64,000 bases of DNA, taken from the NCBI GenBank assembly GCA_030272585.1, contig BSYQ01000016.1:496001-560000 (forward strand), given 5' to 3'. The notes under the pieces were generated by a model. It searched no databases. It was not told the origin of the DNA and worked only from the letters and a program-made list of their open reading frames with translations. The position numbers and the translations under genes were made by a program. Positions 1 to 64,000 of the stretch are shown here, piece by piece. Within the stretch, counting starts at the first letter, position 1. The number at the start of each line of letters is the position of its first letter. The stretch comes from Bryopsis sp. KO-2023 (Eukaryota > Chlorophyta > Ulvophyceae > Bryopsidales > Bryopsidaceae).

Positions 1-280
1 TCAACACTGACACTGCAGGATCCCCTTCAGGTATGGCTACCCATGGCTCTGTACCTGCAAGGTTCTCCATCTTCTTCTTCTTCTTCTTCTCCTTGGCTGA
101 GGCTACACGTGGCTCTCCAACCTTGGAGTTCTGCTTTAAAATTCCTGCTACCCCCCAATTGGTAGCCTCTCTGTGTGGTGGGCTGCACCGGCCATCCCAC
201 ACTCCACTTCTATCCTCCTCCGCCAGGATTTCTCGGCCAGCAGCCTCTCCAGACTCTGGCCTCCTCAGTTTTCCTGACAG
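1..280 (-). CDS. pol N-terminal fragment of element A (runs off window)
   Basis: A stop-free frame runs from about position 280 to the window edge. It is one base back (-1) from gag, the same gag/pol relation as in element C. The visible residues are a charged linker with a run of five lysines; no protease motif is reached. Expression would need a -1 frameshift near the gag stop, where an AAAAC run precedes TGA, or read-through by another route. Assignment to pol rests on position and frame, not on a domain. Confidence 0.5.
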   Translation of the reverse strand, partial: MSGKLRRPESGEAAGREILAEEDRSGVWDGRCSPPHREATNWGVAGILKQNSKVGEPRVASAKEKKKKKKMENLAGTEPWVAIPEGDPAVSVL

Positions 281-1446
281 TCTGCAGCAAAATGTCCTTT
301 CTTGCCGCAGTTGTAACAATCAACATTCGCTGCAGAGTGACCTGCATCCATTCTGCTCCTTCTGGCAGAGATACTCTCTCCAGATCTTCTGTTCTGCCTC
401 TGTCTGCGAGGACTACCACTGCGTCCTCTGCTTTTACTGCGACTGTCGCTTCGGTTTCTACCAACATCAAAACCCACGCGGTTACGCTGGAGGCCATCAA
501 CCTCCATGCGGTCCCCTAATTGTGGTGTATATTGGTGTGGTGTATACCTATCACGATCTGCGTCAGTTCTGCCACGACCAGCACTGCGACCTCGACTCTG
601 CGATCTTCCTCTGCTGTAGGATCGGCCTCTGCTGTAAGATCGGCCTCTGCTCTTTGATCTGTCTCTGCGTGATCCTTCACGCCTGCCTCTGGGACTGTGG
701 CCTCTGCGTCCCTCTCTGCGGTACGCCTCCAGCGGACCTTCCCAAGTGGCGGCGAGTGCTATCGCACGCTCCAGATCTGCAGGATCTTCCATTTCAACCT
801 TAGTTCGCAGACGGTCATTCAGACCCTCTACAAAACGAAACAGCTGCTCTCCAGCGTTGCTGTCATTGATCTGCAGCATAAGTCTTCTGAACTGATGCAC
901 ATACTCAGCAACAGTAGATCGTCCCTGCTTCAGACGTGACCATTCCCGCCTGAAGTCTTTGTTCTCATTCGTTTTACCAAACTGCTGTCTGAGTGCTGTC
1001 ACCAAAGCTGGAACGTCCTGTGGCAGATTCAGCTGTCCTGCCATCGCAGCTTCATACCGACCTCTCCACCAAGTGCCTGCTGCTCCTCTCAAGCATCCTG
1101 CAGCCACTAATACCTGCTGTTCCCTGTCCCTGGTTGCAGTAACATCAAAGTATGTCTGCAACTGGACTTGCCACTCATTGAGGGGAACATCATGTGGATC
1201 ACCATACCACATGTCAGGGCCTTTCGCCCTAGCTCTGCCCAGAGCTGCGGGAGGTTGCTGCTGTGCCATCCTGTTGTGCACTGCGTTCCGAGCTGCGTCG
1301 TCCATCTGCACGTTCACGTTGGCTGCTACGTGTCTCAGGTGCTGGACCTCTTCCTGCATGTCCAAAATCATCTGCCTCAATCCCTGCACGTCGAAGGGAT
1401 CTGGGGCCGGCATTCCTATCTGCGGTTGCTCGTCCTGTCCGGCCAT
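265..1446 (-). CDS. gag: Gag polyprotein of element A
   Basis: 393 residues, forming the capsid/nucleocapsid precursor that packages element RNA. The first ~230 residues match the Ty3/gypsy gag pattern: a helical N-terminus, then a block with WWRGRYE, FRREWSRLKQG and FRRLMLQI typical of retrotransposon gag domains. Next comes a long Arg/Ser-rich stretch of SRGRS-type repeats at about residues 255-345, probably RNA-binding. A single zinc knuckle CYNCGKKGHFAADC closes the protein just before the TGA. The ATG at 1446 is the first in frame after an overlapping upstream ORF. The SR-rich tail is unusually long for a gypsy gag. Confidence 0.88.
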   Translation of the reverse strand: MAGQDEQPQIGMPAPDPFDVQGLRQMILDMQEEVQHLRHVAANVNVQMDDAARNAVHNRMAQQQPPAALGRARAKGPDMWYGDPHDVPLNEWQVQLQTYFDVTATRDREQQVLVAAGCLRGAAGTWWRGRYEAAMAGQLNLPQDVPALVTALRQQFGKTNENKDFRREWSRLKQGRSTVAEYVHQFRRLMLQINDSNAGEQLFRFVEGLNDRLRTKVEMEDPADLERAIALAATWEGPLEAYRREGRRGHSPRGRREGSRRDRSKSRGRSYSRGRSYSRGRSQSRGRSAGRGRTDADRDRYTPHQYTPQLGDRMEVDGLQRNRVGFDVGRNRSDSRSKSRGRSGSPRRQRQNRRSGESISARRSRMDAGHSAANVDCYNCGKKGHFAADCQEN

Positions 1447-1825
1447 CTCTGCGCTGCTCTCTGCGTTCTCTTTCCTGCTGTCCTCTCAAGCGATTCCTGT
1501 ATATATTGCAGTTGGGATCAGTACACTCTGTGTATCTGAAGTACCCTGGACCCTGTTCTGCTCTGCGGTGACCGTGAGGGGGTGCTCTCAGAGCGCCTGG
1601 CTCCAACACTGCCAAAGGGTGTCTGACAGGTTCAAGTATATGTACAGGCTGAGCAAAACGAAGAGGAGAAGGTAAACGAACCACTGTATCAGGAAAACGC
1701 AGTGTGTGTGGCAGCACCCTCTCTGGGTGGTTCTCTGCTGAGTCCTCTGAATGAATACTCGTCTCAGAGTCAGAAACCACTTCAATAACTCTGTCACTAC
1801 CACCAAAAGGTCTGCCGAAACTCAT
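1229..1825 (-). CDS. ORF upstream of and overlapping gag, element A
   Basis: 198 codons from an ATG at 1825, directly after a ~200-base leader. It overlaps the first 218 bases of gag in a different frame; gag lies in +1 relative to it. The N-terminal 125 residues are acidic then Pro/Arg-rich and include CTDPNC; the overlapping tail is Arg/Ser-rich and may be only a shadow of gag. No known domain. Element C also has ORFs ahead of gag, which supports a real pre-gag ORF in this group. Either it makes a separate small protein or it is fused to gag by +1 frameshifting. Confidence 0.4.
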   Translation of the reverse strand: MSFGRPFGGSDRVIEVVSDSETSIHSEDSAENHPERVLPHTLRFPDTVVRLPSPLRFAQPVHILEPVRHPLAVLEPGALRAPPHGHRRAEQGPGYFRYTECTDPNCNIYRNRLRGQQERERREQRRDGRTGRATADRNAGPRSLRRAGIEADDFGHAGRGPAPETRSSQRERADGRRSSERSAQQDGTAATSRSSGQS

Positions 1826-2021
1826 ACAACCAAAACTCGACCAAGCAACAACTGCGCCTGTAACTTTTCAAGTCTGCTTCCCTGAACAGCGCAAAAACTG
1901 CGTCTGTGTGCTGCGCCTGTGCGCTGCTTCTGTGTGCTGCTCACAGCACTCTCCAATTCTATCTCTCCCAAGGCTGTGGGGCCTTCCAAGGTCCTCCAGC
2001 GACCCTGCACAGTCTTGCTGC

Positions 2022-2039
2022 GCCCCTGCTCCGAAACCA
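2022..2039 (-). promoter_or_regulatory. Primer binding site of element A
   Basis: One base inside the LTR, the minus strand reads TGGTTTCGGAGC. It starts with TGG, complementary to a tRNA 3' CCA end, as gypsy primer sites do. The same 12 bases lie just inside the 5' LTRs of elements B and C, which fixes all three LTR boundaries. I could not assign the tRNA. Confidence 0.75.
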
Positions 2040-2040
2040 A

Positions 2041-2513
2041 TGTAGTAAATCCGCCTGCAGACCGCTATTGTGGGCTGCTGGCTGTGAACTGCAAGCCTGA
2101 AACGGCTTGGAGGGAAAGGATAGACGACTTGGAAGCGAGACAAAGGGAGTTCAATCCCAAAGTAAGGTTACAAGAACGTTCAAACCCCAAGAACTTATAG
2201 AATACCCTAGCAGCCTTGATCCTAACTGATCATAGGCTGTAACATCAGTCTGCATCACTGCTGCAAGGCATCAGACCTTGCAGTCCTTTCAATCAGAGCC
2301 CAGCTCAGCCCCACGGCCATTCCTGTGGTGCTGAGCGACCTTCTAGAACATTCTAGCTGCCAGCTCAGTAGTCCACGTACTACTTTACTGCCAGCACACC
2401 CTGACTGACTGTATGCTGCCTCAGGGCAGCCAGCCTCCTACTTAAAGTACTGCAGGACTGTCAGCAAGCCTGCTGACGTACTGCAGGGCTGTCAGAAACC
2501 CTGATTCGCTACA
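2041..2513 (-). repeat. 5' LTR of element A (473 bp)
   Basis: Bounded by TGTAG at one end and CTACA at the other (5-bp inverted ends, TG...CA), with the primer site one base inside. The partner LTR is outside the window, so age cannot be judged. The base composition changes sharply at 2514 where the CTGTGCA array begins. Confidence 0.7.
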
Positions 2514-2845
2514 CCTGTGCACAGGACAGGACAGAACAGACTGTCTGTGCTGTGCACAGGGTCAGACCTGTGCTGCACAGGTGCACAGACCTGTACAGCA
2601 CAGCACAGACAGGGTCTGTGCAACATCTGTGCAGTTTCTGTGCAGTTCTGTGCAGAATCTGTGCAGATTCTGTGCAGTTCTGTGCAGATTCTGTGCAAAT
2701 CTGTGCTGTGCTGTGCAGGTCTGCTCACCTGTGCAGCACAGGTCCGATCTGTGCACAGCACAGACAGTCTGTGCTGTTCTGGCCTGTGCAATTCCGCTGC
2801 ACAGGACAGGACAGCACAGGGTGCACAGAACCCTGTCCTGTGCAG
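2514..2845. repeat. Array of CTGTGCA motifs, foldback-like
   Basis: About 330 bp made almost wholly of CTGTGCA/TGCACAG in both orientations. The outer parts contain TGCACAGGACAGG on the left and its reverse complement on the right, so the block can fold on itself. Dense short motif arrays of this kind are typical of subterminal transposase-binding regions of DNA transposons. Element A borders it on the left, and the hAT-like MITE inserted at its right end and duplicated CTGTGCAG from it. The outer boundaries of the original element are not determined. Confidence 0.55.
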
Positions 2846-2856
2846 CAGACCTGGGC

Positions 2857-3100
2857 TGTTATGACGTCACACGCGTGTGTCACGGTGTGTCGCCACGTGT
2901 ACATGTGTGTCGCCACGTGTGTCACCTGTCGTGACACATTTGCATCTGTCCCCACACGGTGGTAGCAGGGTCCAATCACCAAGTATGGTGATTGCTACCA
3001 TGTGTACTAGCAACGCTCATAAAAGGCGTTGGTACACTCTCTTTCCAGGTTTTGGTTTGAGAAAGACTTTCACTGCCACTGAAAGTCAAGCAGCACAACA
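2857..3100 (+). repeat. 5' LTR of element B (244 bp)
   Basis: Starts TGTTATGACGTCA and ends CAGCACAACA, so TG...CA. It contains a palindromic TGACGTCA (a CRE-like site), repeats of GTGTGTCGCCACGTG, and a TATA-like CATAAAAGG at 3018-3026 as a likely promoter. It matches the 3' copy base for base as far as I can read. Confidence 0.93.
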
Positions 3101-4209
3101 TTTGGTTTCGGAGCGAAAGGAAAGGAAAAGGAAACGATAAGGAGGACAACAAGGAGGGAGCGCTTCTTGTCGAGTAAGGAAACGCCCTTGGCGAAGGTGT
3201 GCGCTTTGGGGCAAAGGTGACTTACTCTTACCTTTGAGATTTTTGTTTTTCTTTGGGATCGTTGGTGGTCAGCGGTCGTCCGCCACGGTATGCTTGAAAG
3301 AAGGTCATAGAGGACCTTAAAAAAGTGTTTCGAGTTGGTTGTGAGTGGTCGCCCGTGTCGGCCAAGTTGAGGAAGGGTCTTACAGGGCCTTTGGAATTTC
3401 TTGATTTGTTTGTGGGAGGTCGTCCGGTTCGGTTGACGTGAAAAGAGGTCGTAAGGAACCTAAGGGTAGTGGTATAGAGTCGTTTAGAAGCTAGCCCGTG
3501 TCGGAAAAGGTTTCTGTAGGGTCGCTTGACGTTTGTAGCTTTAGATCCCATTTTCAGAAAGTGTGAGAGTGGAGATCTCGACTTTCTTTGGGGTTTCGAC
3601 CACTTCTTGCGAGGTCGCCAGCACTCTGGACGTGCTTTGTTAAAGCTAGTCGACTTAGCTCGACGTTTTTCCAGAGGGTGGTTGGGTGGCTCGGTAGTTG
3701 GGTCGAAAAAGGCTACAGGGGTCGTCAGTTTTTGCCAGGAATGACAAATTCGAATTCTGAAGTGTGAGAAACGACAAGAGTAACGCAGGTCGATTTGTTA
3801 CGTTGTTGGCGTTGAAATCGATTTTGGTACTTACCTAAAGTGGTCGTCGTTTTGGCGAGGTGACAGTCGTTTTTCGTCGACTGTGGTACTGGCGCCAAAC
3901 GCGCCTTCGTTTTGGTGCGACTATCGGTTTTCTTTTGTCGGCGGTGTGCCTTCTTGGCAACTGCAGGGGTGCGATTGGGCTCTTGTTTTGGTGAGAGTAC
4001 CTTGAAATCGTTAACCTCCACGTCGTTTTAAGTTCGCCTGTGGCTTTCGACGCCAGTCGTGGCAAAAGTCGACAGAGTGTGTGACAGAACAGGTCGTTTC
4101 AAGTTCGACTGTGGTTTGTGCGCGACGTCAGTCGTGGCAAACGTCGAACAGTGTGACACTGAACGCACTTACAGTGTAATTCGAATTTTTCTGGTAGGAG
4201 TCTTTGGCC
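3101..4209 (+). other. Untranslated leader of element B with primer binding site
   Basis: 1.1 kb between the LTR and the gag-pol ATG. The primer binding site TGGTTTCGGAGC begins at 3103. The rest has no long plus-strand ORF and is rich in GTCG-containing repeats (for example GGTCGTCCG and CGACGTCAGTCGTGGCAAA versions). A leader this long probably holds packaging signals and may direct internal initiation; this is inference. Confidence 0.7.
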
Positions 4210-7200
4210 ATGGATGGTAATGACAAGAGTAGTCATACCAGTGAAAAGGAGGCAGAGGTGGAACCCCCTCCTAAGACCAAGGATTTAGAAGAAAGGCTTA
4301 CAGAAATGGAAGGGCTGTTGGCAGATTTGGTAATGAAATTACCTGACCCTGAAAGTTCCAAAGATAAGGATAAAATGGACGAGGATGAGTCGATAGACAT
4401 TGGGAAATCTGGAAATGATGGTGGGCCGCGTGGTATGACATCTCAAGTAGCTAAGCCAGAAAAATATGATGGAAAGATACCCTGGAAAGAATTCCAGAGT
4501 AGTCTTACTGTCTACTTTGTGGCAGCAGGTATCAACCAAGAACGATGGGGAAAGGTTGCTCCCACGTTTTTCGGTAGAGCTGCACAAAAACATTTGGCGG
4601 CTAGAGTGTCATCAGAGTCCTTGGAAAAAGGTGAAGTTTCTTGGAAACAAATCTGTGAGACGATGAGTGACGGTAGTTTCGGGGAAATGGCATCGGATTA
4701 TGCCATTACAAAGAAACTCATTTCATGTCGTGATCACCTTGAGCGCAAAGTGAATACGAATGAATTCGTCAGATTCGTAGATGATTTGTTTAAACTTCGT
4801 CGTATTCCGATGGATGAAGCGAGTAAATGCTTCTTCTTACTCCATAATTTGCATCCGGCATTGAAGTCGTCGGTCGAGACAGATGTTCATGGGAAACCTT
4901 GGACGATCTACAACGATCTTCGAAATCATGTCCTTGCAAAAGGAGTAACCCATGATGAGCGGATCCCTGTGATTAAGAATAAATCCGGGAATGTTCATGG
5001 TCGTGGGGAAGACTTGTATGGATACAAGACTTCAAAGAAAGCAAAGACTAGACCATCATTTACCAATGGGCAAGCGAACCCGAACGCTAGTAAGAAAGCG
5101 AAGGGTACGGTTCGCGGCACAAAGCTTTCCCCGGAGGAGCGTGCTAGAAGGATAGCACAAAAGCTTTGCTTCACTTGTGGTGCTCCATGGGATGTGTCAC
5201 ACAAGTGTGGTGGGAAAGGCAAGGTGAGCGATTTGGCGATCAATGTCTTATCTCCTATCGAGAGTCATGTGCATATTGATGAGGTAGTGGAACCCTCAAA
5301 TGCAATGATCGATGAGGAAATGAAAATTCATGCTTCTACTGACGAAAAGAAATTTTCGTGCAGAAATGAAAAGAAGGTGAATGCTCAGATGGATCATAGT
5401 GTTCATCGCAAGATGATCAAGCGAGAACTTGAAAGACTCGAAGAGAGAACGGGACGGAAGTTTACGTTCGATTCTTCTGGAGGTTGTTTTCCGGTTGATG
5501 CTTGTAAAAGATCTTGTGAAGATTTTCTTACGTGTGATGTGTCGGGCGAGCATGTGTGGCTCAACCCAGGAAAGGCACAAATGGATGCTTTCCTGAAGCA
5601 CTATTTCGAGTGTAAGAAAAGAGCACCAATGACAACAAGTGCTTGTGTCTTGGTACCTCATAAGATGTGCAAAGCTTTTCGTGTGTTTGATAGCATGCGC
5701 TTGATAGCACAATATCGGAAAGGGGCATTCTTATTTGAGAGAGCTCGTAAGATACCATTTTCCCAACCATTTGATGTGTATTATGATGCTCCTGTGCCTC
5801 GAATTGTGGAACCCACAATTGACAAGGAGATCATGACTATGTCTATGGTTTTCGAGGGACGTATCTTTGATACTCCTGCACATATATTGTTGGATTCGGG
5901 TGCGGCTGGTTCAGCCTATATTTCCCAACAATTTTGTGAGGCTTATGGTATCTCATACCAAGCTCAAAGTGATACAACTGTTCAAATGGCTGATGGTACA
6001 CCATTGACTTGTTCTGGTAAAACCACAGTTCCTCTTCGGATACAAGGTCTTCGTGAAAAGTTAGAGTGCTTGGTGATCAGTGCTCCTCACTTTGACCTTT
6101 ATCTTGGAGATGTTTGGTTGAAGGACCATTGTGCTCATATGGATTTCCTTCATAACAGTTGTTCGTTGTTATCAACTCGTGGACGTCGAGTTACGATCCA
6201 TCATACTATTTCGGCTCGAAATCGTAGTGATCGTTGTGTTCATACGGTTACTCCATTTCTTTCCATTAAACAAGTGAAACGATGTCTTCGTGATGATCGG
6301 ATCACTCCATTCCTTGTCTTGGTGCGTGAGGTCACGCCACCTCTTGAGGGGGAGGAACATGGGTCTCCTAATGCGTTGTTTCGTGAACGTGGATCACTAG
6401 AGGATGTGGTAAAATCCGCACACGGTGATCATGTTGAGAAAGAAACGTTGGAGAACATGTTGGCTCCTATATTGGACCAATACGAGGATCGGTTTGCGAA
6501 TGAATTGGCCTCGTGTCCACCCTCTAGAGAGTTCGATGCTTCTATAGATCTGATACCAGGAGCAAATCCTGTGAGTCGTCCTATATTTCGCTATACGCCT
6601 GGAGAGCGTAAGGAAATTGAGGATCAGATATCGGATATGTTGGCTAAGGGACTTATTCAACCGTCGTGTAGTCCATGGGGAGCACCAGTCTTGTTTGTAC
6701 CCAAACCGGATGGGACAAAAAGAATGTGTGTGGACTATAGAGGTTTGAATAAGTTAACAGTCAAAAATCAATACCCTATCCCACGTATCGATGATCTGTT
6801 GGATCAGTTACAAGGTGCGAGGTACTTTTCCGCCCTTGATTTGAAAGCTGGTTACTGGCAGCTTCGTGTCAAAGCTGAGGACCAGGCTAAAACGGCTTTC
6901 AAAACGCCCTTTGGATTGTTTGAATATCGTGTCTTACCGATGGGTTTGACGAATGCACCAGCGATATTCCAAACATGGATGAACCATGTATTTCATGGGA
7001 TGATAGGGAAGTACGTCCTTATCTATCTTGATGATATCCTTGTGTATTCGAGGAATGAGAAAGACCACATCATGCATCTCAAAAAGGTCATGGATCGTTT
7101 GAGAGAGCACAAGCTCTTCTTGAAGAGATCAAAGTGTGATTTCTTTAAGGATGCATTGCATTATCTTGGTTTCGTGATAAGCAAAGAAGGGATTGCGGTA

Positions 7201-7719
7201 GATACTCGCAAGACTCAGAAGGTCATTGATTGGCCAGAGCCACAAAATATATCTGAGTTGAGATCCTTCTTAGGTCTTTCAAATTACTTCCGTCGGTTCA
7301 TTCAAGGATACAGTAAATTGGTCGGACCACTTACGAACTTACTTAGGAAGAGTAAGGAGTGGGACTGGAATGAGGATTGTCGGAAAGCAATGGTGGCAGT
7401 TAAGGAAGCTCTGACCCGTGCACCTTGCTTGGCAATGCCAGATTTCAGTAAGCCTTTTGAAGTTATTGCCGATGCCTCGGATTGGGCTATTGGTGCAATA
7501 TTACTTCAAGAAGGTCGACCAATAGCATTTGAAAGTAAAATGCTACATGGTGCACAATTGAGATGGTCAATATCAGACAAAGAAATGTTTGCTGTTGTCC
7601 ATGCTTTGAAGTTGTGGAGGTGCTACCTGGATGTGATGGAGTTTAAGGTGATCGTGGATCACAAACCCAACACATTTTTCCATTCCCAGGTAACGTTGTC
7701 TCGAAGAGCGGTGGCTTGA
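4210..7719 (+). CDS. gag-pol: Gag-Pol polyprotein of element B, N-terminal part
   Basis: Single fused ORF from ATG 4210 (the frame is open two codons further up without an ATG). Gag spans residues ~1-330 and ends in the variant knuckle CFTCGAPWDVSHKC. A Dam-methyltransferase-like block follows (~417-545; WLNPGK in place of an NPPF-type motif, then ACVLVPHKM). Next are the aspartic protease (LLDSGAAG, ~558), RT (MCVDYRG ~838, YLDD ~938) and RNase H (ADASDWAIGAI, ~1086). The frame stops at TGA 7717-7719 inside RNase H. The integrase continues in another frame from 7718. The stop looks like loss of one TG from a TGTG run, a programmed shift, or a sequencing error. Confidence 0.9.
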   Translation: MDGNDKSSHTSEKEAEVEPPPKTKDLEERLTEMEGLLADLVMKLPDPESSKDKDKMDEDESIDIGKSGNDGGPRGMTSQVAKPEKYDGKIPWKEFQSSLTVYFVAAGINQERWGKVAPTFFGRAAQKHLAARVSSESLEKGEVSWKQICETMSDGSFGEMASDYAITKKLISCRDHLERKVNTNEFVRFVDDLFKLRRIPMDEASKCFFLLHNLHPALKSSVETDVHGKPWTIYNDLRNHVLAKGVTHDERIPVIKNKSGNVHGRGEDLYGYKTSKKAKTRPSFTNGQANPNASKKAKGTVRGTKLSPEERARRIAQKLCFTCGAPWDVSHKCGGKGKVSDLAINVLSPIESHVHIDEVVEPSNAMIDEEMKIHASTDEKKFSCRNEKKVNAQMDHSVHRKMIKRELERLEERTGRKFTFDSSGGCFPVDACKRSCEDFLTCDVSGEHVWLNPGKAQMDAFLKHYFECKKRAPMTTSACVLVPHKMCKAFRVFDSMRLIAQYRKGAFLFERARKIPFSQPFDVYYDAPVPRIVEPTIDKEIMTMSMVFEGRIFDTPAHILLDSGAAGSAYISQQFCEAYGISYQAQSDTTVQMADGTPLTCSGKTTVPLRIQGLREKLECLVISAPHFDLYLGDVWLKDHCAHMDFLHNSCSLLSTRGRRVTIHHTISARNRSDRCVHTVTPFLSIKQVKRCLRDDRITPFLVLVREVTPPLEGEEHGSPNALFRERGSLEDVVKSAHGDHVEKETLENMLAPILDQYEDRFANELASCPPSREFDASIDLIPGANPVSRPIFRYTPGERKEIEDQISDMLAKGLIQPSCSPWGAPVLFVPKPDGTKRMCVDYRGLNKLTVKNQYPIPRIDDLLDQLQGARYFSALDLKAGYWQLRVKAEDQAKTAFKTPFGLFEYRVLPMGLTNAPAIFQTWMNHVFHGMIGKYVLIYLDDILVYSRNEKDHIMHLKKVMDRLREHKLFLKRSKCDFFKDALHYLGFVISKEGIAVDTRKTQKVIDWPEPQNISELRSFLGLSNYFRRFIQGYSKLVGPLTNLLRKSKEWDWNEDCRKAMVAVKEALTRAPCLAMPDFSKPFEVIADASDWAIGAILLQEGRPIAFESKMLHGAQLRWSISDKEMFAVVHALKLWRCYLDVMEFKVIVDHKPNTFFHSQVTLSRRAVA

Positions 7720-9430
7720 GTGTCTTCAGGGATACCGATTCAAGTGGGAATACCAGCCAGGCAGGACGAATGTAGCAGACCCCTTGTCGCGCTATCCTGT
7801 ACGGTATTCTCAGCAGATCAGTGTCTTGTTGGAGTCGGTGAGCAAGCGTGGCCGACTCAGTCACCTTGGTGAGGAGGGCCCAGCTCTCTCTCCTTTGCCT
7901 AATATCGATCTTCAGCGACGATTATCTGAGGGGTACGCTAAAGACGAGTGGTTCAATACATTGGAATCCGCTGCTTCAATGTGTCGTTTCGACTCGGGTT
8001 TTTGGTGGAATGGAACGCGGGTGGTTGTCCCAAACGTTGATGGCCTCAGGTTGGATATTATGAAAGATTTTCATTCAACGGTGTATTCGGGACACTTTGG
8101 TGTCAAAAAGACGAAACACAATTTGTTGAAGTGGTTTTGGTGGCCAGGGGTAGAGAAGGATATATTGTCCTTTATCAAAGGTTGTGATAGTTGTCAACGG
8201 AACAAGTGGAGACGTGGCAAACCTCCTGGTTCGTTGCAACCTCTACCGATACCAGATGCTCGTTGGGAGAGTGTTTCGATGGATTTGATAGTCGAGCTTC
8301 CCAAGTCAGGTGCTGAGCATTATGATGCGATCCTAGTTTTCGTGGACCGACTCACGAAAATGATGAGATGCGCTGCAACATACACGAAGTGTGATGCTGC
8401 AGAAACAGCGAGACTCTTTGTATCACATGTCTTCCGTTCACACGGTCTTCCTAGGACATTGGTGAGTGACAGAGATCCCAGGTGGAGATCACGATTCTTT
8501 GCGGAATTGTGTAATACTTGGAAGATCAGTCAGGCTATGTCAACTGCTTTTCATCCCACCACTGATGGGCAGACTGAGGCAATGAACAAAGTCTTAGAAG
8601 ACACCCTAAGACATTTTGTTGGGATACGCCACAGTGATTGGTCTGAACTGTTGCCAGTTGTCGAGTTTGCTATGAATAACTCCAAGTCGGAAGCGACTGG
8701 TGAGACACCATTTTTCCTTAATTACGGTCGTGATCCTTGGACAGCTACGACGGCACAGATGCCTGGATTCGGGCCAGGTGCATCTAGTAGAAAGAGCTCG
8801 TCACTGCAGATGGCGGTGCCAGCTGTACAAAGAATGACGACAACGATAAGAGATAGCATTGTGAAGGCGAAAAGGTGTTTAGAGGCAGCACGTCAAAGGA
8901 TGAAGGCGTATGCTGATCGACATAGACGTCCTGTGGATGTGAAAGTAGGCGATAAGGTGTTGTTGGATGCACGGCATATCCGCCTAAAACATCCAGGATC
9001 CCGAAAATTGATGCCGAAGTGGATCGGACCCTTTACTATTTCGGATCAAATCGGTAAGGTAGCTTTTCGGTTGGATTTACCGAACTATCTTAAAATTCAT
9101 CCGGTTTTTCATGCGAGCTTGTTGAAGCCTTATTGGGCGCATGGAAAAGTTCAGCCTCCTCCGCCGGTGGAACTCGATGATGAGTTGGAATATGAGGTTG
9201 AGATGCTTTTAGATCATCGTGTACGACGAATAGGTCGAAAGCGTAAAACTGAGTATTTGTGCAAATGGATGGGTTATGGACATGAGCATAATACTTGGGA
9301 ACCCGAAGAGCATATGGAGAATGCTAGGGAATTGGTAGAAGAATACCAAAACAAAATCAAGTCGACGGACTTGTCTCCGCCAATTGTTATCCGTCGAAGT
9401 GAACGCCTTCGGTCGAAAGAGCGCAATTGA
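7718..9430 (+). CDS. Integrase-chromodomain part of element B Pol (out of frame)
   Basis: Frame open from 7718 with no plausible ATG of its own; it resumes RNase H exactly where the upstream frame breaks. It has the HHCC zinc domain (H...GHFG, CDSCQRN, 8070-8200). The integrase core has acidic residues in MDLIVEL, SDRDP and TDGQTEAMNK. The C-terminal chromodomain (EYEVEMLLDHR...YLCKWMGYG...TWEP, ~9190-9340) is expected to guide insertion to modified chromatin. As written, this copy could supply integrase only by frameshifting. Confidence 0.9.
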   Translation, partial: ECLQGYRFKWEYQPGRTNVADPLSRYPVRYSQQISVLLESVSKRGRLSHLGEEGPALSPLPNIDLQRRLSEGYAKDEWFNTLESAASMCRFDSGFWWNGTRVVVPNVDGLRLDIMKDFHSTVYSGHFGVKKTKHNLLKWFWWPGVEKDILSFIKGCDSCQRNKWRRGKPPGSLQPLPIPDARWESVSMDLIVELPKSGAEHYDAILVFVDRLTKMMRCAATYTKCDAAETARLFVSHVFRSHGLPRTLVSDRDPRWRSRFFAELCNTWKISQAMSTAFHPTTDGQTEAMNKVLEDTLRHFVGIRHSDWSELLPVVEFAMNNSKSEATGETPFFLNYGRDPWTATTAQMPGFGPGASSRKSSSLQMAVPAVQRMTTTIRDSIVKAKRCLEAARQRMKAYADRHRRPVDVKVGDKVLLDARHIRLKHPGSRKLMPKWIGPFTISDQIGKVAFRLDLPNYLKIHPVFHASLLKPYWAHGKVQPPPPVELDDELEYEVEMLLDHRVRRIGRKRKTEYLCKWMGYGHEHNTWEPEEHMENARELVEEYQNKIKSTDLSPPIVIRRSERLRSKERN

Positions 9431-9851
9431 CAGAGTAGGAGATCTCAAGAGAAGGGAAATAAATTGAATGGGCAAAATTTGATTTAAATATCTCCGCACA
9501 TATGTGTGAATGCCGACGGGTGAGATATTATTTTCCTAAGGCAAGGTAGCCAATGTGGAAAAGCGTTCACCATGAAAAGGGTTTTATCTCGGGTTTGAGA
9601 AGGTGTCTTGACCCTTAAGATGGTTTGGTTTTGTGAAAGGGATCACAAACTTTGAGATGTTTCTCCAATCTCAATCTTGACCGGATATGAAACTTTTGGT
9701 GTAGTGGCTCGCTGAAAGGCACCTAGAGATTTCAACATTTGGTCAAAGTACCGTGTGTAAACCATTGCTAAGGTTTCTGCACCCTGTAGCATATAAGTGT
9801 TTATCCAAGTGGAGTCAGGACCAGGAGGTCTGACACTTTGGGGGGGAGGAA
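9431..9851 (+). other. 3' untranslated region and polypurine tract of element B
   Basis: 420 bp without a useful ORF between the pol stop and the 3' LTR. It ends in a purine run at 9836-9851 that abuts the LTR and would prime plus-strand DNA synthesis. Nothing else recognised. Confidence 0.75.
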
Positions 9852-10095
9852 TGTTATGACGTCACACGCGTGTGTCACGGTGTGTCGCCACGTGTACATG
9901 TGTGTCGCCACGTGTGTCACCTGTCGTGACACATTTGCATCTGTCCCCACACGGTGGTAGCAGGGTCCAATCACCAAGTATGGTGATTGCTACCATGTGT
10001 ACTAGCAACGCTCATAAAAGGCGTTGGTACACTCTCTTTCCAGGTTTTGGTTTGAGAAAGACTTTCACTGCCACTGAAAGTCAAGCAGCACAACA
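9852..10095 (+). repeat. 3' LTR of element B (244 bp)
   Basis: Same length and sequence as the copy at 2857-3100. It is followed directly by the target duplication TGGGC (10096-10100), after which the hAT-like MITE resumes. Confidence 0.95.
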
Positions 10096-10599
10096 TGGGC
10101 GCCGACCCGTTGGACCGGACCGGACAGGACCGGCAACCACTTTCTGGACCGGATTTGACCTTTCTTAGACAGGTCAAATCCGGTCTGGAAAGGTCAAATC
10201 CGGTCTAAGAAAGGTCAAATCCGGTCTAGTAAAGGCCATCTTTTCTAGACCGGATTTGACCTTTCTGGACCGGATTTGACCTTTCCAGACAGGTTGTCGC
10301 CTGTCTAGTACGGTCATACTCGTGTGACCTGTTTTAGACCGGTGTGACCCTGTTTTAGACCGATGTGACGCCCAAGATGACCTGTTTTAGACCGACTCCA
10401 AGTCGGTCTGGACAGGTGGGCCGCCTGTCCAGACCGACCTGGCACCTGTCTAAAACAGGTCACACAATTAAGCACTTTTTTATGTGTTAATCGATTGGGA
10501 ACTGATTCAATTGATTAAAGAACAAAGTATTATTTATTATCTGCATTTTTAATGCATGAATGACGTGAGCCAAGCCCACCAGCCACCGACTAGAGGGAG

Positions 10600-10850
10600 T
10601 CGGTCGACTCAAGGAGGATTCGAACCCGGGTTGGCTAAGCCCGAGTCGAAGACACTATCACTAGTGGACCCCACCACAGGGACGCTCAAAAGGGGGTCGT
10701 TACTTTTAAGTACCCGTTTAATTTTCCAAAATTAAACGGGTACTTAAAAGTAACGACCCCCTTTTGAGCGTCCCTGTGGTGGGGTCCACTAGTGATAGTG
10801 TCTTCGACTCGGGCTTAGCCAACCCGGGTTCGAATCCTCCTTGAGTCGAC
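10600..10850. other. tRNA-like segment in both arms of the MITE palindrome
   Basis: GGTTCGAATCC at 10827-10837, and its reverse complement at 10616-10626, match the RNA polymerase III B-box consensus exactly. About 45 bases upstream of each is an A-box-like CTAGTGATAGTG. The segment between resembles the D-arm to T-arm part of a tRNA, but the acceptor stem cannot be formed, so it is not a tRNA gene. It looks tRNA-derived (SINE-like) and is present as an inverted pair here and again in copy 2 (39,056-39,290). Confidence 0.5.
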
Positions 10851-11360
10851 CGACTCCCTCTAGTCGGTGGCTGGTGGGCTTGGCTCACGTCATTCATGCA
10901 TTAAAAATGCATATAATAAATAATACTTCGTTCTTTAATTAATTGAATCAGTTCTCAGTCGATTGATACACAATTAGCACGTTAAAAGTGCTTAATTGTG
11001 CGACCTGTTCTAGACAGGCTCCAGGTCGGTCTAAAACAGGAGAACAACCCTGTCAAGACAGGGTCGTTCCGGTTTTAGACAGGTCACATCGCCGGTCTAA
11101 TAAAGGCGAAATGTGGGTGTGACCTGTCTAAAAACGGAAAATCTGTCAGAAAACCGGTCCAGATTTCTGCAGATTTCCGAGGTTGACTGGACCGGAGTGG
11201 ACAGGACCGGACAGGTCACAACCTGTCCGGTCTTGCAAGGACCGGCGTTTTTTCGTTGGACCGGACAGGACCGGACAGGTCAGCCGGTCCATGGACAGGT
11301 TGGACCGGACCGGACCGGTTTTTCGCTGCCGGTCCGGTCGGGCCCAGGTCTGCTGTGCAG

Positions 11361-12531
11361 CCCATGACTGGCCCCAATTTGTCCGAAAACAAAAAATGTG
11401 GCCCTGTAGTTGTTTGCTGGTGATCATCATTGTAAATGAGAGTGTCGGGAGTTGGAGAGGAAAGAGGTTGTGGTTGGGGAGTTTAGCAGAGGAGGAGAAC
11501 CGAAAACGAACTCGAGTCGACGCTACGAACTCAAGACGTGGGTGCTTTGATAGGACGCACACAGTTTCCACACAAACTCTGTTAAACAAACCCGTTCGAC
11601 TAACACAAACAATGAACCCGACTAATATACCCCAGCCTGGGTATTCGAAACGTCAACCTCCGCAGAGAAAACACCCCTCACGAACGCAAGTCCACGACTC
11701 ATCCACCTGTCATCCCCAAACGCCAGAAAACGCCTTTGCGTAGACACTAGAGTCCACACGCCGCCAGGCGCCAGAAACAGGGACTCCGCCAAACTCGCGC
11801 TTTCCACGATGACTAAAAGGTGTTCCCACTGACCGACGCAAACGCCGGCGTCTACCCCACTGTTCCAGTCTACACTAATAGATCAGACAGATTGGCTGAA
11901 GCTGCCCCTTCAAACTACAGGCCCCAACTTCAAGAACAGAAATTACAAGGCTTGGTGCTTATACAGCATTTTTTTAATGTTGTTCGTTTTTATGTTTTTG
12001 GAAACTCGATTGATTTCTTGGATGTGGCCCAAGCCTTACAAACTTTGGGTGATTGTGGCCTTTTTGTGGCCCCAAAATCATCTTGTAATAAAACATTTTG
12101 ACCCTTTTGTGGCCCCAATATTTGCCATTCTGATTTTTTGGGGGGCCAAAATGGGCCAAAAGGGCCACAATAGGCCCAAAAAAAATACACTAGTCGCAAT
12201 CACTCACGGTGTGCGAATAATGTGCGCCACCAGAATCGGTGAGTCATAATCCACACACTGAAAACTGGAAATTGTTGTCTCATTCGACAAAAACAAAAAG
12301 AGTTGGAACCCAGCCGTTTGAGTGCGGCTCGAAGCTCCGAGTGATTCGAGATCACGCGAATGATTCCGACGGCCACTCAACTCACTATCGGTGGATCCCC
12401 GCTGACGCAAGCGCGCGAGCTTCGAACAGTTTTTGAAAACTGGAAACGCTGCGTTTCCACGCCGTCCCCGTGAAGCCGTGGAGGAAAGGGAGCCCTGTGT
12501 TCGGTGGTGGGCGAACAGAGTTCCGTGGGCT
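11361..12531. other. Non-coding stretch with GTGGCC-type repeats
   Basis: No convincing gene. Between 11,960 and 12,180 GTGGCCCC, GGGCCAAAA and AGGGCCAC occur repeatedly in both orientations, resembling the motif arrays seen elsewhere in the window. The rest is mixed unique sequence; short ORFs here lack recognisable features. Confidence 0.5.
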
Positions 12532-13170
12532 GTGCCACGACCTTTTTTTTTACCAGTGTTCGTTGGAGTTGATGGTCCACCAAGCCACATGCTACTCTGT
12601 GAGGGGCCCCCCTTTTTTTTGGAAGAGAGAGGAAGCGAGCCGGACCGAGGCCAAGGCCTACCTCGGCATTCCCTGCAGGGTGCACGTGATCACAATGGCA
12701 TCAAGCGGTTTTCGCTTCAACCCCCTCCCTCCCGCCCCAGGTGTTCAGATATCGTCTCTCAACCCTGGGGTGCAGTTCCCCGATTCCACGAGTGTTTCAG
12801 TTTTGATTCAGAAAAATTGGCTTGCAAGGCTCCTTCAATCTCTTATCTGAAACGGTCGTCAGGCGGCAGCAAAACTCCCCCCCAAAATGAAAAACGACGG
12901 AGGCTGTGTTGGGATGCGGTTTGTTTGGTCAGGCCGGTCCGTTTTCAAAGCAGAAAAAAAGTTTCATCGCTGTCCACTGTGGATGCGTTGACTCGAAAAA
13001 AGAGTCGATTCTGTGATGGAGTAGGGTTGAACCAACCAGGCAGGGTGCTCCATTTGTATGTTCGGTCATAACACTTTCAGGTGGAAACTTTTTCTTCTTT
13101 CGTCAGGATTTGTTTTGTTTTGCCCCCCTTGAACCCGTACTATGCACACTCAGAGAGCCCCATGGAGCTA
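12532..13170 (+). repeat. Dispersed repeat, copy 1
   Basis: Matches 53,385-53,894 in reverse complement over most of its length, starting at GTGCCACGACC. Copy 1 is longer (639 against ~510 bp), with an ~87-bp extra segment near 12,635-12,720 and a smaller one near 12,970. There is no coding potential, and poly-T/poly-A and G/C runs are shared. I saw no terminal repeats or target duplication, so the class is unknown. Confidence 0.75.
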
Positions 13171-13305
13171 GACCAACACTGTACAGTCACATGTGAGTGA
13201 ATTACTCCCATAAAAAAAACGACTGGGTCAGTGAGGTTCAATGTTCATTTGAAGGTGTGCTCCAGACTAGCTGCCCCAAAATACTTTACAACAAACCTTA
13301 TGGTA

Positions 13306-13662
13306 CAAAATGTTCCTGATTCAAAACCACAATAGAGGGAAAAAATCTGTAAAAAACCCTCAGCAAAATGAATAACCCAAAGGAAACCCCATGTTTCCAA
13401 ATGTCTCTGATTCAAAACAAAAATAGAGGGAAAAAAACTGGAAAAAAACCCTCAGCAGAATAGCAATCCCAAAGGAAACCCCATGTTTCCAAATGTCTTT
13501 GATTCAAAACATCAATAGAGGGAAAAAAACTGGAAAAAAACCCTCAGCAAACTGAATATCCCAAAGGAAACCCCATGTTTCCAAGTATCCCTGAATGAAA
13601 AAAAAAATCTTGAAAAATAGAGGGAAAAAATCTGGAAAAAACCCTCAGCAACATGTCAATTT
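13306..13662. repeat. 92-bp minisatellite, about four units
   Basis: Each unit carries CTGATTCAAAAC, AATAGAGGGAAAAAA, CTGGAAAAAA, CCCTCAGCA and CCCAAAGGAAACCCCATG in that order. The fourth unit is diverged and has an A-rich insertion. Non-coding. Confidence 0.85.
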
Positions 13663-13702
13663 CCATGTTACTCGTCCAAAATCCTGTTGTGGGCGGAAGA
13701 CC

Positions 13703-14655
13703 TCACATTTCCTGTGTTCGCAGGAAAACAAACCGGCTCCGTTTTAGATTTCTCAAAGTTTTCCATGCATTGGTTTGAGGTAGACACATATGACCAAAGG
13801 TTGAAAATGACACTAAAACAAGTCGCCGCAACTCACCGCCGGCCATTGCCCCCGCGTCTTGTTCATCCGCAAGAGCTCCTTTAGGTCCTTTTTTGCACTC
13901 CGATCGATGGGATGAGCGGACATGATGAAGTCCTGCTCCTCCGCCGTCCATGGCTGGGCGACCGCACACCGCAACAACGAAGGGAAACTTGGTGGCTGCT
14001 GCTCCATCATCTCCACCAGCTTCTCCAGTCTTCGCCGCAACTGGATCGCTTGCTGCTTGAAGAGAGCCCTCTGGAGAATCTGTAGACATCACAGCACGTT
14101 TGCATAACTTCTTGCCTGTTTCACAGTCAAGTGCAAAACGACCAACAAGAGCGACGAAATACCGCGGGAACGCGAGGTGCTCCTCCTCTCGGCGATGCGG
14201 CGGGGGCTGTCAAGAGTGGCGAGGGGGGAGCTTCCACCGGCGCGAAGTCCTCCGACAGGTAGGAACCCTCTGCCCAGGGGCTCTGAAGAGATGCAAACAC
14301 GTGAAGGTTCAATACAAGATGTGTTCTCAAGAGCGACACGAAATGTTTGCGGAGCACTCACGTCACCCGCATCCGCTCCCACAAGGGGTTCTTGCAGGCC
14401 AGCCGCAAGTTCCTTGGGTGGACGTCCACAGCAGAACGCACGCCTGAAGACTGCCCGCAGCTTCGTTGCCCAAGAGTCGCACATTGTACTCTTTCCGGGC
14501 CTGCAAGGATACTGGTGCAGGTACGAAACGAGGGAGCAAGAAATATGACCGTCAAGGCAGTACCGTTGTATTCTAGTTAGGACCGTTGGACCCATGGACT
14601 GCCCAAGTTCAAACTTCATGCTGGTACCGTGGGATCCCGTGTGTGCTGGTTGCAA
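13703..14655 (-). CDS. Hypothetical protein, four-exon model
   Basis: Exons that join in phase are 14655-14362 (donor GTGAGT), 14282-14163 (40 codons), 14079-13837 (81 codons, donor GTGAGT) and a final 13711-13703 ending ATG TGA. The first exon has CDSWATKLRAVFRRAFCC, the second is Pro-rich, and the third is helical and charged with PWTAEEQDFIMS. No family recognised. The strong donors and the phase agreement of exons 2-3 are the support; the start at 14655 is the weakest part. It lies 3' of Dicer on the same strand, so the first exon may instead continue from an unseen upstream exon. Confidence 0.35.
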
Positions 14656-15373
14656 CCAACTGGGTGGGCGAGAAACACAAAATTACGTCATTCTGAAAAG
14701 GAAACAAGGAAACTCCTCGTTTCCTGTGGCTTGGCTCATTCGATGAAACAGAAAGCCCCTGTAAATCAATGAGAGGAAATTGATTATATTGATGATGAGC
14801 GACAAGAATAACATCCTTTCTATTGCTGGTAACTGGTTTGGTCACCAACAGTTTTTGGGGGGGTATTGAGGTCAGGTCAATACTTGCTCACTTAGGAAAT
14901 TCTCAGCAAGCGATTCTCAAGAAGAGTGTCCGAAAGAAAAAACAAAGGACCTTGGAAGATGCGGGCTTCTTTAAAAAAAAGAACTGTCCCTTATCTTCCA
15001 AGGGAAAGTTTTCGGAGTTGTTTTATTTTGTTTCACTTTGAATTCCCAGATTCAAGGTGTGCCAAGGTTTTCTTAGTTGTACATCGACGTCATATGGAGT
15101 AGGGCACGGTATTCCAAGCAGCAGTATTGCATGAGCTGACTGTATGTCCTTTCAAATTTGACTGACAGAAAAACTGTGTCTACCATTCCATTCCCTCCAC
15201 CCAATATTTCATCTGCCCTCCCCTGGTGCTCAACTATCATCAACATACCAAAAAAATATTTAGTCTACTAGTATTACTTTCCAATCCTATCTTTTGCACC
15301 GATCCAACACCAAAATGTCGTCAAAAAATTTCACTGCCCAACCCATTCCTTCTAGCGGCGGCTCCTCATTTTC
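14656..15373. other. Intergenic, including Dicer 3' UTR
   Basis: No gene seen. On the minus strand an AATAAA (15027-15022) lies ~350 bases past the Dicer stop and is a candidate polyadenylation signal. Confidence 0.5.
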
Positions 15374-16340
15374 TCATTTTCTCCCCCACCCTCTGTTACC
15401 CCCTCTCTCTCTTCGGTATCCCCAATTCTGCCCCCCCGAATTCGCTTTTGATTTTCCTTTCGATTGCCAGGCCCCTCCAGCGCCTCCTCCCCACAAATTC
15501 CTGTTACTCCCACCCCATCCACCCTCGGAAAACTGATCTTGACCTTTAAAGTTGCTGTTGATTTGCTTGGCTTGCCGAGAGATGTCCGCCATTTCACCCT
15601 CGAGCGCATTCCTGGCAGCTTCCCTTCTAGCGGCCCGCATGTGATTCGCAATCGCCTCTCCCTTGACCACACCATCCACCAACGCCACCACGAAAACATC
15701 GGGTTCCGCCGACTCCTCCGTTACATCTGACACCGAGTGCTTTCCAGATTTTCCTGCCTGGAAATTCACCCGGGGCTTCTGTTTTTCTGGATCGCTCTGG
15801 TTTTCTCCCATGGTGTCAAGCACTTCGGCTTTCATGTCCAAATCCCACTCTTCGTCGGAACTCTCTTGGTCCAGCTCGGAAGGCTTGCGAGGTTTCCTCC
15901 ATTTCCCGCCGCCCTTGCCACCTCTCCATCCTAACAAAGCAAAAGGAATAACATTCTGAATATATTCGTTGCCCCCTTCTCAACTCTCCCCCCCCAAAAA
16001 ATAGAAATAGTAATAATGAAAATAAAGAAGCATAAAAATGCGGACAAATTTGCAGATATTTGAACAGAATTCGTCCCTTTTTCATTGAACAATCTGCCAT
16101 CCCGAAACAAAATCATCTATACTTTGTGGAGCATCTGTACATTTTGAAAAAAATATATAAAATAAATAAAATAAAAATAAATAAATAGATACGATCCTGC
16201 CTGCATTCTCCCATTTCCCAGAATCAAACTGAGGGGAAAACAATATCACCATGGTTAGCTACCTGTAGCAGACTTCGACAAACTCTTCCCGGCTGGGGTT
16301 GGCCTGCGCTCGAACACCAACGACAATCCATAGAACTGAC
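15374..16340 (-). other. Dicer C-terminal dsRBD, split by a charged insert (exons 27-28)
   Basis: The first half of a dsRNA-binding domain ([17 protein letters not shown]) ends exon 27 and the second half (FVVALVDG...[18 protein letters not shown]) is in exon 28. Between them exon 28 adds ~80 residues: a Gly/Lys-rich start, then an acidic [13 protein letters not shown] stretch. After the domain is a Gly/Trp/Arg-rich tail of ~60 residues. An insert this size inside a dsRBD is unusual; an unrecognised intron inside exon 28 is an alternative, though the exon stays open and in frame. Confidence 0.75.
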
Positions 16341-19300
16341 AGGCCTCCATCAATTCCGTAACTGGATGCATCGGCACGTTTTCAGGGGTGCAGAAAGGCT
16401 CCAGCATTTTCTTCCAAACCCTCCATGTCGCATCGAGACTTCCACTGGTGTCCAGATAGGTCGCTCCGATCAGCGATTCCACGACATCGCCCAGCACTTT
16501 GGGAGCTTGTCGATCTCCGAAGCCAAAAGACGTCAAGTTGCCTCGATTCGACCTTTCCACCTGGCAATCACTCCAATCAAAAATTCAGACCCTTGGCAGT
16601 TGATGGCACATCAATTCCGAGTATGCTGATTAAAGAAGCTGAAACCTCCCCCCTCTGACTTCACGAAACAAACCCAACACACTCTGCCAACTGCGCAACT
16701 CCAAACACCATAATAGTTGACCAGGTGCAACTGAAATTTCTCTGTGGGGGTTGGCAAGCTGAAGCAGCTTTTCCAACTTTTGAGACCCACATGACAGAAA
16801 GAGTAAACCATTCCATGGCAGCAGCAACACCCACCTGTTCGACGAAATCGCCTATGTGTGCTTGGAGGTACGAGGAGTGGTGCAAAACGAACTTTTGGAG
16901 GTCCGCCTTGACTGCTGCGATCGCCAGCCTCTCGTTGTTGACCGTGGCCATCCTGAGGTTGGTCAAAATTCCAGGGTTGGTGTAGCCGTACAGCCCAAAC
17001 ATGTATCTTGTAACCATCATATCCAGCACAGCATCCCCCAGGTACTCCAGCCTCTGGTAACAAGGGGGGTCGGTTTCTTGCCACGAAACATGGGTCAATG
17101 CCTCCATGAAGTACCTCTTGTTTTTGATTCTGTACCCGATGGCAGACTCCAACACTGCCATGCAAATAAAAAATTGCAAAAATTGCAAAAAACAAGAAAT
17201 ATCGGTGGCCGGAGCGCTGGTCAGTTCGCGTACTCAAAAAGTTGGTGGAAATATGAGCAAGACGTTTTTGATGGTGCATCGTACTGGACTTTGGAGAAAA
17301 TACCTTAAAGAGTAACAAAAAATCATTCCAAGAAAACAGTTGGGAAACGTAGCAAAAATGTACTGGGAAGATTGCCCCTTGTTCAAAAGACCTTTTTTCT
17401 CGACCACCTACCAGTCAAATCCCTGGTGTTTTTGAAATCGTCTGCTTTTTGCATCTGAATGAACTCCCTCAGGCCAGCGGGCAGACCGGGGACGTTCGGA
17501 GCGAAATTCTCCGGACTCCCGATCCAGTCATCTTGTTCGTTTTGTTGGGGCAATAAGAATTTGGCAGGGATGAGACCCATTCGGTCGATCAATGCAATGC
17601 CAGCTCGAAGTCCACCACTCACAAAAAACGCCCCGATCAATGACTCCATTGCATCAGCCAGCGTCTTGTATTTGACCTTGACGGCCTCCTGCTGGTGCTG
17701 TTCATTCTCTGGACGCATTTTCGAAAAAAAATCAAAAAAGTGGGGACCAATGATGTCAAGATATGGAGTGATACCATGTGCTCACTTTTTTTTGTCCAAA
17801 GAAATAACAATAACTTTCCAAGGTGCGAGTTGAAGCCAAATCGCTGGAAAAAAGATTATGAGGGTTAAAAACCAGCGGAAAAATTACAACTCATCCCAAA
17901 TATGTTGGAACCATCTCTTTTCGTTGCTTCTTGAAATATGACATTTTTTTTTCTCTCCAAAATCCGAGAAAACAGGATACAATTCTCACCTTCGCTGCAC
18001 TTTCGGCTACGGCCTCCATACCAAGTAGCCCCGTTTCTGTGATCGCCCCCCATCATTACCCAAAACCCATCCAGAAACTGGCACCCCGCCGGCCTCCACG
18101 GATGGTCCCCCAGTCGCACATGCCGCAAGAACCGATGCAAATTCAGATTCACGCAGCATTTCGCCAGATTCGTGTTGGACACCAGCCCTTCTCGCTTTTT
18201 AGTAAGCAGCCCTTCGTTTGCCTTGGGGTTCTCCCAGAACAGTTGCATGGAGGCCACGTATTTCAACAGGGCATCGCCAATGAACTCCAGCCGTTCGTAG
18301 TCGAGGTGTTCCTGGCAGTTCTTGCTGGTGATGGATTCGTACAGCACCATGACATCCGGCATGAACAGATTCCTGGAAGTCCAGCCAAAAACGATACAAA
18401 CACTGAGATATGGGCAATCAACCATGAGGTGTAAATTGCATGCATGGAGAAACTCATCCAAAAATTAAAAAAAAAATGCATCCAATACCTAGGAACTGCA
18501 TTATTTTCACCATCAATGCCACCGAATTCAGCGCTGCACAAATACTGGCCCAGTTCTTCCACTTTCAGCAGCGATTCGAAAATCCAAGACACCGCCACGA
18601 ATATGCTGAGCGATCTCCACACATTCCAATGCAATGGATGCAACACCATCAATTCCGGAACAGCATGCACCGGCCCCTTGTAAGCCGATTTCGTATCCTT
18701 GTTCGATTTGGCTGGGGCATCCTTTGGTATCGCCGCTTTCTGATTCACCCATAAAGGCCGTTTTATTGAGATTTTCATGAAAAAATGCTGTTTCCTTTCG
18801 TTTCGAAAGTCAGACAGAGAAAATCAATCGATATGTGGCATTTACCCTCGTCAAAAAACAAGTGGTGAGAAGAAGAAGAATTGCTTGGATTGACAATCGT
18901 GAGGCCCGGAATAACCAAGGTTGGAAAAACTATACACCAGTTGTACTTACCCCCTCATCAGCAGCTTCCTCCACGTCTTCCAGTGTTGCTCTGTAAGCAT
19001 GCCAACCTTTCTTCAAAGAATTTCTGGCCCGTTTCAGAGTGGAAAGATGTCTCATCGTGGTGCACTCGATCAGCGGCTGCTTGGGGTTCAAGTTAAACAT
19101 GTTGTGCCGGTTTTCATAAAACTCCTTGAACGAAGTAAACGGGGCGGAGGCCCCCGCTCCACTGGCATCAGGTTCTTCTCGAATCGACTCCATCAACTCC
19201 GTCTGTTCTTGCTCCACAATCGCCCGGGCGTTCTATGTTTCGTTCAAAGAAAAAGCAAAAGAATGTTTGCTTTAATTTGGGATGTCTTCTGCAAACAAGA

Positions 19301-22300
19301 CATAGCTATTTCTTTTTCTTTCATGCACTGCCTTGCTACACGAGGTCAGACAGGGAAGAAAAGATTTTCTGTCGATCATTTGAGCTCCTTGATTTCTCCT
19401 CATATTTGAACGTTGGGTAAAGACATCGACCCAGTCGAACTGCAGGTTATCCTGACTACCAAATCTATTTCTCCAGAAGCCATTCATTCATTCTAAACTT
19501 GCAAACAAACACCTTTGATGAATTCTGTTTTTCTTAATGGACCTCACCTCCTGAGGCGTTTCTTTTTCCATCAAGCTAGGGGAAGGCTCTGCAGGAAACG
19601 CCGAATTCAGGTTCAAATCCATGCGAACCCCCAAGACTCTATACACGCACGGATTGTGCGAAGCCATCAAGACATCCCCTGGCTTAACTTCAGTTTCCAC
19701 TCCAGCACCAGGTCGCCTCAGATTCTCAACTCTTTTCCTGATGAAGGTCAGGAAGCTCCAATCGATCAGGTCCTCAGCAGCAGGCGGATGGTCGTCAGAA
19801 AAGCGAGTGTAGCCCCAGTCAGATTTCGGAAGCGGGGGTCTATTTCTGTCATCGGTCCAAGTCGCTGGGCTGGATGCATACGACCCACTTCTGTTGGGGT
19901 GTGAAGAAGAGCTCGGGGGCTTTTCCCCCAGCCGATCCATGAACTTTTCACCATTTTGACTCAGCAATGGAGTCAGCAAGTACCAGCTCTTGTTTGGGGA
20001 GGTTTTAGGGTTTTGGTGGGCAGTTCGGCTGGTCAAGAACGAAAGGCTGCCGTCGATTTCGGAAAAAAAATCTTCCTTTTTGTATTGGTCCACATGCACC
20101 GTGGTGGAGATCGACGAGAAGAGTTTCCCCTTGAAGTAGGCCCCCTCCAGAATTGCGAAATGATAAGCTTTCAGAGTTTTGATGGTGTCTTGATCGAATT
20201 CTGCAGGACCGTAGTACCTATCAACAGGAAAAAGAAGGAGTTGGAAAAAAAATGAAATGTTCGATTCTCAAAAAAATGAACCCACGTTTTCTAAGAACTG
20301 ACATTTCAGCAAGAGGAAATGCAAAAAATCGACAATGGCAGGAGTGCAACAAAACACCACCTTTGGAACCTAATATTCCTGACATTCAGCAATCCCCCCT
20401 ATTCTACTTACCACTTTTTTTTACTTCTTTTAAAAAAAAAAATAAACAAATAAATCAAAAAATCAAAAAAGGCGTTGGATCGTATTGAATCTTCAGATAT
20501 TTACCTTATCGAAACATCGACCTCCAATTTCTCAGGAAACAAACCGAAATCCATCGTCTGGTCGATTTTCCTTTGGGTGAAAATCCCGATCCGCTCAGGC
20601 ACCACGACTTCGGTATCCACCTTGTTGACCCTGTTGTCTCTTTGAACCAAATCGACGATGTGCAAGTGCAGGATGGTATCCTTTTGATTATCCGAGCCTT
20701 GTCCACACGTTTTGTTTTCCACCGCAGTCTGCATTGCATAGATACGACTCCTTGAGAAAAATGCAGTGGCTTTTTTGGGGTTTTTTCGGGCGGGTTTCGG
20801 GGTGCGTTGACGGGGGTGATGAAAATAACGATATATACAATAATCAAATGTTTGATGATTCTGTTCTGAGTTTCTTTTTGTATGCAGGGCTTTTCTCTTT
20901 TTCAGAACCACAATGAAAAAAAAATTAAAAAAATTGAGAAAAAAAATAAAAAATATTGACATATTGAAATTGGTGTTTTCAATTCACGGCTGAAAAGATG
21001 GAAAACAAGTTTGTTAACAAAGGTGGCAGGTTTCTAAATACGAAAGATTCCACACCTCGATCGGCCTCAGAATTTTTGGATTGATGGGGTTTTCCACCAC
21101 CCAGTCTCTGTTCATCGTCTGCCTGGCCTCTTCCTTCATTTGAAACGTGCTTTCTTTCAGGGCCTCTTTTTCGGACAAAATCGAAGGCAAAAAATGCTCG
21201 TCCAATTCGCCTTCTTTTTGCAATTCTCCACACGCCAGCAAACAAACCGCTGCTTTGGCTTCCCTCTTGGACGATAGAAAAGGCCCAATGATCGGATGGT
21301 TCACCGGGCAATTGCTGGGCAGAGTTATCTGAACTTGGAATTGTTTTCCAACTGGCGTCTCTTCAGAACTGAATTCAGAAAGGGAAAACAACACACACAC
21401 AAATCACTACCCTTGTTTGAACACCAGTCAATTCAAAGCTCCATGATTATCTTTGGTTTAACCCAACGTCCAAATTTTGAGGACTCGATGAACAAGGAAA
21501 AACATAAACACTGTAAATATACAAAAACATTCCACGGGGAGGGGGAAATCCAATCTGGACACGCTGTTGAAAACGTTTTGTTCTGTAGGTCGGCTTCCTG
21601 TCTTCTCAGCATAATGAACGAAACTGAGCGATGTGTGGTGGTGGTGCGATCAAACTCACCACCAAAGGAAATGGGGTCTCAGATTGCAATATTGATCCTG
21701 AGGGAGCTGACTGCAGTATCGATGGATCAGAGTGATGGCCGCATTTGACGTGATTCTGGCAGTCCCGGCAGTGTTAAACAGGATGTTTGGATCGGAGCGA
21801 ACCAAGGCACCTTCTCTTTGGGATTTCAGCATTTCATTACGGGCATCTGCTGATCCACTGCAAATCAACACACACACACACAAATTACCACCAAAAAATT
21901 AAATTTATTGGAAAATTAATATGAAAATGCTTGATACAATGGAAAAACCTACCTGTGTCGGAAACTAAATGAATAAAAAACAACGAAGCCAGAATATCCT
22001 GAATGATGTCTGCTGGTCCTATGCAGATATTGAAATTTGGGATTGCCTCTCGCAAAAACCCACACAACAAAAATGCCCGAAAAGAAACAGGATTGTCAAG
22101 TGAAGGTCATTTTTTTTTCTTCAGGGCGATGTGCATCTTGTGCATTTAGGGAAAAAAAAAGTGGCAAAACCTTATGAAGTCCTCCCCATCGTCTGCATCT
22201 TGATTGCTGAAATTGTGTCTAAGAAAATCTGCGTAGTTTTTCATGGACTCTTCTGCAGCTTGAAGGCGGTTGATCTGAGCATACAAAGTTACATTTAAAA

Positions 22301-25300
22301 ACAAAATAAAAAATAGATATATATATATATATGTATGTATGTATAATCACAAATATAAAATTAAACGGCCACAAGGATCACCAGAGAAAAATTCCTGTTC
22401 CTTCCACAATTTTAGGGTGTGCAGATGACATGAACGTCCAGCGAAAATCCATCGACACCACGTTTTTCTTTTTCTTTTTCTCTTTTTTTCATTCTATTAG
22501 CGGCGTGGGCTATTTCTGCCTTTTACATAATAGCTGGTTATCAAAATATTGTTGATTATGCCTGTTTTTCAGTTGACCACCCACCTGTGCCATCATTTCC
22601 GCATTGTTGCGCTCCACAAACATGATGTACATGGAATTCATGCGTCTTGCTCTGCCCCGGCTCTGAATGTAGGCCGCCTCTGTTTTCGGCAAGTCGAATC
22701 GAACCACCAGCCGGCAGTCGGTGATGTCCAACCCTTCCTCAGCGACACTCGTCGAAATCAACAAATTCACCTGTTTTCGGTCCAAAAACCAAGTTTATAT
22801 CTATATGTATACTAAGTATATATATAAGGATTTCTCATGAAACAAAAATCGTGCGTGTGTGTGCAATCGGGGAGGAAAGATTAACAGTGCAACTTCGTGA
22901 GTGTGTGTATTTAACAGAACGGTTGCTGTTCTTGATTTTTTAGGGGTTTTTTTTTTGGGGGGGGGGAGGGGTTTGGGGTTTGGGGAGGTATTTAGACGAT
23001 GTTATTAGTGGCATGAATTTCAATTTATGGCCCTGATCGTTTCAGATTTTCCTGTATGGCTTTGTCGTTGTTCAATAGGATAGATGCATTGAGAAAAGGA
23101 AGCTAAAACGAAAAGCATCGATACCTCCCCATCTCGAAATAGTTTGACAATTCTCCGTTGATGTTTGTCCTCCATCGCAGTCGACATCACAGATCCTCCA
23201 TGCCCAGTCAAACTCTGACACCTGCAAAAAGACGCAAGAAAGTTTTCAGGATTCTTCTCCCAGGATTTTTCGTATACAAAGACATGGCTCCATATCAACC
23301 AGGGTTGTTTAGCAGTTGAATGACACTTTTTTCGGGCATGGTGCGCATTGCCTGGAAAAAAATTACCCTTTTACCAATTGCTTGTTTTGGTCCTGTTTTG
23401 GTTGGTTAAAATGTGCCATTGTAGAAAACAAACAAATTCACGTTTTTTATTCAAATCGCGTTTTTTTATTCAAATCAGGGATATCGTAGCACTTTTTCAG
23501 AGTAAAGTATTTTTCCAGGGCAGATTGCGGTGTACCTGAAATGTTGGGTCAACTCCGGAATGCTGCGGATCATTTGCTCCAAAACCACTGCACTGATGGT
23601 CTGTTCAACGAATATCATCCCCCTCCAGTCATCCCCAGCACCACCTAGATTCAAACAACAATCCAAGATGTAATAAATCTATATAAATACTCAGTAAACC
23701 AAACTCAAAAAAAAATGCACAGCAGCCAAAAAAGAACACACAAGAAAATGAATGTTACATTCCTGGCATGGTTTGCGGAAAACAGCCCAACCGGGTTTCG
23801 ATCCTCCTCCGCCCAAAAATTAACCAAACAAACAAAAAGCAAAAAAGCAAAAAAAAACATGGCAGGGTGTAAAATCAAAAAGTGCATGCACGCGTCCTTG
23901 CCTTTCCCAACGACTTCATTCATCAAGAATCTGAACAGCTGTATGACTTTGTGCGTGGTGATCACTTGAGTTTCTCGAACGGCATCGGTTTCTACCGAAA
24001 GTGGGACTTCTCTGGATACCGGCGCCATGTCCAAAGTCAACCTCAATTTCCTACAGTTGTAAAAAGCATACGGGTCAAATCAAATCAAATCCATTCTTCG
24101 ATAAGAAAATGGAACAGAATTTTCAACAAAAAAGGTGCAGAGTGGTTGAGAACATGAAGGTAAAGAGATGGTCAATTTCCTAAAAAGGTCCAGATCCACC
24201 ACCCCAGCATTTTCCAACCTTTCTTCCCACTCGTGCAAATCCAAATTATCAAACCAAAAAGGTGAATACCAAGCTGTCAGACTGACCTGATAGCATTCGC
24301 CAAAGCATTCGGGCTCCTACTTCTGAACGGAGCAAAAAACTCCCCCACTTTTTCCTTCGACCCCAGCACCCCCAACGCCATGGCCTCCACAGCATCCCAC
24401 CACGACAGCGTCTTACACAGATCGCAGTTTCTGAAGTTATCGTCCAAAACAGCGGGGAAAGATTTCACGGCAGGTACAATAACACAAGCTACGGCACGCA
24501 TCCCCCCTTCGTTCAATGCTTGCCAGAGTTCTTGCGGTCGGTCAATGCTCAGCTTCCCTTCCAGCGATTCGATGGCACCCTTTTTTGGCAAAGAAGCAAA
24601 ATCATGCGCGTCTAAAGAGAAAGAGTGATTCACTAAATGTGAACAGGGCTACATGATGTTTGCAATTCAAAACAAACTAAATCAACTTCCGAAAAATTTA
24701 AAAGAAAGCTTCATGTGTGTTGTATAACCCATCCAAATTCCAAATTATGTTTTATTTTTTTCCGTTTCTGTTTTTCCTTTATTCTTAAAAAAAAAACCTG
24801 TAAAAAAAACAAATTTTTTTATGTTTCATTGTGAGTATACCTGGTCCGCACTGATGCCAGCATGATCGGCCATGTGCCCTCTGTTTTTAATTTCCCTGGA
24901 ATATCGTTCATCGGCACTCAATTCTCGGGTTTCCTCCTCCAGCATTTCACTCAAGCCGAACATCGCTGCCAAAAGACCCATTTCCTGTTCAAGAAAATTT
25001 TAAAACTTTTCTTCAACAGGTTTTCAAAAAAAAATCAAAACCGCCACGGAAAAAAATAAGACAAATTTTGATACTCGTTTTTAGAAACGAATTCCCCCAA
25101 TAATTCTTAGTAATAATTAAAATCAATATATAAAAATCATTTTTTATTTTGCAATTTCTCTTTTTACCCCAAGGATGTAGTTGATGCTGGACAGCTGCTT
25201 GATTTTGTGATCACAGGGCAATTTCTTCCTTTGGTCAGGTTTGTCCCACAGATTATGCTTTCCGTCATGCAGAGCCTTTCTTTCCTTCAACAGGTACATC

Positions 25301-28300
25301 ATGTTGCACACACGCAGCCGAGTAATGGCTTGTTTCAATAACCTAAGCCGGGGAGAGAAAAACACACACACACACCTGATTTTCCCTTTTCAACACAAAA
25401 CTGTTGTGCGTTTTCTTTCGTGTTTGAGAAAAAAAAACTACCGAAAAAAAGTGTTCCAGACAGAAAACTTGGACTGTCAGTTGGGTAAACATACTGGGTG
25501 AAAGAAAAGAAACTTTTCCACTCATACGCTTTTTTGTTCTTTTCAGTGTTTTTGATCGGTTCAGAAATCAAAAAAAGTCAATCCTTTTCAGCGATGTTTT
25601 ATTTTGGTAGTTGAGAAAACACACCACCCTTTTTTGTTTCTTTTTTTTGTCAGATTTCTATAAAAGCTACCGAAAGAAAAGAAAAGAAAATCAGCACACC
25701 TTTCGGTATCGGGCAACATCCTGCAAACCACCGATGGCTGATAAACAAGTCCTGTTTGGGAAGCTTTGGATGCAAATTTTCCAACGTCGGCTGTCATGAT
25801 CATGGAGGCCAGATTCTGCTGTAGCTCCATGAACCCTTGTTCGCACGACGTGGTGGATTTTTTGTCGACCAGAGAAGCCGTCATTCCGAAAATCTTGGGC
25901 AGCTCCTCTTGGGCAGCCCCAACATGATAGAATTCCTGAACAAACACAGTTTTTAAGTTTCCTTCAACTTGTACAGCTTTTCTTGAAGGGTAACCAACGT
26001 TGGTGGGGACTCAGAATCTTTCCCCAATAACAATGCTTTCTTCTGTTGTTTTTCGAAAAAATTCGACCAGCACTTTCTTCTATCGTTTTTCGAAAAATTC
26101 GACCAGTACTTTCCCCCCTTCCACCCACCCCCGGACACAAACCTGCATGATCAGGTTGTACGGGTGTTTTTTCCGGGCATGGTGGCACTCGTCAAAACAA
26201 ATGAGTGCGATTTTCCTCATGGTAATGAATCCATGCCTCAACATGGTCAGCAGAATTTGGGGCGTCATAACGAACACATGAAATTTCGACAGCTCCTTTG
26301 CCCATCGGCTCCTGTCCCAACTGTCGTCGTATTGACCTCCATCGCTGCAATACTCCCCAATCTAAACACAGAAACACAGTTGAATTCACAAGATCACCCC
26401 ACCCATTAAACAGGGCTTTCGAAAACCACCCCATCCGAGGCTTTCATTGCATGCAAAAAACAAAACGAACAGAAACTGAATGAAACCTTCCCAATCAATC
26501 CAGCCATGGCATCCTGGAGTTCTTTCTTGTTGAAAAAACTGCTGCCCAACATTTCTTGAAAAACGGTATGTTCTGCCCACCACACCATCCATTTTTATAT
26601 CCGTTTTTGCAAACTTGGAAAAAAAAATGAGACAAGAGTGAATAATATTCTACCTCCAGGTCAGTGTGTGTTCTCAGCACATGGGCTTGCTGTCCAACCA
26701 ACACTTTCTTGGGCACCAGGAAGAATATGGCTCTTCTGCTCGCTCCATTCCTTGACCATTTTTTCTCATTGGCCCCCACATCTTTGATCAACAACACCGA
26801 AATGAACGTCTTCCCAGCCCCTGTATCGAGAAATGCAATTATATTTCGACGCCGAGCCATCTAAACAGCAACACACAGACAAAACACACGTTCACTCTCA
26901 CTAGCAAACCACTACCCCCTTCTTTACCCAAAAAGAAACCGCCGGAGCTCGAAAAACACCGAAAAATGATGTGTTTTGTTTAATCACCCTGTAAAAGTCC
27001 ATTTGATATTGCCTGGCTTCCAGGGTTCCCTTCTCCCCCTTTCCAGCTTCCTTCCCGTCATCAGGTCTGTCAGACGCCACCGGCTGGTCCTCAGATTGAA
27101 CCTCAGCGGACGCACTTGCAGCCGCTGGCTGAACTTCAGAACTCCGGCCAACATCTCGCTCCACTGGCTGTGGTAGCGATTGCCCCCCACTGCTGAGGGG
27201 GCCTTGCTCCGGTGCACGGAATGATGGAGCTTGACATGGCACAGGCAGGGGGGGGTGTTGCACTGGAACCGGAGATATTGAATGCAGTTGAGAAGGAATC
27301 GCCGGCTGATATGGTGCTGGATGATGAAAATATTGGATCGGTTGCTGGGGGGGCTGTGCATGTTGCTGAGGTATAGGCGTCTGTCGAAAAAACCCACAAT
27401 CAAATAATTCAAGGGCTAGAAAGAAAAGCTGGAATGATGGAAAGTATCAAATGCGATCAGCAACCCAGGAGTGTTGTGGGCAATCTTTTTGGACAAAAAC
27501 TGGACTCCAAACACACTTGCAAAACCCCCCATGCCTTTTTCTTGTCCCTGATTTTGAATGGCAGCGGGACTTTCTGTAATTCTTTCCCCCAATATCTTTT
27601 CAAAATATCAAAAACCACCCTTTCCCTGCTTCACTGTGTTTCACAGTTTTGTTCAGCTCACCGTTGATCTTGACATAACTGGCGTCGACATAAGCGGTGG
27701 AGAAATATGACCAGTCGGCTGGGCATTCGGCAAGACAGTGCTTTGCATTACTCTAGGATGCCCAGTATCCCCATTCTGTCCCACCCCTGACCTGGTTCCA
27801 GTCACCTCCATTGGAGCTTGAACTCCAGTCTGACAGAGAGCAACAACCCGCCCGATCGGATACAGATCAAGATATTTCAAACATCGGAACAGATTCACGA
27901 ACAGCCCAGGGATCACATCCCTCCTTTCATTCTTTTAAACATATATATATACATTTCAGCCAAGTCGACCCCTTATTCCACAGAAATACTCAACAGTGTA
28001 TACGTATTTGACAAACTTACATGACTTGGCGGAGGGGACCATTGAGGTTGCGAATTGATGCCTGGTGCGCAGGCAGGAAATTGAGGATCGTTCTGACAGG
28101 TGGCAGAGCTCACAGAGCCTGGGTAGATTCCACCGTTCCCTGGGCCAGGGACAGGTTGGCTGGGACCCTGCATTTGAAAGGTTTGGGGGTTTCCCAGCAC
28201 TTGTGGAGTCTGATGAACAATCTGCAGAACAAAACACTCAGAACTGAAAACGCACCAAAAAAAAATCGACGGCAATGGTGGTGTCAGCTTTTTCACATAG

Positions 28301-30334
28301 TTTTCAACACACTCTTTCACCACCCTCAACACACTAGGAATTCAGCTCCTTGCCATTTTCTTTTTTTTTTTCTTTTTTCTTTTTTTTTCAATTTGCTCAT
28401 TGTAATTACTATCCTTTTGTCTTTCTGATGACTTGCCTGAAATTTTTTTTCGTTTTTAGTCTCGACTTTCTTAATTTTCTTTTTTTTTGTTTTCCAAATA
28501 CATATTTTTACATGTTAATGTGCCATATTAGTCATAAATTCTAAAAATAGGGTCAAAAGTACCCTTGGATTCGACCTGCTACACAAACCACAAACCTGAA
28601 ATTGAGAAGGCTGTGCAAAGACGATCGGCATAAACATTTGCCCTTGAATCTGGTTGAACTGAGATATATCCCCTTGAAATCCAACTGGGAACATTGTGGA
28701 TGCACCGAATATACCCACTCCACCAGACGGCGACACAGTCGGCTGCACGATGAATTGACCTTGGGGAGGCATCCCTGCATTGTGTTGCTGGATGGACCCT
28801 GGAAAAACCTGCACGCTGTGGGGATGGTGTTGAGGATTTTGTGCCTGGACACCACCACCCACCACCCCTGAAGTCGGATACCCCCCATCCCCTCTGCGAT
28901 TTGACATCCCTGGATGATCGCCAGGTAGCTGCACTGTGCCGGATTGCATGCCTGGGGACTGGTTTGCATGCATGGGGTGGGGGAGATTCGCTTGAGAGGT
29001 CGAATCGGCGTACTGACGTTGATGGGATGGATCTTGGGGGGCGCCAGCAGTGTAGTCGGCCTCCTGATTGATTGTGGAGGTTCCCATCGAGGGTGGCAGT
29101 GCCTCCGAAAAATATGCAGGTTCTCTTCTCTGTTCGACGGAAAATGTGGGACTCCCAGAAACTCGGACAGCCTGCACCAAAAATTAGTCATCCTCAGTGA
29201 CCCTTGCTCTTTCTTATTTCCATTTTTTCGGAGCACAAAATTGAAATCCCATGATGGACTGAGAGAGGAAAAATTATGTGCGTGTGTTTGCGTGTTTTTT
29301 TTTTTCTGGATTCAAAAGACTAAAAAGTTGAAACGAATGTTTGGAAATTCTGGACCAAGCAAAAATGTGTGGTAACCCCCCCCCAAAAGAATCCCATGAG
29401 ATGACTAACATCCTAATCCTCCGAAAAGTCAGACAGTGGAAAAAAAAACTGAAGGGAAAATAATCTTGCACTCCTCACTCCCTCATTTCACATTTAATTT
29501 ATTGAAACGTTCGTAGCCCAAAAAATCCGTCTTCCGACGCATGCTCTCCTAGAATTTAATTAGTTTTTTTTCTTGAAATAACTTTGACCTCAGGAGTACT
29601 TCCAGGGCTCGTATCCATTATTTGCGATGAGCTCTTCGGCGGAGTCCCGAACATCTGATCGTTGAATTCTGGTGCCATATTTCCCGCGGTCGACACTCCA
29701 GCAAACCCACTCGCTGACAAACAGTTCAGCTGGGACTGCCCCCCGGAGAAAGAATTCCCAGACGAGCCCACCAATCCGTTCAAGGGTGGCGATGACTGAC
29801 TGCCGCCACTGAAATGTATGGGAATATCTGGGCCGTGATTCACTGGACTGCGGTACAGTTCTTGATCAGCCATGTCGGACTCGGTGCTGCCGAGTGATCT
29901 TGGGGTGTTCGAGTCATGCTTGAGTGGGTTGTCTGGATAGTCAGAATCCCATGGGAATTTTCTATTCTCCCTGTTACGATTTAAAAAAACAAAAAACACT
30001 GCTGGATATACTATCGAATCACTGGAACCGACAAAAACAAATGGGATTTTTTTGTGGGCCAACAGAGATAAGTGTTGGTTTTTTTTGTGTGTTTTGTTTG
30101 GGGGGGGGGGGGAGCAGGGGAAACCCAATCCACACAACAAATGGTCGGACCACAACCGTCTTGGTCGGTAATTCATTTGATTTAATCATGGGTTTTTTTT
30201 CTTGAAATCCTGCTTCAAGAATGCATAAAATGATGGTCTGAGGTGTTCATGAATTTATGCGATGCAAAAAAAGAAATTAAAGAAACTTGAACTGACATTG
30301 CAGGCTGGTCCACTCGATCCTCGCTTCCATCCAT
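15374..30334 (-). CDS. DCL: Dicer-like ribonuclease III, 28-exon gene
   Basis: Cuts double-stranded RNA into small RNAs. Exons (minus): 30334-30297, 29970-29589, 29171-28596, 28221-28021, 27829-27662, 27380-26988, 26860-26654, 26361-26143, 25935-25700, 25342-25168, 24984-24841, 24579-24287, 24050-23902, 23644-23536, 23221-23125, 22770-22585, 22274-22171, 21857-21660, 21368-21056, 20728-20505, 20217-19548, 19232-18951, 18739-18489, 18372-17990, 17708-17412, 17154-16835, 16560-16263, 15930-15374. They sum to 7,470 nt, a multiple of three, with every phase matching: 2,489 residues. All introns are GT-AG except intron 13 (GC-AG). Order: low-complexity N-terminus (1-586), helicase (587-1,190), DUF283, PAZ, RNase IIIa, RNase IIIb, dsRBD. 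No frame break, so probably functional. Exon 1 (38 nt) and some acceptors are less certain. Confidence 0.93.
16263..18739 (-). other. Dicer RNase IIIa and IIIb domains (exons 23-27)
   Basis: RNase IIIa: [14 protein letters not shown] in exon 24 and [15 protein letters not shown] in exon 25. RNase IIIb: [13 protein letters not shown] in exon 26 and [15 protein letters not shown] in exon 27. Each domain keeps the Glu/Asp metal ligands of both signature blocks. The first Glu of the IIIb signature is Gln, as in animal Dicers. Both sites should therefore be active and produce the two staggered cuts. Confidence 0.92.
18951..21857 (-). other. Dicer DUF283, platform/PAZ and connector region (exons 18-22)
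   Basis: Exons 18-19 carry the Dicer dimerisation fold: [18 protein letters not shown], then [24 protein letters not shown] and LDEHFLPS. Exon 21 (670 nt) spans the platform and PAZ, ending with [16 protein letters not shown] and DLNLN. Exon 22 has the post-[14 protein letters not shown] typical of Dicer. PAZ binds the 3' overhang of the dsRNA end and measures product length with the RNase III core. Confidence 0.85.
22585..26860 (-). other. Dicer DExD/H helicase domain (exons 7-16)
   Basis: Walker [11 protein letters not shown] in exon 7, FDECHHA (motif II) at residues ~711-717 in exon 8, GMTASLV (motif III) in exon 9, and GMIFVEQ in exon 14. Exon 16 has the C-terminal helicase motifs [10 protein letters not shown] and QSRGRARR. 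Exons 10-12 (~200 residues) form the insert between the two RecA-like lobes, as expected for RIG-I-type helicases of Dicer. All hallmark residues are present, so ATP-driven dsRNA handling is likely. Confidence 0.92.
23645..23901 (-). other. GC-AG intron 13 of Dicer
   Basis: The donor reads AAAG|GCAAGG and the acceptor ATCTAG|GTGG. No GT donor nearby gives an open frame, while this one joins residues just before the conserved GMIFVEQ in phase. GC-AG introns are a minor normal class with this strong AAG|GCAAG consensus. Confidence 0.7.
26988..30334 (-). other. Dicer N-terminal low-complexity extension (exons 1-6)
   Basis: About 586 residues rich in Pro, Gln, Gly, Ser and His, with no recognised domain until [12 protein letters not shown] just before the helicase. 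Exons 2-6 are all phase 0 at both inner ends and were joined by consistent splice sites. Such a region is probably disordered; most Dicers have little or nothing ahead of the helicase. A different first exon is possible, as exon 1 rests only on an ATG, an open frame and a GTCAGT donor. Confidence 0.75.
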
Positions 30335-32232
30335 TTCGATTCAAATATCATGCCCCGGTTTTTCAATCCCTTCAAAGAGCAACAACAAAAAAACGATATG
30401 AATGCACAGCACCCACAGTATAATTGCAAAGCATCTACCAAAGTAGCTTTGATAAAGAACAGCAAATCCAATGGCCATCATACTGAAAATTTACACAAAA
30501 ACGATCGCTCCAGCAAGCGATTCAAGAAACACTCTCATTGGTGTGTGAGAAGCGTGCGACTGTTCTTATTGCGGTTTGTTTTCGCGGTTTGTGAAAAACG
30601 TCAGTTAGATACGTTGTGTGAGTAAACCACAAGCCCCAGGGTCCAGCGTCGACGCTCGACGTTCTCGCGAACCAACTAGGCTTCGTCCGCGACGAGATAA
30701 AGAGCATCTCTCTTTCCTCAGTGAAAGTGTGAAAAGAAATCTACCCTGAACATTGAGACTCAGCTCGCGGTGAAAATCGATAAGGAGTTGGGGGAAAGCG
30801 TCGCAAAAACGACAGAACATAGTTGGGTCACCAACACTAGGCTGAATCACCTCTCGCCAACAGTATGTCGAAGGTTTTTCTTTCTTTTTTCCCTGCCCTT
30901 CTCTCACGAGCGTTTACGTCCAGGCAAACGCCTTGCGAATCGACTTCTCCAAAACCAATAGAAAAGCGAAAGAAAGCGAGAGTCGTCACGAAAATTGTCT
31001 AGTGTTCGTTTAGTGGCTCTGCACGATGGGATGGCGCCGTGTCGAACACTCGATTGGGGTCAATCACACCCATCCTCATTTGGTTTCCTTTGGATCAATG
31101 AAGACGTTTATCTTGTAATTTTGCTGGCATGTCGGAGGCTTCGTTACACAACTCCGCATCTGCAAACCAGCATGTCAAACGCCCAGACTGGTTCGTTCGT
31201 TTGTTTGTTTGTTTGTTCGTTTTCTTGGTCCACCACCCCACCCATGACCAGGATTGCCTGAATATCAAACACCGAAGCGAGGGGTTCTATTTCTGCTGCA
31301 CAATGTGGGCACCTTCAGTTGAAGATGGAGGATCAACTTGCATGGCAAAGCTCTGGGGAGTTCTGATGAGAAAAGTTGTTCAGTTGTCCTTGAGACTCAC
31401 CCACCAACCCCCCTTCCCTCACTAGTCCCAGTTGTACCAGTTGAAGGAATGTGGTTTCCTCCTACGAACTTCCAACATTTGATATTTTGATCATCTCTGT
31501 TTCATTCTTCTCGATTCATATACAGGATCAAAAGAAGGTTCATTACTACTGATCCAAACATCAACAAGATGCACTACTTGTTGTGTGAATGCCAATCGAA
31601 ATTGAAGCTTTTCTTCAGCATACCAAGAATGGTGATTTTTTTGCAGATGCACAGTCTGAAAATGTGCAACCAACCACTACATCACTCCAAAAATGTGCTG
31701 AAAAAGTTCACAGTGGGTGAATTGGTTCACACTTTCATTGTTTGGGTCAAATTGAGAATTATGTCCCGACAGAATCTGCAACATTGACCACACACCGTTC
31801 ATTTCATTCCTAAAGCTTAAATAAGATAAAGTTCACCAATTTTGCAGTGCATATGGCGCAAATGTTGGCAGCGTTCACGTAACTACTCACAAGTTTTCAA
31901 AATTTTCCCATCAAGTTCAGCACCTCCATACTCAACTATCTATAATAGATGCCTGTGAATTCGCCATCCCAATGAGAATAACTATCACAGCAGATTCTAA
32001 TAATGTGTGGCACCCTGATGTTCCTACCCCCAAACTGGCTCCTAATGCAAAAAAGCAAACTCAAGTTGCTATGTCTGACCCAAAAAATTGCATCCCAGGG
32101 TGAAACACGAAATATTACCAAAAAACGTCGTCCCTGTGGACATTGACTGGCTGATCCTCACACTAAAAGGATTGGTCACGACCAAAAAACTTCGTTCGTT
32201 TCGGAACGACACGTTGCAGGTTCTCTGTCTCA
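30335..32232. other. Intergenic region upstream of Dicer
   Basis: No gene seen in ~1.9 kb. It should contain the Dicer promoter and 5' UTR on the minus strand; I see no clear TATA box. Short ORFs here lack coding features. Confidence 0.5.
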
Positions 32233-32934
32233 CTATCCGCAGTCGGGCACTCTTTCGCAACTGGGCGCTCCTACGGGATTGTCGAAACGCAAGTCGATTT
32301 TGATGCAAGCGTCCGGCACAGTGGAATCACAGGTGTGCTCGCAGGACGGCTCGTCGACGCACTCATAGCCAGCAGGGCAGTCGATTTCTCCGCATTCCTC
32401 GAGTGCACCCACACAGGACTTCTCCTTCACTTTCATACACCCACGGCCCTTGGGGCAGTATGCCACTCCGCACTTGTTGCCTTGCTCCCATCCGTCAACC
32501 ACTCTGGGAGCATATTTTGCAATAATATTTGGCTTAGGCAAGCCTGCGTCATCGACACCCATGCACCGGCTGCGCTCCACTTCCTCGCACTGCTTATATT
32601 CTTCTTTGGGAAGGGGCACGCAGAAAGATATCTCTCCACCACCTTCACACCCGCCTTGGTCGTCAATGCAGGGCTGTCTGATGCACCTTTCATTATACTT
32701 GCATTTAAGACCAACCCCACAAGGTTGCAGCACCTCGCGACACGTCTTCCGCGTCTTCGTGCAACGCTTGCACGAGGGATTGCCACAATAGTCAGGAAAC
32801 TGGCAGAACTCGTCCCCGCACGAGGTTCCGCAAACGAGCCTCGTTTTTCCGCAGTCGCTGTTCGCGCCTTGACACACTGACAAACCGAAAAGCGTCACGA
32901 ACACCGCGAGAGAGAACTCGACCCGGAGCATCAT
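32233..32934 (-). CDS. Secreted cysteine-rich protein
   Basis: 233 residues in one exon. The N-terminus MMLRVEFSLAVFVTLFGLSVC is a clear signal peptide, so the product is secreted or enters the secretory path. The mature part holds about 28 cysteines, an even number, in repeated units such as CPKGRGC and CPAGYEC with CGVAYC and CGEIDC before them. This suggests several small disulfide-bonded modules. I do not recognise the family; extracellular matrix, inhibitor or adhesion roles are all possible. The second Met (residue 2) could equally be the start. The TAG stop and clean single frame support a real gene. Confidence 0.75.
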   Translation of the reverse strand: MMLRVEFSLAVFVTLFGLSVCQGANSDCGKTRLVCGTSCGDEFCQFPDYCGNPSCKRCTKTRKTCREVLQPCGVGLKCKYNERCIRQPCIDDQGGCEGGGEISFCVPLPKEEYKQCEEVERSRCMGVDDAGLPKPNIIAKYAPRVVDGWEQGNKCGVAYCPKGRGCMKVKEKSCVGALEECGEIDCPAGYECVDEPSCEHTCDSTVPDACIKIDLRFDNPVGAPSCERVPDCG

Positions 32935-34115
32935 ATTCTTGCCTACACGAAAGTTTCACGAGACACCCTTAAGGATCCCTGTGGCTCTGGTGAAAACAGG
33001 CTCTAGCCACGTGTGGAGAAAGGCCCTCTTATTTGAAGAGGGGGGCCGCGGCGGAAGGGTGTGAATCATTGCTGGCGAGCGTTCAACAAATAGTCAATTG
33101 TTGGTGTATGAGGGTTGAAACCAAACAGGCAATTCGCTTTGTCTGGAAATCCGTGCGTGTCAATCAGACCCAAACAAAGAAACGCTAATTCCGACTCGTT
33201 TTCCGTTCTCGTATGGACTTTTCCGTTGGCTTGTTTGCTGTTTGCTGCCCTTCGCAATCAATGGACATGCCCAAATGGACCAAGATTGGTTTGTCAACGG
33301 TACAAGAGAATTCAGGCTTGAACAAACAAACGAACAAGATATCATGCGAATACCTATTGCAATTGGTTTGTGCGTAGGTGGAACGAAAGGGAGGAGAATG
33401 AGGCACGAACGAGGGATGCTGTTGTATTAGAGGTAGGTGCCGTGGCAGCAGTAAACGAGTGAAGTAATGCGTGGCGAATGAAGTGTGATGGTTTCGAGCG
33501 GCAGCACAGCAAGGGCTCGTAGTGTTGCTTATGTTTTTTGGGCCAACGAACTGGGGTCTCCTCCCATCCCGATTCATTGTCAATGTCCAGAAGTGCTTTA
33601 AGTTTTTCGTTGGAAATCTCGTGTGGTGGAAATTGTCACGTTGCGATGAATGTTTTGAAGTAAATGGAAGGACGGCTCACTTTTTGTTGTGAACATTGGA
33701 AGTGAACGAAGTGCATGATTCTTTTTTTCTTCAGCAACCTTTGCTGAAGTGTTCGCTACTTATGCCTAACATTTTTGGCATGCTGGCGATCCAGAAAAAA
33801 CGTCTTGCATCACCCCCTTTTCTTTACAAGTTTTGGCCTGTGTCTTCAACAATCAATCAAGGGACTTGGTTGCTCAACAGTAACGCCCACTGGAATTTTT
33901 TATTTCTTTTCCGTCCAACTTAAATAGTACAAACAATAATAACTTATTCCCTGACAAGTAGTTTTGATTCAAACCAAAATCGATGACGCAAATGTTATGA
34001 GTTGCTTTCCAGAAGGTCGTCTTTTTCACCGACGCCTACTAAGTCCCACGGGATTAAGCACAGAGTCAAGTTTGCCAATCAGCCAGCATGAAGACTGCAT
34101 TTTTGACGCATCGAC
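32935..34115. other. Intergenic, no gene seen
   Basis: Nothing beyond short chance ORFs. It includes the 5' flank of the Cys-rich gene and the 3' flank of the ankyrin gene. Confidence 0.45.
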
Positions 34116-34603
34116 TCAGGGAGTGCCATTTTTCGTCAGGATATTGATGACATCCACTCTTCCGTAGTTCTCAGCCGTTTTAAGAGGGCTGAGGCCAGCC
34201 TCGTCGGTTACATTGGCGTTCGCCCCAGCCTGAATGAGCTCTTCGACCATCCAGATCCTATGAGAATAAAGCGACGCGAAATGCAATGGCGTCTTCGAAG
34301 CCAAAAACGAGTTGTTAGAATCGAAATATCTGACGTTCGGATTCGCTCCAGCCTTCAGCAACGTTTGTATTGCTGAATCTCTCCCAAAGACTGAAGCAAT
34401 CGCCAGTGGAGTGTTTCCTGCACTATCCTTCACTTCCAGATCAGCTCCCAGGTCGATTAAAGCCTGGAGAGGCGTCGTTTTCCCCCATTTCGCAGTGATG
34501 TGGATGGGCATCAGCCCATCGGCGTCCAGTGCTTCTAAGTCGGCGCCGTCATCTACCAAAGCTTCTACGCCCACTTCGATAGGGTTGCGTCCAGAAAACA
34601 CCG
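34116..34603 (-). pseudogene. Ankyrin-repeat gene, 3' half (cut off by CACTA-like insertion)
   Basis: 161 codons of ankyrin repeats, at least four units: GADLEALDADGLMPIHITAK, GADLEVKDSAGNTPLAIAS, GANPNVRY...TPLHFAS, GANANVTDEAGLSPLKTAE. It then ends with a stop at 34116. The frame has no ATG and runs straight into the transposon terminus at 34604. The 5' half of the same repeat lies at 46700-46782; both reach the CGG target triplet in compatible frames. Ankyrin repeats mediate protein contacts, so no specific function can be given. Confidence 0.85.
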
Positions 34604-34640
34604 CACTATGGGAAAACCCGCTCTGTGCGGGGTAGTAAAA
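34604..34640 (+). repeat. Left TIR of the CACTA-like element
   Basis: Thirty bases match the right end in inverted orientation except at positions 7, 13 and 15. It includes one CTGTGCGGGG motif, many copies of which lie near the right end. Confidence 0.85.
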
Positions 34641-35492
34641 TCACCGTCGACTTCCGCCGAAAATCGAAGTCGCGAAAACCGACGCGGCAGTGAAAGGAAA
34701 TGGTCGGAATTACAGTTGGTTATTCCAACCTGTCAGATCCAATCAATATACTTCCATTCATCCACAGATGGATTCCATGCTTGCTTTTAACAATCAGCTA
34801 TTCCAGTTTGTCAGACCAATCCAATGTACCTTCACTTCTTTAAGGATGGTCTCATAAGGTTACCTTCTTCTGACTCAACTTCTCCACTGCAGCTTTGCAG
34901 TTCCTTTTTTCTCCATTTTGCTGGCACTGGCTGCTGCCTCCCTTCCTGCCTCCTTCTCCTGATCTCCACTCCTACACTCCACTCAAGTTACTGGCCACTC
35001 ACTCGAATAAGACACTCTTTCCTTAACTTAGTAAACTTCACTCCAGTTCTCTCCATGACAGAAGAGATTTGGTGCCCAGACCTTTGGAGTTTTTGTGGTT
35101 TTAAAAGAAGAAGGATAAGAATGGACTTCGAGAAGGACAATTGAGTAGTGGAGATGAAAGGGAGAAGGAAACAGGATGGCTAAAGAAAGACATCCAGCCA
35201 GAAAAAACACAGTCGATTGCAGACATGCAATTGTTTGTTTGAAACCAAACACCATGGTTACAATCCAGGAAAAGAAATCAATCGGAATCCAGAACACCCC
35301 CAATTTCCATCCTCAACATCGAATCGAAAATTCCGTCACAGACAGCAGCCTGTCCCATTTGCATGCACCATTTCTCTACTTTCTGGATTTGGATCCGGAT
35401 TTGTGCCCTGCAAGGAAAATGGCACATCCAGAAAAAACAACTTCGCAACACAGGAAGCATGGAAATAAATTTCTATCCCGAAAAAACGACGC
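34641..35492. other. Left internal part of the CACTA-like element, no gene
   Basis: No coding sequence recognised. Two imperfect direct repeats ~79 bp apart (around 34,720 and 34,800, each with ATTCCA...GTCAGA...CCAAT) stand out. The DIRS-like pol stop lies at its right border; the exact DIRS terminus was not found. Confidence 0.5.
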
Positions 35493-38400
35493 CTAGGTCG
35501 CCCTATCCCGCGTTAAGTCGTCGAACACGAAACGTTGGGCGAGTGTTCGAAGTTCTCGCCAGGCGTCGGCCTCGGTGTCGAGAACATATCGGAAGACGGC
35601 ATCCGACCGCCATCTCCCCTGTGTTTTGATTTGTCTCACAGGGGCGCCTGCTTGACTCATAAGAGTGGCGCCCCCTTTGCGTAGGCTATGAGTGCCGTAG
35701 AGGTGGCGGGGTACTTCCGGCATAGCCGATGCGATGTACCCAGAAACACGGTCAGCAAAACCGCGAGGCGAGAGGTGTCTCGCCGCATTTCTCGCCAGCG
35801 GAAACACAAAAGCACTGCGTAACTGCAGCAGATACGCTCGCCCCCGCCGATCAGGACAAACTGCCGCTAAACTTTCTGGCAGTCGAGGCAAACGTACCCA
35901 TGTCCCCTGCCGATGGGTATCTGTTTTTGACTGCGGTAGAAATAATTCAAGTCCGTCTGGACTTGCCAATTTTAAGTGTTCTGCGCGAACACAAACGAGC
36001 TCAGAAACTCGCAACAGGCCGAAAAAAGCTAAGCAAAAAGCAAAGGCGTCACGAGTGCCAATCATCGATGAGACCGCATCAGCCGCCTTGACCAGCTTGC
36101 AGAGCTGGTCCAAGGAAAAGGGCTGCTTCGCTTGCTGCGTGCCTGTCCCGAGTTTTTTCTTTGCTGCTTCCACACACTGCTGAACGCCAGTCCACGTCCA
36201 AAGATCCTCCCCTTGCTGAAGCCACACTGTTTTGGCAAGGGCGGCCATTCCTGTCGCGATCGTATTGAACGCCAACCCCATCACGACTTGAACCGAAATC
36301 CAAGTTGCAACAGAATGCTCCGAAGCAGGAAATGGCGCCAACTGCGCCAAGTTGCAGACCTGCGAATATTGTCTGACCCTGGAAGCGTATGTCTGCTGCG
36401 TACTTGCTTCCAGATGCGCTTTGGCTAACGCGCGCCAATCCAACGCCTGTTCTCGTAGAACAGGATTTTGAAAAATGGCGGTAAGAGACCGTTTGGGGCT
36501 CCCTGGCACCGTCGGAGCTGGACGTAACGTCTTCGTCGAACAATGAATCGGGCTGGGGAAAACGACTGATACCACCGCGCAGTGCATAGCGTGACCTGAA
36601 CTCGTTCGGGGTGTCCCCGTCCCAACATCATTCCGCATCGTGCCTGGTAAAAAGGTATCTGCTTGCTGTGGCAAGCTGAAAGTATCACGGATATACGGCT
36701 TTAGAGTGGCAAACCAGGGAGCTGCGGGCCACCAAGGAATGACCAAAACGCCACTTCCGCCATGCGACAGTAAGTGGCGGACGACGTCGCCCAACATCGA
36801 GAAGGGGGGGTTGCCGTAAAACTTTCCCTGGGTCCACGCGAAAGACAAGGCATCGACGGCAAAAGCGCCGACGTCATGACTCTCTGAACAAAAAGGCAGA
36901 GGTTCGTCCGTTTCTGGATTCCTTTGCCGATTAAGGTTCGACGCAAATAAATCGATCGTGAACGGTCCCCATAATAACCACACGTAGTTGAACCACAGCG
37001 GGTTCAACTTGTAGTCCTCTGGGTGAAAAACCCGTGACTCTTCATCAGCACCGGAATCGATAATCGCCGCAGACCCAACGAACCCAATAGTCAAGGAAAA
37101 ATCTCCAAGCAACTCGAGGGTAGCTAAGGCGAGCACAAGCAGGTTGATTCCGTCGTTAAGGGAAGGAGAACCAGCGTTTTTCCAAAACCCCCGAACACCT
37201 GTAGAATCGGTGCGAACTAAAATTCGTTTCCCGACAACATGAGGCCAAAAAGCGACAAGTGCCGCGAACACGCCCTTCAACTCCGTCCAAACGGAATCGG
37301 TCGCCGTAAGAGTCGGCCAACGTCCCTGACCGCGCAGCGGCGTCACATTGTGGGATGCTGTAAAAAGTCTGGCTCCCCATCCAAGTCCGGACGCGTCGGT
37401 GTATAGAACCACACGGGGAGCCGTAGTTTCGACATTCATGCCGTTCAGTTTATCGAAATTAGCCTGGAGCAACCTCAAGTCGTCACGCACCTCCGGTGAG
37501 GGGTGTAACAAGAAGGAGTTATTACGGACCCCCTTCGACGAGATTGGCAATTTGCTCAAGAGCTGAAACATCGACCTAGAAAAAAATCGAGCCAAAGGAA
37601 TCGCGGGGAGGGTGGCGACGACGTAGCCGACCACACGCTCCGCCTGCTGTCCGGAAAAATGTTGCACCTGCAGCAGATTTCCGACGGCTTTTTCACTTTT
37701 CTCTAGTTTCTCTTTGCTGACAGAAACTCTCGCCATCGGTTCCGACTCCACGATAAAGCCAAGAAATTTAACGCGCTTCGTGGGAACGAGGTTAGACTTA
37801 GCCATGTTCAGTCGCAAACCGAGCTCAAACAGATCGGCGAAAACAATTCGCTGCGTTGCAATGACGTCTTCTAGAGACACGTTAAAGAACAGGGCGTCAT
37901 CGAAATACAAGACGACTCTGATGCCGAGGCTCCGCCATTTTCTGACTAGCGGCCGCAAAAGTTTGGTGTAAGCGAAGGGTGCGTTCGACAGCCCGAAAGG
38001 CACGCATTTGAATCGATAAACTCGTCGGTCGAGTTCGAAACAACAGACGCGTTGCAAGTCTGGGTGAAGGGGCAATTGAAAATAGCCCTTCTTAAAATCA
38101 AAGCCCCAAAGAAAATCCCCTTCGCGGAGCATTTCCTTTACGACTTTAATCCCTTCCAGACGAAAACCGGGAGCCTGAAGACATTCATTCACTGCGCGTG
38201 CGTCGAAGCAAAAGCGAAATAAGTCAGGAGGTGGTTTTGGCGCTGTCTGCAGCGGCGATAAAAAAGCCACTTCTTGCGAGTCGTCTTTGAGATGGGTCAC
38301 GTCTTCGACAGCGCCCCACTCTAACATTCGTTTGACTTCCGTTCTGAGAAATTTCCATTCGGGATCGCTAAGGCGATACTGTTTTAGTTGCCTCTTTGCG

Positions 38401-38527
38401 ATCAGAGTGTTTAGACCGTGCAGTTCCGCACGAAAACCATGTTTGACCCAACTAGGTACCGGCGAACCAGGAGAACACAAGGTTTTCCAGTGTTCGGAAA
38501 ACCGACTAATGTCGCCGGTTTTGAATG
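35493..38527 (-). CDS. pol: DIRS-like Pol: RT, RNase H, Dam-like methylase, tyrosine recombinase
   Basis: About 1,010 codons, with no ATG because the frame runs in from gag across the MITE site. Counting from a TTG at 38480: RT (FCFDARAVN, FGLSNAPFAY, YFDD ~195), RNase H (LYTDASGLGWGA ~355), and a Dam-like N6-adenine methylase block (DLFASN, then YGNPPF ~565, with VIPWW). The tyrosine recombinase (~720-990) has LLRVSEL for the first Arg, HSLRKGG (H-x-x-R) and GRWRS...FRYVL carrying the Tyr. All catalytic motifs look intact. The recombinase would insert a circular DNA copy without a target duplication. Only the MITE breaks the gene. Confidence 0.92.
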
Positions 38528-38535
38528 GCCCTGAT

Positions 38536-39840
38536 CAGACCTGGGCGCCGACCCGTTGGACCGGACCGGACCGGACCGGCAACCAGTTTCTGGACCGGAT
38601 TTGACCTTTCTTAGACAGGTCAAATCCGGTCTGGAAAGGTCAAATCCGGTCCAAGAAATGTCAAATCCGGTCTAGTAAAGGCCACCTTTTCTAGACCGGA
38701 TTTGACCTTTCTGGACCGGATTTGACCTTTCCAGACAGGTTATCGCCTGTCTAGTACGGTCATACTCGTGTGACCTGTTTTAGACCGGTGTGACCCTGTT
38801 TTAGACCGATGTGACGCCCAATATGACCTGTTTTAGACCGACTCCAAGTCGGTCTGGACAGGTGGGCCGCCTGTCCAGACCGACCTGGCACCTGTCTAGA
38901 ACAGGTCACACAATTAAGCACTTTTTAATGTGTTAATCGACTGAGAACTGATTCAATGGATTAAAGAACAAAGTATTATTTATTATATCCATTTTTAATG
39001 CATGAATGACGTGAGCCAAGCCCACCAGCCACCGACTAGAGGGAGTCGGTCGACTCAAGGAGGATTCGAACCCGGGTTGGCTAAGCCCGAGTCGAAGACA
39101 CTATCACTAGTGGACCCCACCACAGGGACGCTCAAAAGGGGGCCGTTACTTTTAAGTACCCGTTTAATTTTCCAAAATTAAACGGGTACTTAAAAGTAAC
39201 GGCCCCCTTTTGAGCGTCCCTGTGGTGGGGTCCACTAGTGATAGTGTCTTCGACTCGGGCTTAGCCAACCCGGGTTCGAATCCTCCTTGAGTCGACCGAC
39301 TCCCTCTAGTCGGTGGCTGGTGGGCTTGGCTCACGTCATTCATGCATTAAAAATGGATATAATAAATAATACTTTGTTCTTTAATCAATTGAATCAGTTC
39401 CCAATCGATTGATACACAATTAGCACGTTAAAAGTGCTTAATTGTGCGACCTGTTCTAGACAGGCTCCAGGTCGGTCTGGACAGGCAGCCCACCTGTCCA
39501 GACCGACCTGGAGCCGGTCTAAAACAGGAGAACAACCCTGTCAAGACAGGGTCGTTCCGGTTTTAGACAGGTCACATCGCCGGTCTAATAAAGGCGAAAT
39601 GTGGGTGTGACCTGTCTAAAAACGGAAAATCTGTCAGAAAACCGGTCCAGATTTCTGCAGATTTCCGAGGTTGACTGGACCGGAGTGGACAGGACCGGAC
39701 AGGTCACAACCTGTCCGGTCTTGCAAGGACCGGCGTTTTTTCGTTGGACCGGACAGGACCGGACAGGTCAGCCGGTCCATGGACAGGTTGGACCGGACCG
39801 GACCGGTTTTTCGCTGCCGGTCCGGTCGGGCCCAGGTCTG
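38536..39840. mobile_element. hAT-like palindromic MITE, copy 2
   Basis: 1,305 bp with the same CAGACCTGGGC/GCCCAGGTCTG ends as copy 1 and its own 8-bp TSD GCCCTGAT (38528-38535, 39841-39848). It is centred on an inner palindrome at ~39,170. It differs from copy 1 by few substitutions and by 42 bp (39,478-39,520) that copy 1 lacks; CGGTCT at both edges suggests deletion between short repeats in copy 1. It inserted into the DIRS-like gag-pol frame. The 8-bp duplication plus 1,305 bp would destroy that frame, so the DIRS-like element is older. Confidence 0.93.
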
Positions 39841-40810
39841 GCCCTGATCGCAAAGGTAACTGATAGCGAGTAGCCCACGTTTGAGCATCCGCGTATTCGA
39901 CTGATGGGCGCAACGCAGGACGTTTTTGTAGAACACCGAGAAACATCCCATGGATAGTCCGCCGCACCAGCAATCCATTGTGGCGAAACTGAAGGGAATC
40001 GACCAGGGACGTCAGTTTCTGGACAGTAACGTCTACGTTTTGTTGAACGCCCGGAACTACCGTCGCTATAGGTGCGACATGCATCTGGGGCATGCCGGGA
40101 ACCAGCTTCCCACGGCAATGAACAGCAGTTGTTAAGCATGGGAACTTACTTTTTCGAGGGCTGTCGGGTTCCCTGTCTGCATTTCGCTTGTTGATTGCTG
40201 GAAGTAACCTCCGGAGAAGCGATAACTCCTGTGACTGCGCCGGCTGTTTCCTGCCCGAAAACGTTCGTTGCATGGGTGGGGCTTCTGGCAGATTTTGCGT
40301 AGACAACCATTGGCTTGGAAAATTACTGTCCTCTGAGGCTTTGACCCGATCGTCGTCGGAGATGCGGCCAATTATCTGTGTCACTTGTGGGTTTTTCCAC
40401 CCGGCGCCATGCCCTTTCACCAGAATAGCGCGAACCAGAGCAGCACTACCACGGATTAGTTCCTGTCCGTCTGCCAAAGGCATCTCCCGGGACTGTTGGA
40501 ACGCTTTGTCCATTTCTAGCGACGCAGCGGCTGCTGGTCCTAGAAAGGTTGAGTGGATCAGCGGTGTAAGGCTCTCCTGTGTGGTGTTTGCACTCATACG
40601 TGCGAGTTCAGTTCGTAGAGACGAGTTTTCCCGGCGAATATCATTTTGCACCGCAGCAATGTCCGACACATGGGCGATGAGCTGAGACAGTTGCTCGGCC
40701 GTAGCCGGAGCAGATACTTCTTCTTCGATATCATGAACCTCTGGAGTGGATTCTGGCATATTTGCGCGAGTTGGGGAAATTCTTGACCAAAACCCCGTGG
40801 ACATCAACAC
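39841..40810 (-). CDS. DIRS-like Gag-type N-terminal region
   Basis: About 323 codons from ATG 40810 (another ATG two codons on) to the MITE border. The N-terminus is acidic, followed by a coiled-coil-like stretch (SQLIAHVSDIAAVQNDIRRE) and helical segments; no zinc knuckle. Position directly upstream of, and in frame with, the RT makes it the Gag-like part of a single polyprotein. The ORF as read today continues into MITE sequence and is not meaningful there. Confidence 0.75.
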
Positions 40811-41368
40811 GTGAGACCGAGATAGCAGTGGGCGTGAACGGGAGAGTATTTCAGCTGGACTGGCAGCTTGCGACAGATGGCCTTGGATTGACTTGGCTGA
40901 GGTGAAATGGAAGTTGAGTTGGGACCGAAAGAGTCGCCAGAAACAACTTGCTTACAGCCGTCCCGACGAAGGTCAACGAACTGTGTACTGCCAGGTTGCT
41001 GGACTTTTGCCAGGTTAACTGGACTGGCTGGAAACTCAGGTCAACTGGGCCTGATTGTGCACAGGGAAAACTTTCACAAAGACCCCAGGGAATTCGATAT
41101 CCAAGCTGGAATTTGTGAATGACAACACTATGAATTTGTGAAGTCGATATGTGTACTCAGCTGACGGAGCTGGAAGGCTCCAAATTGCCAGACTGTAGCC
41201 ACTGAGGCAAAGCCAGCCTCTGTAAGAGTGGCAGGGTTCCTGGGAACCACTATCTGTGTAAGAAAATTCCAGGAAGTTGACTGGACTTGGGGAACCTGTT
41301 TGGACAGGGACTTTGCCTCAAGTGAGGACTACAACCCTTGGGGGGTTGCGAAGAAAGAATAGTATTGC
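40811..41368. other. 5' region upstream of the DIRS-like ORF, no gene
   Basis: No coding sequence recognised. Probably the 5' non-coding part of the DIRS-like element or CACTA-like internal sequence. Confidence 0.4.
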
Positions 41369-41582
41369 CGGTAATGCCGGACTTGGTGCCAGGAACGCTG
41401 GACTTTGTTCCAGTAATGCCGGATGGGTGCCAGGAACGCTAGACTTGATGCCGGTAATGCCGGACTTAGTGCCAGGAACGCTGGACTTTTGTTTTCCGGT
41501 AATGCCGGATGGGTGCCAGGAACGCTGGACTTTATGCCGGTAATGCCGGACTTAGTGCCAGGAACGCTGGACTGAATGCCTG
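41369..41582. repeat. ~42-bp tandem repeat, five units
   Basis: Each unit contains GGTAATGCCGGA, GTGCCAGGAACGCTGGACT and a short variable spacer. Alternate units carry ACTTAG or TGGG after the GCCGGA, so the array may have grown by doubling of a two-unit block. Confidence 0.85.
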
Positions 41583-42160
41583 AAACCTGGCTGGTTGCCA
41601 AGGAATCGGACTTAGGAACAAAGGTAGGTACGGGTAGCCGGAACGGAGTAGATGGCGGAACTGGACTTTAAGGATGGCGGACACGCTAGCCAGGGGCAGT
41701 GGACGATGTTGTAGCGGTTGGTTGTTGACTGGAATGAAGAGGAGCCCACCGAGGTCCGTGTAGGAGGTGGTGTTGACAGCAACGCAGCAGCAATTTGTTG
41801 ATGGATGTGCAGCAGTAGTCTTGGACGCTTGCGGAACTTGTAGACGAAAACCACGGAACAGACTGAACTGTCGGTGGTAGAGAGAACTTGTTTTGTTTTG
41901 AGTGAATATCACCCACAACGCCAGCGACCTAAGCCGAAGGCGAGCAGGCGAAAACAAAAAGGAAAACAAGAATTACCTTGCTTGTTTTTCTTGCTGCTTA
42001 AATCGTTACTCTGAATAGTCATGAGTAACCGCAGCTTTTTCAGGCTCTTGTTCGCTTTACATGAACCCCTGTAACAGGCTTTACTTAATTCTCAAGTAAA
42101 GCTTTCAATACCTGGGTTCGACTCCCAGGCATTCCTGTGACGATCTGGGGCCGGAAAACG
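41583..42160. other. Non-coding, with a T-arm-like sequence
   Basis: No gene. CCTGGGTTCGACTCCCAGG (42109-42127) is a perfect T-arm with a polymerase III B box, but no acceptor or D arm fits upstream. It may be a tRNA-derived relic. A CTTTACTT...AAGTAAAG hairpin lies just before it. Confidence 0.4.
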
Positions 42161-42188
42161 CCGTCGCTGACGAAGTCGTCAGCGACGG
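42161..42188. repeat. Perfect short hairpin
   Basis: Thirteen-base arms CCGTCGCTGACGA/TCGTCAGCGACGG with a 2-base loop. It lies just before a small cluster of three CCCGCACAG motifs (42,207-42,255). Function unknown. Confidence 0.6.
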
Positions 42189-42400
42189 ATGAAACCGCTG
42201 AAATCAACCCCGCACAGTCAGCCCCGCACAGAACAGTAACCCCGCACAGAGGGTGTCGCCCCATAATCGCTACTCCCATAATCGCTACTCCCATGTCCGC
42301 TACTGCCACCACCGCTACTCGTCGGATATCGGGGCAGCCACATCCCAAAATAGCTTTACAGAAACCAACCCCGCTTTAGTAAACCGCACAAACGCTCCGC

Positions 42401-45400
42401 AGGTGTTTTCCCCCTTCGTCAAGTTTATCGTACCTCGACTACATGTGTCCCGAAGCTTGGGACGCCTTGTTGGGAGTGTTCGGTCCACACGATCAGGAGT
42501 TCTCTTGTTTCGGCGCTGGGCCATGTGGTGTTTAACGAAAGCAGGCTCATGGGGTGTTCAGAAAAGGGGGTGGTGGATGTTGAGCGGAGCTTGAGGTTTC
42601 AGAACAGGGCGCTAGGGACTGATGGACAGGTTCCTGGATGTCCGCCCATACACGAGGTAGGGGGGTTCGCTCGTGCAGCATTCTATTCTATTTCATTTTG
42701 TTTGTTTGTTTTTTTTTCGGTTTATTTCTCTTTTTTTCATTTTTTGGGGGGTTTATAAATTGTTTTTTTTTCTGCTTTTTTTTGGTTCATTTTGTGTTTA
42801 CTTTCATTTTGTTTGTTTGTGTATATTTTTTTTTCCTGTTTTTCTTGGTTCAGTTTTTTTGTTTTTTTTCGTGTTTTTTTTGTGTTTGCTTTTTTAGCTT
42901 TTTTTTTTTTTTTTTCCCCGCACCCGAAAAGATTTGAAAGCACCATGCTAACGGATGAACATGAAACCCTTCACACAGGGCTCGGACTTTTGGAGTGTGG
43001 ACGATGCTAGTGCAAAGCAAAGTGATTCCGATAGACCACTACGTTCCGCTGGCAGAAGCGGGCTATCGACACCTGTCAGACAAGGCGGCCTTCATTCAGA
43101 AAGCTGCCATCACGCTGCTGAAAGAAAAAGACAACCCATTTTTGAAATCTGGGCAAAGAAAGTGAAAACAGAATTTTATAGAAACATACGTATTGCATTG
43201 GCTTTTTTTTTCTGTCTTATTTTTTTTTTCCTTTTTTTTTCGTAGTTCGAAATCGAAGGGCTGGATGATGCGGTCAGAACAATGTTGACTTTGATATTCA
43301 GCATGGATAAATCCATTCAGTCAAAAGTCATTGACGCTTTCAGAGACATTCACATCGACAGTCCTGGTGAGTGCGAAATAATATAACACTTTAATTGAAA
43401 AAAAATAAAATTAAGAAGAGTGAGTTTTTCAAACTTTGCATGGAAAAGGGTTTTAATCTCATTTTGAATTCAAGAAAAAAGAAAAAAAAGCCTCGAAGAA
43501 TTTATGTGAAACACAATTTTTTAATTTTTTTTTTCTGTTAATGAGTTGCAAAAAATAAACCAAAAAAAATCAGATTCAAAAACAAAAATGGCTTCAGAAC
43601 TAGTGTTTAAAAAAAAAAAACAAAAAAAACAAACACAATCAGTGTTTTTTTTTCTCATTTTCTCATTTCTTTATTTTTTTAATGACCTTGGTCAGATGAG
43701 GATTCTGAAAATCCAACAGGAACATCAGGAGATCCCCTGGTGACAGCAAACAATTTGATCGGACTGACGGTGGGTGTGACTGTGGAGGAAATGGTGTCTT
43801 TGGAAGAGATGGTCAAACATCTGTGCAAAAGTGGGTGTCTGCCAGACAGCGTCGCGATGTCCCTGATCCTCATATCGAACAGATATAGAGAGGTTAAAAA
43901 CGACGCGAAAAGAAATTGTCCCCTCTCGCCAAAGACGCGTTTGGTGGAGAGCAAAAGGGTGAGGATTCGAAAAGGGTCGAAAAAAAAAAATCTAGTAATA
44001 AAAACCTTGATGAATTTCTTTATATATACTTGAAAAAAAATGGGAATTCGGCCACTCGTGTATTTTAGTCGAGTTCGACTTGTCTTTCTTTTCCTTTTTT
44101 TTTTGGAGAATTAAGACCTTTCCAGTAAATTTTTGTTTTTAAATTCATAATTTTGCTGTTTATTTATTTATTTATTTTTATTTCCACCTGGAAAAAACAC
44201 ACACAAACATCCTCATTCTCAACATCCTAGTTGGAAATTGAGGTAGGTTATTGATAAAAATGCATATGCAACAGGCACATCCCCTGGATGTCTGGCAAAA
44301 CAAATCAGCTGTGAGGCAAAATCACCACCACATGTCATTGACACACTCAGGTATGAAAAAAAAAATCTATTCTTTTTCTCGGAAGCGATTTAATTTTCTT
44401 TTTTTTTCCATAGCGATTTCATTCTTGTAAAAAAAGAAAAAAAAAGAGAAAAAGGAAATAAAAGAACAAGGGGAGGGGGAAAGGGTCGAAACTTCACTTT
44501 TCATTTTTCTGCATTTTTCTTTGAGCTCCAAACAAAATCTGGGTATGTTAAAAAGATTGCATCATAAGTGTATTGAAATATATAAAAAAAATTAAAAAAA
44601 AATACTCAAGAGTTTTAAAGTGGAACGATTGTAAATTCAAAGTATTGAAGTGAATTCAGTCTGAAATTCATAGACGAAAGAAAGAGTTGAAAGGAAAAAA
44701 AAATGAAAAAAAATTGTTGAAAACCCTTAATTTTCTGTTATTGCTTAGGCAAGGGGTGCCATTCAAATACTTACTATGGGAATCGATCAGTGGAGGCCCA
44801 TGCTGGTCGGACATGTGGATGCAATCATCCAGGTAACTTTTTGTTATTAAACACAGGTACTATTTTTTATTTTTTTAAAAAGTGGTATGGAAATAAATTA
44901 AGGTAGTATATATATATACAGAAGAAATAAGTAAATATTTGTAAGGATGTCTAATAAAAACAATCGTTACATTTGATTTGGGAAATCTGAATTTTTAAAG
45001 TTTGTGGTTGATTGGCTGGTTGTGTTTTAACAATGAATGGTTGAATGGTTTTGTTTTTATTTATTTTTTTCATGTTGAAAATATATAGATTTTCCATGTG
45101 GATGATGTGGATGTAGTTGCATTGGAGTATGCATGCACATTGTTGAAAGAGATAATCATCGATTCATCGAAGCCATCTTCATTCAAGTCAGTCATTGGGG
45201 CGCTGCTGTCAGTCATCCTGAATGACAACATGCCTGACTCTTCCTGGTGAGTGTCACCTTGAAAAAAAAGAAAAAATGAAAGAATAATAAAAGAAAAAGG
45301 GGTAGCAGGACTGTGTTGATTTTTTTTCCTCCAAAAATAAAATTGCTTTTGATGAACTTTTCTTTTTTTTGGTTGCCCCCTTTTTTTTCAAATGTGCTTG

Positions 45401-45652
45401 AGAATATAATTTCCTTTTGTTTTTTAAAGGGAAGAGAAACAAAAACGTTATTTTTGAATATTAGAAGCTGTTTTTCATTTTCTAGATAAGAAAAAGATGA
45501 CATCATATTTTATTTACAGAAGTTGTCTCAAATCATTAAAAAAAAAGGAAATTACAAAAACAACGATGCAATTTAGGTACGGTGCGAGCACTGCTGCTGT
45601 GGATGCGTTGGTCGCCCTCTCCGCTAGGCCTGACCAGCTAGGGAAAATATAG
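42401..45652 (+). pseudogene. Condensin complex subunit 1 (CAP-D2) gene fragment
   Basis: Part of the HEAT-repeat region of the condensin non-SMC subunit that helps compact chromosomes. Pieces: 42401-42656, then exons 42979-43161, 43246-43366, 43696-43892, 44749-44832, 45089-45246, 45577-45652, joining in phase by GT-AG introns. Diagnostic blocks are DVRPYTR, VIPIDHYVPLAEA, KAAITLLKEKDNPF, GLDDAVRTML and ANNLIGLTVGVTVEEMVSLEE. The first piece needs three single-base frame changes within ~230 bases. The N-terminal and C-terminal thirds of a normal protein are absent, as is ~100 residues after DNPF. It lies wholly inside the CACTA-like element, so it is probably a captured, decaying fragment. 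Confidence 0.75.
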
Positions 45653-45994
45653 CGAAAATATCGAAGACTGAAAAAAAAACACGCAAAAAACAGCAACACC
45701 CAGACCCATCACTTTGGTTTTGATTCAGGAAACTGACTTTATTAAGACTTTTCCAGCCTCAGTGAACCCGGATTCATATGCATATGATAGAACAGTTGGA
45801 AGTGGGTCAGTGGGTCTGTTTTATTGAAAGACAAGCGCAGGGTCGGAATGGTAGGATTGGAGTTCATGGTTTTGGGCCTTTTTTTTTGTTTCTATTTCTT
45901 TTTTGGAATAAGTGGGAATGGGCAAGTCTTTGATAAAAAAAAATGGGGTCTACATTCAAAGGGGGTCTTGTCATCGTAGTTTTATTGTAACAAC
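45653..45994. other. Non-coding, no gene seen
   Basis: Unique sequence between the condensin fragment and the CTGTGCGGGG array; nothing recognised. Confidence 0.4.
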
Positions 45995-46699
45995 CACAAC
46001 ACAGATGTTTCTACAATCACACAGCATGCACACAACATAACCCCGCACAGCGACCCCGCACAGGGACGAAATACACCGGCACACGCCTTCACCAACCACC
46101 CCGCACACACAGATAAGGACCCCGCACGGGGGCGGAATACGCTGGCACACGCCTTCAACAATCACCCCGCACACAGACAAGAGGAGCCCGCACAAGGTTT
46201 TCACAGCCACCCCGCACAGAGACCCCGCACAGCTGTACGAGGGTATGACTCTTTCGTGCGGGGTGGTTCCAGAATCGCACAGCACCCTGAACACCCACGC
46301 ATAGGGACAGAATAGCCCCGCACGGCTCTGTGCCCGGGTTTGGCCGGTCTGTGTGCGGGGTCCCAATTTCACCCCGCACAGACGGGAACCCCGCACACAG
46401 AACCTGACGTCTTCCATATCCACCCCGCACGGCACCCCCGTACGGAGGATAGGGTACCCCGCACACTGTACGGGGCTATGTTTAATCTGTGCGGGGTCCC
46501 ACAACGGGAAAGACGTCAGGTCCTGTGTGCGGGGTTCCAGTCTGTGCGGGGTGAAATTGGGACCCCGCACACAGACCGGCCAAACCCGGGCACAGAGCCG
46601 TGCGGGGCTATTGTGGCTCTGTGCGTGGCTAAACACGGGTTTTAGGCTTCTGTGCGGGGTCAGTAAAACACCCCGCACAGAGCGCGATTTCCTATAGTG
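45995..46699. repeat. CTGTGCGGGG subterminal motif array and right TIR
   Basis: At least twenty copies of CCCCGCACA or its reverse complement in ~700 bp. A large foldback pairs ~46,318-46,425 with ~46,513-46,608, including GACGTC and CCCGGGTTTGGCCGG segments in both arms. The array runs into the right TIR (CGCGATTTCCTATAGTG, ending 46699). CACTA transposases bind clustered subterminal motifs, so this is probably the transposase-binding region. Confidence 0.8.
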
Positions 46700-46782
46700 C
46701 CGCTTCATCCAATCCCATCACAGCCGCCCAATGTAACGCCGTCCAGCCGTTCACAGTTTCCTTCGCGAACTTCTTGGAGCAC
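46692..46782 (-). pseudogene. Ankyrin-repeat gene, exon cut by the CACTA-like element
   Basis: Exon starting after the acceptor CCCACAG at 46783. It reads KKFAKETVNGWTALHWAAVMGLDEA up to the transposon border at 46700. NGWTALHWAA is a textbook ankyrin start, and the matching second half is at 34603 downward. In its present state the frame enters the TIR and stops at TAG 46694-46692. Upstream exons are not certain; the exon's phase fits the signal-peptide ORF at 48,521-48,876. Confidence 0.75.
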
Positions 46783-47393
46783 CTGTGGGATCGGTGTTTC
46801 ACATTTCAAACGACCTCTTGATTGCGCATAAACGCAAAACAACGATGTCGCCAGATGAAAAAGTCTTTCAACAAGTTTTTCCCTTTTCTGGGGGGGTATC
46901 AGCCTCTTGGAAAAAATGGTTTGGGACCTCGCATACATGCCATAGGCCAAAGCACTCAAAACATCCCGGTCTGCCTCCCTGTCGCTGATAACGAGAATAT
47001 TGCACGACCCCTCGAAACAGATACCAAGAGCGACATTCAGCAACACCGTTCGCTGAATATTTGGTGGCAACACCAAGATTTAATAATCAGCAAGCTTATT
47101 TGGGGGTCCAGATGTGTCTGCAGCCCGTCTGTCCATCCTACACCCAAAAAAGGGCATGCATCGTTGTGTCAGACGACGGCCTCCTCCACCGGATAAACCT
47201 GAGAGAGAAAAAAAAATAGGCACTCCGATTTCGTGACCAACAAAAGTTAGGGCAGATGCACATTTCAGATCCAGATTTGTGAGATTAGACTCAAAAATGT
47301 AAATCTGCATGTGTTTTTTATAACACCAGATAATAATGATGGAAAGGAACCAGCACATGCATTTAGAATCCCAAAAGATTAATATGTGCCCTC
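46783..47393. other. Probable intron/upstream part of the ankyrin gene
   Basis: A minus-strand open frame at 46783-47076 (SALAYGMYARSQTIFSKRL and onward) could be an exon, but no splice pair or family supports it. Otherwise nothing seen. Confidence 0.3.
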
Positions 47394-47757
47394 ATACCGT
47401 AAAAGTCTGAAAATAAGCCCCGGGCGTATAGAATAGTAAGCCCTAAAAAGGGGGCGTATACATGGACAGGGGCTTATATTCGGAACGCGTGACTTCGTCG
47501 ATCCAGCGGATGAAAGCGCGTCGAAGTGCTCCGTTCATGTCTTTCGACGACTGGTGGCCACGGGGGCGTCACTCGAAACCGTCTAGTGTGTCTATTCTGT
47601 TCTTTCTTGTTGCTGGGGATTTCATTGCGCGAGACGCGAGTTGTACGACCAAGGGGGCGTATACACGGACCACAAGTGTTGTTTTTCGTACCGGGGCGTA
47701 TACACGGGGGGGGGGGCGTTATTTGAGGGGGGGCTTATTTTCAGACTTTTACGGTAT
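47394..47757. mobile_element. TA-flanked MITE with 24-bp TIRs
   Basis: Perfect inverted repeats starting CCGTAAAAGTCTGAAAATAA and ending with its reverse complement, each flanked by TA, as in Tc1/mariner-type insertions. The interior (~310 bp) repeats GGGGCGTATACA and has a G run near 47,706. No transposase. The flanking CA/TG letters extend the match to 28 bp, which could be chance or part of the TIR. Confidence 0.8.
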
Positions 47758-48444
47758 GCATGGTAGACCCAATCTCCATCAAGACTATATTTCATCAAGA
47801 CATTACCTAGATTTAGCAATGGGCATAAATAATATTGCCACTTATCTTTATATATGTATGTTTTTTCCTGATGGTAGGTAGTCAGATCTCTCGAAAAGCT
47901 GCTACAGATCTTTGTCCGTATGGTCACATTTTGATTTTTCCGGGAATTCCAGAGTTTTTGCCTATTTGGTTTTCCAAAAGAGTGAATGTATTTCAACACA
48001 GATTGCACTGACCAGGAGAGCAACCGGACAGAAGGTTACAAGAATCTTCCAAAGGAACGCTGCATGTTGAGCTCAAATTGACTTCAGATACGGGGACCAC
48101 AATAGAGAACTTAGTCATCAATCCTCTCCAAGTAGATTGACACAGGAAATCCGCGCTCCTAAGAACCAATCAGAAACACATCAGGGAAAGCTGATAAGGA
48201 TTGGCCACTTTGTTACTGCCCACAGTGGAAGTGAATATGGACCTGTCTCTCTGGAATGACAAGTAGCACTTTTGCGACATGGTCGTCATGTAGAAATCTC
48301 TCTGCAAACCACTTTGCTAGTTAAACATCTCCTAAACCTATCACAACAGGCACAGCACCTCAGCAATCTCACTGGAAATGCTTTTATTTTTTCTCTAGCA
48401 TAAAGAGATTGCAAAAAACGCCCATGCAACATTGGACACAGAGA
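47758..48444. other. No gene seen
   Basis: Unique sequence, no coding features on either strand. Confidence 0.4.
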
Positions 48445-48876
48445 TCAAGATCCTTGAAGCAAAAGGCCGCGGAGGTTGTTTAACTGATGAGATTCACCAT
48501 ACCGAAGATTGCGCTCCGCTAAGCCCTTCTCCAGATCGCTTCGAGGCTGGAAGTCAGAATTCAAAGAGATGAAAATGTCAAGGTCGCTGGGGGGTGGTGG
48601 ACCTGCAATAGGAACGAAACGATCCACAACTTCGATCGTCACTTTTCAAAAAACTTGATTTTTTGACGTCTCACCTTGGAAACGCCTCGAAAGATATACT
48701 GGCTGCTTTCTCCCTGATGGTGAGAATATATATCTTTCACGCGACACAGCATGCTCACCCGAGACACAATCCTGCCCTCCACCCGGGCCTCCAGTCACCG
48801 GCGCTGACTGTGCCCACGAGCGGACAATCGCTAGGAATATGGCGGCGGCAGAGGTCAAGAGTGAAGCACTTTTCAT
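48445..48876 (-). CDS. Putative secreted protein, possible 5' end of the ankyrin gene
   Basis: ATG at 48876 followed by MKSASLLTSAAAIFLAIVRSW, a clear signal peptide, then a Gly-rich linker; unspliced it stops at 48646. A GTGAGA donor (48674) and an AAAAG acceptor (48642) would join it in frame to PPPPSDLDIFISLNSDF and onward, but that intron would be only 33 bases, far below the ~250-300 bases usual in Dicer here. A GTATGG donor at ~48,520 leaves phase 2, which fits the ankyrin exon at 46782. Function unknown. Confidence 0.4.
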
Positions 48877-50180
48877 GGTCGCCGATGGATTGCACCAGCG
48901 GTGGACCGAACAGTTAGAAATGCTCCATCAACATGCCCCAAGGCCTTGTTGATGTGGAGTTAAGGTCAGCTCACAGGGGGGGTCACCTCGACACTCTTTG
49001 CTGTCTATCGCCTGATGGGAATTGTGAAACAGATTGTTTTGTAATCTTCAGCTGGTTGGTCCCTTACGTGTGGCCAACTAGAGAAGGTGACTAAATATCC
49101 ACAAGTACGAAACTGGACGAAGCATTTGGCTTTTCTTTGTTAAAGAAAAAAAAGTATTCATCACTAAGCGATCAATTAAGAACATCTTCAACGTAGCTGC
49201 CCGGCCCTTTAAAAAAATAATTTTTGGACCATATTTGAATTGTCCTTCTCCTTGTTTTTCTTTTTTCTTTTTTTCTGGAATTCGTTCATCCAGTCAGCCA
49301 TCACCCCTCTCCCCCCAAAAAAGGAGAAAACAATGAAAAGGAATTGGGGGTCATGAAGCGGTGTCCTCCACAAAATAAGCGAAGCAAGACTTTCCCCTCT
49401 TGCCATCACGCGGGCTTCGAATCGATTGATTTATCAAAAGGTATGAGCCCGGAGTACAATGAAGCAGATTGACTGAGCAGTCAAGAAGCATGAAAGCTCT
49501 TCAGATTTCTATGGTTTTCATATTGACATTTGCAGGCAACATGTCGATTGATGTCGTTAGGGACACTCTTGACGCACTTTGAGCTGGCGGAGATTGCGCG
49601 TGGTTGGTGGGATAATTCGTACTGTAAATGACAGCACGGTTTTGCAGTTTTTAGAGATCAGGGGTTGGTTTGGGAGGGCTCCTTGCTGTGACACCGAAAC
49701 CCTGTGGACCCATCCATGCTGGCCTCCAGACCTCAACACGAAAATTTGTGATTTTTTTGACGAAACAACAAAATGACTGGGAGTCCTGATGTGAATTGAC
49801 AGCTGTGTACAAGCAAGATAATCATCAGCAACAGGGTGCATCCATGGTGGCCACAGGAAAGCACACCACCCCCGTTATGTAACGCAATCTTGGATTTAGA
49901 TGTGAATAATACGTGCGAACGAACGCCACCATGCCTCACAATGACTGCAATTGCAGTGCTCCAGGTTCTTGCATTGTTCAATTCAATTCAATTACATTCC
50001 TATATCACAGGTTGCTAGCAAGGTTGGTTGACCTTCAGTCAGAAATGTGGCAGCAGAACGGAAAACTGATCCTACTGTCCACAACGCCTGAAAATATTCC
50101 CGTACAAGTTTTAACCAAGTACTCCAAAATACAGTACAAACACGACCAAATACGTTCACATCAGAAATCGACGATTACTT
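48877..50180. other. No convincing gene
   Basis: Several ORFs of 60-95 codons overlap on both strands between 49,550 and 49,980 without a domain, signal peptide or splice support. Nothing else recognised. Confidence 0.35.
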
Positions 50181-50185
50181 GCGGC

Positions 50186-50530
50186 CCCCCCCGCCGCCTC
50201 CTCCACCGCCTCCGCCTCCTCCGCCACCTCCGCCACCTCCGCCGCCGCCGCCACCACCTCCGCCGCCGCCTCCGCCGCCTCCGCCAAGAAGCTTGCGCAC
50301 TGCATCACACACCCGATCGTTTAAAGCAGCCTTGAAACTAATGTTCGTTACACAGGTGACCCAGCAAACCCATCCTTACATTTCTTGCCTCCGCCTCCAC
50401 CACCTCCGCCACCACCACCACCTCCGCCGCCGCCGCCTCCCCATTTCCAGCGGCCCCCGCCTCCACCGCCTCCACCGCCTCCACCGCCTCCACCGCCTCC
50501 ACCGCCTCCTCCGCCCCCGCCGCCGCCAAG
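50186..50530. repeat. Two CCGCC low-complexity tracts
   Basis: 50,186-50,286 and 50,388-50,527 are almost pure CCGCC/CCACCTCCGCC. On the minus strand they read as polyglycine runs of about 30 and 45 residues, the second broken by RWKW. The intervening 100 bp is unique. Polyglycine may belong to the secreted product starting at 50752 or may be only a microsatellite. Confidence 0.7.
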
Positions 50531-50602
50531 CAAGTCACGGCTCGGGTGTATCACGGCAAAATCTGCATTCGATGAAAAAACCCAGGCGGGCGCGCCGGCG
50601 CC

Positions 50603-50752
50603 AATCAACCTCCAACTGCGTGTTCAAGCGATGACCAGAAATTGAGCGCGCGGCGAGCGAGCCGACCAGAAGTCTGAGACACACCGTCAGGAGCAGCATT
50701 GGCTGCGACCACGACCAGGCCGATAAGCAGAACAACAGTTGCGGCCTTCATC
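50603..50752 (-). CDS. Short signal-peptide ORF, possible first exon of a glycine-rich protein
   Basis: ATG ATG at 50752-50747 opens a 49-codon frame. It begins MMKAATVVLLIGLVVVAANA, an ideal signal peptide with an Ala-x-Ala cleavage site, followed by APDGVSQTSGRLARRAL, and stops at TGA 50605-50603. The polyglycine tracts lie directly downstream on the same strand, in another frame, so a splice could make a secreted glycine-rich protein; no single splice choice is convincing. Taken alone it would encode a short secreted peptide with a dibasic RR. Confidence 0.4.
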
Positions 50753-50755
50753 ATT

Positions 50756-51560
50756 GCTGACAAATTCTCTCAAGAACGCTGTATTGGATGGAAGCAATCG
50801 TCGGATCGATTTTTTTGTGGAGCGTGGGTGAGGGATGGTGTATTTGTGGGAAAGCAAGCCCCACAAGGACACGACGCTTCGTTCATCCGAGTCGCATCCC
50901 AACACCAAGAGCCCAACTGGTTTTTGCCATATGTCCGGATTATGTGTGATGTGATCATTGATTGATTGATTCATTCATGTGTGCTGGCTTCATCCCAGGA
51001 ATGGGAGGTGTGACATTTGTGGAAATTTCCAGATCTGGATGCCCATGTTTCAACCCAACTCCCAACACCCCACACAGCCAGTTGCAAAAACATGACCTCA
51101 ACTTGTCGATCCCGATCGAAGCCAATTCATTTTTCGGTGCACACACAAAGATGCCAAAGATGCCACGTGATCACGCCGCCATCGCGAGGTGACCTCATCC
51201 GTGTGGTGCCAACAAACAGCTCCTTGCTGCTTGGGTCGCAAGCCAGGACCCCCAGGATGGGTGGTTCTTTTCCGTCCATCAGAAAGACAAACCGATGCTC
51301 CCAGAGCCATTGCAAAGAAAGAGCATCATTCCAACCACTTCTGGTCTTCGTACAGCATTCATTAATGCTGCACTCTTGACAAAAAAGAATCTATTGAGAA
51401 GACTGTGCGCAAAAAAGCCCAAGCTTGGCCCAGGTTTCTTTGAATCACGTTTTGGGGATCGATAGGTCTATGCTTAAGACACACCCACCGACTGGATGCC
51501 TCTTGTTGCAAAAAGAAAAAAGAATCACTTCTTCGAAGCAAAACTGCCCGACAGCAACCA
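50756..51560. other. No gene seen
   Basis: Upstream flank of the signal-peptide ORF; only overlapping short ORFs with no features. Confidence 0.35.
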
Positions 51561-53356
51561 CATCGCAAAAAATTCTGTGTGCTTGCGTGCAAGTGAGGTT
51601 GCAAGTGTCACTTGTTTTCCACTTGCATACAAGTGAGTCACTTGCAGCCCCACTTGCACACCCGCTTGCTTGCAAGTGGGTCATTTGCAGCCCCACTTGC
51701 ATGCAAGCGCAACACTTGCAGACCCACTTGCATGCAAGCGCAACACTTGCAGACCCACATGCTGGCAAGTGCAACACTTGCAGGTCCACATGCCGGCAAG
51801 TGGAATCATTTGCACACCCACTTGCCGACAAGTGGAGCCACTTGCACACCCACTTGTCGGAAAGTGGACTGATCGTGGTACAAGGAGATCTACACAGAGT
51901 GGGGGTGTTCACGATTTTGAGATCCGCAGAGAGTTGCTGTTGGTGCTTGGGACTTGGGACGATCAACATACGACAAGTCGACCAAGGCGTTTGGACTGGC
52001 GAAAAGCACGCAAGGTGTTCGTTCAAGGCGCCAACGGAAAAAAGGAACGAAGTGTTTAGCTACCTTGTACTCAGAGATACTTGTGGTGTGCAATTGAAAG
52101 TGTAGGTGCGGGAGAAAAAGACCCCACGTACACAAAAGCAGACTCCAGGCATGCCCCATGTCGCCCACGCCCACGGGACAGCTCCCTACAAGTAGGCCTG
52201 GGGATGAGGTTTCGGGAATGGCGTCGCGGCCATATGGCAGCGACGCCAGAATGCATTCTGGTGTGAGGTGCTTTTTAACAGTAAAATGAGTGTTACTCAA
52301 AAGTTTTCCAGAGGAAAAATGAAGAGGAAAAGGAGGTTGCAAAGGGTGGGATGTGTGCCGGGCTGAGGATGTCCCAGAATCCACATTCTGAATTATTTTC
52401 AAGAATGCTGCCATGAAGCACAGCATGTTCGATGCCTGAAACAGAAAAACTTTCTAAAAAAAACAAAAAGCCCTGTACAATAAATGGACGATCCTGGAGA
52501 GGTGTACAGACATTGGCGACACCAATGTCTGTACTTTCCGAGCAACAGCAACCAGCGCTGGAAAATGAATTCTGCCGCCAGCAGGAGCTTTCGTAGATGA
52601 ACAGCCTCAGGTGATCAGGTGATGGGTCTCAGTTCAGCAGGGAAATTCAACAACTGCGAGGGCTGCAGATCGGAGCCGGTTTCTGTGGAAAAACGACCCC
52701 AACCTTGTCAACTGCAGCTTTGGGGTTGGTCGGGAAGGATTGTGGTAAACTGGATTCGTGCTGATCGATTTTGAAGAATTATCCGATCTTTCATGATTTT
52801 GAAAGGCAGATTTTGGTAAAAGGGGGAGAGGGAGTTATACTCCTATAAATGGATGGTTTGTGGGAAAGAGGAAGAAACATATAGAAGAGGCATGTGGCAC
52901 AGGGCTGGGTTCGACTCCTGGCAGCCTGGGGATTTGATATTCGATTGTATGCGATAGATGCATTTGTCTCTCAATGAGATTGTAATGGATGGGTGTGGAT
53001 GTTTGTTAATGTAGTTGATTGAATCCATTTGTCTTAGCATGATGTTGTAATAGTTCGATTGAGAAAATGATTGGGTGATTCATCCTACACAGATTTCTCA
53101 CTTGCGAGCAAGCGGGCCGGCAAGTGAGTACCCGATTGCACGCAAGTGATACAACAAGTGAGAGCCACTTGCATGCAAGTGATACAGCAAGTGCTTGTGG
53201 GCGTTACCAACCACTTGCACGCAAATGACTCTGCAAGTGGCCGCGTCACTTGCAATCCACTTGCCCGCAAGTGGCCATTTGCTGTATTATTTGCATGCAA
53301 GTGACAGCGACAAGTGGGTTGCAAGTGGGTTGCAAGTGAGAGAATTTTTTGCGATG
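51561..53356. mobile_element. 1.8-kb TIR element with CACTTGC subterminal arrays
   Basis: Perfect 16-bp inverted ends CATCGCAAAAAATTCT. Inside each end is an array of CACTTGC/GCAAGTG, often as the palindrome CACTTGCATGCAAGTG: 51,588-51,870 on the left and 53,098-53,338 on the right. The middle ~1.2 kb is unique and shows no transposase; a 178-codon minus ORF (52426-51890) has no recognised domain. No clear target duplication was found (AGCAACCA against CACGTGCT). A B-box-like GGTTCGACTCC lies at ~52,907. Confidence 0.75.
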
Positions 53357-53384
53357 CACGTGCTCATTCGCGCGATGAGAAGCC

Positions 53385-53894
53385 CCCTTGGAGCTCTCTG
53401 ATCGTGCACAGTACGGGTTCAAGGGGGGCAAAACAAAACAGATCCTGACGAAAGAAGAAAAAGTTCCCACCAGCAAGTGTTATGACCGAACATACAAATG
53501 GAGCACAACCCTGCTCCATCACAAAAACGATGAGACTTTTTCTGCTTTGAAAATGGACCGGCCCGACCAAGCAAACCACATCCCAACACAGCCTCCGTCG
53601 TTTTTCATTTTTTGGGGGAGTTTTGCCGCCACCTGACGACCGCTTCAGACCAAAGATTGAAGGAGCCTTGCAAGCCAATTTTTCTGAATCAAAACTGAAA
53701 TACTCGTGGAATGGGGGAACTGCACCCCAGGGTTGAGAGACGATATCTGAACACCTGGGGCGGGAGGGAGGGGGTTGAAGCGAAAACCGCTTCCTCTCTC
53801 TTCCAAAAAAAAGGGGGGGCCCTCACAGAGTGGCATGGGGCTTGGTGGACCATCAACTCCAACGAACACCGGTAAAAAAAAAAGGTCGTGGCAC
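53385..53894 (-). repeat. Dispersed repeat, copy 2
   Basis: Reverse complement of 12,532-13,170, lacking two internal segments of copy 1. It ends at GGTCGTGGCAC exactly where the next TIR element begins, so that element cut it or inserted at its edge. It begins ~30 bp after the CACTTGC element. Confidence 0.75.
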
Positions 53895-54385
53895 CAGGGC
53901 GTCACAATACGCAATACGGTTTAATACGGTGATAGGAAAAATACGTAAATACGCAAGTATTAAAAAATAGTGAAATATAATACGGAAAAATACGGAAACT
54001 GCAAGTTGGTTACATCCTTCACAAAGTTCGAAAAAACCCCAAGAAAAAATATAATCGAGCCTAAAAACGCTCGAAAACCAAAATGCAACAAGAAACAACT
54101 TTTGAGGAAATTATGGATAGTTGCGCTATACAAATGGTCATAAGTTTCTTAATACTTGCTCAAATTATATATTTTAGATGTCTAATCGCAAGAGAAAATC
54201 ATTTCCTATCATTTGCAAGTTGTTTGAGATTCATCCGAGACTTGTGTGAGAAGTTATGAACATTTTAAGTTTAGAAAAAAAAATTCAGACGTATTTTTCC
54301 GTATTTTTTGCGTATTAAACATTATATCATTAATACGGCTATACGGCCGTATTTTATTCTTCTTTTTGCGTATTGTGACGCCCTG
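53895..54385. mobile_element. 491-bp TIR element (MITE) with AATACG motifs
   Basis: Perfect 20-bp inverted ends CAGGGCGTCACAATACGCAA. CAG...CTG ends suggest hAT-like. The body is AT-rich with many AATACGG/CCGTATT motifs near both ends. No 8-bp duplication is visible (CGTGGCAC against ATTCCGCC), so one flank may have been rearranged. No coding capacity. Confidence 0.8.
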
Positions 54386-54719
54386 ATTCCGCCTGACCCT
54401 CAACCGTAATCAGCCCCCCCCCCAGCTGTCTTGGTACAGGCCTCCCACTCCAACCAGCTCGAGCTCGAGTCCCACGAGCGAAAGAAACGAAACGACCGTT
54501 CGAGCGTTGCAGTTCGCACGGAAATTCTTGGCCGTTTTTGTGTGCCTCTTCAGCCCTTGCACCCACCCCAGCGAAAATCTGATCCGGGGGTGCTCCACGA
54601 GAAACAGCTGCTGGCTTGACAGCCAAGCCAATTGAATTCGTTCGTTCGTTCTCATTCCAGATGTATATTCACATACTGTGTTTATGTTGAACTTGGGCAG
54701 GTAAATGAAAAACAACACA
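54386..54719. other. No gene seen
   Basis: Unique sequence with a C run at ~54,413; ORFs on the minus strand lack features. Confidence 0.35.
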
Positions 54720-55140
54720 CACTACGGGAAATGGGTAGTACCTGGGTAACACCTGGTGACACCTGAGTAACACCTACTCTCAAGTGCAATGATATAATAC
54801 CTAACAGGTAACACCTATGTGATACCTGCATGGCACCTAGAATCTGATACCTGGCCAGTCACACCTATAGTAACACCTGCACGACACCTGGAATCTGATA
54901 CCTGGCCAGTGACACCTACAGTAACACCTGCATGACACCTGGAATCTGATACCTAGCCAGTGACACCTACAGTAACACCTGCACGACACCTGGAATCTGA
55001 TACCTGGCCAGTGACACCTACAGTAACACCTGCATGACACCTGGAATCTGATACCTAGCCAGTGACACCTACAGTAACACCTGCATGACACCTGGAATCT
55101 GATACCTGGCCAGTGACACCTATAGTAACACCTGCATAAG
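54720..55140. repeat. CACTA-type terminus followed by a 51-bp tandem repeat of ACACCTG motifs
   Basis: CACTACGGGAAATGGG at 54720 resembles the ends of the 12-kb element (CACTATRGGAAA). Directly inside are many ACACCTG/GATACCTG motifs, first irregular (54,737-54,830), then about six 51-bp units to 55,140, each with TGATACCTGGCCAGTGACAC. This looks like the left end and subterminal array of a second CACTA-like element. Its right end is not in the window, and element C lies inside or beside it. The array is open on the minus strand as a 17-residue repeat, probably by chance of its length. Confidence 0.6.
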
Positions 55141-55563
55141 TTCAGCTGCATAACACTTTCATGTACGACACCTTCATTGACGGTGTTCGTTTTCTGGGGT
55201 TACTATGTTGAACCCAGTGGCTTCCCCTGTCTCACGACTTGCTACGGCGAGCATCCTTTGAAAATCAAAACGCTCTTGAGCAGTAGTTCGCTGTTGGACG
55301 CCTTGCTCCTTGATACTTTCGACTATGCTCAGGCGGTCAGAGACGCGTCGGCGGCGTTTCCCGTTGCGGGGGGATTCTTCAAGGGAAGCGAGCTGAAAGG
55401 GACTTGGAGGAAAACTACCGTTCCACGGTCGAGGAGCTGGATGCGGCCGCAGCTGAGGGAAGCTCGACAAGTAAGGCGCTAAAGATTTTGTGCGATGCCT
55501 TTAATCGAGCAACAAGAGGTGTTTAGTGATCACCTCTATCATGAAGCCTAAACTATGAGGACG
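55141..55563. other. Unassigned sequence between the repeat array and element C
   Basis: Open frames on both strands (plus 55177-55482, minus 55470-55174) with no domain. It may be internal sequence of the second CACTA-like element. GGACG at 55559-55563 is the likely 5-bp target duplication of element C; its partner is outside the window. Confidence 0.35.
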
Positions 55564-56356
55564 TGAAACGGATTTGTTTCCTGAGGCTGAATACTTCCAG
55601 CCGCCACTTAACCCGTTCTTCACACACGTTGGGAGACGACCAGAAGTTCTGTAAGAAAGGTCTGAGACACGAGAGTATACAACTGAATCTTATTTCAACA
55701 AGCTTGTTCTTTACAACGATCCCCAGCCTTTTATACTCTCAGCCCAGAGCTTCTAGAAACTCCCAGCCCATCTCCTAACCTTACAAATACTAGCTATCAT
55801 CTAGCTCTCCCCAAAACGTCTCTATCATTTCTCAGCTCAGCCCTTCTAGCCAGAGCTCCGACTAACCCTTTATAACCCTTGATAACCTCTAGACTAAGGA
55901 CCCAGACTGAAGCTCCTTTCAGTCTGACTCCCGACTCTCTACCCAAACTCTCAGCCATCTGAGACCTGACACTGAATATACTGAACCTGGTTCGAACTCT
56001 TTTCACTACGTTTCAGCCTCTCATTGAGCATCACGTAACTACCCCATTCCAGTCAGTCCGCGACTACCTGGAACTCTCAGACTGTAACCTCTGTTTTCCG
56101 CCTAGATCTTCGCCTACTAAGTCAGCCGTTTCACTCCTCCCCCCTTAGAGAGAGATCGCTGACCCAGCGATGTTCTGTACACTAAGTTCGTATTGCACGA
56201 CTCACCAGAACTGCCAAGTGACTTAACTCGCTTATTCTGAGAATACCTCTGATATAGCTGTAAGCAATATTCTCCGACGTTTTCCGTAACAACTTCCCGA
56301 TTGCGACTTGAGCTGAATGTTGGTTTCTGCTTATGGTTACTTCTGCCGCTGTGACA
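55564..56356 (-). repeat. 3' LTR of element C (793 bp)
   Basis: On the minus strand TGTCACAGCGG...CCGTTTCA. A TATA box GTATAAAAGG lies at 55736-55727. A purine-rich GGGCTGGGATGGGA tract precedes it. The upper boundary is inferred from TG, the polypurine tract and the length of the partner copy. Confidence 0.85.
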
Positions 56357-56644
56357 TCCCATCCCAGCCCGTTCACACATAAACCCAACCCTGTTCAATA
56401 GACTTCACAGCCCACACTGGAAATCACACAGTCTCAGCTCTAGTCAAACTGTAATTCTCACAAGTGTTTTTACACACTCAGTATGTTAATTGTTTTCCAG
56501 AAATTCCCTCTACCCTCACTTGATCCATTCACTGTTCTTTTCCTTTTTCTTCCAAAAACAAAATAAAATTCAAACACCCAATTACCAACAGAAAATCATA
56601 TTTCACTCTTGATCCTATATTTTTTTTATTTTTTAATATTCAAC

Positions 56645-57664
56645 TCAGGCTTTTCTGAGTTTCACATTTCTGGATCCCCCTGAACTTCCAGGAGGTTTCC
56701 TTTTCTTTCCTTCTGGTCCACTGTCTCCGCCTGGCTCATTGACGACCCAATCCCCATCGTAGTCCGTTGGTTCTGCATCGTCTTCGGCTGCCTCGAATTT
56801 TCTCAGGGGGCCCACGGTCCGCTTGGCCTTTAAATACACTCCCCGAGTATAATCCGACCCCAACTTGAAACCCAAGGCGCAGAGTTTGCAGGTTTCCGAG
56901 TGTAGCACCATTGGTGGCCCTGTTTCAGCTGGTACCCACATTCTCCGCCAGTCTCGTTTTTCCTCATCGACTTCCAGACTGATACTCAGCCACACCCGAT
57001 CCCGACACCCGATATTCGAGCACACCCAGTGCCGTTGGCAGTCTTCTCCGGTCGGCTGACAGTTGCTGCTTGGGGTGCGACAAAACACGCAAGTGTGTTT
57101 TTCCCCCTCTTCGTGCTTCACTTCTCCGCTTGGTTTTCCCGACATGGACTCCACCATACTCTTCAACAAGTCTACCTGGCCCTTGAGCTGTTGGTTCCGC
57201 ATTTGCTCTTCCCGCAGCTTGTCTTCGACCCCGTCGAGCTTGTGGCGCATTTCCTCATCTGCCCCCTCCATCAGCAGCTTTTCCGCCTCTCTTTTCGCCG
57301 CGTCCGCTGAAGTTTCCGCCATCGCCAATTTTACGCTGAGGTCCTCATTTTCCGCCAAATATTTCGCCCGGTCGTCGAGCAACCGAGTGCGTTCAGCCTC
57401 CCAGCTATCTCTTTCCGCCTGAAATCCCCCTTCTTCTTCCAGCTCGCCGATCTTTTGCTTGAGTTGTTCTTTTTCCTCCTCCAGCTTTGCCATTTTTTCC
57501 AGGGCCTCCTGCTCATCTCTTTCTTGGATTCTTTCCAGTCTGGTTCCTTCCTTCAGGTACTCCTCCAGCATTTTGTTGATCCTTTCCGACACTCCCTCGA
57601 TCGCTCCAGCATTCTTTTTAATCTCCTCCAACAGTGCTTTGACTCCTCCACCAAACTCAACCAT
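56645..57664 (-). CDS. ORF3 of element C: coiled-coil protein with Cys/His cluster
   Basis: 339 residues from ATG 57664, 94 bases after the pol stop; an in-frame ATG at 57811 inside pol is an alternative start. Residues ~15-190 are strongly helical and charged (LEEIKKNAG, LERIQERDEQEALEKMAKLE), a likely coiled coil. A zinc-binding-like cluster follows (HTCVFC, NCQ, EDCQRHWVC, NIGC, then CKLC ~40 residues on). The C-terminus is acidic, then basic. I do not recognise the family. It sits where retroviruses have env but has no signal or membrane segment, so it is not an envelope protein. It may assist particle assembly or nuclear steps. Confidence 0.8.
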   Translation of the reverse strand: MVEFGGGVKALLEEIKKNAGAIEGVSERINKMLEEYLKEGTRLERIQERDEQEALEKMAKLEEEKEQLKQKIGELEEEGGFQAERDSWEAERTRLLDDRAKYLAENEDLSVKLAMAETSADAAKREAEKLLMEGADEEMRHKLDGVEDKLREEQMRNQQLKGQVDLLKSMVESMSGKPSGEVKHEEGEKHTCVFCRTPSSNCQPTGEDCQRHWVCSNIGCRDRVWLSISLEVDEEKRDWRRMWVPAETGPPMVLHSETCKLCALGFKLGSDYTRGVYLKAKRTVGPLRKFEAAEDDAEPTDYDGDWVVNEPGGDSGPEGKKRKPPGSSGGSRNVKLRKA

Positions 57665-57758
57665 GTTGTCTGCTTTCTTTTTCTTTTTCGAACTCCAAAC
57701 TGTCTCTCGCACACACTCGCACTCGCACACACTCAACCCGAACTCAGGAAAACAGGAG

Positions 57759-60700
57759 CTAGTCCATGGAAGATTTTTGACGTAAATACTCCTGCAGCAC
57801 TTGCTGCGCATTACCCAAGTGATGTGACGGGAGCCACTGGTCCTCTTCCGATCCGTATCCTTCCCAGGAAACCAAGTACTCTGTCACATTCTTCTTTTTC
57901 CGCCGTTTGGTTCGATGTGTCTTGATCTTTTCGACGATATATTCCTCGACTCCTTCCAACACCACTGGATCTGGAGGTGGAGAAATAGCCCTGGCTGGAA
58001 ACTCTTCTGATCCATCTTCAAATGCTTTTAGCTTGGAAACATGAAAAACATCATGTATTTTCCAGTGATTAGGAAGTTCCAACCTGTAAGTTACTGATGT
58101 CACAATATCAATAATTCTAAAAGGTCCACAAAACTTAGATACCAACTTCCGGCCCATCATTGGCGGTAAAGGTAAATCAGCTGTCGATAAAAAGACATAC
58201 TGATTTAATGCAAAACTTGCATCCCTCCGCCCTCGGTTTGCGACAGCCCTCTGTCGCTGTTGGCTTTTCAAAATCGCTTTCCGAGCCAGCTGTAAACTTT
58301 TAGCCCAAAATGTCCACCATTCATCTGAAACTGGACCTGAGTCTAACAAATCCTGAGGGGATCTGGGATGTTGCCCATAAACCAAATAAAAAGGTGTAAA
58401 ACCTGTTGATGAGTGAACGGATGAGTTATAAGCAAACTCAGCCGCCACTAATTTAGTGTCCCAATCACCCCCTATGGTCGAAATATAAATTCGCAACATG
58501 TCTCCGACTACTCGATTTGCCCTTTCAGTCATTCCATCAGTTTCAGGGTGATATCCCGATGACATGGCTAAACGAGTTCCCGCTAATTCCCACAGTTTTC
58601 GCCAAAACTGGCCTGTAAAACGAGTATCTCGATCGGAAATAATAGCCTCTGGCAACCCATGATGTCTGAAAATTGTATCAAAGAAAATTTCAGCTACCCC
58701 ACTAGCTGTAACTGCAGTAGTGGTGGCTACCAAGTGGATCATTCGACTAAAACGGTCGACCATAACCACTAAATAATCATGACCCTTTTGTGTCATAGGT
58801 AAAGGTCCCACAAAATCTAAACAAACTTCTTTCCAGCGTTCGTCTGGAACTGGAATTGGCTGATATAACCCCAATGGTTTTTGAGTGCTAGACTTGTTTT
58901 TCTGACAACCAACACAAGTCCTAACATATCGTTCGACATCCTCAGTGCATCTAGGCCAATAATATCTTTTTCGAACATTTGCGACAGTTTTGTGTCGCCC
59001 AAAATGTCCAGCCTGATCGTGACATTCAGCCAACACTGTTTGTCTAATTTCTTTGTCCTTTGGAATATACCAAAACCATTTGTCTTTCAGACTATACCAC
59101 AATTTTGTGCCATCCCACCTATAACGCGGATCTTTTTCACCAGCTTCCCAATTAGCTATAACTTCTCTGCAATGTTCATCCCCTTGATACGCAAGTCTAA
59201 CCTGATCCTGAAATACTACGCCTGCTCGGACTTTTGCCACAGCGTTTAATTCCATTTCCGACCTTCGACTCAATGCATCTGCAACTGTATTTTCTTTTCC
59301 AGGTTTGTATTTAATCTCAAAATCAAATTCCTGTAAAGTTTCCATCCACCTAGCCTGTCTACTGGATAGTTTAGGCTGCGTCTGAATATATTTCAGCGGA
59401 GCGTGGTCCGTGTGAACCACAAATTTCCTCGCCCCCAAATAATGTCGCCAAGTTTTCAAACAATAGACTATCGCATACAGTTCTTTTTCGTGTGTCGGAT
59501 AATTCCTTTCAGCTGAATTTAATTTCCGACTTTCAAACGCGGCTGGTTGTTGCCCCTGACCTTGATCTTGCGTCAAAACTCCTCCAATAGCAAAATCCGA
59601 TGCGTCTGTAGTTACTTCAAAACTCAACTCCGGATCTGGAATTATTAACACAGGTGCCTCCTGCATGCTCTTCTTTAGCGTCTGAAACGCTTTCTCCTGA
59701 CTTTCAGTCCACTGCCATTTAACTTCCTTCCTTGTTAGTTCATGTAACGGCGTTGCAATCCCAGAGTATCCCTTAATAAATTTCCGATAATAATTCGCTA
59801 AACCCAAAAACGACCTAATATCCCGAACTGTCTGAGGTTGTGCCCACTCCTTAATGGCTAAAACTTTCTTAGGTACCACGGAGAGTCCCTCTCTTCCGAC
59901 TATGTGTCCCAAAAATTCGACTTCTGTCATCCCCAAATCACATTTGTCCGGTGAAACGTAAAGTTTGTGTTTTTCGAGTAGCTGAAACACTTGTCTAAGA
60001 TGTTCCTTGTGCTCTTCCCAGTTCCGACTGTAAACTAAGATATCATCGAGATAAACTATAACAAACTTATCCAGATGTGGTCGAAAAACATCGTTCATCA
60101 CATTCATAAAAGTTGCTGGTGCATTTGTCAAACCCATTGGCATAACTGTGTATTCGTAAGATCCATATCTAGTTCGAAAAGCAGTTTTCGCCCAATCCTT
60201 TTTCGCCATCCTGACTTGATAGTATCCCGAACACAAATCTATTTTTGAGAAGTATTTTGCGCCATGAAGCTGATCTATCAGTTCATCTATCCTCGGAATC
60301 GGATAAGCGTTTTTCACCGTCACCTTATTCAATGCCCGATAATCTACACACATGCGTAGTTTCCCGTTCTTCTTCGGTACAAAAATTACCGGTGCTCCCC
60401 AAGGTGATCTACTCGGTCGAATAAACCCTTTTCCCGACATGGCTGCAATCTGAGTTTTCAGTTCTGCCATTTCCTTGATGCCTAGTCGATAAGGTGCTTT
60501 ACTTTGTGGAACCGTGCCTGGTTCCAACTGGATCGTGTGTTCGATACCTCTGGAAGGGGGTATCTCACTGGGTAATTCTTCCACAAAAGTGTTAGGAAAT
60601 TCCTGTCTGATTTCTGCTGTAAGTTCAGCTTGTCTGGAAACATTTTGTTCAGAGTCAGTTCTGTTCAAACATGTTTCAAACACCATCAGCACACACTGTT

Positions 60701-61304
60701 CCTCTTCCTCCTCTCCGGGGTTTGCCGGAGGAATCAAATGTTCTTTCAGCCCGTCTGAAACCACTACCTCATTCGTTCGAAAATCAACCCGGGGATTATG
60801 CTTAGCCAGCCAAGTTTTTCCCAATATAGCATCATACTTAGCAAGAGACATTTCATGAAAAATCTCCCTACTAGCAAAATCTCCAAATCTGAGAGTAGCC
60901 CTGATCTTCCCTTTAGATTCTAAGGTACTTCCCCCAGCCAGGCTAACTTTTTCTTCTTGTTCTTCTAATTCCAGCTTATTTTTCTCGCAAAATTTCCGAG
61001 CCAAAAAGCAATCAGTTGCTCCACAGTCTATTAATATCTCAGCTGCAAAACCTGAGATTTCCCCTTTCACAGTAATCAGTTGTCTAGTTCGGTTATCAGT
61101 TTCAGCCACTGCTAGAAATCCGAACTTAGTCATGTCTAAATCTGTCCCATCAAATGAATGGACTTCTAGGTTATCTTGGTTATCAGGTCTAGTCGGTTCC
61201 TTGGACGTTTCTTCCAACGAAAAATCCCTCGAATTCCTAGAATTCCTCGAACTCGCAGGCTTCCCCTTAACTTCACACCCTGTGAGTTTACCTAACATAC
61301 TCAT
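57759..61304 (-). CDS. pol: Pol polyprotein of element C
   Basis: 1,181 residues from ATG 61304; the frame is open to 61358 within gag. Protease [10 protein letters not shown] (Cys replaces the usual Ser of DSG), RT ([14 protein letters not shown]), RNase H ([11 protein letters not shown]), integrase zinc domain (GHFGRHK, CVGCQKN), and core acidic residues in [15 protein letters not shown] and [10 protein letters not shown]. The C-terminal chromodomain is EEYIVEKI...[10 protein letters not shown]. Complete and uninterrupted. The start ATG overlaps the gag TGA as ATGA, so termination-reinitiation is possible in place of frameshifting; pol lies in the -1 frame of gag. Confidence 0.95.
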
Positions 61305-62296
61305 TTTCGCGAGGGGCAGTCTCGAGCGTAATGCCCTCGACGCCCACACTTGTAACACTTCACCTCTCCGTCTGCTTTTTCTTTCTTCCAGACTGGCTTA
61401 TTTCTTTCTCTCTCTTTATCACCTCGCTGTTTCTGCTGTCTCTGTTGTCGCCTTCTTCCGACGTAGTCCAATTCCATGTGATCCGATCTGCGATTTCCGC
61501 CGCCGCCGCTGCCGCCGCCGCCGCCGCGATCTCGATTCAAGATCGAACTCCCAGATTGAGCTCCTCCCCACCTTTCCGCCACTCGAATAGCTTCATCCAA
61601 GGTCTTGGGGTTTTGGAGGTCGGTCTCGATACCAACCCTCCCTCGCAAACCATCGACGAACCTGTGTATTTTCTCGCCCTCTGATGCGTCGGAAATATAC
61701 AACATCAGCTGCCTAAAGCGATGCGTGTATTCCCGCACAGACATTCCGCCTTGGCGTAAATTCGCCCATTCTGTCCGTGTGCGGCGCAAAAAATGTGGTT
61801 CTCCGAACTGGTTTTTCAGCTCCTCACAGAAGTCCTCATACGTCGGCAAAGGTCGGCCTCCATCAGTCTCCGACTCCTCCACTCTTGTCCTCCACCATGT
61901 CGCGGCTGGCCCTCTCAGTAGAGATCCTGCCAGGCGGAGTTTCGAGACTCCATCTTCGACGTGGGTGGCGTCAAAATGCACTCGGAGGCTGAACAACCAG
62001 TCCTGGATAGGAGGGTCATTCTGCCTGCCTCCCCACAGATCAGGTCGGGCTGGCTTGCTTCTCAGGTCATTACCTCGACCACCACTTCCAGCCGCCGTTC
62101 CAGCCTGTGCTGCAGTTGCCGCCCCGATTGCTGTTCCCACTTTGTCGGTTAGTTGCTCCAAAATGGAGCTTCCCACAGCCTCATTGACCGCCGTGCTCAG
62201 CATTCCCGGTACTTCTTCGACCACGCCTTGCACTCGGTTCAACCTTCCCATTACCTCCTCATACGCCGCCCTCAACTCAGCCACCTGTTGCTCCAT
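61301..62296 (-). CDS. gag: Gag of element C
   Basis: 331 residues. Helical N-terminus ([18 protein letters not shown]), a gypsy gag core ([34 protein letters not shown]), a Gly/Arg-rich linker with a [10 protein letters not shown] run, and one knuckle [14 protein letters not shown]. The stop overlaps the pol ATG. It starts 7 bases after the stop of ORF c. Confidence 0.93.
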
Positions 62297-62303
62297 CTCA
62301 GCC

Positions 62304-62663
62304 TCAAAAATCCTCGGTTAGGGTATTCCGCGGATAGGTAAATTCGGATACCCTAACTTTCTTCGACTGCCTTTTCCGATCAAGGAGCTCCACTGACTCT
62401 CCTTCCTGATTTACGAGGGTGTCTGGAACCCTCTTCCTCTCTGGATCTCCGGTGCACGTCCTCACGATCTGCCGCTCCTCTTGGGTCAGCTGCAGAAACT
62501 TGTCGCCAAACAAACCCAGAGGTCTGATAGTTGGGATTTCCAGACCCTCTGAGTTCACAACCGGCTCTTGCTCGTGCCCCCGTACGTTATGTACTCCTGG
62601 CTGCGCGAGCGTCCACTTTACTTGGTAGGTGTCGTTTAGTTCGTGGATCCTCTCCTCTTTCAT
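62304..62663 (-). CDS. ORF c of element C, pre-gag
   Basis: 119 residues from ATG 62663, which overlaps the stop of ORF b as ATGA. Charged, with TYQVKWTLAQPGVHNVRG at the N-terminus and KRQSKKVRVSEF near the end. No family recognised. The intact frame in a young element supports it being a gene. Confidence 0.6.
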   Translation of the reverse strand: MKEERIHELNDTYQVKWTLAQPGVHNVRGHEQEPVVNSEGLEIPTIRPLGLFGDKFLQLTQEERQIVRTCTGDPERKRVPDTLVNQEGESVELLDRKRQSKKVRVSEFTYPRNTLTEDF

Positions 62664-62959
62664 TGGTGAAAAAGCGATGTCAGGGCCAAGGAGTTCCGTT
62701 CCTCCTCGTCGTAGCGGTAAAACCTTGATGTAGTGGGAAAGTCGAGAGGTGACTCGGTAGTTGGGGTTGGCTGATTCTCCTTGTCAGCCTGTTCTTCCAG
62801 CTCTTTCAGGAAGCAGAGTAGGTCGAGTTCTTCGTAGTTCAACTGGACCTCGTTCCTCCTAGCTTCCCTCCGCACAATCGGTAATCCCAGCTCCTCGTCG
62901 GGATACTGCCACTCTACTCTGTAATAAAGATCGAGAAGGTGAGCCAGCCAAGGGTCCAT
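62660..62959 (-). CDS. ORF b of element C, pre-gag
   Basis: 99 residues from ATG 62959, 11 bases past the stop of ORF a; the frame is open upstream and overlaps that stop as GTGA. It contains MDPWLAHLLDLYYRVEWQYP and an acidic ELDLLCFLKELEEQADKEN. YRVEW here and YQVKW in ORF c may reflect an old duplication. No known domain. Confidence 0.55.
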   Translation of the reverse strand: MDPWLAHLLDLYYRVEWQYPDEELGLPIVRREARRNEVQLNYEELDLLCFLKELEEQADKENQPTPTTESPLDFPTTSRFYRYDEEERNSLALTSLFHQ

Positions 62960-62970
62960 AGACAACGAAC

Positions 62971-63201
62971 TCACTGATGTTGGGGTTCCTCCTGAGTTGG
63001 GGTTTCAGGGGTAAGCGGAAGATCAACTGTCGCCTCTGTCTCAGTTCTCGATTCGCTTGATCCTGTGCTTTCAGTATCACTATTGTCTTCGCCTATGTGC
63101 AGAACTTCCAACGGGTTCTCTTCCAGCCAGAGGTCTACAAGCAGTAACCTAGGATCTCCTTCTTCGCCAAACCAGTATTCTTCTTCTCTGATTATAGGCA
63201 T
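62971..63201 (-). CDS. ORF a of element C, first pre-gag ORF
   Basis: 76 residues from ATG 63201, only 17 bases after the start of the primer site and the first ATG of the internal region. Begins MPIIREEEYWFGEEGDP and ends in an acidic Ser/Thr/Glu-rich tail with many phospho-acceptor sites. No known domain. The open frame extends further up through the LTR without an ATG. Confidence 0.55.
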   Translation of the reverse strand: MPIIREEEYWFGEEGDPRLLLVDLWLEENPLEVLHIGEDNSDTESTGSSESRTETEATVDLPLTPETPTQEEPQHQ

Positions 63202-63203
63202 AA

Positions 63204-63218
63204 CTCGCTCCGAAACCA
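63204..63218 (-). promoter_or_regulatory. Primer binding site of element C
   Basis: TGGTTTCGGAGCGA, one base inside the LTR. It is the same core as elements A and B; B and C share 14 bases. Confidence 0.8.
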
Positions 63219-63219
63219 G

Positions 63220-64000
63220 TGAAACGGATTTGTTTCCTGAGGCTGAATACTTCCAGCCGCCACTTAACCCGTTCTTCACACACGTTGGGAGACGACCAGA
63301 AGTTCTGTAAGAAAGGTCTGAGACACGAGAGTATACAACTGAATCTTATTTCAACAACCTTGTTCTTTACAACGATCCCCAGCCTTTTATACTCTCAGCC
63401 CAGAGCTTCTAGAAACTCCCAGCCCATCTCCTAACCTTACAAATACTAGCTATCATCTAGCTCTCCCCAAAACGTCTCTATCATTTCTCAGCTCAGCCCT
63501 TCTAGCCAGAGCTCCGACTAACCCTTTATAACCCTTGATAACCTCTAGACTAAGGACCCAGACTGAAGCTCCTTTCAGTCTGACTCCCGACTCTCTACCC
63601 AAACTCTCAGCCATCTGAGACCTGACACTGAATATACTGAACCTGGTTCGAACTCTTTTCACTACGTTTCAGCCTCTCATTGAGCATCACGTAACTACCC
63701 CATTCCAGTCAGTCCGCGACTACCTGGAACTCTCAGACTGTAACCTCTGTTTTCCGCCTAGATCTTCGCCTACTAAGTCAGCCGTTTCACTCCTCCCCCC
63801 TTAGAGAGAGATCGCTGACCCAGCGATGTTCTGTACACTAAGTTCGTATTGCACGACTCACCAGAACTGCCAAGTGACTTAACTCGCTTATTCTGAGAAT
63901 ACCTCTGATATAGCTGTAAGCAATATTCTCCGACGTTTTCCGTAACAACTTCCCGATTGCGACTTGAGCTGAATGTTGGTTTCTGCTTATGGTTACTTCT
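63220..64000 (-). repeat. 5' LTR of element C (781 of ~793 bp in window)
   Basis: Matches 55564-56344 except for one base. It carries the TATA box GTATAAAAGG at 63392-63383, and the last ~12 bases lie past the window end. Confidence 0.93.

Follow-up and report, generated by a model that had tools for sequence, protein, structure and literature searches.

The window analysed here, a stretch of 64,000 bp from Bryopsis sp. KO-2023 (C16:496001-560000), contains ankyrin coding sequence on the minus strand that is interrupted at position 34603 and found again more than 12 kb away, at 46700. The locus raises the questions whether the two stretches are halves of one gene, what kind of DNA has come between them, and from where this DNA obtained what it carries. 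Genome searches covered 91 Mb in 28 contigs; positions given without a contig name are those of the window.

Inverted ends and the divided ankyrin exon

The inserted DNA extends from 34604 to 46699 (12,096 bp) and is bounded by inverted ends of the CACTA type. Its left end at 34604 reads CACTATGGGAAAACCCGCTC and its right end at 46699 reads, in reverse complement, CACTATAGGAAATCGCGCTC. Both begin with CACTA, as do the terminal repeats of CACTA/EnSpm elements. An inverted-repeat search assigned a terminal inverted repeat (TIR) of 31 nt with 90% complementarity, and 27 of the first 30 bases of the two ends are identical. As read from the sequence, the insertion is flanked by a target-site duplication (TSD) of CCG, at 34601..34603 on the left and 46700..46702 on the right. 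The left end proper, composed of the TIR and the first ~105 bp (34604..34709, plus strand), recurs in the copy L021, which starts with the same ~105 bp. At the right end (45981..46699, plus strand), motif counts and inverted repeats reveal the subterminal short repeats typical of CACTA/EnSpm elements: 26 of the 27 copies of the motif CCCCGCAC in the window lie within the element, and 21 of the 27 are clustered in its final 719 bp (45981-46699), next to the TIR.

Short and long end motifs differ in their value as evidence. The exact motif CACTATRGGAAA is found in the window at the two element ends only; with one mismatch allowed it has three matches against 0.39 expected, and by itself it is weak evidence, since 2 of 100 shuffles equal this count. 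The long end motif is strong evidence, because the exact left 20-mer occurs at 71 genomic places and its reversed control at none. The exact right 20-mer occurs at 12 places, each of them with a correctly oriented left end at most 14 kb away, and a variant right 20-mer taken from sister copies occurs at 30. Searching with these two right-end 20-mers, we could pair 36 of the 71 left ends within 40 kb (12/12 right ends of the first kind, 24/30 of the variant), while 35 left ends are unpaired. Where end pairs were read base by base, 18 of 19 showed equal 3-bp flanks, the TSD length of CACTA/EnSpm elements. This tally comprises nine of nine pairs in a first set, an element of 13,003 bp, four of five pairs in the next set with L065 as the exception, three further copies carrying a CAP-D2 fragment, and the window itself; the equal flanks of the 13,003-bp element sit in a G run and are weak evidence of a TSD.

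In minus-strand orientation, the right flank of the insertion reads KHRSHRCSKKFAKETVNGWTALHWAAVMGLDEA and the left flank starts with VFSGRNPIEVGVEALVDDGADLEALD. When the flanks are joined via a single CGG, one open ankyrin frame results. The 3' part of the exon (34116..34603, minus strand) is an open frame of 161 aa up to the stop codon, matches Pfam Ank_2 (E 5.5e-19), and has nine paralogues with 49-55% identity over nearly its full length. The short 5' part (46700..46790, minus strand; 5' boundary provisional) has a Pfam Ank match below the cut-off (E 0.0021) and was assigned by its frame and by the alignment of paralogues across the junction. With all five paralogues that were read (L034 to L038), the rejoined exon aligns across the junction, and in all five the corresponding exon is uninterrupted. 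The insertion lies in a loop whose length varies between paralogues. To the right of the insertion, one or more upstream exons (46984..47182, minus strand) and a more distant upstream exon (48008..48169, minus strand) are collinear with three of the five paralogues (L034, L035, L037) in tblastx/tblastn comparisons. This upstream order is not common to all paralogues, because the counterpart pieces in L036 and L038 lie on the opposite strand.

Judged by these alignments, the two halves are one gene of a small family. Ankyrin stretches are abundant in the genome (at least 157 matches), so that halves of two different genes might have come to lie side by side by chance. We regard this as very improbable in view of the common strand and frame, the one shared CGG, the contiguity of the exon in the paralogues and the collinearity of the upstream exons in most of them. 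Among the genome matches listed, the best other match of the left half shows 55% identity, and an unsplit near-copy of the exon does not appear. The function of the ankyrin gene was presumably lost through the insertion. The initial annotation had reported the inverted repeats and the CCG on both flanks, and had concluded that they mark a single insertion, with CACTA ends and a 3-bp duplication, in one ankyrin gene whose halves share strand, frame and CGG and can still be read; all of this is borne out by the ends, by the genome-wide end census and by the rejoined exon.

Three elements, one inside the other

What did not hold was the view that the 12.1 kb are one transposon. They consist of three nested elements: a CACTA-like unit of 4.7 kb contains a DIRS-like element of 7.4 kb, which in turn contains a hAT-like element of 1.3 kb. 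The CACTA-like Pack element, including its nested insertions, occupies 34604..46699 (12,096 bp, plus strand), of which its own unit amounts to ~4.70 kb; it is delimited by its paired ends, its TSD and its sister copies. The five sister copies with the window's right end (L021, L022, L028, L029, L030) measure 4,694 to 4,751 bp, and three additional copies with the variant right end measure 4,604 to 4,700 bp. Aligned with these, the window copy has 7.4 kb extra at about 34710-42107. A single CACTA transposon whose own proteins are encoded by the reverse transcriptase (RT) and recombinase frames, as the ends and TSD enclosing all 12,096 bp might suggest, is hardly tenable at all and was rejected on account of the sister copies: these are 4.7 kb long and free of the frames, the RT/recombinase block has constant ends of its own elsewhere, and reverse transcriptase is not known as a CACTA protein.

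Over the unit, the divergence of the window copy amounts to 0.21-0.28% from L021, L022, L028, L029, and L030, and to 1.2-1.5% from L019, L024, L025, and L027, copies with the variant right end. Almost all of the divergence between the two subgroups is located within the right end, where 40 of 946 sites are fixed for different bases, compared with 3 of 2,268 intron sites and 0 of 966 exon sites.

The DIRS-like tyrosine-recombinase retroelement (34710..42107, minus strand; 7.4 kb) is absent from the sister copies. A single frame (35493-38534, minus strand) matches both Pfam RVT_1 (6e-20) and Phage_integrase (5e-7), and thereby combines RT and tyrosine recombinase in the manner of DIRS-type elements. 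Upstream of it lies a second frame (39704-40951). A 1.5-kb query recovered the element at 10 places with 99-100% identity, the window counted. The two ends of the element are constant to within one base in four of the four other copies examined, and in two of these four the left end abuts a right end, so that copies stand head to tail. The empty target is preserved in L021 as GGAAATACC; in the window, GGAA precedes and ATACC follows the block, and the comparison of these junctions with L021 reveals no duplication, which is consistent with a recombinase-type insertion. The combination of RT and recombinase in one frame, the missing target duplication and the head-to-tail copies are shared with DIRS-type retrotransposons. 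Unlike these, the window element showed neither inverted termini nor split direct repeats in a self-comparison, and Pfam detected neither RNase H nor a methyltransferase. We call it DIRS-like rather than DIRS because terminal repeats were not found in the self-comparison.

Within the DIRS-like element, a foldback element of ~1.3 kb is located at 38536..39840. Its TIR is CAGACCTGGGC, its centre is a palindrome with two arms of 243 nt, and the 8-bp sequence GCCCTGAT is present on both sides, at 38528-38535 and 39841-39848. hAT elements have 8-bp target duplications and short TIRs with a consensus, on which the label hAT-like is based. Related copies in L029 and L031 have their boundaries in common.

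An assembly break inside the insertion, an artefact that the initial annotation had considered, is unlikely, given that each of the three nested elements recurs elsewhere with identical boundaries, that the contig is 1.4 Mb long, and that positions 34001-48000 contain no N.

The captured CAP-D2 fragment and its donor

Between the DIRS-like element and the right end, the unit carries a fragment of a gene for CAP-D2 (condensin subunit 1) with introns (42460..45650, plus strand). The fragment was delimited by an exon-by-exon alignment to a resident gene, L032, which extends past the captured segment on both sides. One cargo exon matches a solved condensin subunit 1 in the PDB (E 0.0022), and the stitched exons of the resident gene match Pfam Cnd1 (1.6e-15). 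Compared with three Cnd1-domain proteins, the resident gene shows 26-29% identity, with two of the three alignments covering 35% of the query. The cargo retains introns, and the capture therefore took place at the DNA level. By these comparisons, the window unit is a Pack-CACTA element with an intron-bearing CAP-D2 fragment as its cargo. As in other Pack-TYPE elements, a host gene fragment lies inside a non-autonomous TIR element that has no transposase of its own: with one conserved exon of the candidate transposase described below as query, none of 35 genomic matches falls into the window element.

The captured fragment had gone unmentioned in the initial annotation. The plus-strand gene at 43-45.6 kb was also considered as a transposase and rejected, the PDB condensin and Pfam Cnd1 matches identifying it as CAP-D2.

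A CAP-D2 exon of the resident gene, used as query, was found at 15 genomic places, 13 of which lie between paired ends; the others are the resident gene and L031, a copy with no recognised element end within 9.5 kb. Nine of the 13 were read as complete elements, window included. In the remaining four pairs the ends are 10.9-27.6 kb apart and may be those of different elements. The 13 aligned element copies (L031 excluded) vary at 9 of 970 sites in exons and at 38 of 2,294 in introns. The cargo shows some decay, in that one exon has a gap of 2 bp and the next is truncated, and for this reason cannot make an ordinary CAP-D2 protein. Exons c-f are open in 12 of the 13 copies; the remaining copy breaks off within the last of these exons.

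A donor copy matching the cargo, which we do not take as a defining trait of Pack-TYPE elements, was not found in the assembly. The sole resident CAP-D2 found diverges from the cargo by 5% in the exons and by 14% in the introns (identities of 94.7% and 86.4%, gaps excluded). Five gap-free exons (624 bp) show 22 silent and 10 replacement differences between cargo and resident, corresponding to 0.151 differences per silent site against 0.021 per replacement site (ratio 0.14); these exons are short, and we set their boundaries manually. If the cargo branch had evolved neutrally, ~36 replacements would be expected instead of the 10 observed (P 2.7e-7 with a silent clock, 3.5e-6 with an intron clock). 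With the decayed exons added, making seven in total, the result is weaker and agrees (P 4.1e-6 and 1.8e-4, respectively). The neutral share of the path between cargo and resident does not exceed ~14%, with an upper bound of 25%. Since the replacements are far below the neutral expectation although the copies hardly differ from one another, divergence of the donor from the resident CAP-D2, under constraint, probably preceded the capture.

With one resident CAP-D2 in the assembly, the donor would be the gene of another lineage, a lost paralogue or an unassembled haplotype. We tentatively entertain the first of these, in the form that the fragment was captured in another lineage, entered by introgression or horizontal transfer, and then multiplied; this is possible but falls short of being probable. 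A public CAP-D2 close enough for a test of the donor was not found. If this origin is true, the cargo is a fossil of a foreign CAP-D2 spread by a transposon, and captured exons and introns could be read as passports of the whereabouts of a mobile element. Host genes captured from a donor in another lineage would then be a general tracer of DNA-transposon transfer between species.

Two other origins of the cargo pattern have to be weighed. The cargo may have been copied from the resident CAP-D2 and have decayed since. Exons are more similar than introns, which is the direction expected with one neutral branch, and the 2-bp gap and the exon truncation attest to some decay. We nevertheless consider this unlikely, as a neutral branch should have accumulated more than three times the replacements counted, and the cargo is near-invariant among its 13 copies. 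Alternatively, the captured exons may have been under selection since capture, as protein or as regulatory RNA. The low ratio of replacement to silent differences and the frames of exons c-f, open in nearly all copies, fit this; the gap and the truncation of the next exon preclude an ordinary CAP-D2 product, and we hold selection after capture to be quite doubtful. A donor that had already diverged under constraint is thus the reading we prefer. The divergence of exons and introns gives a captured gene of this type a built-in test of capture time and source copy.

An end-sharing ~13-kb family and the known CACTA systems

The same two ends as in the window element delimit an element of 13,003 bp at C2:211677-224679. 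The ten-exon model that we established for it uses GT donors and AG acceptors and encodes 738 aa with no stop; it is our own model, with one weak acceptor and an open 5' end that lacks a start codon. The public gene prediction P0001 tracks the model from the third exon on, except for part of the fourth. One exon of this candidate transposase occurs at 35 genomic places, 15 of them at full length with 97-100% identity, and nine of these 15 are enclosed by paired ends that are 12.2 to 32 kb apart. The shorter elements L046 to L049 and L065 to L067 have ends and parts of the interior in common with the 13-kb family, and by this likeness they look like deletion forms of the ~13-kb element.

Neither a Pfam match with E below 0.09 nor a match to Transposase_21 was obtained for the 738 aa. 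A genome search with PF02992 (Transposase_21) gave two matches above the cut-off, both at one locus on C12, and one below it on C1; the candidate is not among them. The profile of eight family members matched a Transposase_21-like protein of the same genome weakly (E 0.0021, probability 13%), and an earlier profile of three members had given a probability of 4%. PDB searches with the transposase exon and with the profile returned matches at chance level, and a structure prediction of P0001 from the single sequence was too poor for use (mean pLDDT 31.6). Among the ~8,000 public proteins sharing most words with the family and scored as candidates, the family is represented by hypothetical proteins of Bryopsis sp. 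KO-2023 only, with no homologue outside this alga. From its association with the ends, its copy number and its intact frames, we infer that the 738-aa candidate is a transposase, which would mobilise the Pack element in trans. With large, presumably transposase-bearing members and short non-autonomous members coexisting in the genome, the system looks recently active.

The following history would connect these observations, and as a whole we regard it as highly probable. A CAP-D2 fragment would have been captured from a copy already separated from the resident gene by divergence under purifying selection. The resulting non-autonomous ~4.7-kb CACTA-like Pack element, which the ~13-kb family sharing its ends would mobilise in trans through its candidate transposase, would have multiplied recently, after the capture, and would have entered the ankyrin exon by cut-and-paste, with duplication of CCG. 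There it would have been struck by the DIRS-like retroelement, without duplication, and the latter at some time by the hAT-like element. The nesting, the ends and TSDs, the sister copies, the identity of the cargo and the splitting of the exon are observed; the function of the candidate as a transposase, the order and timing of the events, the donor and the loss of ankyrin function we infer.

Arabidopsis, rice, and maize are known hosts of Pack-CACTA elements (PMC8903248, PMC13317346). For CACTA elements of rice and maize, TSDs of 5 nt are given (PMC8903248), and a CACTA structure with a 3-bp TSD is described in PMC8978399. Like its plant counterparts, the Bryopsis element is short and non-autonomous, has CACTA ends and a TSD, carries host gene fragments and forms families of sister copies (PMC8903248). 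In contrast to these, its host is a chlorophyte alga, its cargo has no close match to a resident gene, and the candidate transposase is unrecognised by Pfam. With autonomous CACTA/EnSpm elements the system shares the CACTA ends, the 3-bp TSD, the subterminal repeats, and a ~13-kb family accompanied by deletion derivatives that measure several kb; it differs in the 738-aa candidate, which has no Transposase_21 match. The main text of PMC8903248 makes no mention of alga, Chlamydomonas or Chlorophyta, and the 2026 review PMC13317346 has neither alga nor Chlorophyt in its main text. In the open-licence literature, as far as it was accessible, we found no earlier report of a gene-capturing CACTA or Pack-TYPE element in green algae. 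The kind of element is already known; it deserves further attention for its siphonous algal host, for a candidate transposase that escapes recognition and, most of all, for the disagreement between cargo and resident gene. Gene-capturing CACTA-like elements are hereby extended to a siphonous green alga (Ulvophyceae, Bryopsidales).

Two further groups of elements, L063 and L064, have the same left end and different middles. L064 carries a SWIM zinc finger, a domain associated with MULE transposases.

Subgroups of the CAP-D2 elements

The CAP-D2 elements, CACTA-like Pack elements with a captured CAP-D2 fragment, were divided into two subgroups, the first composed of the window copy and the loci L021, L022, L028, L029, and L030, the second of L019, L024, L025, and L027. 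The cargo is common to both subgroups and the right end differs between them: fixed differences amount to 40 of 946 sites in the right end, 3 of 2,268 in the introns, and 0 of 966 in the exons. This pattern resembles the outcome of an exchange of the right end.

Elements with shared ends, and a separate transposase-like locus

L063 and L064 are further multi-copy elements that have their left end in common with the CAP-D2 unit and differ from it in the middle; L064 contains a SWIM zinc finger. L065 is a deletion form in which both ends are present and the 3-bp flanks are unequal; it is perhaps a recombinant. Two left ends on contig C2 (L005 and L007) share 1.5 kb of identical sequence as well as identical 12-base flanks, which suggests that the pair arose by segmental duplication. 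No more than a few kb inward of each of the left ends L039, L041, and L042, Ty3/Gypsy-like coding frames were read by eye, and thus these elements seem to be frequent targets of retrotransposons. A separate Transposase_21-like locus of the same genome (L043, C12:548569) is apparently interrupted.

Retroelements and nested insertions

Two Ty3/Gypsy-type retroelements with a chromodomain are located on opposite strands of the window (4204-9430 and 56648-62296), and an additional gag-like frame is found at 268-1446.

The hAT-like element, nested in the DIRS-like element, contains a near-perfect palindrome of two 243-nt arms (38929-39416). No tRNA was called by ARAGORN in this palindrome; a tRNA-like B-box motif, GGTTCGAATCC, was read there by eye.

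Among four other copies of the DIRS-like element examined, two (L059 and L061) are arranged head-to-tail with another copy, the junction being a single shared A in both cases.
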